Shown piece by piece: positions 1 through 64,000 of a stretch of DNA of 64,000 nt. Position numbers and translations under genes: made by a program. Source of the DNA: Rosa chinensis (Eukaryota > Streptophyta > Magnoliopsida > Rosales > Rosaceae); the NCBI RefSeq assembly GCF_002994745.2, contig NC_037093.1, positions 18,301,555 to 18,365,554 on the forward strand, written 5' to 3'. Under the pieces are notes generated by a model. The model ran no database searches and was not told the DNA's origin. It worked only from the letters and a program-made list of their open reading frames with translations. Each line of letters opens with the position of its first letter. Position 1 is the stretch's first letter.

Positions 1-1290
1 GGCTCTAGCGACTCAGGAGATGATGGCGGTGATTGTGTGTTGTAAACAGCTTGTGGCCGGGACTTCCCTATTTCCTGCATAGTGAGGGGTTTTTGCGGTG
101 GTGAATGGATGGGGCCTTTGATTTGGATTGAGGAAGGTCCCCTCCCCCCAAATGGTTTTATCACAATAGACTAGGAAAACTACTTATCTGTTTTGATTCC
201 ATTGAGAGTATTGAATAATGAAAATAGGTCAATAACTCCCTTCGTCAGTCATCACTGTGTACAACATGAAGAATATAGATGCTCTGGAGTAGGATACTTA
301 AACAGTGAACATTAATGATCAGAAGATGGGCAAAAAATCAGAAATAATCACTCAAACTCAAAACGACGTCCATTTTGTCTTTGATCATTTAGGTTGCAAA
401 TATACCTAAAAACTAGTTAATTTTGTCTATTGAGGTTGCACAACCCTAATTTGACCTATTTATTTATTAATTAGTTGTGTTCGATGTTATATGTGTGACT
501 GTCGTACAATTCATCGAAAGATTAAGGACTTATATTCTATTTCATTCTTTCACTCAAAAGCTTGTCCAAATCAATAACTGAATTGCTCAAACTACAGCAA
601 GTCGACGTCCGATAACGAAATATATAGTGGTGAGTAGTCAGTAGTTACTGATTTCTCTTCTTCTGCAAAAAGTGTTCCAGAGTTGATCGAAGACGAAGTT
701 TCAATGCACGTCTGCAGGACCAAGATGCCCATTCTGTGCCAATTTTTCAAACTCTTACAAGCACGTGGCCGACCTAAAGAAAATTATTGAAGAAAAATAT
801 GCACGTATTTGGACCAGGGTTTGGAAAAGACACCCAGTTCTTTCTTGACCACTCTTAATTACAAGCACCACTGCACCAGGAATAGCCATGTAATCTGGTT
901 AACAGCCAAAACCTGCCAGAACTGAGATGTTTCGATTCTATTGGTCATTTAACTTGACAAACTAGTTGAAGGAGATGGGGACTTGAATTTGGTCAAGTTT
1001 GACATGATTTATCGATCAGTCTTTGAAAGATTGAGTTTGAGCTTCATACGTTGTTGCTTGCTTGCTGCTGTTGCTATTGCTATATTTTATTTCTGTGTTG
1101 TTTTCATGTATAAAAATTAAAAATGCTGTTGAAGGAATGAGATGCGATAATTAATTACTAGATCTTTTGTAATTAACTACTAGCTCTTTTGTAATTAACT
1201 CCTCAGCTTTGTTTGAAAATTCGGGATCGATGCGTACGTCTTCGTCCCTAATAAATGCAAGTGTGTCTATCAGTGATACGCAAGTTTTAA
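1..1290. repeat. Segmental duplication, copy A (cut by window start)
   Basis: This stretch is closely similar, in the same orientation, to 9402-10920. Shared landmarks include the opening block (1-180 against 9402-9570), the block around TGCACGT at 702-930 (against 10106-10318) and the block at 968-1260. Small indels separate the copies. Short open frames in it are not conserved between copies, so I see no gene. The two copies bracket the kinase-like exons and the LTR element. Whether this is a segmental duplication or two copies of an unrecognised mobile element cannot be decided here. Confidence 0.75.
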
Positions 1291-1399
1291 TAGAACAACT
1301 TAAAAAAAATGTTCAAGTGAAAAGAACCAGGAACACATTAAGCTGAACTACAACCACTTTCCCATCCAATAATATAGCAGGGGAAAAGCTATCTCTGAA

Positions 1400-2300
1400 T
1401 TCTAGATAAACACATGCCCATAGCGACGTCAGATATCCACCATTTCACAAAAGATACCTCTGACTCCTAGCTCCTCCGTCAAAGTCCTATTTCTTCACAC
1501 CACCAAAAAGTTACCAACACACCACATCAATCCTGCTAGCACCAATCCCCCTCTTCTTCCTCCAAAGAACTCATACCTCTCACACAATAAAGCCTGCAAG
1601 AAGCTGGAACATCCCATATTGCATTCGCTTCCATACATAATTTCTGCCAAAAGGTCATTTTAATGGGGCAATGAAGGTGAACATGCATGATCTGCAATTT
1701 CAGCAGTCTTTTTACACATCACTCACCAATAGCAACACCAAGAAGGCCGTCTCCTTTAAACCATATCATGAAGTATTCATCCTCCCACGAGCAATGATCC
1801 CAGCTAGAGCTCATACCTTTCAGAAGAGTTATCCATAATTTGTTTTGAACAAGACAAAACTTGTATGCTCCAACTTCCGCACTCTTCAAACCAGGCCTGG
1901 ATGTAATGTCTTATATTTTCTAAGTGAACAAGTAAGAAGGAGGATGTTGACATAACCTAGCAACGGAGGCAGCATTCTGAAATTGAAAAAGTCTGTATCA
2001 ACAAGAAAAAAGTCACATAACGGTGTTCACCCACCAAACTCTCTTCCCAAACACTCACTCATCCCCATCTCCCATTCCCATCAATAATCATGTAGTCTAT
2101 ACTTTTGCTGACAGCCTAGCAGTGGACATCTATCTCTTCACGAAGATACCGCAGCCATTTAAGCAAAGCTTCTTTCTTCTTTCATTAACTAGTAAGACCA
2201 CATAAGCACTTGACCAAATGATCCTTTTTGCCTCCACCACCCCTTCCCACCAGAAATTCCTCATTACACTTTCAATGCAAATAATTATTATGAATTTCAC
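1400..2300 (-). pseudogene. LINE ORF2 C-terminal remnant (reverse-transcriptase zinc-binding region)
   Basis: Conceptual translation of the minus strand shows broken pieces of a plant non-LTR retrotransposon ORF2. Around 2190-2270 is a frameshifted NFWWEG..KKDHLV-like block, typical of the thumb region after the reverse transcriptase. Around 1615-1720 is a CKKTAEIADHA block followed, one frame over, by HLHCPIKMTFWQKL, the Cys/His pattern of the zf-RVT domain. Several frameshifts and stops make it non-functional. It lies in what was probably an intron of the kinase-like gene on the same strand. Confidence 0.5.
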
Positions 2301-2383
2301 AAGCTCCTATTTTCATTATGATACCTCTTGTAGAGGTTGCAATACTATTGATTATGATAAATGCAAAAAGGTCACAAAATCAC

Positions 2384-2486
2384 CTGCCATGTCAAGCCCC
2401 AAGGCACTAATCATGAAGGGCTTTGCTCCCAGCTTGGACATGCACTCGGCAACATTCCTTGCCACCCCTCCTAAAACATAGCTCAC
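2384..2486 (-). pseudogene. Exon of a PfkB-family pseudouridine-kinase-like gene
   Basis: The minus strand reads CAG|GTGAGC at the acceptor (2486) and GGCAG|GTGATT at the donor (2384), enclosing 103 nt that translate as VSYVLGGVARNVAEC followed by MSKLGAKPFMISALGLDMA. The GGVARN.AE..skLG block is the sugar-binding signature of the PsuK-like branch of the PfkB carbohydrate kinases. In plants this enzyme phosphorylates pseudouridine in peroxisomes (family knowledge). Its upstream exon is at 8639-8709. An LTR element inserted 14 bp upstream of the acceptor, inside the intron. No later exons are visible to the left, so within this window the gene is incomplete. Confidence 0.6.
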
Positions 2487-2499
2487 CTGGATAGACAAT

Positions 2500-2989
2500 T
2501 GTTAATGTTTGTGACCGAGGGGTCTAATTAACGATGAATAGAGAGACAGACAGACACACACACACACACAAGAAATATAGTGGTTCGTCTCCCGCCTTAG
2601 AGGGAGACTACGTCCACTTGGATGTTGTACTAGTGTGTTGAGCCTTGCGGCCCAAGTGGATTACGTGAGTGTAATGGAGTGTTGTTTAAGTGGGAAGAGG
2701 CATTCCTTTTATAGGTGAAGGAAGCCATCTCCTTTACATGGTTTCCGATGTGGGACTCAAATACCACTATTCTAGTATAGAAAAGCTATGTTGTGAGGGC
2801 AACTTGGCAAGGCCGGGTAGGTGGCTTCCCAGCGACGTATTTGCCACTTCCGGATACCGTAGCGTAGCTTGAACATAGGGCTACGGGATGCAGGTTGGGC
2901 CTCACCATGGCGTGTGGGTGTCCCAAAGAGGGTGTTACTTATGCTTGGTGATGTAGCAAATCCTCCATGCATAGTGAGAGGTATCTACA
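2500..2989 (-). repeat. LTR (3' LTR of the element at 2500-7015)
   Basis: 490 bp, TG...CA ends. It differs from its partner by scattered substitutions and lacks a 22-bp internal duplication (ATGGTGATGTAGCAAATCCTCC-type) that the partner carries near 6955-6995. Confidence 0.85.
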
Positions 2990-3754
2990 AGTCCCCAAGT
3001 AAGAGGAGCTTCCTGGTTGGGGAATTATAATCATGAAGTCATCAAGCATAAGTAACCAACCGGGCGGCACGGAGCCCCTACAAGTCCCCGAACTCCTTAA
3101 GTAAGAAGGGACTCGTCTAACCTGCACAATGAGACGAAAAAAGTGCATATGTAGAATGCTTTGTTGTATTGGTTACCACTCATATTAATGCAACGCGAAA
3201 AGAATTCGATTTGTTGCAAGCGACAAATGGTAGAAGAATTCAATATTCCATTAATGTGTATGAACATGTAAAATATTGGTATTTGTATATGTGGATCTTA
3301 TGGCCATATAACACGCATAATAGATAGTGGCAAGTGTAATGGGTGTCCAAAGAAAATTGTGGGAGTAGTCCTCGTGACATAGTATGAAGCGTTTGTGAAC
3401 TTAGGGCTTAAGTAAAGCATGTTAGACATGATCGAGCAAGTTGGGTGTACTTGAGTGTGTAGGCGATGTGCGAGCATGAGGGGCATAGCCCAAGCACAAG
3501 TCGTGGCCATACTCGATACCCAAGCGAGTCGTAACCAGAGCAAGTCGTTTATCCGAGCATGTTTAATTAAGTCGTAAGTGTCACAAGCTTCTAGATGCAT
3601 GTCACATGTTTATTTAATTGAGTTGCAATTAAAATAGAAGCATGGCATATGTGTATAGCATGTGCTTATAGTAAAGTGGCTAATAACATTTTGTAGGCAT
3701 GCGTAAGGGTCATGGAGACATGTATAGTCATGACAAAGGCTCTAAAGGCGAGAG
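2990..3754. other. Internal region of the LTR element, no gene seen
   Basis: Non-coding interior between the left LTR and the nested hAT-like element. A second copy of the purine-tract context (CTACAAGTCCCCGAACT) lies near 3078. No conserved protein domain is visible on either strand. Confidence 0.5.
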
Positions 3755-4699
3755 CAATGTTCTAAAAATCGGCCTAGGCGGCCGACTAGGCAGCGGGCGG
3801 CAAGGGACCGATTCGATTTCATGAAAATCGTTGGTACTAGGCGTTAGGATGTTAGGCGAGTATTAGGCGGGGTTGGGCGGTCTTGGGCGGTCCTGGGCGG
3901 GCCTTGGCTGGTCTGGGCGTGCCTAGGCGGTTTTCTCCGCCACCCAATCTCCTCTCTCTCTCTGTCTCTGGCACCCACAGCTAGGAGCAAATTCATGGGA
4001 GAGCAAGCGTGGGTAGCTACCTCGATATTTTGCATAAGCTATGAGACTTCAAAGCTTGGAAATTTTGCGTTGATTAAAACGATTGTGAAGGAAGGAGCAG
4101 AACTGCAGAGGAAGAAGGCAAACTGCAGGAGGAAGAAGACAATGACTCGATGAGTAAAGAGGTTGCTTTTATGTTTAATAAACTTATCCTTTTTTACCAC
4201 ACCATTTCGTGAGTTTTCAATTCTGATAACAATTAAATGATGTCGTGTGCTATCATGAAAGACCATCTTAGTCAGGTGACTTGAAGTGTCCAGCTAATTT
4301 TGGAGTATCTCTCCACTAATCCTGTTGCACGTGGCTGCTCCATTGATTGTCTCTCCAATCATCCAAATTGAAGTAACATTTCAATTTATTAATGTTACAT
4401 TAATATTTCATGTGGCTCTGGAGTATCTCTCCAATCTCCAGTAATCCTCTTGCACGTGGCTCCTCTTACATTAATATTTCATTTATTAATGTAATAATAA
4501 CATTTCAATTGATTAATTAAATTTAAAAATACATTGAAACGCAATTACAATATGGTTTTATATATTATTTATATAATTATATATTATAAAAATAAAAATA
4601 AAATTAAAAACAAAAAAAACACGTAGTCCCCGCCTAGACCTCTAGGCGCTAGGCTCTGGACGACCGCCCGACTAGAGCCTAGCGTTTTTTAGAACCTTG
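3755..4699. mobile_element. hAT-like non-autonomous DNA element nested in the LTR element
   Basis: The left end CAATGTTCTAAAAA is the inverted match of the right end TTTTTTAGAACCTTG. The next bases inward are also inverted and rich in CTAGGCG motifs. Flanking 8-bp duplications GGCGAGAG (3747-3754) and GGTGAGAG (4700-4707) match at 7 of 8 bases, the size expected for hAT. The interior is AT-rich on the right and carries no transposase. Confidence 0.75.
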
Positions 4700-4707
4700 G
4701 GTGAGAG

Positions 4708-6507
4708 CGTAAAGTATAAGATAGATATAGTTACTTATCTTGTGCTGATTTGGAGGCTAGCGGAGCATGACTTGCTACTGCTCCGGCGGAACACCTTAGT
4801 CGAAGGATGATGATTTCGGTATTTGGCAAGGCGATCGGTGATTATGTTTCCTTGCAAGGAAAATAGGTGATTAGCACATGTGCATGTAAAATCAACACTA
4901 ATAGCTTGCATGTATTTTGATAAGATGTGAGGCAAAGTGTATAAGCACTCTAAGATGAATTGCAATTTGGCCATGAAATTTGTTGACATATACATGTGTA
5001 GACCTTGTAAACATGTGTGGAATAACGTGTAGACGCACATTTGAATCTCATTTGAATTGGGTGAAAAAAATGAAGTGTGATGCTACTGTGATTATGAGAT
5101 ATCTTAAGCTAGAGGGACCAAATTGGTCACAAGTTATGCAAAGATGCACTCTTCTGACTGATCAATCACCAATGACCATAAAGCCACAGTAATGTGGAGT
5201 TTAATTAGTGGTGGCATTGAGTGAAACAATATGCACGAATAAACATGGTAAACATGGTAGAGAGTATGTGTCCCATGAAGGTAAACATGGTAGAGAGTAT
5301 GTGGTCAATTTCCCGGATGACATGTTTGGTCTAGGACGTGTAGGCAGTAGGCAATAGTCATGCTTAGGTGCGGACACATGATGCTTTGTACCAGAGAAAG
5401 ATAAAAACAAGAAAATCTTATCTTTTGAGTAGCCAAAGCATATCAGAGTACAAACGTGGAAGCATGTGTGGAAGCATAGTGGTTGCATGTGCCAAACCAT
5501 GATAATAAGAGGAAGCATATATAAAACAAGTTCAAATGTGGTTTTGAAAACTCATCTTGTTCTCTGGTTTTGCCAGAGAGCTGCGTCCAAGTAAGGAGCT
5601 GAAGGTTGAGGAGATTGACCGCCAAGGAACCAAAATGAAAATCTCGACATGTGAGCGGAGGAGGCCAGTGGAGGAAGCCGAGATAGCTAGCGGAGGAGAA
5701 AACTCAGCGAAGGAGCTCGGCGCTGACGGAGATGAGAGGAAAAAGTGCCGCTGACTGAGTTTGGCGGTGGCAACGAGCTATGATTGATTGGAGATGTGAT
5801 TGATCACTTGACGCTGGTTAGCGTCGTCGCCGGCGGTGGTGCCTAGCGGTTGGCGGAGGTCGACTTGCTAGCGGTGAAGCTTGGCTCGGGGATTGTTGTT
5901 CAGCGATGAAGTCCAGCAGCTATGGCCAGCGGTGCATAGTCCAGCGGAGGAGAAGTTCGGCAGAGCGGAGCTCAGCTAGCAGAGCTCGTTGGAGCTTTGG
6001 TCAGCAGTGAAGAAGTTCAGCGGAGGCCATTGCCGATTAGCGGAGCGGAGATGCTGGTTGGCGGATGATGGCAGCAAAGCTTGCTGGTGGTGGCCGTGAA
6101 GTTTGCTGGCGGTGCCAGTGAACCTTTGGCAGTGCCTAGCCTAGGTTTAGCCGCTGGTTGGTGTTTGTAGCCGGCGGTGGTGCCCAGCGGTCAAGGCTTC
6201 GCTGTTGGTGCTGATGATCGATCAAAAGAAGAAAGCAAGGTGCCCAAAGGAGTCTTGTGGGTGTCAAGAGTAACTGGGCACCCAAATTTTTAAAAAATTT
6301 TTTTTTTTAGGTAGTCCGGCTTTGACCACTTTTGGGTTAGTAAGGCCAGCGTTGACTTTCTGACCATGGGCATTGACCATCCCTTGTTCAAGCATTGACC
6401 ACTCCTAATCAGCCTTGACCGGCATTGACCAAGCCCTAATTTGATGTTTACCGAAGTTCATGGTACGTGACAAAGTCTTTGTGTTGGCTTCCCACAGACG
6501 GCGTCAA
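4708..6507. other. Internal region of the LTR element with GCGG-rich imperfect repeats
   Basis: No retroelement protein is recognisable. From about 5640 to 6230 the sequence is a loose array of AGCGGAGG/GGCGGTGG-type words. In the element's own direction this lies next to the primer-binding side, so it is a leader-like region. The open frame at 5557-5754 lies across this repeat and is not convincing as a gene. Confidence 0.45.
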
Positions 6508-7015
6508 TGTTAATGTTTGTGACCGAGGGGTCTAATTAATGATGAATAGAGAGAGAGAGAGACACACAAGAAGTATAGTAGTTCGTCTCCCGCCTTAGCG
6601 GGAGACTACGTCCACTTGGATGTTGTACTGGTGTGTTGAGCCTTGCGGCCCAAGTGGATTACATGAGTGTAATGGAGTGTTGTTTAAGTGGGAAGAGGCA
6701 TTCCATTTATAGGTGAAGGAAGCCATCTCCTTTACATGGTTTCCAATGTGGGACTCAAATACCACTATTCTAGTATAGAAAAGCTATGTTGTGAGGGCAG
6801 CTTGGCAAGGCCGGGTATGTGGCTTCCCGGCGACGTATTTGCCACTTCCGGATACCATAGCGTAGATTGAACATAGGGATACGGGATGCATGTCTCGGTT
6901 GGGCCTCATCATGGCTTGTGGGTGTCCTAAAGAGGGTGTTACTTATACTTGGTGATGTAGCAAATCCTCCATGGTGATGTAGCAAATCCTCCATGCATAG
7001 TGAGAGAAATCTACA
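6508..7015 (-). repeat. LTR (5' LTR of the element at 2500-7015)
   Basis: 508 bp, TG...CA ends, followed by the target duplication ACAAT. Contains a short tandem duplication of GTGATGTAGCAAATCCTCC near its outer end, which explains the length difference from the other LTR. Confidence 0.85.
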
Positions 7016-7020
7016 ACAAT

Positions 7021-7820
7021 CGCGATAAATATCAACTATCAAGTAATTATTCATCATTTCAAGAACTCATTGGCTCCAGGTTCCTATAATTTCATCAATT
7101 AAAAACAGAGAAGTTTTAAATACACAACCCTAATTACTTAATATACACTCCATACTTAATACACCACCCATTTAATTTCTCATTCTAATAATTTACTAAA
7201 TACACAACCCAAAGTACCTAAAATATCCTTAATCTCAAAAATCATGAAATATCCTACTTTTTTACTATATTAAGGTTACTATTTAATATTATTAGTATAT
7301 TCTAGTATATTGACATTTTGTAAATGACCATATTGATTACTTGTGTTAGTTATTGAGAAATCCATAGGATTTATTATTGTTCCCTTTAAATAGATGCATA
7401 TAAATAGGTTTTGTGTTATTTGAGCTCTCATCCACCAAACACTATTTTAATCAAGTATAAAATTATGAGTTGAACATTCAACCAAAACTATATCAGTAGT
7501 TTCTCAACAGTAGTGGCAGAACTAAAAAGTTGTCATTAGAGGGGCCAAACAAATTAACAATTACAAAGTTTTTTCACCGGTGATGTTTTATATTAGAAAA
7601 TAAATTGATTAATCATAACTCTTAGAACAAACAAGAAAATTAACTAAAAAATAGGAGTAAAGCGATATGTTTTAAAAACATTTAATGCCATTGATTTTGA
7701 AATTCTAAATATTGTGGTTTCTAACCTCATTTAATTACAATTTATTTAAGAAAAAAATTAAATTAGATAGTTTCTAACTTTATTCTTGTATTAAATTGAG
7801 AGGCCATGTACATAAATTTT
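7021..7820. other. AT-rich non-coding stretch
   Basis: No open frame of interest, no terminal repeats and no RNA gene recognised. It lies between two kinase-like exons and was probably intronic. Confidence 0.4.
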
Positions 7821-7823
7821 TGG

Positions 7824-8225
7824 GTTATTATCACAAATGGTACCTGAACTATACCTCAATCTTATCGATGGTACCTGAACTTCAATTTTGATCACAACCA
7901 GTACCCGAACTTTTCGATTTCATTTTAAATGGTACCTAGAGCCACCTCCGATCACTATTCTGACTAAAAACGGCATGGGAGGCGATCATAGTGATGATTT
8001 CGAGGGTTGCGATCATATATAGTGATGATTTTTGGTAATAGACTTGCCTTGAACTTGTTTTTTTTTTTTAGATTTGACTTTTTTGGCAGGAATAGTGATC
8101 GAATGTGACCTTAGGTACCATTTAAAATGAAATCGAAAAGTTCAGGTACTAGTTGTGATCAAAATTGAAGTTCAGGTACCATCGATAAAATAGAGGATAA
8201 GTTCAGGTACCATTTGTGATAATAG
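7824..8225. mobile_element. Long-TIR MITE (Mutator-like or foldback)
   Basis: The first ~140 bp, beginning TTATTATCACAAATGGTACC, return as the inverse complement at the right end (…GGTACCATTTGTGATAATAG). Shared inner blocks are GGTACCTGAACTTCAATTTT and the TTTTCGATTTCATTTTAAAT tract. The ends are clear but I could not settle a target duplication. A related single arm with GGTACCTGAAGTTCAG wording is near 55398. Confidence 0.7.
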
Positions 8226-8638
8226 AAAAATATGACTATTTTTTTCTTCTTCTAATGCATAGATGTCTGTTTTCGTCATTTAACCTACCTACAAACTCTC
8301 ATTTGAAATATAAAATAATAGGGATGTGTATTAAGTGATCAGGGGTGTGTATTTAAAATTTCTCTTAAAAACACTCAAACAAAGTGGAATGAAAGTAACA
8401 ACTTTCCATAAGCGTACATCGGTCAATTTCTATTCCAAAGGAATTTTAGCACAAGAAGAACTTCTGCACTGGCTTGAAATAATTCAACAAACTGAAATCT
8501 CAAATACCAATCAACTTATAACAAAGGTGGCAATGCTGGATATACTATCTGGAACCTCCAAATTGACATAAAAATACAAACTTTATAATGGAAAAAAATT
8601 CATCAAAATAAAAAAGTAGTGGAGAAGTGAATACGTAC
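8226..8638. other. Non-coding stretch, probably intronic
   Basis: The plus-strand open frame at 8335-8571 has no recognisable domain and lies antisense within the intron of the kinase-like gene. I do not call it as a gene. Confidence 0.35.
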
Positions 8639-8709
8639 CTAGCCTGGAGTAGTGGTTCTGGGATTTGCAGGAAAAGGAGTGGCATGAATCTCCAATACCA
8701 TAGACCCCC
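8639..8709 (-). pseudogene. Upstream exon of the PfkB-family pseudouridine-kinase-like gene, with a nonsense change
   Basis: The minus strand translates as GSMVLEIHATPFPANPRTTTPG, followed by TAG and then a good donor (TAG|GTACGT). In plant members of this family HATP..NPRTTTPGK is joined to V.YV(M/L)GGVARN, exactly what the exon at 2384-2486 supplies. Here the expected Lys codon just before the splice site reads TAG, a single-base change from AAG. The gene is therefore probably dead. The 5' side of the exon abuts an inverted-repeat element (8710-8935), so further upstream exons may have been displaced or lost. Confidence 0.55.
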
Positions 8710-8841
8710 TTAATAAGTTAATTACAGGTTCAATCTATATATAATTTTTAATTTTGCAACTATCTATAATCTGTATATAGATTGAACCTGTAATTAACTG
8801 ATTAAGAATGTTGAAAGTATATATCTACCGAAGCCCCAACC

Positions 8842-8896
<55 letters not shown>

Positions 8897-8935
8897 GCTT
8901 TCAATATCCTTAATCAATTAATTACAGGTTCAATC
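8710..8935. repeat. Inverted-repeat cluster around a (TA)n tract
   Basis: The word TTAATTACAGGTTCAATC occurs at about 8718-8735, inverted at 8778-8800 and direct again at 8918-8935. The last two arms extend to about 38 bp, including TTTCAA.AT.CTTAATCA, and enclose (TA)n at 8847-8891. It looks like one or two small foldback elements, one of them around a microsatellite. Confidence 0.6.
8847..8891. repeat. (TA)n microsatellite
   Basis: About 45 bp of uninterrupted AT dinucleotides at the centre of the inverted-repeat cluster. Confidence 0.95.
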
Positions 8936-9401
8936 TATATATACCAAACACTAGAAGACTTTTCTTTTACCTACAATGGAATTTTTTCCCTCTTTTTTTT
9001 TTTCTCTCTCTACAAACGTCGCATCTATAGATGCATTAATTGGAAGTCAGAAGTTGCAAGTTGATATGTGGACGTATACGTTTTTACAATTGTTGCATCG
9101 CAATCCTGGTTCTATTGTTCTGTGCTCGAATGTTTATTGTTTAAAGTTTCACTGTTTCACATATGAAAAAAAAAAAAAAAATTATATGTCTATCTATGGA
9201 TAGTTAGGCACCAAATTTTTTTTCATCCGGGGCATCAAAAATCTCAAGACCAACACTGCTTGAAGGATTTTGCCAGAGTGATTGATCTCAACAACATTTT
9301 TCTGCTAGATGCGATAACTACGTACGATTAAAAAACCTAGATTCACTTTCACGCTTATTTTCCTCGTCTGCATTTGTGGGGCACAATGGGTGTGATGCCG
9401 T
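8936..9401. other. Non-coding stretch
   Basis: T-rich and A-rich runs (8990-9000, 9166-9180). No protein domain, tRNA or terminal repeats recognised. Confidence 0.35.
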
Positions 9402-10920
9402 GGCTCTAGTGACTCAGGAGATGATGGAGGTGATTGTGTGTTCTAAACAGTTTGTGGCGGAGACTTTTTCCTGCATAGCGAGGGGTTTTTGCGGTGGTGA
9501 ATGGATGGGGCCTTTGATTTGGATTGAGGAAGGTCCCGTTCCCTCAAATGGTTTTTTCACAATAGACTAGGAAAACTACTTATCTGTTTTGATTCCATTC
9601 AGGGAGTCGATAACAACAAATGAATAATGAAAATACGTCAATAACTCTCTTCATCAATCAGTCATCACTTTGTGTACAACATGAAGAATATAGATGCTTT
9701 GGAGTAAGATACTTAAAAATTAAACATTAATGATCAGAAGATGGGCAACAAAACAGAAATGATCACTTAAACTCAAAAGGACGTCCATTTTGTCTTTGAT
9801 CATTTAGGTACCAAATATACCTAAAAATTAGTTAATTTTGTCTATTGAGGTTGCCCGACCCTAATTTGACCTATTTATTTATTAGTTGTGTTCAATGTTA
9901 TATGTACGATTATGTCAGACAACATACAACAAAAGATTAAGGACTAATCTATTTCTTTCTTTCACTCAAAAGTTAGTCCAAATCAATAACTGAATTACTC
10001 AAACTACGGCAAGTCGACGTCAAATATAATGCTGAGTTGTAAGTAGTTACAGATTTCTCTTCTGCAAAAAGTGTTCCAGAGTTCAAATAAGAAGACGAAT
10101 TTTCAATGCACGTTTGCAGGACCAAGAGGCAATGCAGTGCCAATTTTTCAAACTCTTACAAGCACGTGGCCGACCTAAAGAAAATTATTGAAGGAAAAAA
10201 TGCACGTATTTGGACCCAGGTTTGGAAAAGACACCCAGTTCTTTCTGGACCACTCTTAATTACAAGCACCAGGAATAGCCAAGTAATCTGGTTAACAGCC
10301 AAAAACTGCCAGAACTGAGATGTTTCGATTCTAGAATAGATCTATTGGTCATTTAACTTGACAAGTAGTTGAAGGAGATGGGGACTTGAATTTGGTCAAA
10401 TTTGACATGATTTATCGATCAGTCTCTGAAAGATTGAGTTTGAGCTTCATACGTTGTTGCTTGCTTGCTGCTGTTGTTATTGCTATATTTTATTTCTGTG
10501 TTGTTTTCATGTATAAATATGCTATTGAAGGAATGAGATGTGATAATTAACTACTAGATCTTTTGTAATTAACTACTACTTGCTGTCTTGGAATGAAGTT
10601 TAATTAAGCATATAATAAATAAAGCTGAAGGAGATGGGGACTTGAATTTGGTCAAGTTTAACATGATTTATCGATTGGTCTCTGAAAGATGAGTTTGAGC
10701 TCTGTACGTTGTTGCTTAATTGCTGCTGTTGTTATGGCTATATTTTATTTCTGCGTTGTTTTCATGTATAACTATGATATTGAAGGAATGAGATGTGATA
10801 ATTAACTACTAGTTGTTTTGTAATTAACTACTCAGCTTTGTTTGAAAATTCGGGATCGATACGTACGTCTTCATACTAATTAATGCATGTGTGTCTATCT
10901 GTGATAGGCAAGTTTTATCA
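9402..10920. repeat. Segmental duplication, copy B, with an internal tandem duplication
   Basis: Direct counterpart of 1-1290. Within it the block starting GAAGGAGATGGGGACTTGAA is present twice, at about 10371-10580 and 10625-10905, against once in copy A (968-1260). The copy therefore gained a local duplication of roughly 250 bp after, or independently of, the larger duplication. Short open frames here have no recognised domain. Confidence 0.75.
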
Positions 10921-11090
10921 TAATTTTTTGTTCTTTCTATTAATATATATTGTTGATGGAGTGAACTAAAAATAGCCTAACTCTCGTTTGGGCAATGAGA
11001 GAGATCCGTTGGTTTTGATACTTAAATCCTGAAAACAGCCTTCGTAGTTATTTCCAAGAATTCATATGATGCAAAAAGAAATGGGAAATT

Positions 11091-11480
11091 CTAGTGTAGT
11101 GGTGGGTATCTCATACCCACATTTACAAAAGTGAGAACAAATTTTGTTGTTAAAGTTGTAATTTGAGTCCTACTTTGTGTAACCTTATTTCTAATAATGG
11201 TAATTACACCTCTTACGACATTTTACAAGTTTTTGAACAAATTCGTTGTCAATGTTGTAATCTTAGTTCTAATAATGGTAATTACATCTCTTACGACATT
11301 TTTACAAGCTTTTAAACAAATTCGTTGTCAATGTTGTAATTTTTGTTTAACTATATGTAAATAGTGTAAATGAATATGGTAACTTTTGTTCTCAATGTTG
11401 TAATTTTGGTTCAAATACTTGTAAATTTTTGTTCAAATAGTTGTAAATGAGGGTATCTCATACCCACCAGTACATTAGCT
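11091..11480. mobile_element. MITE with ~38-bp terminal inverted repeats
   Basis: Left end CTAGTGTAGTGGTGGGTA continues to CCCACATTTACAA. The right end is its inverse complement, ending CCACCAGTACATTAG. The terminal repeat contains its own near-palindrome GTGGGTATCTCATACCCAC, which would form a hairpin at each end. The interior has several GTTGTAATTT direct repeats. No transposase; target duplication not resolved. Confidence 0.7.
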
Positions 11481-11514
11481 TGTCTCAAAAGAAATATAAG
11501 ACAGATAAAATTGT

Positions 11515-11958
11515 ACTAATAATAGTGCATAGCTTCTAACGAAAACTATTAAAATGAGGACTTCATGAAAATTTTTTAATCAATAGTTGTGGGATCCATT
11601 TTTTGATCACATTCCACAAATCAACCGTTAGATATTTAGATATTCATGAGTAAATCATTTATGTAAATTTCAACCAAATTAAAAATCATTAAGGCATTTA
11701 TAATCGTGATTTATCATTTTATGAACAAGAAAGTTTTATGTTTGACAAATTTGGTTCGTCTATTTATTTGATCTAGTCGATACCTTAATGATTAGTAATT
11801 TAGAATAAAATTTTCAGAAAAGTAAATGCATACGTAAACATTTAAAGATTAATGATTTTCCCAAATATAATTGAAAAGTAGGTCTCACAGTCATTAATTA
11901 GAAAGTTCTCATGAAGTCTTCATTTTAAAGATCCTCATTAGACACTATCCCTAATAAT
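11515..11958. mobile_element. MITE with ~80-bp terminal inverted repeats
   Basis: The left arm around TAAAATGAGGACTTCATGA is matched in inverse complement by the right arm TCATGAAGTCTTCATTTTA. The outer parts AATAGTG and CACTATCC..ATTATT also pair. Non-coding interior. Confidence 0.7.
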
Positions 11959-12200
11959 ATAGAGAATCACAAGCAACAAAGTATAGATGGATGCACACAA
12001 GTTAAAGTCTAATATCTCGATAATTCAGCTGGCTAAAAAATCTTAAATAAACCAATTCATGTCCCGCCTAAAAAATAGAGGAGTGAAATTCACACTCTAA
12101 TTTGTAATCCACATTCCATCTTTCTTTGAATCAAATTAGCTCACCACAACACTAGGTGGTGGTACCACCATTCGATAGGATTCTAGCATGCGTAATGCAC

Positions 12201-12205
<5 letters not shown>

Positions 12206-12240
<35 letters not shown>

Positions 12241-12242
12241 TT
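12206..12242. repeat. (ATT)n microsatellite
   Basis: About 12 perfect ATT units followed by a T run. Confidence 0.95.
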
Positions 12243-12570
12243 TGAATAGGAATTGATTTAATTAGTAATCAAGCCATGAAAACAGGCCAGAATCTAACAG
12301 AACTTACATAAGAAAATCTGGAGAAAAAAAAAAAAAAACCTGATAACTTATTTAAGCCAAACTAAACTCATTAAAGTCTAAAGGGGCGCTCGCGGGAAAG
12401 CAAACCTAAAACAAGCAAGAACAACCTCGCTTTCCTAAGGAAAAATCATTCATCTAGTCTAATTTGCCAACATGCAATTGTGGTACAAATAACAACTAGA
12501 AACACCTTAGAAATTACTCTAACTTTAGAAGACTTGTAACCAGATGTCTAATAGCAAAGAGATTTAAGAA
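12243..12570. other. Non-coding stretch
   Basis: No domain, terminal repeat or RNA gene recognised. Contains an A-run at 12327-12339. Confidence 0.35.
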
Positions 12571-12791
12571 AATGCTAATAGATTAGCATGGCTTGCTAGG
12601 TGCTCTTATATTAATGAGTTTTGGTTAGCTGAGAGTGCTGCTATTATTCAGGATCTTCTCTACGAGGATTTTTGTCATGCTTCTAGTGATGCCCGGAGTA
12701 TAGGTTTTTGTCCCCTCCGCGGCCTACTGATGTTTCTATTCATGATTAATAATATTGTGTATGGGGTCTTCCCCTACAAAAAAAAAAAAAA
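12571..12791 (+). mobile_element. 5'-truncated LINE 3' end (RNase H tail, 3' UTR, poly-A)
   Basis: The plus strand translates as ANRLAWLARCSYINEFWLAE and on to QDLLYEDF, the C-terminal RNase H style of plant LINE ORF2. A short 3' UTR and a poly-A run (12779-12791) follow. A possible short target duplication, AATGCTA, stands before the start (about 12572-12578) and after the tail. This makes it a 5'-truncated insertion. Confidence 0.6.
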
Positions 12792-13597
12792 TGCTAGCCC
12801 CATCCCCTTAGGGTTGGAGCCAACACCGTCCTTAGCTTCTTTAGGAGCCAACAACCTCGGCATCAGGTTGTTCTTGCTCTTCTTTTCCATTGCAGTAGAC
12901 TCCCACAGCCCAAGCCTGAACTCAAGCCTAAGCCCCAAAGCCCACGCACTCCTCAGTCCAAGTTTGAGCTTAGGCTCAATGACCCAAGCCCAAACCCGAT
13001 CAGAAGGGGGAAGCCTAACCCTCTGATGTAGGGCCGCCTCACCCGCAGCCAGGTCCCTCGGCCGGCCGTTCCACCCTCCCATCAAGCTTTGATCAATTAT
13101 TAAGTCGAATCCGGCAGAAAACTGACGATTCCTCGACCTGCACGATCTGCCCTCGACTTCTCACACCTTATAGGCAAAGGAATTTGACCGAAGCACACTG
13201 CTTGATCAGCAATTGACTTCGACTGCCTGCTTTGACCTCTATTCGTGCGCTAAAAATCAATACCAGGCCAAGACACCTCGTCCAGATCTTCGTCTCCTCT
13301 ACGCCGCGTTGAGCCTTGGCTCCTAACATTGCACGACTTTCCACGAAGTCTCGTCGGTGCCTAACAACAGATGACAAACAGAAGATTTTCCACCGCCGCT
13401 TTTCACTCAAGACCCTAAGGCTCTGCTTGTCCCTTTGATATAACTATGGTTAACTATAATTAATTTAATAATTAAAAAATTATCAGTAAAAAGAAAATAA
13501 TATAACAAATATTTTTTTATATTTTTACTTCCCTCTTATCAACACTCATCATCTTCTTCTTCCTTAGCTCTGTCTTCTTCTTTTTAAGAGATATGCA

Positions 13598-13658
<61 letters not shown>

Positions 13659-14213
13659 ACAATGGCCCAAGTGAGCAAAATCTGTAGCAACTGATCTCAA
13701 AGCATCAATCATCTACTCAATGTTTCCGAACCCCAAATACCCCAAATCATAAAATCCAATCTCGTTAAAGTCACAATTAGGTTCATTGTGTTCTTTGAGT
13801 TTGAAGCTTAAAAATGGGTTTGTGGGCAATTGCGCAGTTGATAAAGTTAAGGCTGTTTTCCTTATCCTATCATATTATGCTTATTATTGATTTGGGGAGG
13901 TTGGAGATTGAAGGTTTGGATATCGCTGGCAGCGTCAAGGTAGTCAATGGCTGATTCCAAGAGCTAGTCGCTGACAAAGATGGCGGTGAAGATCAATATG
14001 TTTTGCGACGGTGGACAATTTGGGTGGGGGTTGTGGTGTTTGGAAAATAATGATTAGATTTGGCTGTGAGCAGCCTTGAGATGGTTGAAGAGAGTAAGAA
14101 GATGTGTAGGGAAGAGATGAATAGAGTAAGGATTAGATTTGCCAATGAGACTGTTTGGGGAAAAGAGAGAACAAAGATGGAATAGAGAAAGGGATCTACA
14201 ATTAATTAAAAAA
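12792..14213. other. Unassigned region with a (GA)n tract
   Basis: Two open frames here (12730-13026 on plus and 12774-13085 on minus) overlap in opposite directions and share no recognised domain. The stretch 13030-13420 has coding-like GC content but no family I know. From 13660 to 14200 it resembles untranslated or intronic sequence of a plant gene. No gene is called. Confidence 0.35.
13601..13657. repeat. (GA)n microsatellite
   Basis: 57 bp of perfect GA repeats. Confidence 0.95.
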
Positions 14214-14447
14214 TATTTTAGGGAATCGATATTTGAGAGATAAATTGATGTGCTTTCATTGATAATAGATGTCTATTTATATAAAGGATTATAAGGCATA
14301 GAATCAGAGTTGTACAAGGAAAGGTAATCATACATTGATTGGATATCTCTAAGATTCTCCGAGATTATCTCTAATTCTAACCCTATATCAACTAGAGTAA
14401 GTAACTTCGAGTTTGGGCCAGACACAAATTCTAGATTTACTTGAACA
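14214..14447 (-). repeat. LTR of copia copy 1 (3' LTR)
   Basis: 234 bp. Its first dinucleotide has mutated to TA from the expected TG; the end is CA. Confidence 0.85.
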
Positions 14448-14639
14448 CTCCCCCTTGTGTCGCCCAAACATGGTGTTCCTCTTGTTGCCTCATTAAAAAC
14501 CTAATCGAGTAACAAAAACCCTGTGGGACAAAAATAAGCTCGGTTGAAGGGGAAAAAGAGCACAACACGCCCCTCATGTTTCGAGATCAACATGTAGACA
14601 TCTCTCTCTGATGTCTCCGTCTCCCCCTAATGACTGTGA

Positions 14640-15236
14640 TCATCGGAGCACAGCATATTTCTGGAACGTGGATTTAGGCAATGAATTAGTAAACAAGTCT
14701 GCCACATTGTCCTCAGATCGAACCTGGTTCACTTTGATCTTGAGAAGCTTTAGTTTTTGCTGATCGTAGAAGAACTTGGGTGATATGTGCTTAGTATTGT
14801 CGCCTTTGATGTAGCCTTGCTTCATTTGTTCAATGCAAGAATCATTATCCTCATAAATGCTGGTAGGCTCATCTGTGGTAGACTTCAAACCACAATTGCT
14901 TTGAACATGCATAACTATGGATCTAACCCATATACATTCAGGAATTGCTTCGTGAAGAACAATAATATCTGCATGGTTTGAAGAAGTAGTGACCATGGTC
15001 TATTTAGTAGACCTCTAAGATATCACGATCTTATCCATGGTAAATACATAACCAGTTTGGGAACGACCTTTGTGTGGGTCAGAGAGGTACCCAGCATCAG
15101 CAAAACATTCCAAAACACTTATGTCGTTTTGGGATAGGGAGAGAGAACGCAGACCACTGTTGGTGGCGTTCCTGACATATGATGGGTCTGAATCCATCAT
15201 CTCTCTGTAGGGATAGAACAAGCCCATATCAATCAT
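14640..15236 (-). pseudogene. RNase H remnant of copia copy 1
   Basis: Minus-strand frames give CFADAGYLSDPHKGRSQTGY followed, after a break, by SNHADIIVLHEAIPECIW, EDNDSCIEQMKQGYI and TKHISPKFFY. These are the copia RNase H signatures. At least one frame break near 15000 and several substitutions at conserved positions show decay. Confidence 0.8.
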
Positions 15237-15248
15237 ACTACTTAGGTA

Positions 15249-16460
15249 TCAAAAGATATCTTTAACACCAGTCCAATGGCATCGTGTTGGCGCAGAGTTA
15301 TATCTAGCTAACAAGTTCACAGCGAAAGAGATATCCAGTCTTGTGCATTGAGCTAAATACAATAATGTACCTATTGCACTTAGGTAGGGCATTTCTGCCT
15401 CTAGCACACTTTCGTCGTCATCTTTTGGATGGAATGGGTCCTTCTTTGGATCAAGACTACTGACGACCATTGGGGTGCTTGAAGGCTTAACTTTATCAGT
15501 ATTGAAACGCCTAAGCATCTTTTGGGTATAAGCTGATTGATGAATCAGAATACCATCTTCACGGTGCTCAGGTTCCAAACTGAGGCAAAACCGTGTTCTC
15601 TCAAGATCTTTCAGCTTAAAAACGGATTTCAAGTATTCAACGGTTTCCCTTAACTCTTTAGGGTGCCAATTATGTTCCTGTCATCGACATACACCGCTAC
15701 TATTGCGAATCCAGAACTTGTTCTTTTTATGAACACATATGGGCATAGTTCATTGTTAACATATCTCTTCCCAATCAAGTAGTCACTTAGACGGTTATAC
15801 CACATCCGTCTGGATTGCTTTAATCCATATAGTAAATGTTTCAATCTTATTGCAAACGCGCTTTGTGGTTTAGAGCCATTTGATTTGGGTAACTAAAGTC
15901 CATTCGGGACCTTCATGTATATCTCTATATCTAGATCACCATATAGATACGCAGTAATCACATTCATGAGCTACATGTTCAGTTTTTCAGAAACTACCAA
16001 ACTGACAAGGTAGCGGAACGTAATAACGTCCATTACGGGAGAATATGTCTCCTCGTAGCTGATTTGAGGGCGTTGTGAGAAGCCTTGCACCACAAGGCGA
16101 GGTTTGTACCTTACAATCTCGTTTCTCTCATTATGCTTTCTAACGAATACCCATTTATGACCAACTGGTTTGGTATTGGGCGGTATTGGCACAACTTGTC
16201 CAAATACCTTTCTTTTCGCTAGAGAATCTAGTTTTGCCTGGATCGCATCTTTCCATTTTAGCTAATCAGCTCTGCGTTGGCATTCATCAACGGACCGTGG
16301 TTCGATTTCATCGGTCTTAATAATCTCACGCGCTACAGAGTACACGATCACATCATCAATGATGATGGAGTTTCGTTCCCACGTCCCATGTACACTAGTG
16401 TAATTTACCAAGATCTCTACGTTCTCAGGGATAGGTTCTGAAATTGAGGTATCCCCCAAA
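15249..16460 (-). pseudogene. Reverse transcriptase remnant of copia copy 1
   Basis: In order on the minus strand: a WVFVRK...YKPRLVVQGF block (15971-16192), GLKQS..MWYNRL with VYVDD (15650-15844), and YLSAIGTLLYLAQCTRLDIS (15249-15632). YVDD is the catalytic motif. The frame is broken at least three times, so no polymerase can be made. Confidence 0.8.
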
Positions 16461-16833
16461 GATGTCTATTGGACATAACCATAATCCTGGAACATTCTCA
16501 TGGGATGTGTTTTGAGTATCGATGATCAAAGGATTTGCTTGTGCCTCATTCGCTCTCTTTCTAGGGCGAGAATCCTTCGAACCAATTGGTCTACCGCGCT
16601 TCCTCGAAAAACCTGCGGCCATAGACACCACATCACTGCCAATATTGACAGTGGCACCATCTCCTGGTACCTCAGGAGTGGGGTTACGTCTAGTATTTGG
16701 GACGTCAATCCTTGCAGGCACATTTGCAGCAGGTATATGTGATCTCCTCACTTTGGCAACATAAAAAAAACGCATCAGGCAGAGTGTCTGCTACGTTCTG
16801 GAACTCGATTATTCTTCGCACTTCAAGTTCGGA

Positions 16834-17923
16834 CTATGCGGTACGGGGATCGAGATGAGACATAGTGGGGACAGACCACGACAATTCTTGTTGTTCCTGC
16901 TGAAAATCTGTGTTCTTATCTCCCCCTAACGACGGGAAGACTATCTCAACAAAGTAACAATCCGCAAATCTAGCGGTAAAGAGATCCCCTGTCAAGGGTT
17001 CAAGGTAGCGTACGATAATTAGAGATTCATATCCAACGTATATGCCCATTCGTCTCTGTAGACCCATCTTAGTACTTTGTGGCAGCTTAATAGGCACATA
17101 AATGGCACACCCAAAAATGCCTAAGTGCGAGATATCAGCCTTGTACCCAGTCACTAGTTGTAACGCATAATCAGGTTGGGTGGCTGTGGGTCGTAGACGA
17201 ATTAGCGTCGCTGCGTGCAATATTGCATATCCCCAAACGGAAACAGGGAGATTGGTGCTCATAACCAATGTTCGTGCTATCATTTATAGAAGCTTAATAG
17301 CGGCTTCCGCGAGACCATTTTGGGTATGAACATGAAGAACTGGATGCTCTACATCATCTCCAATGACATGCAATAATCATAGAACATTTTCGATTTAAAC
17401 TCCCCAGCATTATCAAGTCTAATTGACTTAATCAGATGGTCCGGGTAGTGAGCTCATATACGGATAATTTGGGCTAGGAGTTTAGCGTATGCAACATTTC
17501 AAGAGGACAACAACATGACATGTGACCAGCGTGTCGACGCATAAACCAATACCATAAAATATTTAAAGGTCCGCAAGATGGGTGAATTGGTCCACAAATA
17601 TCCCCTTAGATTCTCTGTAAGAACGGAATGAGTATTTTTGGATCCTTTGTGAAGGACTGTCTCGATCCTAATTTCCCTAAGGAACATGCTTTAAAAAATG
17701 AGCGAGGGGCCTGAGAAGTAACCAATGAGGATTTTGGTTGCACCTGAGAGTCCGAAGCGCTATTCGAAGCAAAATTTGTGACTACATCATCCATCATGTT
17801 GTTGGAACCATGGTAAGTGGCATCCATGGTGCCATGGCCATGGGTGACGCCATTTATGGCATTGTCAAGGGGGGACAGAGGCGGCCCTAGGGCGGCGCCA
17901 GAGGCGGCTACAACGGCGGTCAC
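16834..17923 (-). pseudogene. Integrase remnant of copia copy 1
   Basis: Minus-strand pieces SFFKACSLGKLG (zinc-binding CxxC), VYASTRWSHVMLLSS (catalytic-core Asp region, with the Asp lost) and ARTLVMSTNLPVSVWGYAIL followed by the GYKADISHLGIFGC region. Frames are interrupted between 17283 and 17499 and elsewhere. Confidence 0.8.
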
Positions 17924-18323
17924 ACTATGTCCGAGAATTGATGTCCGTGTGAAGTCTTTAGTATACGGATCATCATATCACGATTAGGATGTCCTAGTCG
18001 GTCATTCCAAAGCTAGTATGTGTTAGAATCCAAGAGATCTTCTCTTATTACATTATTGGATTCAATAGGTCAAATTGTAGTGACATAAAGTCTACTAGAT
18101 TGACACATAAGCTTCTCTAAGATGCGCTTTCGTCCGCAATCATTAGAGGTAATGCAAAGGACCTCTTTTCCGTTCTCAATATGCGTTTCCGCATAAAATC
18201 CATTGGCTCTGATATCTTTAAAATAAGGTTTGATTTGCCTTACGAGCATAGAGAGCTTCTGCGACATTAATAAAGGTGCCATTAATTTGGCAATAGGAAT
18301 TGGGTCATTCCATGTCCTTGAAC

Positions 18324-18520
18324 TTAACATGATGGCCCAGCCATCGTAGTCACAGAGGAATATGTAGGTAACATCTCTAAGAATAATTGCCTATGGCAGA
18401 GAAAGGTGTGTGTAGTCGCACTATCCACAAGACATTGCAGTTCTCCAGAATCTATTCCTAAAAGAAGAAGGCTCGTAATTAAAAAGTCGCCACAATGAAA
18501 AGAACTCAACTTTTATTAAT
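18324..18520 (-). pseudogene. Protease remnant of copia copy 1
   Basis: Reads LLLLGIDSGELQCLVDSATT, where DSATT is the aspartic protease active site. In the intact-reading copies the corresponding position reads MDELQC; here there is ATA, not ATG. A pyrimidine-rich stretch ending TTTTAG immediately precedes it on the minus strand. Confidence 0.7.
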
Positions 18521-18818
18521 AAGCCAAACGGAATTACATCATTATCTCTTGAGTCAAAGAAAATATAATCCAATAAACTAGCTAATGCAAAACAATGGCA
18601 TTCGTCTAACTTCTTTCGGTAACTCCAAAGCAAATATATGACTAGGGGAGTAAAGAGATGTCGGTGGAGCAAGGCTTGCTAAAGTACCACTAATCTCAAA
18701 ACCTTCCTAGACATCACACTTACTTTGAATGAGCCTACTTTGAAGAAAGACTAAACCATTGGCATTCACTACAAAAACAATATGGCAATTGCCTACATCT
18801 CTTGGAAAATAAAAAGAC

Positions 18819-19913
18819 TTAATCAAAATTGCCAGTCTCTTGGCCCTTGAAGTCTTCCATCCTAAGAGCGAGATCGTCATCTTGATCTTCTTGCTCCATG
18901 TAATGTGCTTCCCTTGCTTCATGATACACCTTGTATGGGTCTGCAACATTCTGGGATACTCTACATGCTTTGGCCCAATGTCCAGACTCCACATCGAAGA
19001 CAAGCATCATTATGGTCAGGCTCTATTGATCGAGGTGCTCTAGGAGCGCGTTGGGGACGACTATTCTCCTTGGTGGCGCCACCACCATAGCTGGAGGCTT
19101 TGCCTCTCTCTCTCTTTTCACACGTTGACCTCCACTGTTCCATGAATGCCAATCTTGGCGGTTTCCTTCCTCTTTGGGGCGAGAATAAGGACCAAAACGT
19201 CCAGAATCATCCCTACTCTTAAGGTTTCACTCCTTCGTCCTCTCTTGGGGGCGCGACTATAATTAGACTCTAGAATAGACTTGGTTCTTCACAAGGATAT
19301 TGTCGTGCTTCTCAACTACGTTCATGGCCCCAATAAGCTCATGAAACCTTATAACGCGTCTTGCATTTACATCAATCCGATAATTCTTTGCAATCATCAG
19401 TGCAGAGACAGGGAAGGTAGAGAGAGTCTTCCCGATCAACATCGTATTTGTGATGGTCTTGCCATAGAACTCCATCAAAGACTTGATACGAAGGGCTTTC
19501 GAATTGTAGTCAAGTACGGACTTAAAATCACAGAAGTGGAGGCTATGTCATCTCACTTGTAAATCTGGAAGAAGGGAGTCACGAACTTTGCCAAAACGCT
19601 GCTCGAGTTCTACCCATAGCTGTCTAGGGTCTTCCTCATTGAGGTACTCATTCTGGAGCGCATCATTCATGTGCCTTTTCATGAGAATTATGGCTTTAGC
19701 TTCATTAGCCTCTCTCGTAGCTCTATTCGCTTTATAACCGGCAGCTTGTTGAGGAGTAATCACGTTCTGACTTGGCTCTCGGATCATATCTAGGATCCCA
19801 TCAGCCTTAAGATGCTGGCGCACATCACAGACCCACTTGTGGTATCCTGCACCTGTCGTCTCAAGTGGAACAAAGTTCAACTTGTTCAGGTTACTCATCC
19901 TGAAAAACAACAA
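18819..19913 (-). pseudogene. Gag remnant of copia copy 1
   Basis: Begins MLFFRMSNLNKLNFVPLETT and carries the RQHL..DGI and LWVELEQRFG blocks of the copia gag (UBN2/DUF4219-like). It continues in shifted frames to a damaged zinc knuckle and ends ETGNFD-stop, the same stop position as in the two younger copies. Confidence 0.75.
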
Positions 19914-20823
19914 AAAATTAGCGTTAGTTTCGGAGCGAAAAAGGCTACCCTGAAAATAATAAAATTTATGAGCATAGTCGCTTCCAAGAAATTAGGGATT
20001 TCTGAGCGTAGTCGCTTCCAAGAAACCCGATTCCAAGAGGAATTGGATTAGATCGAAACAATGATGTGTTTGTGGTCGAATATAACACTCAACAAACTCT
20101 AAGTTTGGAGGACTCTACAAGCTCCAAGCTTGGAGTGAGCACGGACCCCCACAGTTCGGCTTTTAGTCTCTCATATGAAGAAGAAAGGAGGGTAGAAGAA
20201 TGGAAGTTGCAAGTCCCTAAGAAAAGACGAGAGAAAAAAAAAACTTCAAAAAAGGGAACTTTTAGTAAAACATACCTTGAAAAAGTGTCGAAAAGTCGTT
20301 GGAAAAGGTCACCTGAAAAGTCTGCCTAAGGTGGCCAGAAGTCAGCAGTGGTTGCTGGCTGGAGCTGCTGCGTGGCGCTTGCAGGGCTTGTGCGAAGGCT
20401 GTCGACAGCTAGTGAGGCTAGTTGAGGGGTGCTGCGCGCAGGACTCTGCAGGGGCTACAGGGACTGTCGGTAGGTGCGTGCGGGGCTTCGACAGGTGCGC
20501 GGGGGGCTACCGAGCGCAGGGGCGCGCGAGGGCTTGTGCAAGGGCTGTTGACAAGGGCTCGGCAGATGCACAAGAGGACTGCAGGAAAATGTGCGCAAGG
20601 CAGGCACAGGGTGCTGCAGGTCTCGGCAGAGGCTGGTGAGGCTAATTTTTCCGGTTCAGTGACTTCTGACTGCCAGTTCAAGGCGATTCCAGCACGTTTC
20701 TTGAGAATCCGTCGCCGGTTCTGGGCTCTTGGGATCTAGGGTCTCAATATGTGTGGCGGTGGTTGCTAGGGTTTAAAGGCTATGAAATTAGGGTTTCAGG
20801 GTTAGGGCTTCGTGCTGATAATG

Positions 20824-21061
20824 TGTTTTAGGGAATCGATATTTGAGAAAGAAATTGTTGTGCTTTCATTGATAATATGGGCCTCTTTATATAGAGGATT
20901 ACAAGGCATAGAATCAGAGTTTTACAAGAAAAAGTAATCATACATTGATTGGATATCTCTAAGATTTTCCGAGATTTTCTCTAATTCTAATTAACCCTAT
21001 TTCAATTAAAGCAAGTAATCTCGAGTTTGGGCCAGACATAAATTATGGATTTACTTGAACA
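20824..21061 (-). repeat. LTR of copia copy 1 (5' LTR)
   Basis: 238 bp, TG...CA ends. The GC-rich leader with CGGCAG/GTGCAG words lies just inside it (20340-20640). Confidence 0.88.
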
Positions 21062-22133
21062 AAAACACAGATTTTTATTATTATATTATTGTGCAAGTTT
21101 GATAAAAAATTGAAACTTGATAAAAGGTAACTATAGTTAACTTATTTCACATGTGTTAGTATCTGAGAGGATGGTGATAACACCACCCAAGTATTGGTGG
21201 TGAGAAAATTCAATTCCTCATTCTTTTTTTGATCAAAATTCTCATAAAAAGACAAAATTTAAATTTGTAACGATAAAATTTAAGTTACCAAAAAAGGAAA
21301 CATGGAGTGTGGATTGTAAAAATAAGCAGTGTGGATTTCACTCCCCAAAAAATAAGTAATCCTCCACCTAAAATTATTCTCTTTATTATTTTTAAAGCAA
21401 GAATCATAGATCAATATTTTAGTTCATATGGGATACAACAAAAATCTCAAATTCAGAGCTGAAAAACACATAAAAGGTGAGTCTAGTTAAATTTGAACCC
21501 AAAATTTGTCGACCTTAATCCCACATCCCGACTCATAGAAGACTCAAACCGAATCCAGTTAAAGCATGTAACCTAAATCTATATCAAGTTACAACCTGGA
21601 TGTGACAAAAATCTCAAATGCAAAGCTGAAAAACACACAAAAAGTGAGTCTAATTAGATTTGAGCCCCAAATTTTGTCGACCTTGATCCCACATCCAGAC
21701 TCATAGAGGACTCAAAATTGAATCCAATTAGAGCCTATAACCTAAATCTAGATCCAGTTACAACCCAAATGCCAGACTAGAATGTCAAATGCACACTTAT
21801 CTCAGTTCCAGATTTAGACCTGCTAGATATGCCAAGATTGACGTCATCAAAATGCTGCTCTGATCCCCTAGATCAAGTGAGGACTATTAGTAGCCGAAAA
21901 TCACAACCAACAGAAGGATAATCATGCATGCCAATGAAATCCAACAATCAAAGGATCGAGAGAATCCTGTCTTGTAAACACGAGGAAGACTGACTATTGA
22001 AGTTGTCAATTGGGATCGCCAAACAAAAATGTCAGGGAGAATTTGCTTGTCGCAAGGGGATGCTCATATCCAAGTTAGTGAATTTGATTTATCTTACTCG
22101 GACAATTTCATTCAATTCTGTAATGTTATATAC
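21062..22133. other. Non-coding region with a ~170-bp tandem duplication
   Basis: Units at about 21430-21598 and 21599-21771 both run from ACAAAAATCTCAAAT through GTCGACCTT to AACCTAAATCTA. They differ at several positions. No protein or RNA gene is recognised around them. Confidence 0.7.
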
Positions 22134-22290
22134 AGCATAGAGTGAATTTTCTTCATTTTAAGAAAATCCTAAGCCGTGCTCCCTAAGTCGCACTTCCAAG
22201 CTACTATAGCCGCCATTGATAGCGCCTTAAGCCCTGCCCCGCCGCCGTATTACATCCTCTCTCCTCATTCTCCTTCATCTTTGTGTTCAA

Positions 22291-23618
22291 ATGGCTTCTC
22301 TTGTGGAAGTTACTGCAAGCTTCCAGGCATATCTTGCACTTGCAGGAGATGATGTGATTGATATCATGATATTGTCGCGTGGAAGAGCTAGACAGAATTC
22401 TCAAGCCTACCCGTTGGGACGATCCCTCTCACCCAAGCTTGTTGAGATCAATGACCATCGTCATCATCTTCGTAGGATTTTGGTGCTGGAAAAAAACTTC
22501 AAAATTCAAGAGAGATCAAATTCCATTGTCCTCTTCTTTTTTGATCACTGTGGTGATATGCGCAAAGAATTAAGAGAAGGGCCTGGAATTATGCTCAGGC
22601 TCCAATGGTGTTAATGGAGTATGATGGTGTGACACCAATTGAAAAGATCACTCTGAACCTGCTCTACTATCTCTACTATTGGGTACGTATCACTCATATC
22701 CCTCTTGCTTATGAGAAAAAAGAAATTATTATGGATATTGCTACTGTGGCTAATCATTCCCTTGAACTAGATGGAAAATTCGTTAACAACAAAGGTGAGA
22801 TTAGGGTTAGCCATGACATTCTCAAACCAATTTTTTTGAAAACAAGAATGTCTGAAAACTAATGCTGGGGTTGAAGTAGTGATTTGCTATCACTTTGACA
22901 ACCTCTTTGGAAGATGCAAGGATTGTGTATGGGTCTTCCATCCTACTGTTTTGTGTACTGTTGATACAAAAATATATATATATATATAATAAAATAAAAA
23001 AATTAAAATAAAATAAAATAAAATTTGGTGCAAACTCATGTAGTCATGTACCGATAATTGATTTTCTGAATAGAAATTTTGTAGTTGATGGCATGCATTT
23101 ACTTTTAAATCCTCTATTCCAACTGCTGTTGTTGTATCACTTTTTATGAATCTAAAATACACAGAGGTTCGTAAGGCCAAAAGGTTTATTATGCTTCGTG
23201 ATCCTGAAAAAAGACAAGACAATGGTTTAGCTATTGTGCCTATTGAAGAACAGATGTCTGACAACAGAGGTAGACGCACCCCTACCCGTTCACCTCAAAA
23301 AGTGTAAACTCCAGTGCAGATTGTTGAAAACAAGGGACAAATTAATGACTCAACCAAAGAAGCTCAAGATGCCTGCATTGACCACCACATTTACTGCAAA
23401 ATCTTTGGGACTTCATGATTCATGAAGTACCAGGTCGGATAATGGTGCCAGTTGAAGTTGTAGAGACAAAAAAGAAAAGAGGGCGTCCTCTTGGAGCCCG
23501 AAATAAAAATCCCTCAAAGACCATGAATGACAAGGAAGCTATTCCTCCACTGAGTCTCACGTATTCCCCAAGTTCTTCTAGTGCTACTAATAAGGGCAAG
23601 GGGAAAGAGATTGAGTAA
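22291..23618 (+). pseudogene. LINE ORF1 remnant (DUF4283, AT-hook tail)
   Basis: Starts MASLVEVTASFQAYLALAGD. After a frame change it shows the DUF4283 core: GPWNYAQAPMVLMEYDG, YWVRITHIPLAYEKKEI and VNNKGEIRV..DILKPIF. This is an RNA-binding domain of plant LINE ORF1 proteins. The last part (23415-23618) reads KKKRGRPLGARNKNPS, an AT-hook-like basic tail, and ends at TAG. Frame breaks near 22600 and 22862 and a (TA)n/A-rich insertion near 22975-23020 make it non-functional. Confidence 0.65.
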
Positions 23619-23743
23619 TTTAGTAAGTTTGTTTTGGCTTGCATGCTAAATTTTTCCTATGTTTTACACTAAATATTTGAACCTCCTGGCGCACCACAAT
23701 TACGAGCATTGGCAAAAAGAGTTTCAAATCACAAGGTATTTTG

Positions 23744-24693
23744 TAGGGCTGGATTCGGTTGAATACCGAGCATGATTCTCATCAACCGACTACCAACCGA
23801 TTAGAGGTCAGTTTCCTAAAATTGCAACTGAAACCAAACCGCCAGCATCAGTTACAGACGGATCGGTATACCGGAATTTCGACTCGAGATCGGTATACTG
23901 AAGGAGAGCCGAATCTGGAATCGGATGATGAAAAAGAGAATCTGATACGGTCCTTTTCTTCCAGATTTGCATGTAAAGATTCAAAATTTATAGAACCCGA
24001 TGGTGTTTTGTAAAGATTGGAAATTCTTAGGACCCAATTTGTGTTCTATGGAGGAAGAACTCAAGATTTTGACTTCTTGGATTTTGGGAATTGGTGATTT
24101 TGGAGTTCCAAATCCAAAACCAGCAGTAGAGAAGAGGGAGATGAGGAAGAAAGGAAGAAAGAAACCTCATAGAAATCTGCCATTTCAACAGTTAACTTGA
24201 TACATCCAAGTCCCAAAAGAAAGGAGACGAAGAGAGAAGAAGAAGAAGAAGAAGAAGAAGAAGAAAGGGAAGAGAGAAGGAGAGCGTTATGTAATTGCAA
24301 TTGATGAAAGAGGAGGAAGAAAGAAGATCTCGAAAGAAGAGAAACAACGAGTAAAGCCTTTTGTTTTAATTTGATAGTAAGAGTTAGGACCCCATAAATA
24401 AAAAGTTTGTATATATTATAGTAAGAGTTGCTTCTGCTCTAGTGGTTGGGAAGAGCCTGTAAGAGGTTTAAGGTTCGAACCTTACCTCTTTACAAACTTT
24501 TATTAATTTTGGTATATATGTTCGGTATGTATGTATATACGGTCGGTATGGTCTACCGACGGTATGCATATATCCATATCGTAGCCGAGCCGAAGTCAGT
24601 CAAACGGTATGGCTCAGTCGAGCCGAATTTTTGGCCCAAATTGGTTCGGGCCGGTTCGAATTTCGGTTGCTTCGACCCAAATTTCCAACCCTA
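23744..24693. mobile_element. hAT-like element with perfect 8-bp target duplication
   Basis: Ends TAGGGCTGGA…CCAACCCTA, flanked by GTATTTTG at 23736-23743 and 24694-24701. The outer portions are rich in CGGTATACCG/GGTTCGG words on both sides. The interior has a (GAA)n tract at 24236-24266 and no transposase domain. Confidence 0.9.
24236..24266. repeat. (GAA)n microsatellite
   Basis: About ten GAA/AAG units inside the hAT-like element. Confidence 0.9.
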
Positions 24694-24804
24694 GTATTTT
24701 GAGTAAACTTAGTTTTAAGTTTAGTTTTCTGCAAGCTCTTTAAATAATTGAGCAAGATTTGTAACCGTGAATGGTATTGGGTGTCCTTATGGACAGTTTG
24801 TATG

Positions 24805-25405
24805 TAGGCCTGTAAATGGACCGGATTTTGATCCGGACCCGCTCCAGATCCGTAGTTATTAAACGGGTTTGGATCGAACATTTTGATCCGTTGATCCGTT
24901 AATGATCCGAATCCGTTAACCCGTTTAATAAACGGATCGGATTTGGATTTAGGTCGATCCAATCCGTTAATGATCCGACCCGTTTTAGTAATAAAAAAAT
25001 ATTATTTTTTATTAATATATTATTATTTTTTAAAAATATTAAAGATTTCTAATATTACTTTTTTGCAGAAATCTAAGAGGCAGTCTTCGTAATTTTATTT
25101 TTGATAATGTAATTTTATTTTTGGTGATACTCTTCATGTAGATCATGTTATTTTAATATTTTATCAATATCTTATGAGATATTATGATATAAATTTAATA
25201 TTACTATTTAAAATTTAAAAATATTTGAAATTATAAACGGATCGGATTAGCGGATCGGGTATCCGTTAATCCGATGGATACGGATTTGGATCGAGGTATC
25301 AATGATCCGCCGGGTTAACGGAGCGGGTTTGGATCGAATTTTTTTTTAGTAAACGGATTTGGATTTAGGTCGATCCGATCCAAACCCGGTCCATTTACAG
25401 GCCTA
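24805..25405. mobile_element. hAT-like element with perfect 8-bp target duplication
   Basis: Ends TAGGCCTGTAAATGGACCGG…CCGGTCCATTTACAGGCCTA, a 20-bp terminal inverted repeat. Flanked by TTTGTATG at 24797-24804 and 25406-25413. Subterminal regions are full of ATCCGTTAA/GGATCGGAT repeats. No transposase. Confidence 0.92.
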
Positions 25406-25475
25406 TTTGTATGTGATGTTCTGCTCTTCTTCAATAGAATTTCTTTGAATTAAAAAATATAGCATAGAGTGTAAT

Positions 25476-25480
<5 letters not shown>

Positions 25481-25532
<52 letters not shown>
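25481..25532. repeat. (TA)n microsatellite, left flank of foldback element B1
   Basis: 52 bp of TA repeats directly abutting the element core. Confidence 0.95.
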
Positions 25533-25533
<1 letters not shown>

Positions 25534-25932
25534 GGATCTTATCCAGAGCGAGGCATCGCTTTAAAATTTCAGAGCGAGGTTAGGGTTTAGGGTCACTTTT
25601 CGGTCGCATATCCACATCTCAACCGTTCAGTTTTTAGGTACTAATGTATGGATCATCTCTGCAAAATTTCAACGAAATTGATGGTCTTTAAGGTATCTAA
25701 CTCGCTTAAACCAATGGACGAACTGAATCTGTCCAACCTGAACCGTACTAGCTTTAAGGCAGTTATCAATGCCTTAACGACCATCAATTTGGCTGAAATT
25801 TTGTAGAGATGATCTATACATTAGTACCTAGAAACTGAATGGTTGAGATGTGGATATGCGACCGAAAAGTGACCCTAAACCCTAACCTCGCTCTGAAATT
25901 TCAAAGCGATGCCTCGCTCTGGATAGGATCTG
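25533..25932. mobile_element. Foldback element B1 embedded in (TA)n
   Basis: The core is about 400 bp and begins CGGATCTTATCCAGAGCGAG. The right end is its inverse complement, ending CTCGCTCTGGATAGGATCTG. Terminal repeats of about 170 bp are nearly identical, so a single strand can fold into a long hairpin. TA repeats stand on both sides, with no other target duplication. A second copy lies at 31548-31951. No coding capacity. Confidence 0.85.
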
Positions 25933-26075
25933 TATATATATATATATGTGTATATATATATATATGTATATATATTGTTTAAAGAATATATATATATATA
26001 TATATATATATCAATTTGATTTATAATTTAATATATATATATATGTGTGTGTGTGTCTTTAAGATGATCAATTTG
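25933..26075. repeat. (TA)n / (TG)n microsatellite cluster
   Basis: Several TA tracts broken by GTGTA and ATTTGATTTATAATT, with a short TG run near 26045-26054. The right flank of element B1. Confidence 0.85.
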
Positions 26076-29000
26076 ATATATCAATAGTTAATTATAATTT
26101 ATAATCATATTACATTTATTTACTTGAATATATTTTATTAGACGACATAATTAACCATTGATCTTTTCCTTACGATCCCTGTTTCTGACACATATACTAC
26201 TTCATTGTAAGAATCGATCACCATAACAGAACATTAGTAGTTCTATATATTATCATGCAATCAAAGAATCTCACAAGTCACAACACCGCGTACCATGTTT
26301 ATAAATTTATTAGGCTTCGTTATTTAAAAACAAGTGAATCGTCGTGACATGATGACTAGATTAATCTTAAAGTTTGAAATTATCGATCACGAGAAGGCAG
26401 TAAGGTGATGATCAGATCAATCACACGTATATAAAATAACTAGAAAATAATGGACCAAGCAAATCGTATAATTAAGCCACATAACCCTATTTGATGCGTA
26501 ACTCACATGCAGTGCTACTGTCGTATCCGTCTGTCCAAGATTGAAACTAGTTAATTAATACGTATTCTTAAATTTTATTCTTCCTACAAATTTTTTCACC
26601 TAACTTGTGAAAATGCATTCATACAATCATGCATTCTTGTTGTTTGTTCGTTATAATGGTAACGAACAAACAACAAGAGATCGATCCACTTTGTGTTTGA
26701 TAATCCTTAATGAACCTATTTTGTATCATACTAAGCTTGGTTAGGAGCCATCCAATGTTAGGTTTTCCATTCTATTTGCAACACAGAGACTTTATTAGGT
26801 GTTTGGTTGTCCTACCTCCTTTCATTTTAGATTTACTACGAATCAAGTATTCTTTGTCGATCGTCAAAAATGGGTTTGTTGGTACATTTCTTTGTTTGGA
26901 GTTTTTGTGCGTTGCAATTTAATTTTCTGGTTGTTGTTCTTGCGTCTCTTTGATCGAGTTTATTCTTTAGGTGCATTGCCTTGGCAATTTCAGTTGCTGG
27001 GGGTGTTTGGTTTTTTCTGCTCACTCAACCATTTTTAATTTGGCTTCCTTGCTAATTTAAGAAGTCAAACCCTTTGTCCGTCTCTTGATTTATATGATGC
27101 TTATTTATTAATAAAAAAGGGATGGGGGTGGGTTGCCGGCCGTGATAGTCGCCTTCATTGTTATGTGAATGATTTGCGTCTCCGTAGACTATTACTATGT
27201 TGCATATATAATTATCGGATCTGGCTCTTCTAAAGTGAGAATCTATGAAGTTTTCATAAATTTCATAAAATCTATATCCTCTGAGTGATCTAATGGTCGG
27301 TAAATTTACCACATCAACTGGGATGACTTTATAGCTTTCTTCCTGACTGATAGTAACTATGCCGTTTATTCTTCACGCCAAAAAAAAAAAAAAAAGTACC
27401 ACCGATGTCCTCCATCAACGAAACCCAAGCATATCAATATTCATTTGCTCTCAGGATTGAACCCAATTCTTGTATGTTCTATCTCATTTTGTTCTCCTTT
27501 CTTTATTTTAGAAACAAATAAAGGTTTTAAAAAATTTACAAAACTGCAGAAATCTAACTTCAGAGGATCTTAATCCATGATTATCACTATTTGAATTAAA
27601 ACAAAAGAGAAACGTTGCCAAATAAGATCAAGCAACATTGAATTAGAACAATATTGAATTCGATTACTTGTACCACAAGCTAAACAACTATTTTCTCAAT
27701 TAGTAATTAAACTGTGGCAATGTCCAAATAGATAAAGAGCTCATTTGGGCGAGAGTTAAGATATTAAGGGGAGAGAGATTGAGAGACTTTTGAGTTTTGA
27801 TGACTGATAGTGCGAAGGCTAGTTATAGACGGCTAGTTATAGACTTTATAGAGTAGGTTAAAATTTCCTCCTGTACTCTTATTATTATTATTATTATTAT
27901 TATTATTTTGGTTTCTGATTGTGTGTTGGATCATGTTAGTCCCATGAGTATAACCATGGTAAATTCCGAATTTTTACTATCAAGGTATCAGTAAAGTCAT
28001 TATGTCTCAGCCATCTCTCACCCTGGATAACTTGTTATTTTCTAAGACATTCATCATTTGCATTGTCCTCTCTTAGAGATGGTCTTTACAAATAGCCAAA
28101 TAGAAGTCAAATTGCATATTCACCTTGTATTAGAAATAGCAGAAAAAAATAACATAAAAAACAAATAGTTTTTATTAGAAATTCAGAACAATAGATTCGT
28201 TGAATCCCATTATTATCGTACGTTCTGTCAATACATTTGAATATATACACACACACACGCTGTAATTGCATTATGCATCGGTGATTGTATAATTTGTATT
28301 CTACTAGCTAGGGCCAAGTATTTGCGATCACAGAGATCCAAAAATTGCAAGTGGCTGCTGAGAATTTAGCTCCTTGTGAGTTGTAAGTTGTAACTAATCA
28401 TTTCATCTATGAATTTGGACAATTTGGATAATAGAACTGTACAATCGGAGGCAGCATGATATTGATGTAATTAGTCTTTTCAATTATATGCAACTAGCAT
28501 GTTCAGTTCGTGTGTCCACATATGAAGAAAGTTCAAAAAGAAAAAGTTGAATTGTCATTTTCGTAAACCTTTGGTAACCAATAATATAATAATGACTAAT
28601 TAATCAAATTCGGTGACTATGAGAAAAAAAACGAGGGAAACGAAAAGGCCAAAATGGGAGGAAGAAATTAAAGTCGCACGTTTTGGGGCCAAAAGATATG
28701 ATCTGTCAAATTTAACCAAGTGGCTCAAGATTTTCAAATTATTGACACAAATGAGTCAAACAACACTCGATCATTTAATATTTCTGGACCCAAAGAAAAT
28801 TCAATCTTCTTCCTTTGGATTACGATCCTTATGCCTCATTGAAGCTAGCTAGCAGCTGGTGGTAGCTCCAGTCTTGCAGTCGACTCAGAACGCAGAAAAA
28901 TCTTCCAGCATGACGACGGCGATGATCGATTTTATTTTGTCTTTCAAACTCGGCTAATAGCTAGCTCCGGAATCCTGTGTCTTTATCTTCTTGATGATTA

Positions 29001-30350
29001 TTTTAGAAGATTATTAAACTTGTGGTCAAATAAACATAGTTATCTTCTTGAAGTTGTGGCTTTGGTCATATGGTGGACTTGGATGAGTCAAATAAGTGTG
29101 CATGTGTATTACTGTGTACGTGTACCCAGAATCCAAATTGTTGCGGGATTTCAGAAGATTATTGTGATGAATGTTCTTTTTAAATGGAGCTTGAAAGGAA
29201 ATGCACCTCGAATAAGTTACCATGAATACAATACTAAGAAGCTTAATTATTTGCCCTTATGTGATAGCTACGTTGCCCAACGGTAATTTGTGGCAGAAAA
29301 TTAGTATGGCCGATGTAGTTTTGTAGGGTTTCGATCAACTCCGGTCCCAATAGTAGCAACTTGTAGTTTCTGATTGTTAATTACGTTGGAGTTCAATGAT
29401 ACGTAAGTTTAGGGTTTCATCTGGTTTGAGTGTTCAAAAGTATATTCAATAATTTGTAATATATTTTAGGATTTTGTCAGAGTCATTTACAATCGAGTAC
29501 AGATACATATATTAACTGTTGGATATAAGCGGAAACTTAAAACAAGAAAGAAAGAAAAACAGTTTTGGGAAGGGAGATATAATGCATGAATGATACACAT
29601 TATGAGAGATATACAGTCCAAAGACATGTACAGAGTTCCAAGAGAGAGATATGAAGGAGACTCTGAAAATACCCGATAATAAGTTACTCTAATAATACTT
29701 CTACAAAATACTCATCTACACAACTTACTCACTAGACTAGCCTATTCATATAGACCTACACTAGAAAATGTCATACGTATAATAATTACAATTGACATAA
29801 ATATTAGAACGTTACAATAACCTACGACCTATGAAATCGTTAATTCTCACCATAATTCTCATCATAACTCTCAACATAATACTTTCTAAATTAATTTTTT
29901 TTCTAACATCCTCCTTTAATTTTATTTTCAAGTACTCCTTCATTCAGCTGGCAACCTGCAGTTGTTGAGCCATCACATCTGGCCACAATTCTTTAAACCA
30001 AGAGAAGAAACTTCAACTTGCCCAAATCCAAACAAAAACAAATCAATGAAATGTTCAGTTCCAAAACTGACGGGGGCAGAGAATGCAGAAGAGAGAGTAA
30101 ACGAGCCTAAGGTCTACAAAGATTCCCAAGATTTTGATACATCAACTAGCCCCTCTTTGTTGACTACCTTTTTTTTTTTTTTTTTAGAAGACCTCTTTGT
30201 TGACTACTCACCCATTAAAAATGGAGAAGGAAAATCGATCCATGAGGTCTCCATCCCCTTTTGTCGTTTTGTCTCTCGTTGACTATCTTGACATAACTGA
30301 ACATACATCTGACTTCTGAGGTTCATGAATTTTGTGACCAAATATTTACC
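26076..30350. other. Long non-coding stretch, no gene recognised
   Basis: Open frames at 26710-27312, 28613-28852 and 29020-29286 have no family I recognise and sit in AT-rich sequence. An (ATT)n tract is at 27879-27907. Around 26700-27110 the text resembles a retroposon 3' region ending in an A-rich stretch, but no target duplication was found. 28850-28970 looks like a promoter plus short leader, and its ATG opens only 15 codons. Confidence 0.4.
27879..27907. repeat. (ATT)n microsatellite
   Basis: About ten perfect units. Confidence 0.9.
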
Positions 30351-30599
30351 GAGCAAGTTCACCCGTTGAGGTTGGCTGGTCAAGATTATTAACTGTTTTT
30401 TGCTTTTTATTTCCACCTTTTTTCTTGACCAGTCAGATATTGTTCATAAAAAGTCACTCTGGGTCAATTTCTTGACCTGCCAACTAACATTTTGTGACTT
30501 TTTGTGAACAATATCTGACTGATCAAGAAAAATGATGGAAATGAAAGGCAAAAAGCAGTGAATATTCTTGACTAACCAACTTCAATGGTGGACTTGCTC
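30351..30599. mobile_element. Tourist-like (PIF/Harbinger) MITE
   Basis: Ends GAGCAAGTTCACCCGTTG…CAATGGTGGACTTGCTC. Extended inverted repeats include GGTCAAGA.TATT.ACTG.TTTTTGCC and, further in, TTGTTCA.AAAAGTCAC. A TAA follows the right end; the left copy of the TAA has drifted. Same family as the element at 45700-45962. Confidence 0.7.
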
Positions 30600-30602
30600 T
30601 AA

Positions 30603-31088
30603 GAGAATGTGTATGGAATTTGGAGCTGTAGATTTACGTAGTCGACTAGAATGTAACAAATTAAGCATATAAAAATACATACAACTGCTAACAACTCTAG
30701 TCGACTGTGTTTAGAGTGTGACAATTTGGATTTTGGAGTACTCATTTTGATCACTGGAAATGATCTCAACTTTCGCAGAGTTTTGGTTTGTTTTCTAAGA
30801 CTTAAAAAACTGTACGGACTATAATTTTGTTGCATCGGTATTAATACATTTTTGCATATCAGTTTCACATAATAATATTACTATCTTATAGCCCCCTGCA
30901 CAAAACTAATCTACCTCTTTCGCTCTTTCTAATTGTTTAATTTATATCAAAATATTGAGCGGGTGCAGCATGATAATTAGAATAATTTAATTGGATGATG
31001 AATAATTATTTAAAATAATTGTGATTCAATATTTATGATAATTAAATTGGCATCTTAAACATATAGATCCTCTCTAGAAAACCTCAAT
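30603..31088. other. Non-coding AT-rich stretch
   Basis: No domain, repeat or RNA gene recognised; the minus open frame at 30599-30868 has no family I know. Confidence 0.35.

Positions 31089-31120
<32 letters not shown>
31089..31120. repeat. (TA)n microsatellite, left flank of element A1
   Basis: Perfect TA repeats up to the first base of the GC-rich core. Confidence 0.95.
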
Positions 31121-31124
<4 letters not shown>

Positions 31125-31491
31125 GCCGTTCGAGAGCGGACGTCCGCAACTCAGAAAAAGTGCGGACGTCGCTCCTCCGGCCTCATCGAGCGGCGACGGC
31201 GCGGCGCGGCTTGCCGGAGGGATGCTGGGGGTCGTGCGGAGGGGTCTGCGGTCCGGTGGAGTCGCCGGCGACGATTCTGCGGTGCTGCACAAAACCTGCA
31301 ACTGCAGGTGAGGTGGCTGCCCAGAAACCGGCAAGCCCGACCTCCTCCGACCTCGAACGCCGCCCAGAAGAGGTCTGGGACGCCTCCGGCCTCCCTCCGG
31401 CCATCCCTGTGCCGCCGCCACCGCCTGGAAGCCGCTGCTGCAACGACGTCCGCACTTTAGCGAAAGTGCGGACGTCCGCTCCTGATCGGGC

Positions 31492-31494
<3 letters not shown>
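31121..31494. mobile_element. GC-rich palindrome-ended element A1 embedded in (TA)n
   Basis: A 374-bp GC-rich core stands between TA tracts. Both termini carry GAGCGGACGTCCGC followed by a hairpin-forming palindrome: intact at the right as GCACTTTAGCGAAAGTGC, decayed at the left. The second copy, A2 at 47146-47519, is also 374 bp and is homologous along its length in inverse orientation. Open frames on several strands come only from the high GC content. Confidence 0.8.

Positions 31495-31547
<53 letters not shown>
31495..31547. repeat. (TA)n microsatellite shared by elements A1 and B2
   Basis: A single 53-bp TA tract forms the right flank of A1 and the left flank of B2. Confidence 0.95.
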
Positions 31548-31551
<4 letters not shown>

Positions 31552-31951
31552 TCCTATCTAGAGTAGAGCTCCGCTTTAAAATTAACGTGTGAAGTTCGAG
31601 TTTAGAGTCATTTTTCAGTCGCATATCCACATCTCGAACGTTCAGTTTTTAGGTCATAATATATAAATCATCTTTGCAAAATTTCAGCCAAATTGATGGT
31701 CGTTAAGGCATTGATATATGCCTTAAAGCTAGTATGGTTTAGGTTGGACAGATTCAATTCGTCTATTGGTTTAAGTGAGTTAGATACCTTAAAGGTCATC
31801 AATTTGGCTGAAATTTTGCAGAGATAATATATACATTAATACCTAAAAACTGAACTGTCGAGATGTGGATATGAGACCGAAAAGTGACCATAAACTCTAA
31901 TCTCGCACTTTAATTTCAGTTTAATTTCATAGCGAGGCCTCGCTCTGGATA
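31548..31951. mobile_element. Foldback element B2 adjoining (TA)n
   Basis: Same family as B1: begins CAGATCCTATCTAGAG, ends CCTCGCTCTGGAT, long inverted arms with GCATATCCACATCTC and AAATTTCAGCCAAATTGATG. More diverged than B1. The right TA tract has decayed to AAATATTATATAGAT. Confidence 0.8.
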
Positions 31952-32007
31952 AATATTATATAGATCACATAACAAAAGACCCAAGAATATATCTTATAGG
32001 AAACCCT

Positions 32008-32011
<4 letters not shown>

Positions 32012-32096
<85 letters not shown>
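32012..32096. repeat. (CT)n microsatellite
   Basis: 85 bp of perfect CT repeats. Minus-strand RE/ER polypeptide frames across it are spurious. Confidence 0.97.
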
Positions 32097-32099
<3 letters not shown>

Positions 32100-32315
32100 A
32101 CTAAGGCCGAGGAGGCGCTAAAACTCCACCTCTCATCCGGTGGCACTCTGACTAGCAGCAGTGTGACCTTCGTCGCGTTGCTGTCATGACGTTGTCTCTC
32201 TCTCTCTCTCTCTCGAGAAACTAAGGCCAAGGAGGCGCAGAAACTCCACCTCTCATCCGGTGGCACTCTGACTAGCAGCAGCGTGACCTTGGTTGCGTTG
32301 CTTTCATGACGTTGA
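32097..32315. repeat. Tandem duplication (~120-bp unit including a short CT tract)
   Basis: Units at 32097-32194 and 32216-32315 both run from AAACTAAGGCC through CTCATCCGGTGGCACTCTGA to TCATGACGTTG, with a few substitutions. A short (CT)n lies between them. Confidence 0.9.
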
Positions 32316-32994
32316 TCGATGCCGGACGGGTAATGAGTTATATGGCTAGGCCCTTGGGTTGGCTCTGCTCAGAGGCGGGACGTGGCTCTAGCTTGGTTTC
32401 TGTTTTTGTTGCTCTGAGGTAGTGTTGGATGGGAGTACTCGTTTTAAAATTCAGAGTCAGGCGTGCGCGAGCGAGGCTGTTTCCAAGCAGCAGCGACGGT
32501 GCAGCGGCGTCTGCTCGTTTAGCGGTGTCAAGGTGGAGCCCTCCTTTTGATGGCGGTGATGGTGATCAACGGTGGTGCTTCTGACGAATCTGCACGAAGA
32601 GTGAAGCAGGGCTACGTTGGGCCTATTGTTGGGGTTCATTGGGCCTCAAGCTGTCCTTTGCCCAAAATAGTTAAACTTTTTTTCTTTCTGTTATTTTTTT
32701 TGTTTGGGAAACCCTTTATTTTTAGGTTTTGTCTAGTCACAATAAGTTTTTTTTGGATTAGGAACCTAGGCACTTGTGTGCACTTTAGCTATCTCTAGCA
32801 CATCCAGCGTAGTATTAATAGAGGATATGCACTACCTCTACGTATTTGATTGTATTTCTATGTACCACTGTGGGTACTACTACTATCTTCTTGTTCTGTC
32901 TATAAATGGCAGCGGAATGGTATATAACGGCCTATTCTGGCTTGTGATGAATATATTATTTCGCCCATCAGTTAGATTTAAAAAAAAAAAAAAA
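32316..32994 (+). mobile_element. Retroposon with poly-A tail (copy 1 of a family)
   Basis: The last ~175 bp (32817-32978) match 38765-38912: GGATATGCACTACCTCTACGT, TATAAATGGCAGCGGAA, ACGGCCTATTCTGG and TATTTCGCCC, then a poly-A run at 32979-32994. The 5' boundary is unclear and may include the CT-rich tandem block. No reverse transcriptase is visible, so it is a non-autonomous or 5'-truncated retroposon. Confidence 0.6.
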
Positions 32995-33090
32995 GATACG
33001 CTAAGATCGAGATGGATGGTGAGTTAAAATTCCCCACCAATCCCATTCTAAGTCATATCGTTTGTCTTACAACCACCAACCTTAAAGTCA

Positions 33091-33565
33091 AGGGCGTAGC
33101 TAGTCTAGGGTGAGAAGAGTCAATTGACCCTTCTTAATTTTTAGAAAATCTTTAATTAATCTTAATTATCTATGAATCTTAATGGAATGACCCTTCTCAA
33201 TTTTTGAAAAATCCTTAATTAATCTTAATTTTTAAAATTTAATATAAATTTATCTTAATTAGTCTTAATTATCCTTGAACTTTAATGGAATGAAATAATA
33301 TTTTACGATACTAATACACTACATATATCCAATTAATAAATCGTTCATCTCAAATCCCAAAATTTATTCAACATGATTTAAGGGTCTTTCAATTTCCGCA
33401 TTAATATGGGAAATATTACACTTAAATTTTCTTAGACTAATATATTATTTATTTATTTTTAATAAATCTTTTGTCATTTCTAGAGGATGATTGAAAATGA
33501 GTTTAATTTGTTAGTTAATAAAGTTTGACCCTTCTAAGTGAGATTTTTGGCTACGCCACTACTAG
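33091..33565. mobile_element. MITE with perfect 9-bp target duplication (Mutator-like)
   Basis: Ends AGGGCGTAGCTAG…GGCTACGCCACTACTAG are imperfect inverse complements. Both sides carry TTAAAGTCA (33082-33090 and 33566-33574). A 9-bp duplication fits the Mutator superfamily. The interior repeats CTTAATTAATCTTAATT-type words and has no transposase. Confidence 0.82.
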
Positions 33566-33574
33566 TTAAAGTCA

Positions 33575-34300
33575 TTAACTACGTCGCTCGCTTGTTCATC
33601 TTTGTATGATATTTTTATCTGATTTCAAATGTTTGATCAATTGATATATGAAAACTGGTTGTAGGAAGGACAGTTTTTAGGTTCAATTTTAGGGTCAACA
33701 TACTCGTTTACCTCATTTGTGCTAAGCAAATGTTTGCTGTTCATATTCATAATCGAAATTGTTTACTGTATTGAAAATCGATCAATCAAAACGAAGCTTA
33801 TTTGTATTGCTATCTAGTTATATTGAAGAATGACTTTCAGTACAATGAAGAACATAATGTTGAGATATCTAATTTGATGAATTTTGTTTTTTTTTTGGCA
33901 GAGATATCTTTAGATAATGTTGTACGTACTATGAACCAATTCCATTCTGAAAGTGTTATATGAGGATTAATCGTAAATCACAAGTGTATACGAAGAGCTT
34001 AATATATGTATGTCTTCACTAGTTTACTGCGTATCCTTTTTGAAGTGACCCCTGGTATTTCTTATGTACGTAATTAGCGGAGAATATAAAGAGATTAAAA
34101 CCGTGATGTTAAAAGCAGAAGCCAAAATTAGGGGGATTCATGCATGCATATTTGTCGTTAAGCTATAAATCAGAGACAAATATATCTTGTCATGTGACTG
34201 CCAGGTACAAAAGCCAATTTGCATCAGTATTAGCTGTTAAATTGGTTTACATGATAATCATTATTCAATATCAAGCAGCCTACGAGCTAGGCTATATATA
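33575..34300. other. Non-coding stretch
   Basis: No domain, terminal repeat or RNA gene recognised. Confidence 0.35.
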
Positions 34301-35588
34301 GATATAATTTTTTTTTTTTTTTAAGGGATAGGGCGAGGAGTCAAGTGGTTGAGATTCGTTGAGTTTCACCTAAAACTTCATTCTCGAAAGTCGTAGAGCG
34401 CATTAATACGAGTTCGTGGATATGTGAAAAGCGAAAGTCAGAGTTCATATGAAGAATTTATGGTCAGCGGAAAAAGTTTACAGATTTAGAAATTTTCTAT
34501 AAATAAAAAATTCAGAAAAATATCAAAAAACCCTAAATTTCCTTTTTCAGAAACCTGATCCGATTTCTCTCTCTCCACCTCCGACCAACCCAGTTTTTGT
34601 TTTTCGGCTATATCTCGGCTGTTCGACCACCAATCCAACTGCCACTGGTCCCATTCGAATTGCCCCTTCATCCTCTTCAAGTCTGTGGTGGTGGTGCACG
34701 GCGAATCGCCGCCTAGATGACTCAAAGAGGTGGCGGCGCAATTTCGGTCTTGTAGTGATTTCTCCACTTTCCGCTTATGGCCGGGCCACCGGTCGCGTTT
34801 TGAAGCCTAGGAGATGTATATCAATCCCTCCAAGTGGCTTGAACCGATTTGCAGCAAGGAAGGAGAATCAATCAAAAATACGATTTCGGGTTTTTCCAGA
34901 TTCTTAAAGTTTTGAGGTAAATTTTGGCTTACTCTTTCGTTTCTGGACTTTATGGTAGTTATGAAAGTTGTTGTGCATGTTCAGATGAACATTTTGGCAT
35001 AGGTTTCGTGACCTAATTTGGGGGTTGCCGAAGGCGCGTCATGCCAGTTTTTGGGTGTCTGTTTTCATGGTTGTCATCTACTCGTCGATACGAGCATGTT
35101 GATATATTATGGGGTCATGTTGTGATCATTTGATGCATGCTTGGTTTTCCCTAATTTTGATTATCTAGGTTTTCGATCCGTGAGGATCCAACCGTTGGAT
35201 TGACTTGTCATTTTGACATATTGATCATTGGAGTTTTCTGGAGACTTTGGGTGGTCTCGGGTGAAGTTTCATCTTAATTGGCTTCACTTTCGGGTTTTAG
35301 TTCAAACAAGGGTTTCAAACTTTAATTTCTTTGTGTTTCGTGTACTGAGATGAGACCGTATATGATTATGTACTTGACGAAGTTGTCTTAGACGAATGTT
35401 TTATAATTGTGCTATATATCTCGCAGTGAAAGAAGACGTAGCTAGATTTAGGGGTGAGTAATCTCACAGTGTTCTTTTACGAACGAAGTTACTTAATTGT
35501 TTTGGGAGTTATTTATTTAACTGCAAACTATAGTTAATATTAGTGGCATTCCTGAGTGAATGACTACCTGTGTGTATATAAATATACA

Positions 35589-35589
<1 letters not shown>

Positions 35590-35620
<31 letters not shown>
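35590..35620. repeat. (TA)n microsatellite
   Basis: About 31 bp inside the probable LTR. Confidence 0.9.
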
Positions 35621-35624
<4 letters not shown>

Positions 35625-36333
35625 GAATTTGTTGTGATACAAGCAATATTTGTGAGTGAGTTCATATTATTGTTTTGGAGTATGACTTTTTGAAAACAAT
35701 ATGTTGGGAAAAAAATGTTCATTTCTATTGTTTTAAAAAGTGTTGAGGGTGGGTAACATTTTCAGGTCTGGTGCGACCATTTTAATGTTTGATCTGACAA
35801 TTAGTGGTCTGAGGAATTGGGAGTCACAGGTTGTGATTTCTCTTTTTGAGATTTGGGTAACATTTTGGATCTAGTGCAACTCGTTTAATGTTTTGGTATG
35901 AGGGTCTGGTTGATCTAAGGATCTGGGGTTGCAAGTTGTAACCTTAGTGCATGAATATCAAAATACCAAGTCTTTGGCCGGGTGATTGGTTATGATTGAG
36001 TTAGAGTTCTAACCTGTCTGCCAATGTACTGTCATAGGGCATAACCTTGTGTTATGGCACTTGTGGGTACGTGTTTTTAAAAGAGAGTTTCAGGTGTGTA
36101 CTTTCTTTTATTATCCAGGTTGGACCATGGATTTTCATATTGAATTGTTAGGTTAATGATTTATATGATTTTGTCACTAAGTTAACTTTTATTATCCAGG
36201 TTGGACTGGATCTTCACATTTTATATGATTTTGTCATGGTGTGACTTGTATTGTTTCTTTTGAGAAAAGAATATTGGATTTTAAGAAATCATGATGTGTG
36301 TTTCTTTTCCTTGAGTTGACAGGATATGTGTGA

Positions 36334-36615
36334 ATTGCTTCCTTAAATGGAATGAGTGGATTTCTCGTGATATTGGTGTGAGTTGATTTTCTTAGAGTTG
36401 AAAGGTTTTCCTCACGATATTTGTGAGTTGCTTCTTTAAATGGATTGAGTGGATTTCTCGTGATATGATATTGGTGTGAGTTTATTTTCTTAGAGTTGAA
36501 AGGTTTTCTTCGGGATATGTGTGAGTTGCTTCCTTAAATGGAATGAGTGGATTTTTCGTGATATTGGCGGTGTGAGTTTATTTTCTCAGAGTTGAAAGGT
36601 TTTCATCATTATTCA
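36334..36615. repeat. Tandem repeat, three units of ~95 bp
   Basis: Each unit runs TTGCTTC.TTAAATGGA, TGAGTGGATTTCTCGTGATATTGG, then TTTTCTTAGAGTTGAAAGG (units start near 36334, 36428 and 36525). Lies within the probable solo LTR. Confidence 0.88.
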
Positions 36616-37071
36616 TGTGAGTTATGTGGTTCATGTATTTGAGTTTACTCATACAAGCTTTTAAAAGTATACCGGGTTTGTTGTGTGGCAACGCGGTGCA
36701 CTATTTAATGGTGTAGGGGTTAATTCTGTAGGTCAGGGTAATTGCGGGTGAAGCTGAGTTCTAGTAGCAGTTGTACGGGCAGGAAACTAATTTTGTGGCT
36801 TTACTATTGTTAAAAGTTCCGCTATGTATTGAATTCTGATGAGCATTTACTTATTATTTTATTATGCATCTTAATTCGTAAACTTGTGTAATATAATATA
36901 TGACTCTACGGAGTGAGTCTGCATTGACACTGTGCTTTCAGGGCATCAGTTTGTACATGGTTTAAAAGAAAAATTTTATTTATTTATTTTGTATTGATGA
37001 TTGAACCATTCACATCCGGTATAATTATAAGATTATCTTTATTTTTAATTATTTTAAAAATCGAAGCGTGA

Positions 37072-38030
37072 CAGCAACTGTGTGCATGGTTTTGCAAACA
37101 CAACACGGTCAACAGTTTCTTATCATTACCCTAATCCTCTAAGTTAGAATAATATAAATATTATTTCTTGGTTTTAATAGTTGTCAAGTTTATGATGATA
37201 CTAAATCTAGGGCCGTATAGCTGTTGTTCTCATTCTTTAATACTTCTTTTCCATGTATCATTTTACATGGTGGTCGTTAATTTGAACACTTGCAAAGCAT
37301 TCAATCACAATGCCTATATGGTCAAGGGTTTGTTGCAGGGTTCGGCAAATCTTAAGACAAGGGTTCTAATTGTGTTTTTTGTTTTTGTTTATTCACCTTC
37401 AGTAAACTAAAATACTAAATAGCTAGGGCAAAGAGCCGGTCCATTAAGTTTTGATCTCGTGCCGATGGGGTTAAACGACTATGAGTCTATGACAATTGCT
37501 CCAATCGATAATATTAATTGTTCGTCTGGACGATTTCAGTTCACATCTTTGGCTTCCCAACGAGCTTCCTCACCTTGCCCGCCTGTCATTTTCATTTCAT
37601 TGGGTTCGGTTTTGGATGTTGGACTTGTTAGAGTTTGTGTGCATGGACTTGGCTATGAATAACAAGGTGACGATCAAATGCCGATTCTAGTTGACTCCGG
37701 AGGTGGCGGGTATCAACTTCAAGTTTGAGAAGCTAATTGATTGTTGTTAATTTAGCCTCTGGGTTGCTCAACCATGTTGGGCGCTTTCAGCCCTTGACAG
37801 ACTCTGCATTATATTAGTGCTACCGAAGACTAATCCTAGCAAAACCATGTCACCACTCCACTTTTTATTTGCGCCCTACAATATTTTAAAAGATGATTGA
37901 TATTGACACTTCATTTAATGAGTCACACTAAATATGAAATGAAAGTTTCAATCCCCATCAAAGAACTCTTGTTGAAAGCAAAAATGTCTATTTATGCTTT
38001 ATTGTTAAATTAAATTTGATCTCGACTATG
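37072..38030. other. Non-coding stretch
   Basis: Open frames at 37168-37410 and 37459-37662 show no recognised domain and typical intergenic base composition. No gene is called. Confidence 0.35.
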
Positions 38031-38043
38031 AATCAAAGGTAAT

Positions 38044-38925
38044 AGAATTGTAACCAAATCGTACTTGCATTGTTTTGCAGAGCTCCAAAGAATCTGGAGT
38101 GCCCTAAGTCAAGGTTTTGAGAACTTCTGCTCGTTCAGCGCTCGGGATCGGTGAGGGTTTGTCTCGCCGCTATTAGGCCGTTGCTGGACGGGTGTTGAAC
38201 TCTATTTGCTCGGGGAGTTCAGAGGGAGAGGCTTCTAGCTCAAGGTGTTGGATGGGGGCTAGGTGAGTTTCTAGACGAAATCACTAGGTGTGGTCGCGTT
38301 GTGCAGGGATGGCTGGTTTCGCGCGTGGGCTCTGCAGATCTCGGCAGCGTGATTCTGATGGTTTGAGCGACAGCGTAGTTCTGAGGAGCTGTGCAGTAGT
38401 GAAGATTTAGAGGATCCGGGCAGCGGCTTTTGATTCTGGAGGGGTGCATGGCGAGGCCAAGTGATAGGCGTTGTAAGCTGGGTCGGGCCAGCGCGGCTTG
38501 ATTGAGCATGGGTCGGTGCGGCAAGCTACAGTGGATTGGTGGTGGGAGCGGACAGCGCTGCACGGGCATACTTATGAGGGAGATGAAAGTTTGGGCCTGC
38601 TCCAAATCCTATTGGGCCTTGTGGTTTTGGGCTTCTTCTCTTTGGGTTACCCTATCGGGCCTTTAATTGGGCTAGGGCTTTGGCCCTTGGTCCAAACCTA
38701 TGTTTTTGACAATTTGTCTAATTATAATAATTTCCTTGTATTAGGATCTAGATCTCTAGATACCAATGAAGGATCCCCGCTACCTCTACATATTTGAATG
38801 TATAATAAGTACTACCATTATCTTCTTATCTGTCTATAAATGGCAGTGGAAGGGTATGTAACGGCCTATTTTGGTTTGTGATCCAAATATTATTTCGCCC
38901 GCAGGGCTTGATTCAAAAAAAAAAA
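38044..38925 (+). mobile_element. Retroposon with poly-A tail and target duplication (copy 2 of a family)
   Basis: AATCAAAGGTAAT (38031-38043) before the insert recurs as AATCAAAGGGTAAT right after the poly-A run (38915-38927). This marks an L1-type target-primed insertion. The 3' ~160 bp match the retroposon ending at 32994. The body has no recognisable protein; the open frame at 38240-38605 on the minus strand is not shared by the other copy. Confidence 0.75.
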
Positions 38926-39079
38926 AATCAAAGGGTAATGTATTAATAAAATCGTAGACTTGCAAGAATTTTTTTCTCCTATTCTATTATCTTTTGCTTT
39001 AATAACTTTCATTTTTCGATAAAAATTTACACTACTTTTCTTTTTGTTTGATCATGCATGTGTCAAAATTTTAGTTTTT

Positions 39080-39372
39080 TTTTTTTTTTTTGGAAGAGGG
39101 TAAATTGGCTCGGTCTAATGTTGGTAGCAAGGTTGTATCATTACTCTCGGGATTGGGTATCTTTCATGGTAGCTCATGGTTTCGAGCATAAAATTTAGTT
39201 AGGGGTTGGGCTCTCTTGGCTCATGGATGTTGCTATTAGCGACGGACCCGTAACTACGGATCTTTGTAGGAATGTGTGTCTTGATGTAGGACCACAATCG
39301 GTCATTCCAATGGATTGTAATCTTTTCAGTTATTAATGGATTTTATTTCTTCTCAAAAAAAAAAAAACAACT
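39080..39372 (+). mobile_element. Retroposon-like segment with poly-A tail
   Basis: Runs from a poly-T stretch (39076-39092) to a poly-A stretch (39355-39367). The 3' part, ATGGATTTTATTTCTTCTC before the tail, is typical of plant LINE 3' ends. No target duplication or protein was confirmed. Confidence 0.4.
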
Positions 39373-40020
39373 TCTCTATAGTTTTCTGTATTATATATAG
39401 GGAAGCGGAAATCAAAATCTCAATAACTTTTCTGCTTTAACTTCAACAGATTTCTTATTTTATAGTCTCCATAATTCTTTCATGTAAATTTAGGGAATTT
39501 TTTTTTTCATCACTATCCCTAAAATGAGGATATGTATATGGAATCTGTTCAAGTAAAAATGACTCATATTTTCCTGAAGAAAAATCATAATATGGAGAAG
39601 TTATAAGAGCTGCTTTGATATGCCACATTTACCTGGTCTAAATACACTAAAAGTTGTATTTATCTCTCCGACGCAAAGAATAATCACATAATGCATTATT
39701 GATGGAGTATTAGAGTATGATATTTCTTTTTTGGTCGTATATATACACACTAAATAATCAAATAGCGTCGGCTAGCTGGCGCATGAAGATGAAGTTCCAG
39801 CTGTGATAACTTGTATATTGTACGCTCACGAGCTGTGCTCAATTAGTCGATAGCTAAGCTTAATTAATCAGATCAATTCATCTAAGTTTGTTACAACCAA
39901 TTAATCTACGCCTGCTGTGAAAACTGAACCCACTGGTCCACTTGAATGATGTAAGATTAAGACTCTACGGTCCACTGTTACGAGTCGTAATGACACTACC
40001 TGGTGTGACCAGTATTTTGG
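39373..40020. other. Upstream region of the polyol transporter gene
   Basis: AT-rich intergenic DNA that should hold the promoter-proximal control elements. No mobile element ends seen in it. Confidence 0.45.
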
Positions 40021-40162
40021 GGTCTATATATACCCACACTCCTAATAGCTTAGCTCTAACCCAGCACTACTACTCCACAGTTATTTCATCCTCCTCAAAT
40101 TAATCACCACATAACCAAGTCTCTCCCTATAGCTCCGAGTCCATCTCCAGTTTATTAACGAG
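40021..40162 (+). promoter_or_regulatory. Core promoter and 5' leader of the polyol transporter
   Basis: A clear TATA element, CTATATATACCC, lies at 40024-40035, about 130 nt before the ATG. Transcription would start near 40060. The leader CAGCACTACTACTCCACAG.. has no upstream ATG before 40163. Confidence 0.6.
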
Positions 40163-42874
40163 ATGGCTGACCGGAGAGCTGAAGAAAATGTCGTCTCCGG
40201 CCAACCCATCCAGAAAACCATTGCAGATTTCGATCCCGCTCCCAAACCCAAGAGAAACAAGTTCGCTTTTGCTTGTGCTATGTTGGCTTCCATGACTTCT
40301 ATCCTACTCGGTTATGGTAAGTAATCGTTTATGTTTCTTTCATTTTGAAATATGATATTCGGGGAGGAGAGACCTGAACTCGAGATATCTTGAGAACTGT
40401 GTTGTCTTTATATAGATACACACATACACGCACATACATATGCATGTGGTGGTTAAGTTTTTTGTGTTATCTACAGATATTGGTGTAATGAGTGGAGCGG
40501 TGATCTTCATCCAAGACGACCTCCATGTCTCCGACGGGCAGATCGAAGTTCTAGTCGGAATTCTGAATCTCTACTCCCTCATCGGCTCCGCTGCCGCCGG
40601 CAGGACGTCCGACTGGATTGGACGTCGGTATACCATAGTCTTCGCCGGAGCCATCTTCTTCGCCGGAGCTCTTCTCATGGGCTTCGCCACCAACTATTCC
40701 TTCCTCATGTTTGGGAGGTTTGTTGCCGGAATCGGCGTTGGTTATGCCCTCATGATTGCTCCTGTCTACACCGCGGAAGTTTCTCCGGCGTCGTCTCGTG
40801 GTTTCCTCACGTCTTTCCCTGAGGTAGGTTTGTTCGTTTGTTTCTGGCTTGTTAGTTAAAATCTTTGAAGCACTTATCAAGAAAGCTTTAGAATATGCTC
40901 TTGGATTTTACCCACAAAGCACCAAAGTCCAAAGGCAACACCCATCCTTTCTCTGAGTTTTGGTCTTTTGGTTATGGTTGGAACTTTTCTGACAATATTG
41001 AAAAACCGTTTATTTTCAACTCACCACTTTTGTTCTCCTCTTTTTTTTTTTTATCGAAATGAAATTTACCAAACTCAATCAAGAGAGTACAAATCAGGCC
41101 AATAAACTCTCCTTTTGGCCTCTAAAACAATTAATTTGCTTTTAACAAATCATATAGCCAAAAGGACCTACATCCTTACTGTTCATAGATTGAACCATCT
41201 TCAATAAGTTCCTTTCCAGACCATGAGCTACTGGGATAGTTTTTTTGCGCACATGATTCCAAGTCACAAATTCAAACTCCCGCAACAGAGATCGGACTCC
41301 ATCCAAAACAAGCCCAATTGAATATTATGCAAAGAATTTATAGTTGTTGGCTAACATATTTCGTAAGCAATTGAATATTATGTATAAAACTTTTTTGGAT
41401 TTGTTTTACAAAATTTATCTACACATCATTATGGCCTATTTGACTAGTAAATTGCCTCACATCATTTAATAAATAAATTTGATATACAAATTCAGAATAC
41501 TTATCAAATTCTTATTGGTCGAGTTGAGTTTGTTGTCTTGTTTTTTTTTCTTTTTCTGAATAGCTCGGTTTTTTTTTCCCCCCTTCCTTGGAGGCAAACT
41601 ATGCCCACGAAGTTGGGAAAAATTTTTTGGTTATCATACTTACCTCATTTTTTTTTTATGCTTTCATCTCTAATAAAGTACTTTTTTCTTTTTTTCTTTT
41701 TTTCTTTTTGAGAACATAATAAAGTACTAACCGATGTTTGGTTGTTTGAAACTTTGAGCAGGTGTTTATCAATGCCGGAATCTTATTGGGGTACATATCC
41801 AACTGGGCATTCTCCAAGCTCGCACTTAACCTAGGCTGGCGTCTCATGCTCGGCGTCGGTGCAATACCCTCCGTCTTCCTCGCCCTCGGCGTCTTAGCCA
41901 TGCCGGAATCCCCTCGCTGGCTCGTCATGCAGGGCCGTCTTGGCGACGCCAAGAGAGTCCTCGACCGAACTTCAGACTCCATGGAAGAGTCCAAACTCCG
42001 ACTCGCCGACATCAAAGAAGCCGCCGGAATCCCCGAGCACTGCAACGAGGACGTCGTTCAAGTCCCAAAACGCAGCCACGGTGAAGACGTCTGGAAAGAG
42101 CTCATACTCCGCCCAACCCCCGCCGTCCGTCACATTCTCATCGCCGCCGTCGGTATACACTTCTTCCAACAAGCCTCGGGCATCGACGCCGTCGTTTTGT
42201 ACAGCCCGAGAATCTTCAAAAAGGCCGGAATAAAGTCCAAGACCAAACTCCTCCTCGCCACCATAGCCGTCGGATCCGTCAAGACAGTCTTCATCCTCGT
42301 CGCAACGTTTCTTCTGGACAGGATAGGACGCCGTCCTTTGCTTCTTACCAGCGTAGCAGGGATGATAGCCTCACTTGGTTGTCTCGGTTTCAGCCTCACC
42401 ATCATCGAACACAGCGACGAGAAGATCATGTGGGCCATTGTTCTCTCCATCAGTATGGTCTTATTCTACGTGGCGTTCTTCTCCATCGGAATGGGCCCCA
42501 TCACGTGGGTCTACAGCTCCGAGATCTTCCCGTTAAAGCTACGAGCTCAGGGGTGTAGCATTGGAGTCGCCGTCAACAGAGTCGTCAGTGGAGTACTCTC
42601 AATGACTTTTTTATCCCTGTACAAGGCCATAACTATTGGCGGAGCCTTCTTTCTTTTCGCCGGAATTGCGACGGTTGGCTGGGTGTTCTTCTATACAATG
42701 CTGCCGGAGACACGGGGGAGAACCCTTGAAGATATGGAGGTTCTTTTTGGGAAGTTCCACAAGTGGAAAGAGGCCAATGCTCTGCTCAAGAATAAGCGTG
42801 CCAATCCTAATAGTAACGAGAACAACACCGGCAACGGTGGTCAGGTTCAGTTAGGAACAAAAGGGCAAGATTAG
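40163..42874 (+). CDS. Polyol (sorbitol-type) transporter, MFS sugar-porter family, three exons
   Basis: Predicted H+-coupled polyol/monosaccharide carrier of the plant plasma membrane (PLT/SOT group). Exons: 40163-40316, 40477-40823 and 41762-42874, all with GT-AG introns (GTTATG|GTAAGT, TACAG|ATATTGG, CCTGAG|GTAGG, GAGCAG|GTGTTT). They join in frame to 537 residues, normal for the family. Signatures: GRTSDWIGRR (93-102, loop 2-3), PESPRWL (215-221), QQASGID (303-309, TM7), DRIGRRP (353-359, loop 8-9), GPITWVYSSEIFP (412-424) and PETRGRT (482-488). The N-terminus MADRRAEENVVSGQP is cytosolic. The start was chosen because exon 1 supplies TM1 up to LLGYD, which joins IGVMSGA. Transport of sorbitol specifically is inferred from family resemblance, not shown. 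Confidence 0.93.
40824..41761 (+). other. Intron 2 of the polyol transporter
   Basis: 938 bp, T-rich, with several poly-T runs near 41040 and 41650-41710. Unlike intron 2 of the paralogue, it holds no MITE. Its first ~130 bp and last ~100 bp align with the paralogue's intron. Confidence 0.85.
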
Positions 42875-43490
42875 GGTTGGTGATGACAATATATATATAG
42901 TAGAGTAGAAGAAGCTCAACCCATAGTCTGAAAATTTTTGTATGCGTGCGGATTATATATAACCGGCACATACAAAAGCTTATCAGAAGGCAAATGGTAT
43001 AAGAATGGTTGATGGCTCGGCCCCTTCAAGGAGAAAAATCAAATGCAATGATGAAAACAAAGTTTTATATGTGTATTCATTGTACAAGGTTGTGCTTGAC
43101 ATTTGCTTACCATTTGTAGGTTTTTTATTTTTTCCTCTTTTGGTGACTCGTGAGACTGTATTTCAGAAACTAGAAATAATAGTAGTCATGAGTGAATTAT
43201 CATGAATGTGTGTTCAGATCATGAATGAATTATCAATTTTTAACTAGTAACAAAAAAAAAATTATCAATTTCTTAACTAATGTCTCTAAGATCTGGAAAA
43301 AAATTTGTATCGACCTAAATATTTGACAACGCGATTATATAGATTCCAAATTGAGTGTTTATTATACCTCTGAACCCAAAAGTACAATTATGGATACTGT
43401 TTGTGATAAAGTTCTTAATACGCCATTAACTGTATGTATAATTTAGGTCCAGAAAATAAAGAAATAGTGAGGCAATGTTAATATTTGCAT
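42875..43490 (+). other. 3' flank of the polyol transporter, duplicated downstream of the paralogue
   Basis: Matches 47607-48052 plus 55155-55314. It contains a short TA run at 42887-42899, where the paralogue has a large insertion, and the sequence TTTGACAACGCG near 43333, the empty-site counterpart of the copia target in the paralogue's flank. Confidence 0.85.
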
Positions 43491-43665
43491 TCAAAACATT
43501 CTAAAGAACCAAATACAACGATCCAATAATTGGGAAGGGAAGGCTGTGATGAATGAAAGGCTCCTGTACATGAATGAAAAGGAACCTGCATTTAATAGTG
43601 CCATTCATGCTTTTGTCCATGATAGTTCCTTTAATGTTGATGGCGATTATTAACTCACTGTCAGC

Positions 43666-44100
43666 TAGGGGCAGCCCATGGGCCCAGGGCCTTACGGGCT
43701 TTTTAGGGTCGGGTCGGGCAAGGCTTTTTTGGGTGGGCAGGGCCGAGCCCATTATATTTATATGTCATATTATTTTGTTAAAAAAAATACAAAAAACAAT
43801 GAAAAAATGATGATACGTTAATGATTGAACAAAATAAAATACAAAATTAAAAAAATATATGGCCTAATGCAATAATTAGTTCAATATAACTACATAAAAA
43901 TATATTAATACAAAAATTGAATGGGTTTTCGGGCGGGCTTTAATGGGCATATAACGGGCCGGGCCGCGGGCCGGGCTTTGAACCCTCCGCCCTAGCCCTG
44001 CCTCGTGCCCAATGGGCAAGGTCGAGATGGGCTTTGTTGCGGGCCGGGCCGGGCGGGAGCCCATGGGCTTTTAGGTCCGCGGGCCAAATGATGACCCATA
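43666..44100. mobile_element. hAT-like element with perfect 8-bp target duplication
   Basis: CTGTCAGC at 43658-43665 and 44101-44108 flank an insert that begins TAGGGGCAGCCCATGGGC and ends with …GGAGCCCATGGGC…ATGACCCATA. Ends are G/C-rich with GGGCCGGGCC words; the centre is AT-rich. No transposase. It lies between the two transporter copies. Confidence 0.88.
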
Positions 44101-44180
44101 CTGTCAGCCTTTTCACACCCCCTTTAAATTTTTAATAATATTTTATCCCAAATCTTTTTGTACTTTTCGCTGGTGTGGGT

Positions 44181-44212
44181 GGGGGGGGGGGGGGGGGGGG
44201 GAGGGGGGGGGA
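44181..44212. repeat. G-tract
   Basis: About 20 G in a row, then a further G-rich run ending GAGAGAG, directly before the rearranged start of the paralogue. Exact length is likely unreliable in assembly. Confidence 0.85.
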
Positions 44213-44831
44213 GAGAGTGAAATTTGCACACCCAAGACGACCTCCATCCAGATATCGGTGTAATGAGTGGAGCGGTGATCTTCATCCAAGACGACCTTCA
44301 TGTCTCCGACGTGCAGATCGAAGTTCTAGTCGGAATTTTGAATCTCTACTCCCTCATCGGTTCCGCCGCCGCCGGCAGGACGTCCGACTGGATTGGACGT
44401 CGGTATACCATAGTCCTCGCCGAAGCCATCTTCTTCGCCGGAGCTCTTCTCATGGGCTTCGCCACCAACTACTCCTTCCTCATGTTTGGGAGATTTGTTG
44501 TTGGAATCGGCGTCGGTTATGCCCTCATGATTGCTCCTGTCTACACCGCCGAAGTCTCTCCGGCGTCGTCTCGTGGTTTCCTCACGTCTTTCCCTGAGGT
44601 AGGTTGGTTGGTTTTTTTGTTTCTGCCTTTCTGGCTTGTTAGTTAAATTATAATCTTTGAAGCACTTATCAAGAGAGCTTTAGAATATGCTCTTGGATTT
44701 TATCCAACAAAGCACCAAAGTCCAAGGCAACACAACCCTTTCTTCGAGTTTTGGTCATTTGGATATTGTTGGAAGTTGGAACTCGTTTACTTTCAGCTCA
44801 CCACTTTTTGTTATTTTTAGTGAAGACTTTA

Positions 44832-45383
44832 GGGCATCTCCAACAGACTAGCTAAATTCAATTTTTAGCTATATATAACTATTTTTAAAACAAAAATCAA
44901 CTCCAACAGACTAGCTATACCCAAGTTAAATTTAACTTTAGCTAAAATGGCTAGCTATATTTAGCTAGAGAATCTTGTATAGTTAAAGCAAAAGTTATAT
45001 TTATCTCTCCTCTTTTGTCCACATGTCAGTTTATAATTTGATAAAATTTAGTATATTATTTACAAATAGCTACTACTGCTGGAGCAACATGGATTCAAAT
45101 TTGCTCACCACTTTTATTTTGTGGTGATATCACCACCCTATTAAAACTTGTCACATCATATAAAATCAATTGAATACTTAAAATATAATTTTTTAATAAA
45201 ACATCATAATTACCTATAATTGTGTTTTATGACACATGTCAGTTTCTTATTGGGTGGTGGTATCACCATCAAAGTATTGGTGGTGAGCAAATTTGAATCC
45301 GAGCAACATTGTTAAATCAATAGCTATATTTCACATCTTTAACTAAATTTAACTAAAAAGTAATTGGTACTGTTGGAGATGCT
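44832..45383. mobile_element. PIF/Harbinger-type MITE in intron 2 of the paralogue
   Basis: Ends GGGCATCTCCAACAG…CTGTTGGAGATGCT with TTA on both sides (44829-44831 and 45384-45386). Sub-terminal AACTCCAACAGACTAGCTA repeats the end motif. Absent from the intact gene. It is split by a smaller MITE at 45091-45300. Confidence 0.75.
45091..45300. mobile_element. Mutator-like MITE nested in the Harbinger-type MITE
   Basis: 210 bp with ends GGATTCAAATTTGCTCACC…GGTGAGCAAATTTGAATCC, perfect inverse complements. Flanked by a perfect 9-bp duplication GAGCAACAT (45082-45090 and 45301-45309). No coding capacity. Confidence 0.93.
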
Positions 45384-45699
45384 TTAAAGAGTTAATTAGG
45401 TAAATATTTGGTAAGCCATTGAATATTAAATAGAAACCTTTTTTCGGTTTGGTTTTACAAAATTGTAATTGCATTACATATGCCCAGACACAAATACAGA
45501 ATATTTATCTTGAGTTGAGTTTGTTGTCGACCCATGCCAAGATTTTGATCCACTTTTTTGGGCTTCTTTGTAAGTCAATTCTTCTCGTTCGCTTAGACTT
45601 GCTCTATCTATGCCCACGAAGTTGGGAAAAACGTTTTGGTTATCAAACTCACCTCAATTTTTTTTTTGTTTAATGGTTTCATCTCTAATAAAGTACTAA

Positions 45700-45962
45700 G
45701 AGCAAGTTCATCCGTTGGGTCACCAGGTCACCCACTATTCACTGCTTTTTAGTGTTAATTTCATCCTCTGGGTCACGAGCACAGTGTATTTCGTGCCCTG
45801 GGTCAACCTGTACAGTGTTCTGGGTCACCATGGTGACCTGCACAGTGTATTTCGTGCCTTGGGTCACAGGCACAGTGTATTTCGTGACCCAGAGAATGAA
45901 AAATATACACTAAAAAGCAGTGAATAGTAGGTGACCCGGTGACCCAACGGGTGAACTTACTC
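45700..45962. mobile_element. Tourist-like (PIF/Harbinger) MITE in intron 2 of the paralogue
   Basis: Ends GAGCAAGTTCATCCGTTGGG…CCCAACGGGTGAACTTACTC, TAA on both sides (45697-45699 and 45963-45965). Internal GGGTCAC/CACAGTGTATTTCGTG repeats. Same family as 30351-30599; absent from the intact gene. Confidence 0.85.
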
Positions 45963-47100
45963 TAACCGAGTAACTGGTGTCTGGTTGTTTGAAACTTTGA
46001 ACAGATGTTTATCAATGCCGGAATCTTATTGGGGTACATATCCAAGTATCCAACTGGGCCTTTTCCAAGCTCGCGCTTAAACTAGGCTGGCGTCTCATGC
46101 TCGACGTCGGTGCAATCCCCTCCGTCTTCCTTGCCCTCGGCGTCTTAGCCATGCCGGAATCCCCTCGCTGGCTCGTCATGCAAGGCCGCCTCGGCGACGC
46201 CAAGAAAGTCCTCGACCGAACCTCAGACTCCATGGAAGAGTCCAAACTCCGACTCACCGACATCAAAGAGGCCACCGGAATCCTCAAACACTGCAACGAC
46301 GACGTCGTTCAAGTCCCAAAACGCAGCCACGGAGAAGACGTCTGGAAAGAGCTCATCCTCCGCCCCACCCCCGCCGTCCGTCACATTCTCATCACTGCCG
46401 TCGGTATACACTTCTTCCAACAAGCCTCCGGCATCGACGCCGTCCTTTTGTACAGCCCGAGAATCTTCAAAAAGGCCGGAATAAAGTTCAAGACCAAACT
46501 CCTTATCGCCACCATAGCCGTCGGATCCGTTAAGACTCTCTTCATCCTCGTCGCAACGTTTCTCCTGGACAGGATAGGACGCTGTCCTTTGCTTCTCAGC
46601 AGCGTAGCAGGGATGATAGCCTCACTCGGCTGTCTCGGTTTCGGCCTCACCATCATCGACCACAGCGACGAGAAGATCATGTGGGCCATTGTTCTCTGCA
46701 TCAGCATGGTCTTATTCTACGTAGCGTTCTTCTCCATCAGAATGGGCCCCATCACTTGGGTCTACAGCTCCGAGATCTTCCCGTTAAAGCTACGCGCCCA
46801 GGGGTGTAGTATCGGAGTCACCGTCAACAGAGTCGTGAGTGGAATCCTCTCAATGACTTTTATATCCCTGTACAAGGCCATAACTATCGGCGGAGCCTTC
46901 TTTCTTTTCGCCAGAATTGCGACAGTTGGCTGGGTGTTCTTATACACAATGCTGCCGGAGACACGGGGGAGAACCCTTGAAGATATGGAGGTTCTTTTTG
47001 GGAAGTTCCACAAGTGGAAAGAGGCCAATGCTCTGCTCAAGAATAAGCGTGCCAATCCTAATAGTAACGAGAACGACACCGGCAACGGTGGTCAGGTTCA

Positions 47101-47101
<1 letters not shown>

Positions 47102-47145
<44 letters not shown>
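47102..47145. repeat. (TA)n microsatellite, left flank of element A2
   Basis: About 44 bp, starting directly after the CAG codon of the broken transporter. Confidence 0.95.
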
Positions 47146-47146
<1 letters not shown>

Positions 47147-47518
47147 GGGCGAGTTCTAGAGAGGACGTCCGCACTTTCGCTAAAGTGCGGACGGCGACGC
47201 AGCCGGCTGTTCCAGGCAGCGACGGCGGCGTGGAGCTTGCCAGACGGAGGCCAGAGGCTTCCCAGACGCGTCTGGACAGCGATTGAAGTCGGAGCAGGTC
47301 GGGTTGTAGGTTTCTGGGCGGCGACCCGACCTGCAACTGCAACCGGACATGCAGCGCTGCAACCTCGTCTCCGGCGACTCCACCCGACTGCAGACAGGTC
47401 CGTCCGACCCCTGGCCTCCGTCCGGCATGCTCCGCCGCTCCTTCGCGCCCCGAGCCGAGCTGCTGCATCGCCGTCCGCACTTTAGCGAAAGTGCGGACGT
47501 CCGCTCTCGATCCTCTCC

Positions 47519-47519
<1 letters not shown>
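47146..47519. mobile_element. GC-rich palindrome-ended element A2 embedded in (TA)n
   Basis: 374-bp core. Both ends have GAGGACGTCCGC or GAGCGGACGTCCGC followed by the palindrome GCACTTTCGCTAAAGTGC, then GGACGGCGA; the terminal inverted repeats are about 55 bp. The interior aligns with A1 in inverse orientation (shared blocks around GTGGAGTCGCCGG and CCGCCCAGAAACC). No transposase. The TA tracts on both sides are the only target repeats. Confidence 0.85.

Positions 47520-47606
<87 letters not shown>
47520..47606. repeat. (TA)n microsatellite, right flank of element A2
   Basis: 87 bp of TA, joined to the TTAGTAGAGAAGAAG flank, which corresponds to the short TA run at 42887-42899 in the intact copy. 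Confidence 0.95.
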
Positions 47607-47609
<3 letters not shown>

Positions 47610-48052
47610 TAGAGAAGAAGAAGCTCAACCTTTCGTCTGAAAATCTTTGTATGCGTGCGGATTATATGCAACCGGCACATACAAAAGCTTAAATTTTTAT
47701 CAGAAGGAAAATGGTACAAGAATGGTTCATGGCTCGGCCCTTACGAGGAGAAATATCAAATGCAATGAAGAAAACAAAGTTTTACATGCGTATTCATTGT
47801 ACAAGGTCGTGCTTGACATTTGCTTACCATTTGTAGTTTTTTTTATTTTTTCCTCTTTTGGTGACTCGTGAGACTGTATCTCAGAAACTAGCAATAATAG
47901 TAGTCATGAATGAATTATCATGAATGTGTGTTCAGATCATGAATGAATATTATCAATTTTTAACTTGTAACCGAAAAAAAAAATTATCAATTTTTTAACT
48001 AATGTCTCTAAGATCGGGACAAAAATTTGTATGGACCTAAATATTTGATAAC
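47607..48052. other. 3' flank of the paralogue, left of the copia insertion
   Basis: Collinear with the 3' flank of the intact gene from 42897 to about 43335. Ends in ATTTGATAAC, whose last five bases are the copia target duplication. Confidence 0.85.
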
Positions 48053-48270
48053 TGTTTTAGAGAAACTGAATTTGAGAGGAATTTGCTATGTATTCTCATT
48101 GATAATAGGGGCCTCTTTATATAGAGGATTACAATACATAGAATCTCAATCGTACAAGGAAAGTAATCGTACATTGAATAGGAATCTAGATCCTTCTAAT
48201 TTAACCCTATTACCACTAGGTCAAGTAACCCAGAGTTTGGGCTAAACACAAATATAGATATCCTTAAACA
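48053..48270 (-). repeat. LTR of copia copy 2 (3' LTR)
   Basis: 218 bp; preceded by target duplication ATAAC. Contains a TATA-like TTTATATAGAGG in antisense view. Confidence 0.95.
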
Positions 48271-48461
48271 CTCCCCCTTGTGTTGTCCAAAAGTGGTGCT
48301 TCTCTCGTTGCCTCGTTAAAAACCTTGCCGAGTAACAAAAACCCAGTGGGACAAAAATAACCTCGGTCGAAGGGGAAAAAGAGCACAACACACCCTTCAC
48401 GTTTCAAGCTGAACATGTAGACATCTCCCCTGATGTCTGCGCCTCCCCTTGATGACTACAA

Positions 48462-50378
48462 TCATGGGAGTTCAGATAATTTCCGCAAGCCAATTCTCGC
48501 CACATGTTTCTCGAACGTGGATTTGGGCAATGACTTAGTAAACAAGTCTGCCTCATTGTCCTCAGATCGAACTTGGTTTACTTTGATCTTGAGGAGCTTC
48601 TGTTGTTGTTGATTGTAGAAGAATTTAGGTGATATATGCTTGGTGTTGTCGCCTTTGATGTAGCCTTGCTTCATTTGTTCAATGCAAGCAGCATTATCCT
48701 CATAAATGCTCGTTGGCTCATCTGTGATAGACTTCAAACCACAATTACTTCGAATATGCGTAACTATGGATCGAAGCCATATACATTCACGAACTGCTTC
48801 GTGAAGAGCAATAATCTCTGCATGATTCGAAGAGGTGGCGACTAAGGTCTGCTTTGTAGACCTCCAAGATATCGCGGTTTTTCCCATGGTGAAAACATAA
48901 CCAGTTTGGGAGCGACCTTTGTGTGGGTCAGAGAGGTACCCAGCATCAGCAAAACCTTCCAAAACACTTATATCATTTTAGGATGGGGAGAGGGAACGCA
49001 GTCCACCATGTGTGGCGTCCCTGGCACTTGATGGGTCCAAATCCATCTTCTCTCTGAAGGGATAGAACAAGCCCATATCGATCGTATCACTTAGGTATCG
49101 AAAGATATCTTTAACACCAGTCCAATGACGTCGTGTAGGCGCAGAGCTATATCTAGCTAGCAAGTTCACAGCGAATGAGATATCCGGTCTTGTGCATTGT
49201 GCTAAGTACAATAATGCGCCTATTGCACTTAGGTAGGGCACTTCTGCCTCTAGCACTTCTTCATCGTCATCTTTTGGACGAAATTGATCTTTCTTTGGAT
49301 CAAGACTACGGACGACCATTGGGGTGCTTGAAGGCTTAATCTTATCAGTGTTGAAACGCCTAAGCATCTTTTGGGTATAAGCTGATTGATGAATCAGGAT
49401 ACCATCTCTACGGTGCTCAAGTTCTAAACCGAGGCAAAACCGTGTTTTCCCAAGATCTTTCATCTCAAACTCGGATTTCAAGTGTTCAGCGGTTTCCCTT
49501 AACTCTTTAAGGGTGCCAATTATGTTCATGTCATCGACATAAACCGCTACTATTGCAAATCCGGAACTTGTCCCTTTTATGAACACACATGGGCATAGTT
49601 CATTGTTGACATATCCCTTTCCAATCAAGTAGTCACTTAGACGGTTATACCACATCCATCCGGATTGTTTCAATCCATATAGTGAGCGTTTCAATCTAAT
49701 TGCAAACGCGCTCCGTGGTTTAGAGCCACTTGATTTGGGTAACTGAATTCCGTCTGGAATCTTCATGTATATCTCTGTATCTAGATCCCCATATAGATAC
49801 GCAGTAACCACATCCATAAGCTGCATGTTCAGTTTTTCGGAAACCACCAAACTGATAAGGTAGCGGAACGTTATGACGTCCATTACGGGAGAATATGTCT
49901 CCTCGTAGTCGATTCCAGGGCGTTGTGAGAAACCTTGCGCCACAAGGTGAGCTTTGTACCTTACAATCTCATTTTTCTCATTACGCTTTCTAACGAATAC
50001 CCATTTGTGACCAACTGGTTTGGTGTTGGGCGGTATTGGCACAACTGGTCCGAATACCTTTCTTTTCGCTAGAGAATCAAGTTCTGCCTGGATCGCATCT
50101 TTCCACTTTGGCCAATCGGCTCTACGTTGACATTCATCAACGGAGCGTGGTTCGATGTCATCGGTCTCAATAATCTCACGCGCCACTGAATACGCGAAGA
50201 CATCATCAATGATGATGGAGTTTCTTTCCCACGTCCCATGTACACTAGTGTAATTAACAGAGATCTCTACGTTCTCAGGGATAGGTTCTGACAATGAGGC
50301 GTCCCCCAAAGATGTCTCTTGGACATAACCATAATCCGGAACATTATCATGGGACGGATTTTGAGTATCGATGATCAA
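48462..50378 (-). pseudogene. Reverse transcriptase and RNase H of copia copy 2
   Basis: From the 50378 side: HKWVFVRKRNEKNEIVRYKA, LVAQGF, VVTAYLYGDLDTEIYMKIP, LYGLKQSGWMWYNRL, the catalytic VYVDDMN, and YLSAIGALLYLAQCTRPDIS. Then RNase H: ADAGYLSDPHKGRSQTGY, SNHAEIIALHEAVRECIW, YEDNAACIEQMKQGYIKGD and LFTKSLPKS. One in-frame stop (a Gln codon changed to TAA, about 48976) separates the two parts, and another (Lys codon to TAG, about 50408) cuts them from the integrase. Apart from these the domains read through and look full-length. Confidence 0.9.
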
Positions 50379-50405
50379 AAGATTTGTTTGTGCCTCGTTC
50401 GCTCT

Positions 50406-52365
50406 CTATCTAGGGCGAGTATCCTTCGAACCAATCGATCTACCGCGCTTTCTTGCGGGACCTGCGGCCATAGATGCCACATCATTGCCATGTTGGGCAA
50501 TGGCGCCATCTCCTGGTGTCACAGGAGAGGCGTGATGTCCAGTATTTGGGACATCGATCCTTGCAAGCACGTTTGCAGCAGGTATGTGTGATCTCATCAC
50601 TTTGGGAACATCAAAAAACGCATCAGGCAGAGTGTCTGCTACGTTCTGGAGCTCGATTATTCTTCGCACTTCAAGTTCGGACTGTGCGGTACGGGGATCG
50701 AGATGAGACATAGTGGGGACAGACCACGACAATTCCTGTCGTTCCTGTTGAACATATGTGTTCTTATCTCCCCCTAACGATGGGAAGACTGTCTCATCAA
50801 AGTGACAATCAGCAAATCTAGCGGTAAAGAGATCGCCTGTCAAGGGTTCAAGGTAGCAGACTATCGCTGGAGATTCATATCCAACATAAATGCCCATTCG
50901 TCGTTGTGGACCCATCTTAGTACGCTGTGGCGGCGTAATAGGCACACCCAAAGATGCGTAAGTGCGAGATATCAGGCTCGTATCCAGTCACTAGCTGTAA
51001 CGCAGAGTAAGATTGGGTGGCAGTGGGTCGTAGACGAATTAGCGTCGTTGCATGCAATATTGCATATCCCCAAGCAGAAACAGGGAGATTGGTGCGCATA
51101 ACCAATGTCCGTGCTATCATCTGTAGTCGTTTGATAGCGGCTTCTGCGAGACCATTTTGGGTATGAACATGGGGAACTGGATGCTCTACATCAATCCCCA
51201 GTGACATGCAATAGTCATCGAATGTCTTCGATGTAAACTCCCCAGCATTATCAAGTCGAATTGACTTAATAGGATGGTCAGGGTAGTGAGCCCGTAGACG
51301 GATAATCTGGGCTAGGAGTTTAGCATAAGCAGCATTTCGAGTGGACAGTAGCGCGACATGTGACCAGCGTGTCGATGCATCAACCAATACCATAAAGTAT
51401 TTAAAAGGTCCGCATGGTGGTTGAATTGGTCCACAGATAACCCCTTGGATCCTCTGTAAGAACAGAATGAGTATTTTGGGATCCTTTGCGTAGGACGATC
51501 TCGGTCCTAATTTCCAGAACGAACAGGCTTTGCAGAAAGAGCGAGGGGCCTTAGAAGCAACCAATGAGGATTTTGGTTGGGCCTGAGCGTCTATAGCGCT
51601 ATTAGAAGCAAAGTGTGTGACTACATCTCCCATTATGGCGTTAGAGCCATGGAAATTGGTGTGTGTGGCGTCATGGCCACTAGGAGGAACAACCATGGCG
51701 TTATGCTCATGGTTGGCGCCATTAATGGCATCACCACATGGGACTTGGGCGGCCCTATGGCGCCCCAAGACGGCTACAGCTCCAGATGCTGCAATTGTTG
51801 CGGTCTTGCTAAGTCCTGGAATCAATTTTCGATTCTTGCTTCTTCTCACTCTAAAGAATGGATGTCCGTGTGAAGTCTTTAGTATACGGAGCATCATATC
51901 ACGACCAGGATGTCCTAGTCGGTCATGCCAAAGCCAATATGTGTCTGAATCCAAGAGATCTTCTCTTATGACATTATTGGATTCAATAGGTCGAATTGTA
52001 GTGACATAAAGTCCACTAGATTGACACATAAGCTTTTCTAAGATGCGCTTTCTTCCGCAATCATTAGAGGTAATGCAAAGGAATTCTATTCCGTTCTCAC
52101 TATGCGCATGGAATCCGTTGGCTCTAATATCTTTAAAGCTCAATAAGGTTCGATTCGCCTTAGGAGCGTAGAGAGTTTCAGTGACTTTAATCAAGGTGCC
52201 ATTGGGCAAAAGGAATTGGGCCATTCCATGTCCTTGAACTAAACTTGATGGCCCAGCCATCGTAGTCACAGATGAATATGTAGGCAACATCTCCAAGAAT
52301 AATTGCCTATGTCGTAGAATGGTGTGCGTAGTCGCACTATCCGCAAGACATTGAAGTTCATCCAT
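50406..52365 (-). pseudogene. Protease and integrase of copia copy 2
   Basis: Opens MDELQCLADSATTHTI, where DSATT is the protease active site. The integrase zinc finger follows (WHDRLGHPG…FCKACSFWKLG), then the catalytic core with VDASTRWS, IRLDNAGEF and NGLAEAAIKRLQ, the DDE set, and a C-terminal GYESP/FADCHFDE region. Near 50945 an 11-bp stretch present in copy 3 is missing. It lies between two GGCAC words, which points to deletion between short repeats, and it shifts the frame. Confidence 0.9.
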
Positions 52366-52726
52366 TCCTAAAAGAAAAGCTCGTAATTAAAAAAAGGAGT
52401 CATAAAGAAAAGAACTCAACTTTTATTAATAAGCCAAACGGAATTACATCATCGTTTCTTTAACCAAAGGAAATCTAATCCAATAAACTAGTTAATGCAA
52501 AACAATGGTAGTCGTCTAACTCCTTTCGGTAATTCCAATGTAAATGTGACCAGGTGAGTAGAGAGATGTCGGTGGAGCGAGGCTCACTTAAGTACCACTG
52601 ATCTCAAAACCTTCCTAGACATCACACTCACATTGCATGCGCCTACTTTGAAGAAAGACTAATAGCATTGGCATCTACTACAAATATAATATGGCAATTG
52701 CCCACATCTCTTGGAAATAGAAAGAC
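52366..52726 (-). other. Gag-pol spacer of copia copy 2, possible intron
   Basis: About 360 nt between the gag stop and the protease. On the minus strand it ends GAGCTTTTCTTTTAG|GAATG, a pyrimidine tract and AG just like a 3' splice site. It contains several GTGAGT/GTAGGC-type donor words, all downstream of the gag stop. The same spacer is present in copies 1 and 3. Confidence 0.6.
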
Positions 52727-53962
52727 TTAATCAAAATCGCCAGTTTCTGGGTCTTGATCCTTGTAGTCTTCCACCCTTAGATCGAGATCTCCATCTTGAT
52801 CTTCTTGTTCCATGTAATGTGCCTCCCTTGCTTCACGATACATCTTGTATGCGTTTGCAACATTCTGGGATGCAGTACACTTCTTTGCCCAATGTCCACT
52901 TAATCCACATCTGAGACAAGCATCATTATGGTCAGATTCCCTTGATCGAGGCGCTCTGGGGGCGTTTTGTAGACGGTTATTGCCTTTGGTGGCGTTACCA
53001 CCATAACCGGAGGCTTGGCCTCTCTCTCTCTTTACACGTTTACCTCCACGGTTCCGTGTACGCCTATCTTGGCGATTTCCTTCCTCTTTAGGGCGAGAAT
53101 ATGGACCAGAACGTCCAAAATTATCCCTACTCTTAGGGTTTCGCTCCTTGCGTCCTCCCTTGGGGGCGCGACTATAATTAGACTCCGGAATTGACTTGGT
53201 TCCCACGGGTCTAGAGTTATAGTTCTTCACAAGTATGTTGTCGTGCTTTTCAGCTACGTTCATGGCGCCAATTAGCTCATGAAATCTTGTGATGCGTCTA
53301 GCATTGACATCAATTCGATAGTTTTTGGCTATCATCAATGCAGAGACGGGGAAGGTGGAGAGAGTCTTCTCGATCAACATCGTATCAGTGATGTTCTGCC
53401 CACAGAATTCCATCATAGACTTGATACGAAGTGCTTCTGAATTGTAGTCCAGTACAGACTTGAAATCACAGAAGCGGAGGCTATGCCATCTCACTTCTAA
53501 GTCTGGAAGCAGGGAATCACGGACGTTGCCAAAACGCTGCTCGAGTTCCACCCATAGTTTTCTTGGGTCTTCCTCATTGAGGTACTCATTTTGGAGCGCG
53601 TCATTCATGTGCCTTATCATGAGAATGATGGCTTTAGCTTCATTCGCCTCTCTCGTAGCTCTATTTGCTTCAAAAGCAGCAGCTTGTTGAGGAGTACGTA
53701 CGTCCTGACTTGGCTCTTGGATCGTACTTAGGATCCCATCAGGCTTAAGATGCTGGCGCACATCACGGACCCACTTGTGGTATCCTGCGCCTGTTGTCTC
53801 TAGTGGAGCAAAGCTCAACTTGTTCAGGTTATTCATCCTGAAAAACAACAAGAAAATAGGGTTAGTTTCGGAGCGAAGAAGGCTACCATGAAAAACTATA
53901 TAATTTCTGAGCGTAGTCGCTTCCAAGAAATTAGGGATTTTTCTGAGCGTAGTCGCTTCCAA
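52727..53962 (-). CDS. Gag polyprotein of copia copy 2
   Basis: 411-residue open frame, MEATTLRKIPNF… to …DPETGDFD-stop. It has the copia capsid blocks GYHKWVRDVRQHL (~55-70), RHMNDALQNEYL and LWVELEQRFGNVRDSLLPD. A basic, Gly/Arg-rich linker follows, then a CCHC zinc knuckle CLRCGLSGHWAKKC near residue 350. It forms the virus-like particle and packages element RNA. The frame is undamaged. An internal Met (FFRMNNLNKL) may be the true start, since it matches the start context of the shorter copy 1 gag. Confidence 0.9.
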   Translation of the reverse strand: MEATTLRKIPNFLEATTLRNYIVFHGSLLRSETNPIFLLFFRMNNLNKLSFAPLETTGAGYHKWVRDVRQHLKPDGILSTIQEPSQDVRTPQQAAAFEANRATREANEAKAIILMIRHMNDALQNEYLNEEDPRKLWVELEQRFGNVRDSLLPDLEVRWHSLRFCDFKSVLDYNSEALRIKSMMEFCGQNITDTMLIEKTLSTFPVSALMIAKNYRIDVNARRITRFHELIGAMNVAEKHDNILVKNYNSRPVGTKSIPESNYSRAPKGGRKERNPKSRDNFGRSGPYSRPKEEGNRQDRRTRNRGGKRVKRERGQASGYGGNATKGNNRLQNAPRAPRSRESDHNDACLRCGLSGHWAKKCTASQNVANAYKMYREAREAHYMEQEDQDGDLDLRVEDYKDQDPETGDFD

Positions 53963-54936
53963 GAAAATCCGATTCCAAGAGGGGTTTTGGATTAGATCGA
54001 AACGATGATGTATGTGGTCGATCGTTTTCTTCTCAACAAACTCTAAGTTTGGAGGACTCTACAAGCTCCAAGCTTGGAGTGAGCACGAACCCCCACAGTT
54101 CGGCTATTGGTCTCCCCTATGAAGAAGAAAAGGGGGTAGAAGAAGGGATGTTGGAAGTCCCCGAGAAAAGAAGAAGAAATTAAAAAAAAACTTCAAAAAC
54201 GGGAACTTTTAGAAAAGTTTACCTTGAAAAATAGCCGGAAATCTTGACCGGAAAAGTCTTTGAAGATGGCCGAAAAGTGGCCGGAAACTGGTGGCCGGAG
54301 GTCGCCGGAAAAGTGGCAGGAGCTAGGCAGGGTTGCTGCAGGGGCTGTGCAAGAGGTGTGAAGAGGTTGTGCAGGGGCTGTGCAGGGCTGGCAGGCAGAT
54401 GCTCGGCAGGTGCTAGGCAGCTGTCGGCAGATGCAGGCACAAGGGTGCACAGGTGCCGGCAGGTGCTCGGCAGGTGTCGGCGGGGGCAGGCGCAGGGGTG
54501 CGCAGGGTTCGGTAGGTCTCGGCAGCTCTCGGCAGGCGCAGGGGTGCGCAGGGTTGCTGCAGGGGTGCGCAGGGTTAGGCAGGTCTCGGCAGGTGTCTCG
54601 GCAGCTCTCGGCAAGAGGCTTGCAGAGGCTGTCGGCAGGTCTCGGCAGCTCTCGGCAGGAGGCTTGCAGGGGTTGTCGGCAGGTCTCGGCAGATGCAGGC
54701 ACAAGGCTCGGCAGATCTCGGCAGCTGCTCGGCAGGGCTCGCAGGGGCAGGCACAAGGCAGGGGCCGGTTTGATTTTTCCGACGGCCGGTTCAGGGGTTT
54801 TCCGGCCGGTTCCGGTGGTTCCGCCGCCGGTTCTGGGCTCCTTGGGAGTAGGGCTTCGATATGTGGGGCGGTGGTTGCATGATTTTGGAGGTTACGAAAT
54901 TAGGGTTTTCAGGGTTAGGGCTTCGTGCTGATAACG
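53963..54936 (-). repeat. Leader of copia copy 2 with CTGCCGAG repeats
   Basis: Next to the primer-site end, 54310-54770 is an irregular array of CTCGGCAG, GGTGTCGGCAG and GCAGGGGCTGTGCAGG words (plus strand); in the element RNA this reads as C-rich CTGCCGAG repeats. Closer to gag, GAGCGTAGTCGCTTCCAAG is repeated twice (53910-53965). Cys/Pro-rich open frames across the array on the sense strand are by-products of the repeats. Confidence 0.8.
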
Positions 54937-55154
54937 TGTTTTAGAGAAACTGAATTTGAGAGGAATTTGCTATGTATTCTCATTGATAATAGGGGCCTCT
55001 ATATATAGAGGATTACAATACATAGAATCTCAATCGTACAAGGAAAGTAATCGTACATTGAATAGGAATCTAGATGCTTCTAATTTAACCCTATTACCAC
55101 TAGGTCAAGTAACCTAGAGTTTGGGCCAAACACAAATAGAGATATCCTTAAACA
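54937..55154 (-). repeat. LTR of copia copy 2 (5' LTR)
   Basis: 218 bp, followed by target duplication ATAAC. Confidence 0.95.
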
Positions 55155-55314
55155 ATAACGCAATTATAGACTCCAAATTGAGTGTTTATTATACCTCTGA
55201 ACCCAAAAGTACAAATATGGATACCGTTTGTGATAAAAGTTCTTAATAAGCCATTAATTGTACGTATAATTTTGGTCTAATAGTGAGGCAATGTTTATAT
55301 TTGCATTTAAAACA
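55155..55314. other. 3' flank of the paralogue, right of the copia insertion
   Basis: Collinear with 43331-43490 downstream of the intact gene; homology stops at the TTTAAAACAT near 55314, which is the right limit of the tandem duplication. Confidence 0.85.
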
Positions 55315-56496
55315 TGGGAAAAAAATGCAAAACAGTACTCGACCTTTGGCCCATTGGTAACTTTAGTACCTGACAAAAAAAAAATATCACTTTGGTACCT
55401 GAAGTTCAGACCCCGACCCAACATTAGTACCTAAAACACTGTTGGCCGTTACAGCGTTAGCCAAGTAGCAAAATTTGAGGGGTATTCTCGTCCCTTCACT
55501 CAATCTCTTCTTCCTCTCGCTTTCTTCATCTTCTTCTTCCTCCCAACTCTCCTTGTTTCTCTCATCTCTTTTTCTTCCTCAAGCTTAGATTTCCAATCCA
55601 TCGATGCTAAACTCTCACCCATACCCTCTCTGTCTTCTATTTCCCCCAATTTAAACCAAAAGCTCATCACCAGATCAATCCAGCCACCCACACCATACCA
55701 ATTAAATCTCGCTGTAAACCCCGCTTAAACTTCACTGTAATTTGAAGTCAAAGCTTCAAAACAAACTGTCTCCTCCTCCTCTAGCTCTGAGATCACAACC
55801 CAAAAGAGCGAAGCATTAATTGACAAGTTGCAGAGCTTTAGAAACGGGCTCCAATGGTGCAATCCCTCGTGCCCCAGATGGAAGTGCCTTTCAAAATTTG
55901 CGGATGAAGGACCAGCAGAGCTTTGGGGTCTCGAGCATCATCGGGTAGAGCAGCCGGGTGCTGGACTCCACGTTCATTCGTGTTTTAATTCATTGGATCT
56001 GGCGGCGGCGACGATGGTGGTGTGGAGGTGGAGGGCGTGGGTGGTGGCAGCAGAGAAAGACATGGCTCCTCTCTCTATCTGTTTTTGGTTTTCAAGGAGA
56101 GGTGGAATTTGGAGGTTGGAAGAAGAGTATGAGAGGAGAAGAGAAGGTGGAAGAGAAAGGAGGAAGGAATGGAGATGTTGTGCTGGTAATTTGAGAGGAT
56201 GAAGATCTGGGATTGATCCCAGACGTGATCTTATTTGCTTTTCTCTCTTTTTGGTTGTTTGATCTTTGTTGGTTTGGTGAAGTGTTCAAGATTTTGTGTC
56301 GAAACCATGTTTCTCTAAGTACCCAGCTGAGTTTTTCAATATTTCTCTGGTTACTGTAGAATAAAGCTTAAAGCTTTTTCATTTTTGTTTTTGAGCTAAC
56401 ATTAAAGCTTAAAACTTTATGATCTATTGTTTTCTGGGTATATTTGCATGACTCAGATTGTTGTTTGATTGGTGTTTGGTGAAAAGAGTTTAGATG
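55315..56496 (+). other. Possible gene-capturing Mutator-like arm with an unidentified coding fragment
   Basis: Begins GGGAAAAAAATGCAAAACAG, then words like GGTACCTGAAGTTCAG that resemble one arm of the long-TIR element at 7824-8225. Beyond it lies gene-like sequence. One plus frame near 55805-55850 reads SEALIDKLQSFRNGLQ and a neighbouring frame continues NGAIPRAPDGSAFQNL, then MKDQQSFGVSSIIG-stop. I do not recognise the family. 56260-56490 resembles untranslated or intronic plant sequence. No opposite arm is visible before the junction with copia copy 3 at about 56497. Confidence 0.35.
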
Positions 56497-58771
56497 GTCC
56501 GAATACCTTTCTTTTCTCTAGAGAATCAAGTTCTGCCTGGATCGCATCTTTCCACTTTGGCCAATCGGCTCTACGTTGGCATTCATCAACGGAGCGTGGT
56601 TCGATGTCATCGGTCTCAATAATCTCACGCGCCACTGAATACGCGAATACATCATCAATGATGATGGAGTTTCTTTCCCACGTCCCATGTACACTAGTGT
56701 AATTAACAGAGATCTCTACGTTCTCAGGGATAGGTCCTGACAATGAGGCGTCCCCCAAAGATGTCTCTTGGACATAACCATAATCTGGAACATTGTCATG
56801 GGACGGATTTTGAGTATCGATGATCAAAGGATTTGTTTGTGCCTCGTTCGCTCTCTTTCTAGGGCGAGTATCCTTCGAACCAATCGGTCTACCGCGTTTT
56901 CTTGCGGGACCTGCGGCCATAGATGCCACATCATTGCCATGTTGGGCAATGGCGCCATCTCCTGGTGTCACAGGAGAGGCGTGATGTCCAGTATTTGGGA
57001 CATCGATCCTTGCAGGCACATTTGCAGCAGTTATGTGTGATCTCGTCACTTTGGCAACATCAGAAAACGCATCAGGCAGAGTGTCTGCTACGTTCTGGAG
57101 CTCGATTATTCTTCGCACTTCAAGTTCGGACTGTGCGGTACGGGGATCGAGATGAGACATAGTGGGGACAGACCACGACAATTCCTGTCGTTCCTGTTGA
57201 ACATATGTGTTCTTATCTCCCCCTAACGATGGGAAGACTGTCTCATCAAAGTGACAATCCGCAAATCTAGCGGTAAAGAGATCGCCTGTCAAGGGTTCAA
57301 GGTAGCGGACTATCGCTGGAGATTCATATCCAACATAAATGCCCATTCGTCGTTGTGGACCCATCTTAGTACGCTGTGGCGGCGTAATAGGCACATAAAT
57401 GGCACACTCAAAGATGCGTAAGTGCGAGATATCAGGCTCGTATCCAGTCACTAACTGTAACGCAGAGTAAGATTGGGTGGTAGTGGGTCGTAGACGAACC
57501 AGCGTCGCTGCATGCAATATTGCATATCCCCAAGCAGAAACAGGGAGATTGGTGCGCATAACCAATGTCCGTGCTATCATCGGTAGTCGTTTGATAGCGG
57601 CTTCTGCGAGACCATTTTGGGTATGAACATGGGGAACTGGATGCTCTACATCAATCCCCAGTGACATGCAATAGTCATTGAATGTTTTCGATGTAAACTC
57701 CCCAGCATTATCAAGTCGAATTGACTTAATAGTATGGTCAGGGTAGTGAGCCCGTAGACGGATAATCTGGGCGAGGAGTTTAGCATAAGCAGCATTTCGA
57801 GTGGACAGTAGCGCGACATGTGACCAGCGTGTCGATGCATCAACCAATACCATAAAGTATTTGAAAGGTCCGCATGGTGGTTGAATTGGTCCACAGATAT
57901 CCCCTTGGATCCTCTGTAAGAACGGAATGAGTATTTTGGGATCCTTTGCGTAGGACGGTCTCGGTCCTAATTTCCCGAAGGAACAGGCTTTGCAGAAAGA
58001 GCGAGGGGCCTTAGAAGCAACCAATGAGGATTTTGGTTGTGCCTGAGCGTCTGTAGCGCTATTAGAAGCAAAGTGTGTGATTACATCTCCCATTATGGCG
58101 TTAGAGCCATGGTTGGTGCCATTAATGGCATCACCACATGGGACTTGGGCGGCCCTATGGCGCCCCAAGACGGCTGCAGCTCCAGATGCTGCAATGGTTG
58201 CGGTCTTGCTAAGTCCTGGAATCAATTTTCGATTCTTGCTTCTTCTCACTCTAAAGAATGGATGTCCGTGTGAAGTCTTTAGTATACGGAGCATCATATC
58301 ACGACCAGGATGTCCTAGTCGGTTATGCCAAAGCCAATATGTGTCTGAATCCAAGAGATCTTCTCTTATGACATTATTGGATTCAATAGGTCGAATTGGA
58401 GTGACATAAAGTCCACTAGATTGACACATAAGCTTCTCTAAGATGCGCTTTCTTCCGCAATCATTAGAGGTAATGCAAAGGAATTCTATTCCGTTCTCAC
58501 TATGCGTTTCCGCATGGAATCCGTTGGCTCTAATATCTTTAGAGCTCAATAAGGTTCGATTCGCCTTAGGAGCGTAGAGAGCTTCAGTGACTTTAATCAA
58601 GGTGCCATTGGGCAAAAGGAATTGGGCCATTCCATGTCCTTGAACTAAACTTGATGGCCCAGCCATTGTAGTCACAGATGAATATGTAGGCAACATCTCC
58701 AAGAATAATTGCCTATGTCGTAGAATGGTGTGCGTAGTCGCACTATCCGCAAGACATTGAAGTTCATCCAT
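56497..58771 (-). pseudogene. Protease-integrase (3'-truncated pol) of copia copy 3
   Basis: One uninterrupted frame of about 758 element-derived residues. Protease LADSATTHTI, integrase zinc finger WHNRLGHPG…FCKACSFGKLG, and the catalytic core VDASTRWS, IRLDNAGEF, NGLAEAAIKRL. A serine/proline-rich linker with basic RKRGRPIGSKDTRPRKR follows, then the first residues before the polymerase (WPKWKDAIQAELDSLEKRKVFG). The frame then runs 14 codons into host DNA. It lacks all of the reverse transcriptase. Confidence 0.9.
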
Positions 58772-59131
58772 TCCTAAAAGAAAAGCTCGTAATTAAAAAA
58801 GGAGTCATAAAGAAAAGAACTCAACTTTTATTAATAAGCCAAACGGAATTACATCATCGTTTCTTTAACCAAATGAAATCTAATCCAATAAACTAGTTAA
58901 TGCAAAACAATGGTAGTCGTCTAACTCCTTTCGGTAATTCCAATGTAAATGTGACCAGGTGAGTAGAGAGATGTCGGTGGAGCGAGGCTCACTTAAGTAC
59001 CACTGATCTCAAAACTTTCCTAGACATCACACTTACATTGTATATGCCAACTTTGAAGAAAGACGAATAGCATTGGCATCTACTACAAAAATAATATGGC
59101 AATTGCCTACATCTCTTGGAAATAGAAAGAC
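58772..59131 (-). other. Gag-pol spacer of copia copy 3, possible intron
   Basis: Same length and ends as the spacer of copy 2: starts after TTTTGATTAA, ends in CTTTTCTTTTAG|GAATG on the minus strand. Confidence 0.6.
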
Positions 59132-60367
59132 TTAATCAAAATCGCCAGTTTCTGGGTCTTGATCCTTGTAGTCTTCCACCCTTAGATCGAGATCTCCATC
59201 TTGACCTTCTTGTTCCATGTAATGTGCCTCCCTTGCTTCACGATACATCTTGTATGCGTTTGCAACATTCTGGGATGCAGTACACTTCTTTGCCCAATGT
59301 CCACTTAATCCACATCTGAGACAAGCATCATTATGGTCAGATTCCCTTGATCGAGGCGCTCTGGGGGCGTTTTGTAGACGGTTATTGCCTTTGGTGGCGT
59401 TACCACCATAACCGGAGGCTTGGCCTCTCTCTCTCTTTACACGTTTACCTCCACGGTTCCGTGTACGCCTATCTTGGCGATTTCCTTCCTCTTTAGGGCG
59501 AGAATATGGACCAGAACGTCCAAAATTATCCCTACTCTTAGGGTTTCGCTCCTTGCGTCCTCCCTTGGGGGCGCGACTATAATTAGACTCCGGAATTGAC
59601 TTGGTTCCCACAGGTCTAGAGTTATAGTTCTTCACAAGTATGTTGTCGTGCTTTTCAGCTACGTTCATGGCGCCAATTAGCTCATGAAATCTTGTGATGC
59701 GTCTAGCATTGACATCAATTCGATAGTTTTTGGCTATCATCAATGCAGAGACGGGGAAGGTGGAGAGAGTCTTCTCGATCAACATCGTATCAGTGATGTT
59801 CTGCCCACAGAATTCCATCATAGACTTGATACGAAGTGCTTCTGAATTGTAGTCAAGTACAGACTTGAAATCACAGAAGCGGAGGCTATGCCATCTCACT
59901 TCTAAGTCTGGAAGCAGGGAATCACGGACGTTGCCAAAACGCTGCTCGAGTTCCACCCATAGTTTTCTTGGGTCTTCCTCATTGAGGTACTCATTTTGGA
60001 GCGCGTCATTCATGTGCCTTGTCATGAGAATGATGGCTTTAGCTTCATTCGCCTTTCTCGTAGCTCTATTTGCTTCAAAAGCAACAGCTTGTTGAGGAGT
60101 ACGTACGTCCTGACTTGGCTCTTGGATCGTACTTAGGATCCCATCAGCCTTAAGATGCTGGCGCACATCACGGACCCACTTGTGGTATCCTGCGCCTGTT
60201 GTCTCTAGTGGAGCGAAGCTCAACTTGTTCAGGTTATTCATCCTGAAAAACAACAAGAAAATAGGGTTAGTTTCGGAGCGAAGAAGGCTACCACGAAAAA
60301 CTATATAATTTCTGAGCGTAATCGCTTCCAAGAAATTAGGGATTTTTCTGAGCGTAGTCGCTTCCAA
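59132..60367 (-). CDS. Gag polyprotein of copia copy 3
   Basis: 411-residue frame, the same length as the copy 2 gag and differing from it at only a few residues (for example RATRKAN for RATREAN). The CCHC knuckle CLRCGLSGHWAKKC and all capsid blocks are intact. Because the rest of the element is truncated, any product could only act for other family members. Confidence 0.88.
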   Translation of the reverse strand: MEATTLRKIPNFLEAITLRNYIVFRGSLLRSETNPIFLLFFRMNNLNKLSFAPLETTGAGYHKWVRDVRQHLKADGILSTIQEPSQDVRTPQQAVAFEANRATRKANEAKAIILMTRHMNDALQNEYLNEEDPRKLWVELEQRFGNVRDSLLPDLEVRWHSLRFCDFKSVLDYNSEALRIKSMMEFCGQNITDTMLIEKTLSTFPVSALMIAKNYRIDVNARRITRFHELIGAMNVAEKHDNILVKNYNSRPVGTKSIPESNYSRAPKGGRKERNPKSRDNFGRSGPYSRPKEEGNRQDRRTRNRGGKRVKRERGQASGYGGNATKGNNRLQNAPRAPRSRESDHNDACLRCGLSGHWAKKCTASQNVANAYKMYREAREAHYMEQEGQDGDLDLRVEDYKDQDPETGDFD

Positions 60368-61285
60368 GAGAATCCGATTCCAAGAGGGGTTTTGGATTAG
60401 ATCGAAACGACGATGTATGTGGTCGATCGTTTTCTTCTCAACAAACTCTAAGTTTGGAGGACTCTACAAGCTCCAAGCTTGGAGTGAGCACGAACCCCCA
60501 CAGTTCGGCTATTGGTCTCCCCTATGAAGAAGAAAGGGGGGTAGAAGAAGGGATGTTGGAAGTCCCCGAGAAAAGAAGAAGAAATTAAAAAAAACTTCAA
60601 AAACGGGAACTTTTAGAAAAGTTTACCTTGAAAAATAGCCGGAAATCTTGACCTGAAAAGTCGTTGAAGATGGCCGGAAAAGTGGCCGAAAACTGGTGGC
60701 CGGAGCTAGGCAGGGTTGCTGCAGGGGCTGTGCAGGAGGTGTGCGGAGGCTGTGCAGGGGCTGTGCAGGGCTGGCAGGCAAATGCTCAGCAGGTGCTAAG
60801 CAGCTGTCGGCAGATGCAGGCACAAGGGTGCGCAGGTCTCGGCAGGTGTCGGCAGGTGTCGGCGGGGGCTATGCGGAGCTTTCGGCAGGTGTCGGCGGGG
60901 GCTATGCGGAGCTTTCGGCAGATGTCGACAGGGGCATGCACAGGGGTGCGCAGGGTTCGGCAGGTGTCTCGGCAGGTGCTAGGCAGGTCTCGGCAGGAGG
61001 CTTGCAGGGGCTGTCGGCAGGTCTCGGCAGATGCAGGCACAAGGCTCGGCAGATCTCGGCAGCTGCTCGGCAGGGCTCGCAGGGGCAGGCACAAGGCAGG
61101 CACAGGGCAGGGGCCGGTTCGATTTTTCCGACCGCCGGTTCAGGGGTTTTCCGGCCTGTTCCGGTGGTTCCGCCGCCGGTTCTGGGCTCCTTGGGAGTAG
61201 GGCTTCGATATGTGGGGCGGTGGTTGCAGGATTTTGGAGGTTACGAAATTAGGGTTTTCAGGGTTAGGGCTTCGTGCTGATAACG
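60368..61285 (-). repeat. Leader of copia copy 3 with CTGCCGAG repeats
   Basis: Same arrangement as copy 2 but with a different repeat count and order. For example, GGTGTCGGCGGGGGCTATGC followed by GGAGCTTTCGGCAG is duplicated at 60855-60920, which copy 2 lacks. The array is therefore changing faster than the genes. Confidence 0.8.
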
Positions 61286-61504
61286 TGTTTTAGAGAAACT
61301 GAATTTTGAGAGGAATTTGCTGTGTATTCTCATTGATAATAGGGGCCTCTATATATAGAAGATTACAATACATAGAATCTCAATCGTACAAGGAAAGTAA
61401 TCGTACATTGAATAGGAATCTAGATCCTTCTAATTTAACCCTATTACCACTAGGTCAAGTAACCTAGAGTTTGGGCCAAACACAAATAGAGATATCCTTA
61501 AACA
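61286..61504 (-). repeat. LTR of copia copy 3 (5' LTR)
   Basis: 219 bp, nearly identical to the copy 2 LTRs, with one extra T (GAATTTTGAG). Confidence 0.95.
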
Positions 61505-64000
61505 GGTTTATATATTTTATAAAATTGAAGAATAATGCTTGAGGTTCAAAATCCGACTCAATATAAGTACACATCGTCAATTTTTCGTTAGTTTCTATGT
61601 TTTCTGTTATATTTCTAAGAGCAAATTCGTCACTTCATGGATGATTAAGGGAAAAAAAATTTAGTATGTTATTGCTATGAACACCCAAAAACTTCCCTCT
61701 TCACCCATTGCCTTCATTGCCACCGTTATATCATAACCCATCTCCTCCACTATTGCTACCATGACCACCACTATCACAGAACCCATCTCCTCTAGACCGC
61801 CAACCACCTTCAAAATTGCCGATTCGTTGATTGTTTCACCCACAAAACTGGATCAAATGGAAATATCCCAATTAAGTTTCACCCATCAAAGTTCATATCC
61901 AAATTCCCATTCTCTCATAATTGATCCTTCTTCAATCGTGTTCCTTGAATCGAAACGTTAAATTAATTAATTGATCCTTGTTCAATCGAAATTCAAAACA
62001 TACTTTATGGGTTCTTGACCCAACAGTGTTTGGGAATGGCGGCTCTGATCTCAGCTATTTTGAAGGGCAGAGGAGCACTTGGGTCGAAATCTGCATCGTC
62101 TTCCTTGTTAAGGTCGTGGATCCATTGACACCATACATGGGTTTGGCTTCAACACCCTCCATTGTAGCTAAAGTTGATTCCTTTGTTGAAGGAAGTAACT
62201 ACCGGTTCTCAAATCTCTTTGTATCCACTGAGAAAGCAGACAAAAAGAAAGATATCCACCGGTTCTCAGAGAGAGAGACGTTGTCACCGTCTTTGTCGAC
62301 CTCACCGTCGCCGAACCCTAAACCCGGACTCCTCACTCGTCGGACCCACCGGAAGACCTAGGTGATGTCCTCTGCTCCACCCAGCAACAACAACAACAAC
62401 TATTGGAGCAGCAGCAATTGGATTTGGCTTTCATAATTAGAGTTTTGGTTTTATTGGGTTGATTAGATCATGAGAGACAGAGATACGAAATTATCCTTCA
62501 AAAAATGAATAATTATACAAAATTAACGGTGTTAATAATGGTCTGTACTTATGTTGGGTCAGGTTTTGAAGCCCAGACACTGTTTTTTACTTTTGTAAAG
62601 TATATAAACCCTGACCTCTTAAAATTGGTGGTCCATTTCTGGTTTCTGGTGCAAATATTGCCTCAATTTGATTGCTTAAACATGACCTCACAATTTTCAG
62701 ATCATATATCATTTTGTTATGTCCTTTTCTTTTTCTCATTTATGTAAATTAAAATCTTATGTTTGCTGCATTATATTCTGGAATTTCGATCTGGATTCCA
62801 TAAACCATGTCCTTCATTAATGATAATACAGCTATATTTTGAATATAAATAATTTTCATACCGACACTAAATTATTTGACCGTAACTACCTTAAAAAGGA
62901 AATGCTCGTTTCATTTTTGTTGCACTCAAGAAATCTTGACACTACATTCATATTTTTGGGTTCAAGGGATCCTTCACAATCCTTCAATGTGAGCTTTTAG
63001 ACGAATCTTAATTACCTTAATTAATAGCTCTTGATCAGAAATTGGCTATTGGCCAAACTTGTTTGTTTTTATCTTTTTAATTGCGGTGAAGTGGAGGATC
63101 AACAAATTGTATTATTGTACTCAAAGTACTTATGCCCGCATTAAGAAAGACTTTTCAACCAACCTTGAGGTGTTACACATGAAACTCAAAGGCTGTTATT
63201 TGCTGTTGTGGTAAGATATGCTGCAGAGGATTTGCGCACCACCAAAGGATAGAGAGAGCTCTTAATATCTTTTTATATACGGAGTAGCTATTATGGCTTG
63301 ATGAGATGATTAAATAGTACACATTTTTGGGAGATTTTCATCAACTTCACAATTCACATATAAATCATCTTAAAATTAATGTACATTCAGAGAAGATGTC
63401 AATATTTAACATATTTAGCATATACATCAGGTAAAGTAGAGAAAATATAAAATGATAGAATTATAGAATATCCCGTTTTGCTAAGTATCACTAAATCGAT
63501 ATATATCCCACATGAACTCGGAAGATATTAGGTTCATAAGGAAACTAGAAAGCACCACTTAACAAGTTGACAACTTGTAACACTTGCTTGTATGTTATAC
63601 AATAATCACATTATTAGATGAAACAAATCAAAATCATATCTTCCCAAAAAGAAAAGAAAAAACATTATTAATCAGATAGAACATGATATTTGTCTTTAAA
63701 CATACTGATTTGTCTGAGAATCTGACAACTCCCCGAGTTAAAGATCCACTGAGATCACACCTTTCTTCGTACCCATGTTTAACTATTTAATTAAGGACAA
63801 TATCAGCTGCATGTTGGCCTATTGGGTGAGGCTCAAGTTGGGCCAAGGTTCGCTATCCTTTCACAAACGCATGCATTTCCTTTAACATCACCTTCATGAA
63901 AATGACCGCAGCCTCTCCATTAATTTCATAAAAAAAGAGTTTGAGTACGGTGGGGGGAGTGGGCTGGTTTGGTCTGGTCATGTTTTTCAAGAGTTGGGAT
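61505..64000. other. Non-coding stretch, no gene recognised
   Basis: Open frames at 61761-61961, 61978-62361 and 62505-62747 lack recognised domains. 62270-62360 has coding-like GC content but ends quickly at TAG. A short (AAC)n lies at 62385-62401. The last 1.2 kb is AT-rich intergenic sequence. Confidence 0.4.

What the first reader, a model, noticed from the sequence alone, without database searches (positions are those of the whole stretch)
31089..31951. Two different foldback families share one (TA)n tract
Element A1 (31121-31494) and element B2 (31548-31951) are unrelated in their interiors, yet a single 53-bp TA tract separates them, and TA repeats also stand outside A1. The other copies, A2 (47146-47519) and B1 (25533-25932), again have TA tracts on both sides. 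Four of four copies from two families in TA microsatellites is hard to put down to chance. It resembles rice Micron, a microsatellite-targeting element (established knowledge). Both families have AGAGCG/AGAGCGG about 12-18 bp from the end, which may be a shared recognition motif. The families and any common enzyme may be undescribed.
Basis: partly seen in the sequence, partly recalled or inferred. Interest (0 to 1): 0.78.

Follow-up and report, generated by a model that had tools for sequence, protein, structure and literature searches.

The report
Rose mini-transposons that target TA repeats
Two families of small non-coding jumping-DNA elements in a rose genome sit mostly inside TA repeats and so get strung together there; this behaviour is already known from rice, pineapple, guayule and other plants, but the rose elements also share an unexpected common design at their ends.

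Summary
A1, A2, B1 and B2 are real foldback elements; 7 of their 8 ends abut perfect (TA)n runs of 15-87 bp. The window matches Rosa chinensis. Among 39 fetched copies each, 59 of 78 A ends and 75 of 78 B ends lie in TA runs, and 11 more A ends in CA/TG runs. A control foldback family from the window has 0 of 40. Two A copies with no microsatellite on either side have exact 10-bp target duplications, pointing to Mutator. Paralogues of the A2 site carry an unoccupied TA run of 11, 35 or 39 bp, so the repeat probably came first. B lies within 130 bp of A at 8 of 39 A loci, 7 of them through TA-rich spacers. This is the known SaTar/Micron/Ac-mMITE kind, and Micron-type MITEs are already reported as extensive in Rosaceae. 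What I did not find described is the end design: a 12-bp dyad at +16 to +27 from the repeat edge, with covarying bases, on ends of different sequence. No autonomous partner was found in the part of the MULE loci examined.

The parts
31121..31494 (+). Element A1, 374-bp GC-rich foldback MITE
   Evidence: 41 places spanning 298 or more of its 374 bp in the genome search, 832 first-look candidates of which 40 were scored
47146..47519 (-). Element A2, 374 bp, inverted relative to A1
25533..25932 (+). Element B1, 400-bp foldback MITE
   Evidence: 3119 first-look candidates in the genome of which 40 were scored
31548..31951 (-). Element B2, inverted relative to B1; outermost right-end bases lost
31495..31547 (.). 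Shared 53-bp TA tract linking A1 and B2
31091..31120 (.). 30-bp TA tract left of A1
25480..25532 (.). 53-bp TA tract left of B1
25933..26044 (.). 15-bp perfect TA then degenerate TA right of B1
47102..47145 (.). 44-bp TA tract left of A2; stands where the sister gene has the end of its coding sequence
47520..47606 (.). 87-bp TA tract right of A2
31136..31147 (.). A1 left-end dyad GCGGACGTCCGC at +16 to +27
31468..31479 (.). A1 right-end dyad
47161..47172 (.). A2 left-end dyad (5 of 6 pairs)
47493..47504 (.). A2 right-end dyad
25548..25559 (.). B1 left-end dyad GCGAGGCATCGC (5 of 6 pairs)
25906..25917 (.). B1 right-end dyad (5 of 6 pairs)
31563..31574 (.). B2 left-end dyad, degenerate (4 of 6 pairs)
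31932..31943 (.). B2 right-end dyad GCGAGGCCTCGC
   Evidence: weak end match, 9.7 bits, below two unrelated places
42842..42900 (+). Empty-site paralogue of the A2 insertion: end of the sister transporter gene with an 11-bp TA run at 42889-42899

Best explanation
A and B are two non-autonomous (MITE) families of Mutator-like (MULE) DNA transposons of the microsatellite-targeting kind. A MULE-type transposase supplied in trans is proposed to recognise the shared end: about 15 bp with T at +10 and usually C at +11, then a 12-bp dyad at +16 to +27, probably bound as a dimer. It inserts the element with a 10-bp duplication, preferring an existing TA (sometimes CA/TG) run, almost always in one phase (TATA read outward from both ends). 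The duplication merges into the repeat, which later changes length by slippage. Because an inserted element keeps TA on both sides, the next element of any family with the same end design can land beside it, giving chains such as A1-(TA)-B2. Shown: TA association in the sampled copies, the control, 10-bp duplications for A, TA runs at paralogues of the A2 site, even phase, chains, and the shared covarying end dyad. Inferred: the enzyme, dimer binding, trans-mobilisation, later expansion of the tracts, and for B the Mutator assignment itself.
For: TA or CA/TG flanks on 70 of 78 A ends and TA flanks on 75 of 78 B ends, and TA or CA/TG flanks on 33 of 36 ends of 18 older B2-like copies, against 0 of 40 ends of control foldback family C and a TA background of 0.96% of window positions. 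Exact 10-bp duplications at the two A copies with no microsatellite on either side, L020 GAAATTTAAC and L047 TTTAAACTAT. In 37 of 40 copies with perfect TA on both sides and recognisable ends the phase fits an even-length duplication, and 36 of those 37 are in one phase. Paralogues of the A2 site: sister gene with 11 bp TA, L156 and L157 with 35 and 39 bp TA, none occupied. A B neighbour (whole or partial) within 130 bp at 8 of 39 A loci, 0.06 expected if 3119 B copies lay at random; B-B neighbours at 9 of 39 B loci. End design: A-B end identity not reached in 20000 column shuffles; 77 of 229 element-facing tract edges have a >=5/6 dyad starting exactly at +16, and 122 of 229 at +14 to +16 against 5.4 (maximum 12) in shuffles; covariation score 0.60 against 0.26, 0 of 500 shuffles.
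Against: No duplication is known for B: none of the 39 top B copies has both ends bare, so none could show one; L052, with one bare end, matches at 7 of 10 bases by eye. No autonomous element was found: 30 of the 150 scored MULE-domain loci (816 first-look candidates) were scanned with 1.5-kb flanks and none had a matching end. The sequence beyond the TA run in L156/L157 does not match the window copies, so those two empty sites are homologous on one side only. The A2 copy lacks 38 bp present in its sister, so its insertion or later history was not a clean cut-and-paste. Of the covariation measures, two were not exceptional: pairs with a change on both sides (51 of 500 shuffles as high) and further pair types (116 of 500). 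107 of 229 edges lack the dyad. Only the 40 best of 832, 3119 and 2569 candidates were scored, so young copies are over-represented.
Confidence: 0.87

Rival explanations
1. The chains form by homologous recombination: circular extrachromosomal copies with TA filler between their ends recombine into genomic microsatellites (model of PMC5907723), rather than by direct transposase-mediated insertion into TA.
For: Flanks of one element can differ (TA on one side and CA/TG on the other in 6 of 39 A copies). The A2 site lost 38 bp next to the tract, and L156/L157 diverge beyond the tract, as if exchange happened there. A circle with a fixed TA junction would also give one uniform phase.
Against: Two A copies outside microsatellites have clean 10-bp duplications, so a normal transposase route exists for the same ends. 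36 of 40 copies share one TATA phase, which direct target choice by an enzyme also explains. Compound CA/TA microsatellites could explain mixed flanks.
Confidence: 0.15
2. The TA tracts are made by the elements: the ends carry short TA that expands after insertion, so the microsatellites are a consequence and not a target.
For: The occupied A2 site has 44 and 87 bp of TA where the closest sister has only 11 bp. PMC5907723 reports the same for the maize elements it cites (short 6-8 bp target, later expansion).
Against: Two further paralogues carry 35 and 39 bp of TA at about that place without an element, and the window has TA tracts that touch none of the four elements (8849-8890, 35591-35620). 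L020 and L047 have no TA beside them although their ends are intact or nearly so. CA/TG flanks are hard to derive from a TA seed.
Confidence: 0.12
3. A and B are Stowaway-type (Tc1/mariner) MITEs, whose 2-bp TA duplication merely looks like TA targeting.
For: Short foldback elements with TA immediately outside.
Against: Tracts of 15-87 bp, CA/TG flanks and 10-bp duplications in A, and ends that do not resemble the CTCCCTCC-type Stowaway terminus (recalled, not from a call).
Confidence: 0.02

Closest known systems
SaTar elements of guayule and rice (PMC5907723)
   Same: Small TIR elements of several sequence families, mostly in microsatellites and often TA; some copies with 10-bp duplications; 19-47% of guayule copies linked or fused to others, in non-nested arrays; classed as non-autonomous MULEs.
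   Different: Different host. Autonomous partners with similar ends were found there and not here. The words palindrome, hairpin and motif do not occur in its main text.
Ac-mMITE-1 and -2 of pineapple (PMC8449440)
   Same: Two top MITE families in (TA)n that share TIR similarity, cluster by adjacent insertion, and have a minority with 9/10-bp duplications; no autonomous partner found there either.
   Different: Lengths 510-570 and 210-270 bp against 374 and 400 bp here; first and last bases mostly GA/TC there. Its sequences are in supplements that I could not read.
Micron of rice (rSaTar2)
   Same: About 380-bp element, 492 of 510 copies flanked by microsatellite (table in PMC5907723); assigned to MULE by its TIRs.
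   Different: 0 copies with a target duplication listed for rSaTar2, against 2 of 39 A copies here. No sequence comparison was possible. PMC12550479 reports Micron-type MITEs as extensive in Rosaceae, averaging 7.7% of MITEs there.
MuTAnT of Medicago (PMC4486113)
   Same: Foldback MULE MITEs in TA runs; 14 of 218 copies outside perfect TA; a putative autonomous copy is described.
   Different: 9-bp duplications there, 10-bp here. The published terminal search mask GGGGTTTGCTAGAACA is unlike A and B ends by eye.
MITEs in microsatellites (MiM) of carrot (PMC8227079) and TAFT of maize (as cited in PMC5907723 and PMC4486113)
   Same: TA-tract residence; for the maize elements, short TA targets that lengthen after insertion, as the 11-bp sister site suggests here.
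   Different: Seen only as passages (carrot) or as cited by other papers (maize).

Membership tests
Microsatellite-targeting MULE MITEs (SaTar / Micron / Ac-mMITE kind) | Short non-coding element with terminal inverted repeats, many copies | tested here: met
Microsatellite-targeting MULE MITEs (SaTar / Micron / Ac-mMITE kind) | Most copies flanked by dinucleotide microsatellites, unlike another MITE family of the genome | tested here: met
   Sampled copies: A 70/78 ends, B 75/78, B2-like 33/36; control family 0/40
Microsatellite-targeting MULE MITEs (SaTar / Micron / Ac-mMITE kind) | Chains of elements of different families joined by microsatellite | tested here: met
   B within 130 bp at 8 of 39 A loci (7 with TA-rich linkers), B-B at 9 of 39 B loci
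Microsatellite-targeting MULE MITEs (SaTar / Micron / Ac-mMITE kind) | Elements in chains never interrupt one another | not tested
   Nesting was not counted
Mutator superfamily (MULE), for family A | 8-11 bp target-site duplication | tested here: met
   Two exact 10-bp duplications, L020 and L047
Mutator superfamily (MULE), for family B | 8-11 bp target-site duplication | tested here: inconclusive
   No B copy examined is bare on both sides; L052 only 7 of 10 by eye. Assignment of B rests on ends shared with A
Mutator superfamily (MULE) | Ends match an autonomous element encoding a MULE transposase | tested here: inconclusive
   30 of 150 scored MULE loci scanned, no matching end; the other 120 not fetched
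Rice Micron as a sequence family | Sequence similarity to Micron / rSaTar2 | not testable with these tools
   No plant repeat library or rice genome available; supplements not readable
Stowaway (Tc1/mariner MITE) | 2-bp TA target duplication | tested here: not met
   10-bp duplications in A

The most novel reading that the evidence does not exclude
The ends of these elements follow a common code that survives change of sequence: a 12-bp dyad fixed at +16 to +27 from the microsatellite edge, with compensating changes (GCGGACGTCCGC, GCGGAGCTCCGC, AAGGACGTCCTT, AAGGGATCCCTT), plus T at +10 (in all 21 aligned ends) and usually C at +11, found on element types with A-like, B-like and other interiors. 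One MULE enzyme group reading this dyad, and inserting into TATATATATA in a single phase, would explain how several families share one target and build mixed chains. The interiors would then be largely interchangeable cargo between standard ends.
Probability: 0.45. Interest if true: 0.6.

Novelty: new member of a known kind. Interest (0 to 1): 0.4.

Why it matters
How MULE-type MITEs come to sit in microsatellites, and whether by normal transposition or by recombination of circles, is left open in PMC5907723 (section read) and PMC8227079 (passage). The rose families give a tractable case: many copies 97-98% identical to B1, a control family, 10-bp duplications, a natural empty-site series in one gene family, and a defined end dyad that predicts what a transposase should bind. 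The A2 insertion also shows such an element standing where the end of a transporter reading frame used to be.

Tried and rejected
Stowaway/Tc1 reading: rejected for A by the 10-bp duplications. TA tract as part of the element: disfavoured by CA/TG-flanked copies and by the two copies without TA. Rfam and tRNA scans of the window: nothing. Pfam scan of 20 of the 100 stop-to-stop frames of >=90 aa listed: sugar transporter and Copia reverse transcriptase domains only. Lone A-type ends as a route to a long autonomous element: 12 ends fetched; behind each lies a short A-like element (L164 matches A only near its two ends; the far end of L167 was not identified), and no long element was seen. Empty site for B1 by its right flank: the flank is unique in the genome search. 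A second control family (window 45699-45963) did not complete. The stretch at 31068-31079 beside the A1 tract may be a remnant of an element end (BLAST matches) but is not among the 22 best end matches. A pattern count for B ends did not complete.

Weak points of the flank count: a run of at least 8 bp in an 18-bp stretch at the edge, with the edge of incomplete hits extrapolated. Of the 8 bare A ends, four belong to L020 and L047, one each to L017, L025, L035 and L041; for L017 and L025 the printed flank shows an intact end beside TA with an internal deletion, so the script misplaced them. One search used a 20-bp stretch for the B2-like copies.

Weak points of the dyad test: the ends were picked by hand from elements (25 ends; 6 of 25 fall below 5 of 6 pairs). 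Of these, 21 went into; four (L069, L039, L021, L030) were left out because their dyad or edge was shifted. Related ends are not independent. harvest edges by script, but from loci fetched because they hold A or B. The count tool treats G-U as a pair. In one search ties were broken towards +16, in the shuffles too. In one search the control edges were only 42, with 1 dyad at +16. In one search one B end was entered one base out of register, which lowers the observed value. The 0.06 expected neighbours use first-look candidates as copy number.

Full report
What is there. The four elements exist as described. A1 (31121-31494) and A2 (47146-47519) are 75% identical in opposite orientation, and B1 (25533-25932) and B2 (31548-31951) are 84% identical in opposite orientation. 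All four have long inverted arms. Of the two folded, B1 forms a near-perfect hairpin (-178.7 kcal/mol, z -37.8) and A1 a less perfect one (z -6.5). Apart from their ends A and B show no similarity in the BLAST. The tract between A1 and B2 is 53 bp of perfect TA. Seven of the eight ends abut perfect TA runs; the right end of B2 has lost its last bases and does not. A random position has such a run beside it 0.76% of the time.

Where it is. A 370-aa transporter frame of the window is 100% identical to a Rosa chinensis protein, and the tool places the window at 18.30-18.37 Mb of contig C6 of a 515-Mb genome. I take the genome to be rose on that ground.

Genome-wide test. Searches with A1, B1 and B2 gave 832, 3119 and 2569 first-look candidates, of which 40 each were scored, the window's own copy among them. 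I fetched the 39 other A loci and the 39 other B loci. Of the 39 other B2-like places I fetched 18 whose match ran to or near the end of the query, and one array; 20 were not fetched. Using a dinucleotide run of at least 8 bp at the edge, A had 59 TA, 11 CA/TG and 8 bare ends of 78, two of the bare ones probably misplaced; B had 75 TA and 3 bare of 78. B2-like copies, about 86% identical and so older, had 27 TA, 6 CA/TG and 3 bare of 36. The control is another foldback family from the same window (30351-30599): 20 copies of the 40 scored were fetched and 0 of 40 ends lie in a microsatellite. The sample favours young copies. A second control family could not be searched.

Superfamily. Two A copies lie in ordinary sequence on both sides, L020 and L047. 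Each has an exact 10-bp duplication, GAAATTTAAC and TTTAAACTAT. That is the Mutator range. No B copy examined is bare on both sides, so B could not be tested. Among 40 copies with perfect TA on both sides and recognisable ends, 37 are in a phase that fits an even-length duplication, and 36 of those 37 are in one phase, with TATA read outward from both ends; 3 do not fit. A1 of the window itself is in the rarer even phase.

Was the repeat there first? A2 sits at the end of a duplicated sugar/polyol transporter gene. The sister copy in the window (41762-42874) has its stop codon and then an 11-bp TA run at 42889-42899; the copy with A2 lacks 38 bp including the stop codon and has 44 and 87 bp of TA around A2. 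Two more paralogues on C6, L156 and L157, have 35 and 39 bp of TA after GGGCAAG with no element. Their sequence beyond the TA run does not match, so the homology is on the left side only, and their run starts 20 bp upstream of the sister's run. The simplest reading is that a TA run was present before A2 and lengthened later. The reading frame of the A2 copy now runs through the TA tract into A2.

Chains. Of 39 A loci, 8 have a B neighbour (whole or partial, at least 80% identical) within 130 bp and 1 has an A neighbour; of 39 B loci, 9 have a B neighbour and 1 an A neighbour. Most of the 19 linkers listed are pure TA; L034 ends in TG, L036 is a compound repeat, and L035 has a 7-bp non-repeat linker to a B fragment. 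With 3119 B copies placed at random, 0.06 A-B neighbours would be expected. So the pair in the window is one of a recurrent kind.

The ends. A and B ends align without gaps from the tract edge; mean identity over 27 bp exceeds every one of 20000 column shuffles and every internal position of B tested. A profile of seven ends scores 32-37 bits at those seven and at most 14.9 elsewhere in the window, while shuffled windows reach 14.5 (the seven built the profile). Beyond A and B, copies with a B-like core (71-78% identical) but other ends occur beside the fetched elements, and L164 has A-type ends on a mostly different interior. In 25 hand-picked ends, 19 have a 12-bp dyad with at least 5 of 6 pairs, 17 at +16 and 2 at +14; shuffled ends give 0.6 on average (maximum 4) in the range +13 to +17. 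Among 381 distinct tract edges harvested by script, 75 have such a dyad at +16 against about 2 per position in shuffles. Among 229 edges that face an A or B interior, 122 have one at +14 to +16, against 5.4 (maximum 12) in shuffles; 107 do not. Other positions above the rest are +29 (38 edges), +11 (16), +27 (14) and +1 (11). Counting 21 aligned ends, 94.4% of cells pair and both-sided changes occur at 5 of 6 pairs; the covariation score of 0.60 exceeds all 500 shuffles (mean 0.26) and all slid versions (at most 0.20). Two further measures are not exceptional: the number of pairs with both-sided changes (51 of 500 shuffles as high) and further pair types (116 of 500). Relatedness among ends makes these numbers optimistic. 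I read the dyad as a binding site of a dimeric transposase; that is inference.

Autonomous partner. The 20 window frames scanned hold no transposase domain. The MULE domain PF10551 gave 816 candidates in the genome, 150 scored; 30 loci with 1.5-kb flanks were scanned and none had a matching end.

Compared with what is known. Of PMC5907723 I read the outline, three results sections and part 1 of 2 of the discussion; of PMC8449440 two of six parts; of PMC4486113 two of four parts; of PMC12550479, PMC8227079, PMC12477314 and PMC12595863 passages only. The first three describe the same kind in guayule, rice, pineapple and Medicago, with linked arrays in the first two and shared ends between families in pineapple. 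PMC12550479 states that Micron-type MITEs are extensive in Poaceae and Rosaceae and average 7.7% of MITEs in Rosaceae; the word Rosa alone does not occur in its main text. Searches for rose-specific reports showed none in their listings (in one search, 20 of 30 papers were listed). A search on palindromes in the ends of such elements listed 7 papers, none of which I recognised as describing this design; passages of the three main papers were checked for such words. The library holds open-licence papers only, and supplements could not be read.

Verdict. A sound observation with the right instinct; the phenomenon is known, the rose families are members of it, and the end dyad is the part that may be new.

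Noticed in passing
window 46097-47485: The second transporter copy has lost the stop codon that its sister has; its frame runs through the TA tract (a YIYIYI stretch) and stops inside A2, giving a 462-aa open frame.
   Followed up: partly
L155 (G000 C5:61946991-61949610): Six B copies in a row; four have an exact 405-bp period and differ from each other at 0-2 of 398 bases, so this part looks like local tandem duplication and not separate insertions.
   Followed up: yes
L055, L058, L064, L069, L160, L165 and others: Elements with a B-like core but other ends (GGATTTTTCTCAGGTGCGGACGTCCGTAC..., CAGGGCCCTTC...GAGGGATCCCTT...), also beside TA or CA tracts.
   Followed up: partly
L164 (G000 C2:78028876-78031376): Element with A-type ends and a mostly unrelated interior.
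   Followed up: no
window 11529-11948: Old foldback with a core about 66% identical to B, no TA flanks and no clear target duplication by eye.
   Followed up: partly
window 8709-8941: Three copies of a 42-44 bp unit in alternating orientation around a 42-bp TA tract; matches neither A nor B.
   Followed up: no
window 30351-30599: Foldback family with ends GAGCAAGTCCAC and often TTA/TAA flanks, 204 first-look candidates in the genome; looks like another superfamily and served as control.
   Followed up: partly
window 14200-20284, 48039-55154, 56495-61504: Three related Copia-type retrotransposon stretches (aligned pieces 86-97% identical); reverse transcriptase domain confirmed in one frame.
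   Followed up: no
window 32012-32314: An 85-bp CT run to the right of B2, followed by two tandem copies of a 120-bp unit.
   Followed up: no
window 31061-31090: Stretch CATATAGATCCTCTCTAGAAAACCTC beside the left tract of A1 resembles an element end; possibly a remnant of a third element in the chain.
   Followed up: partly
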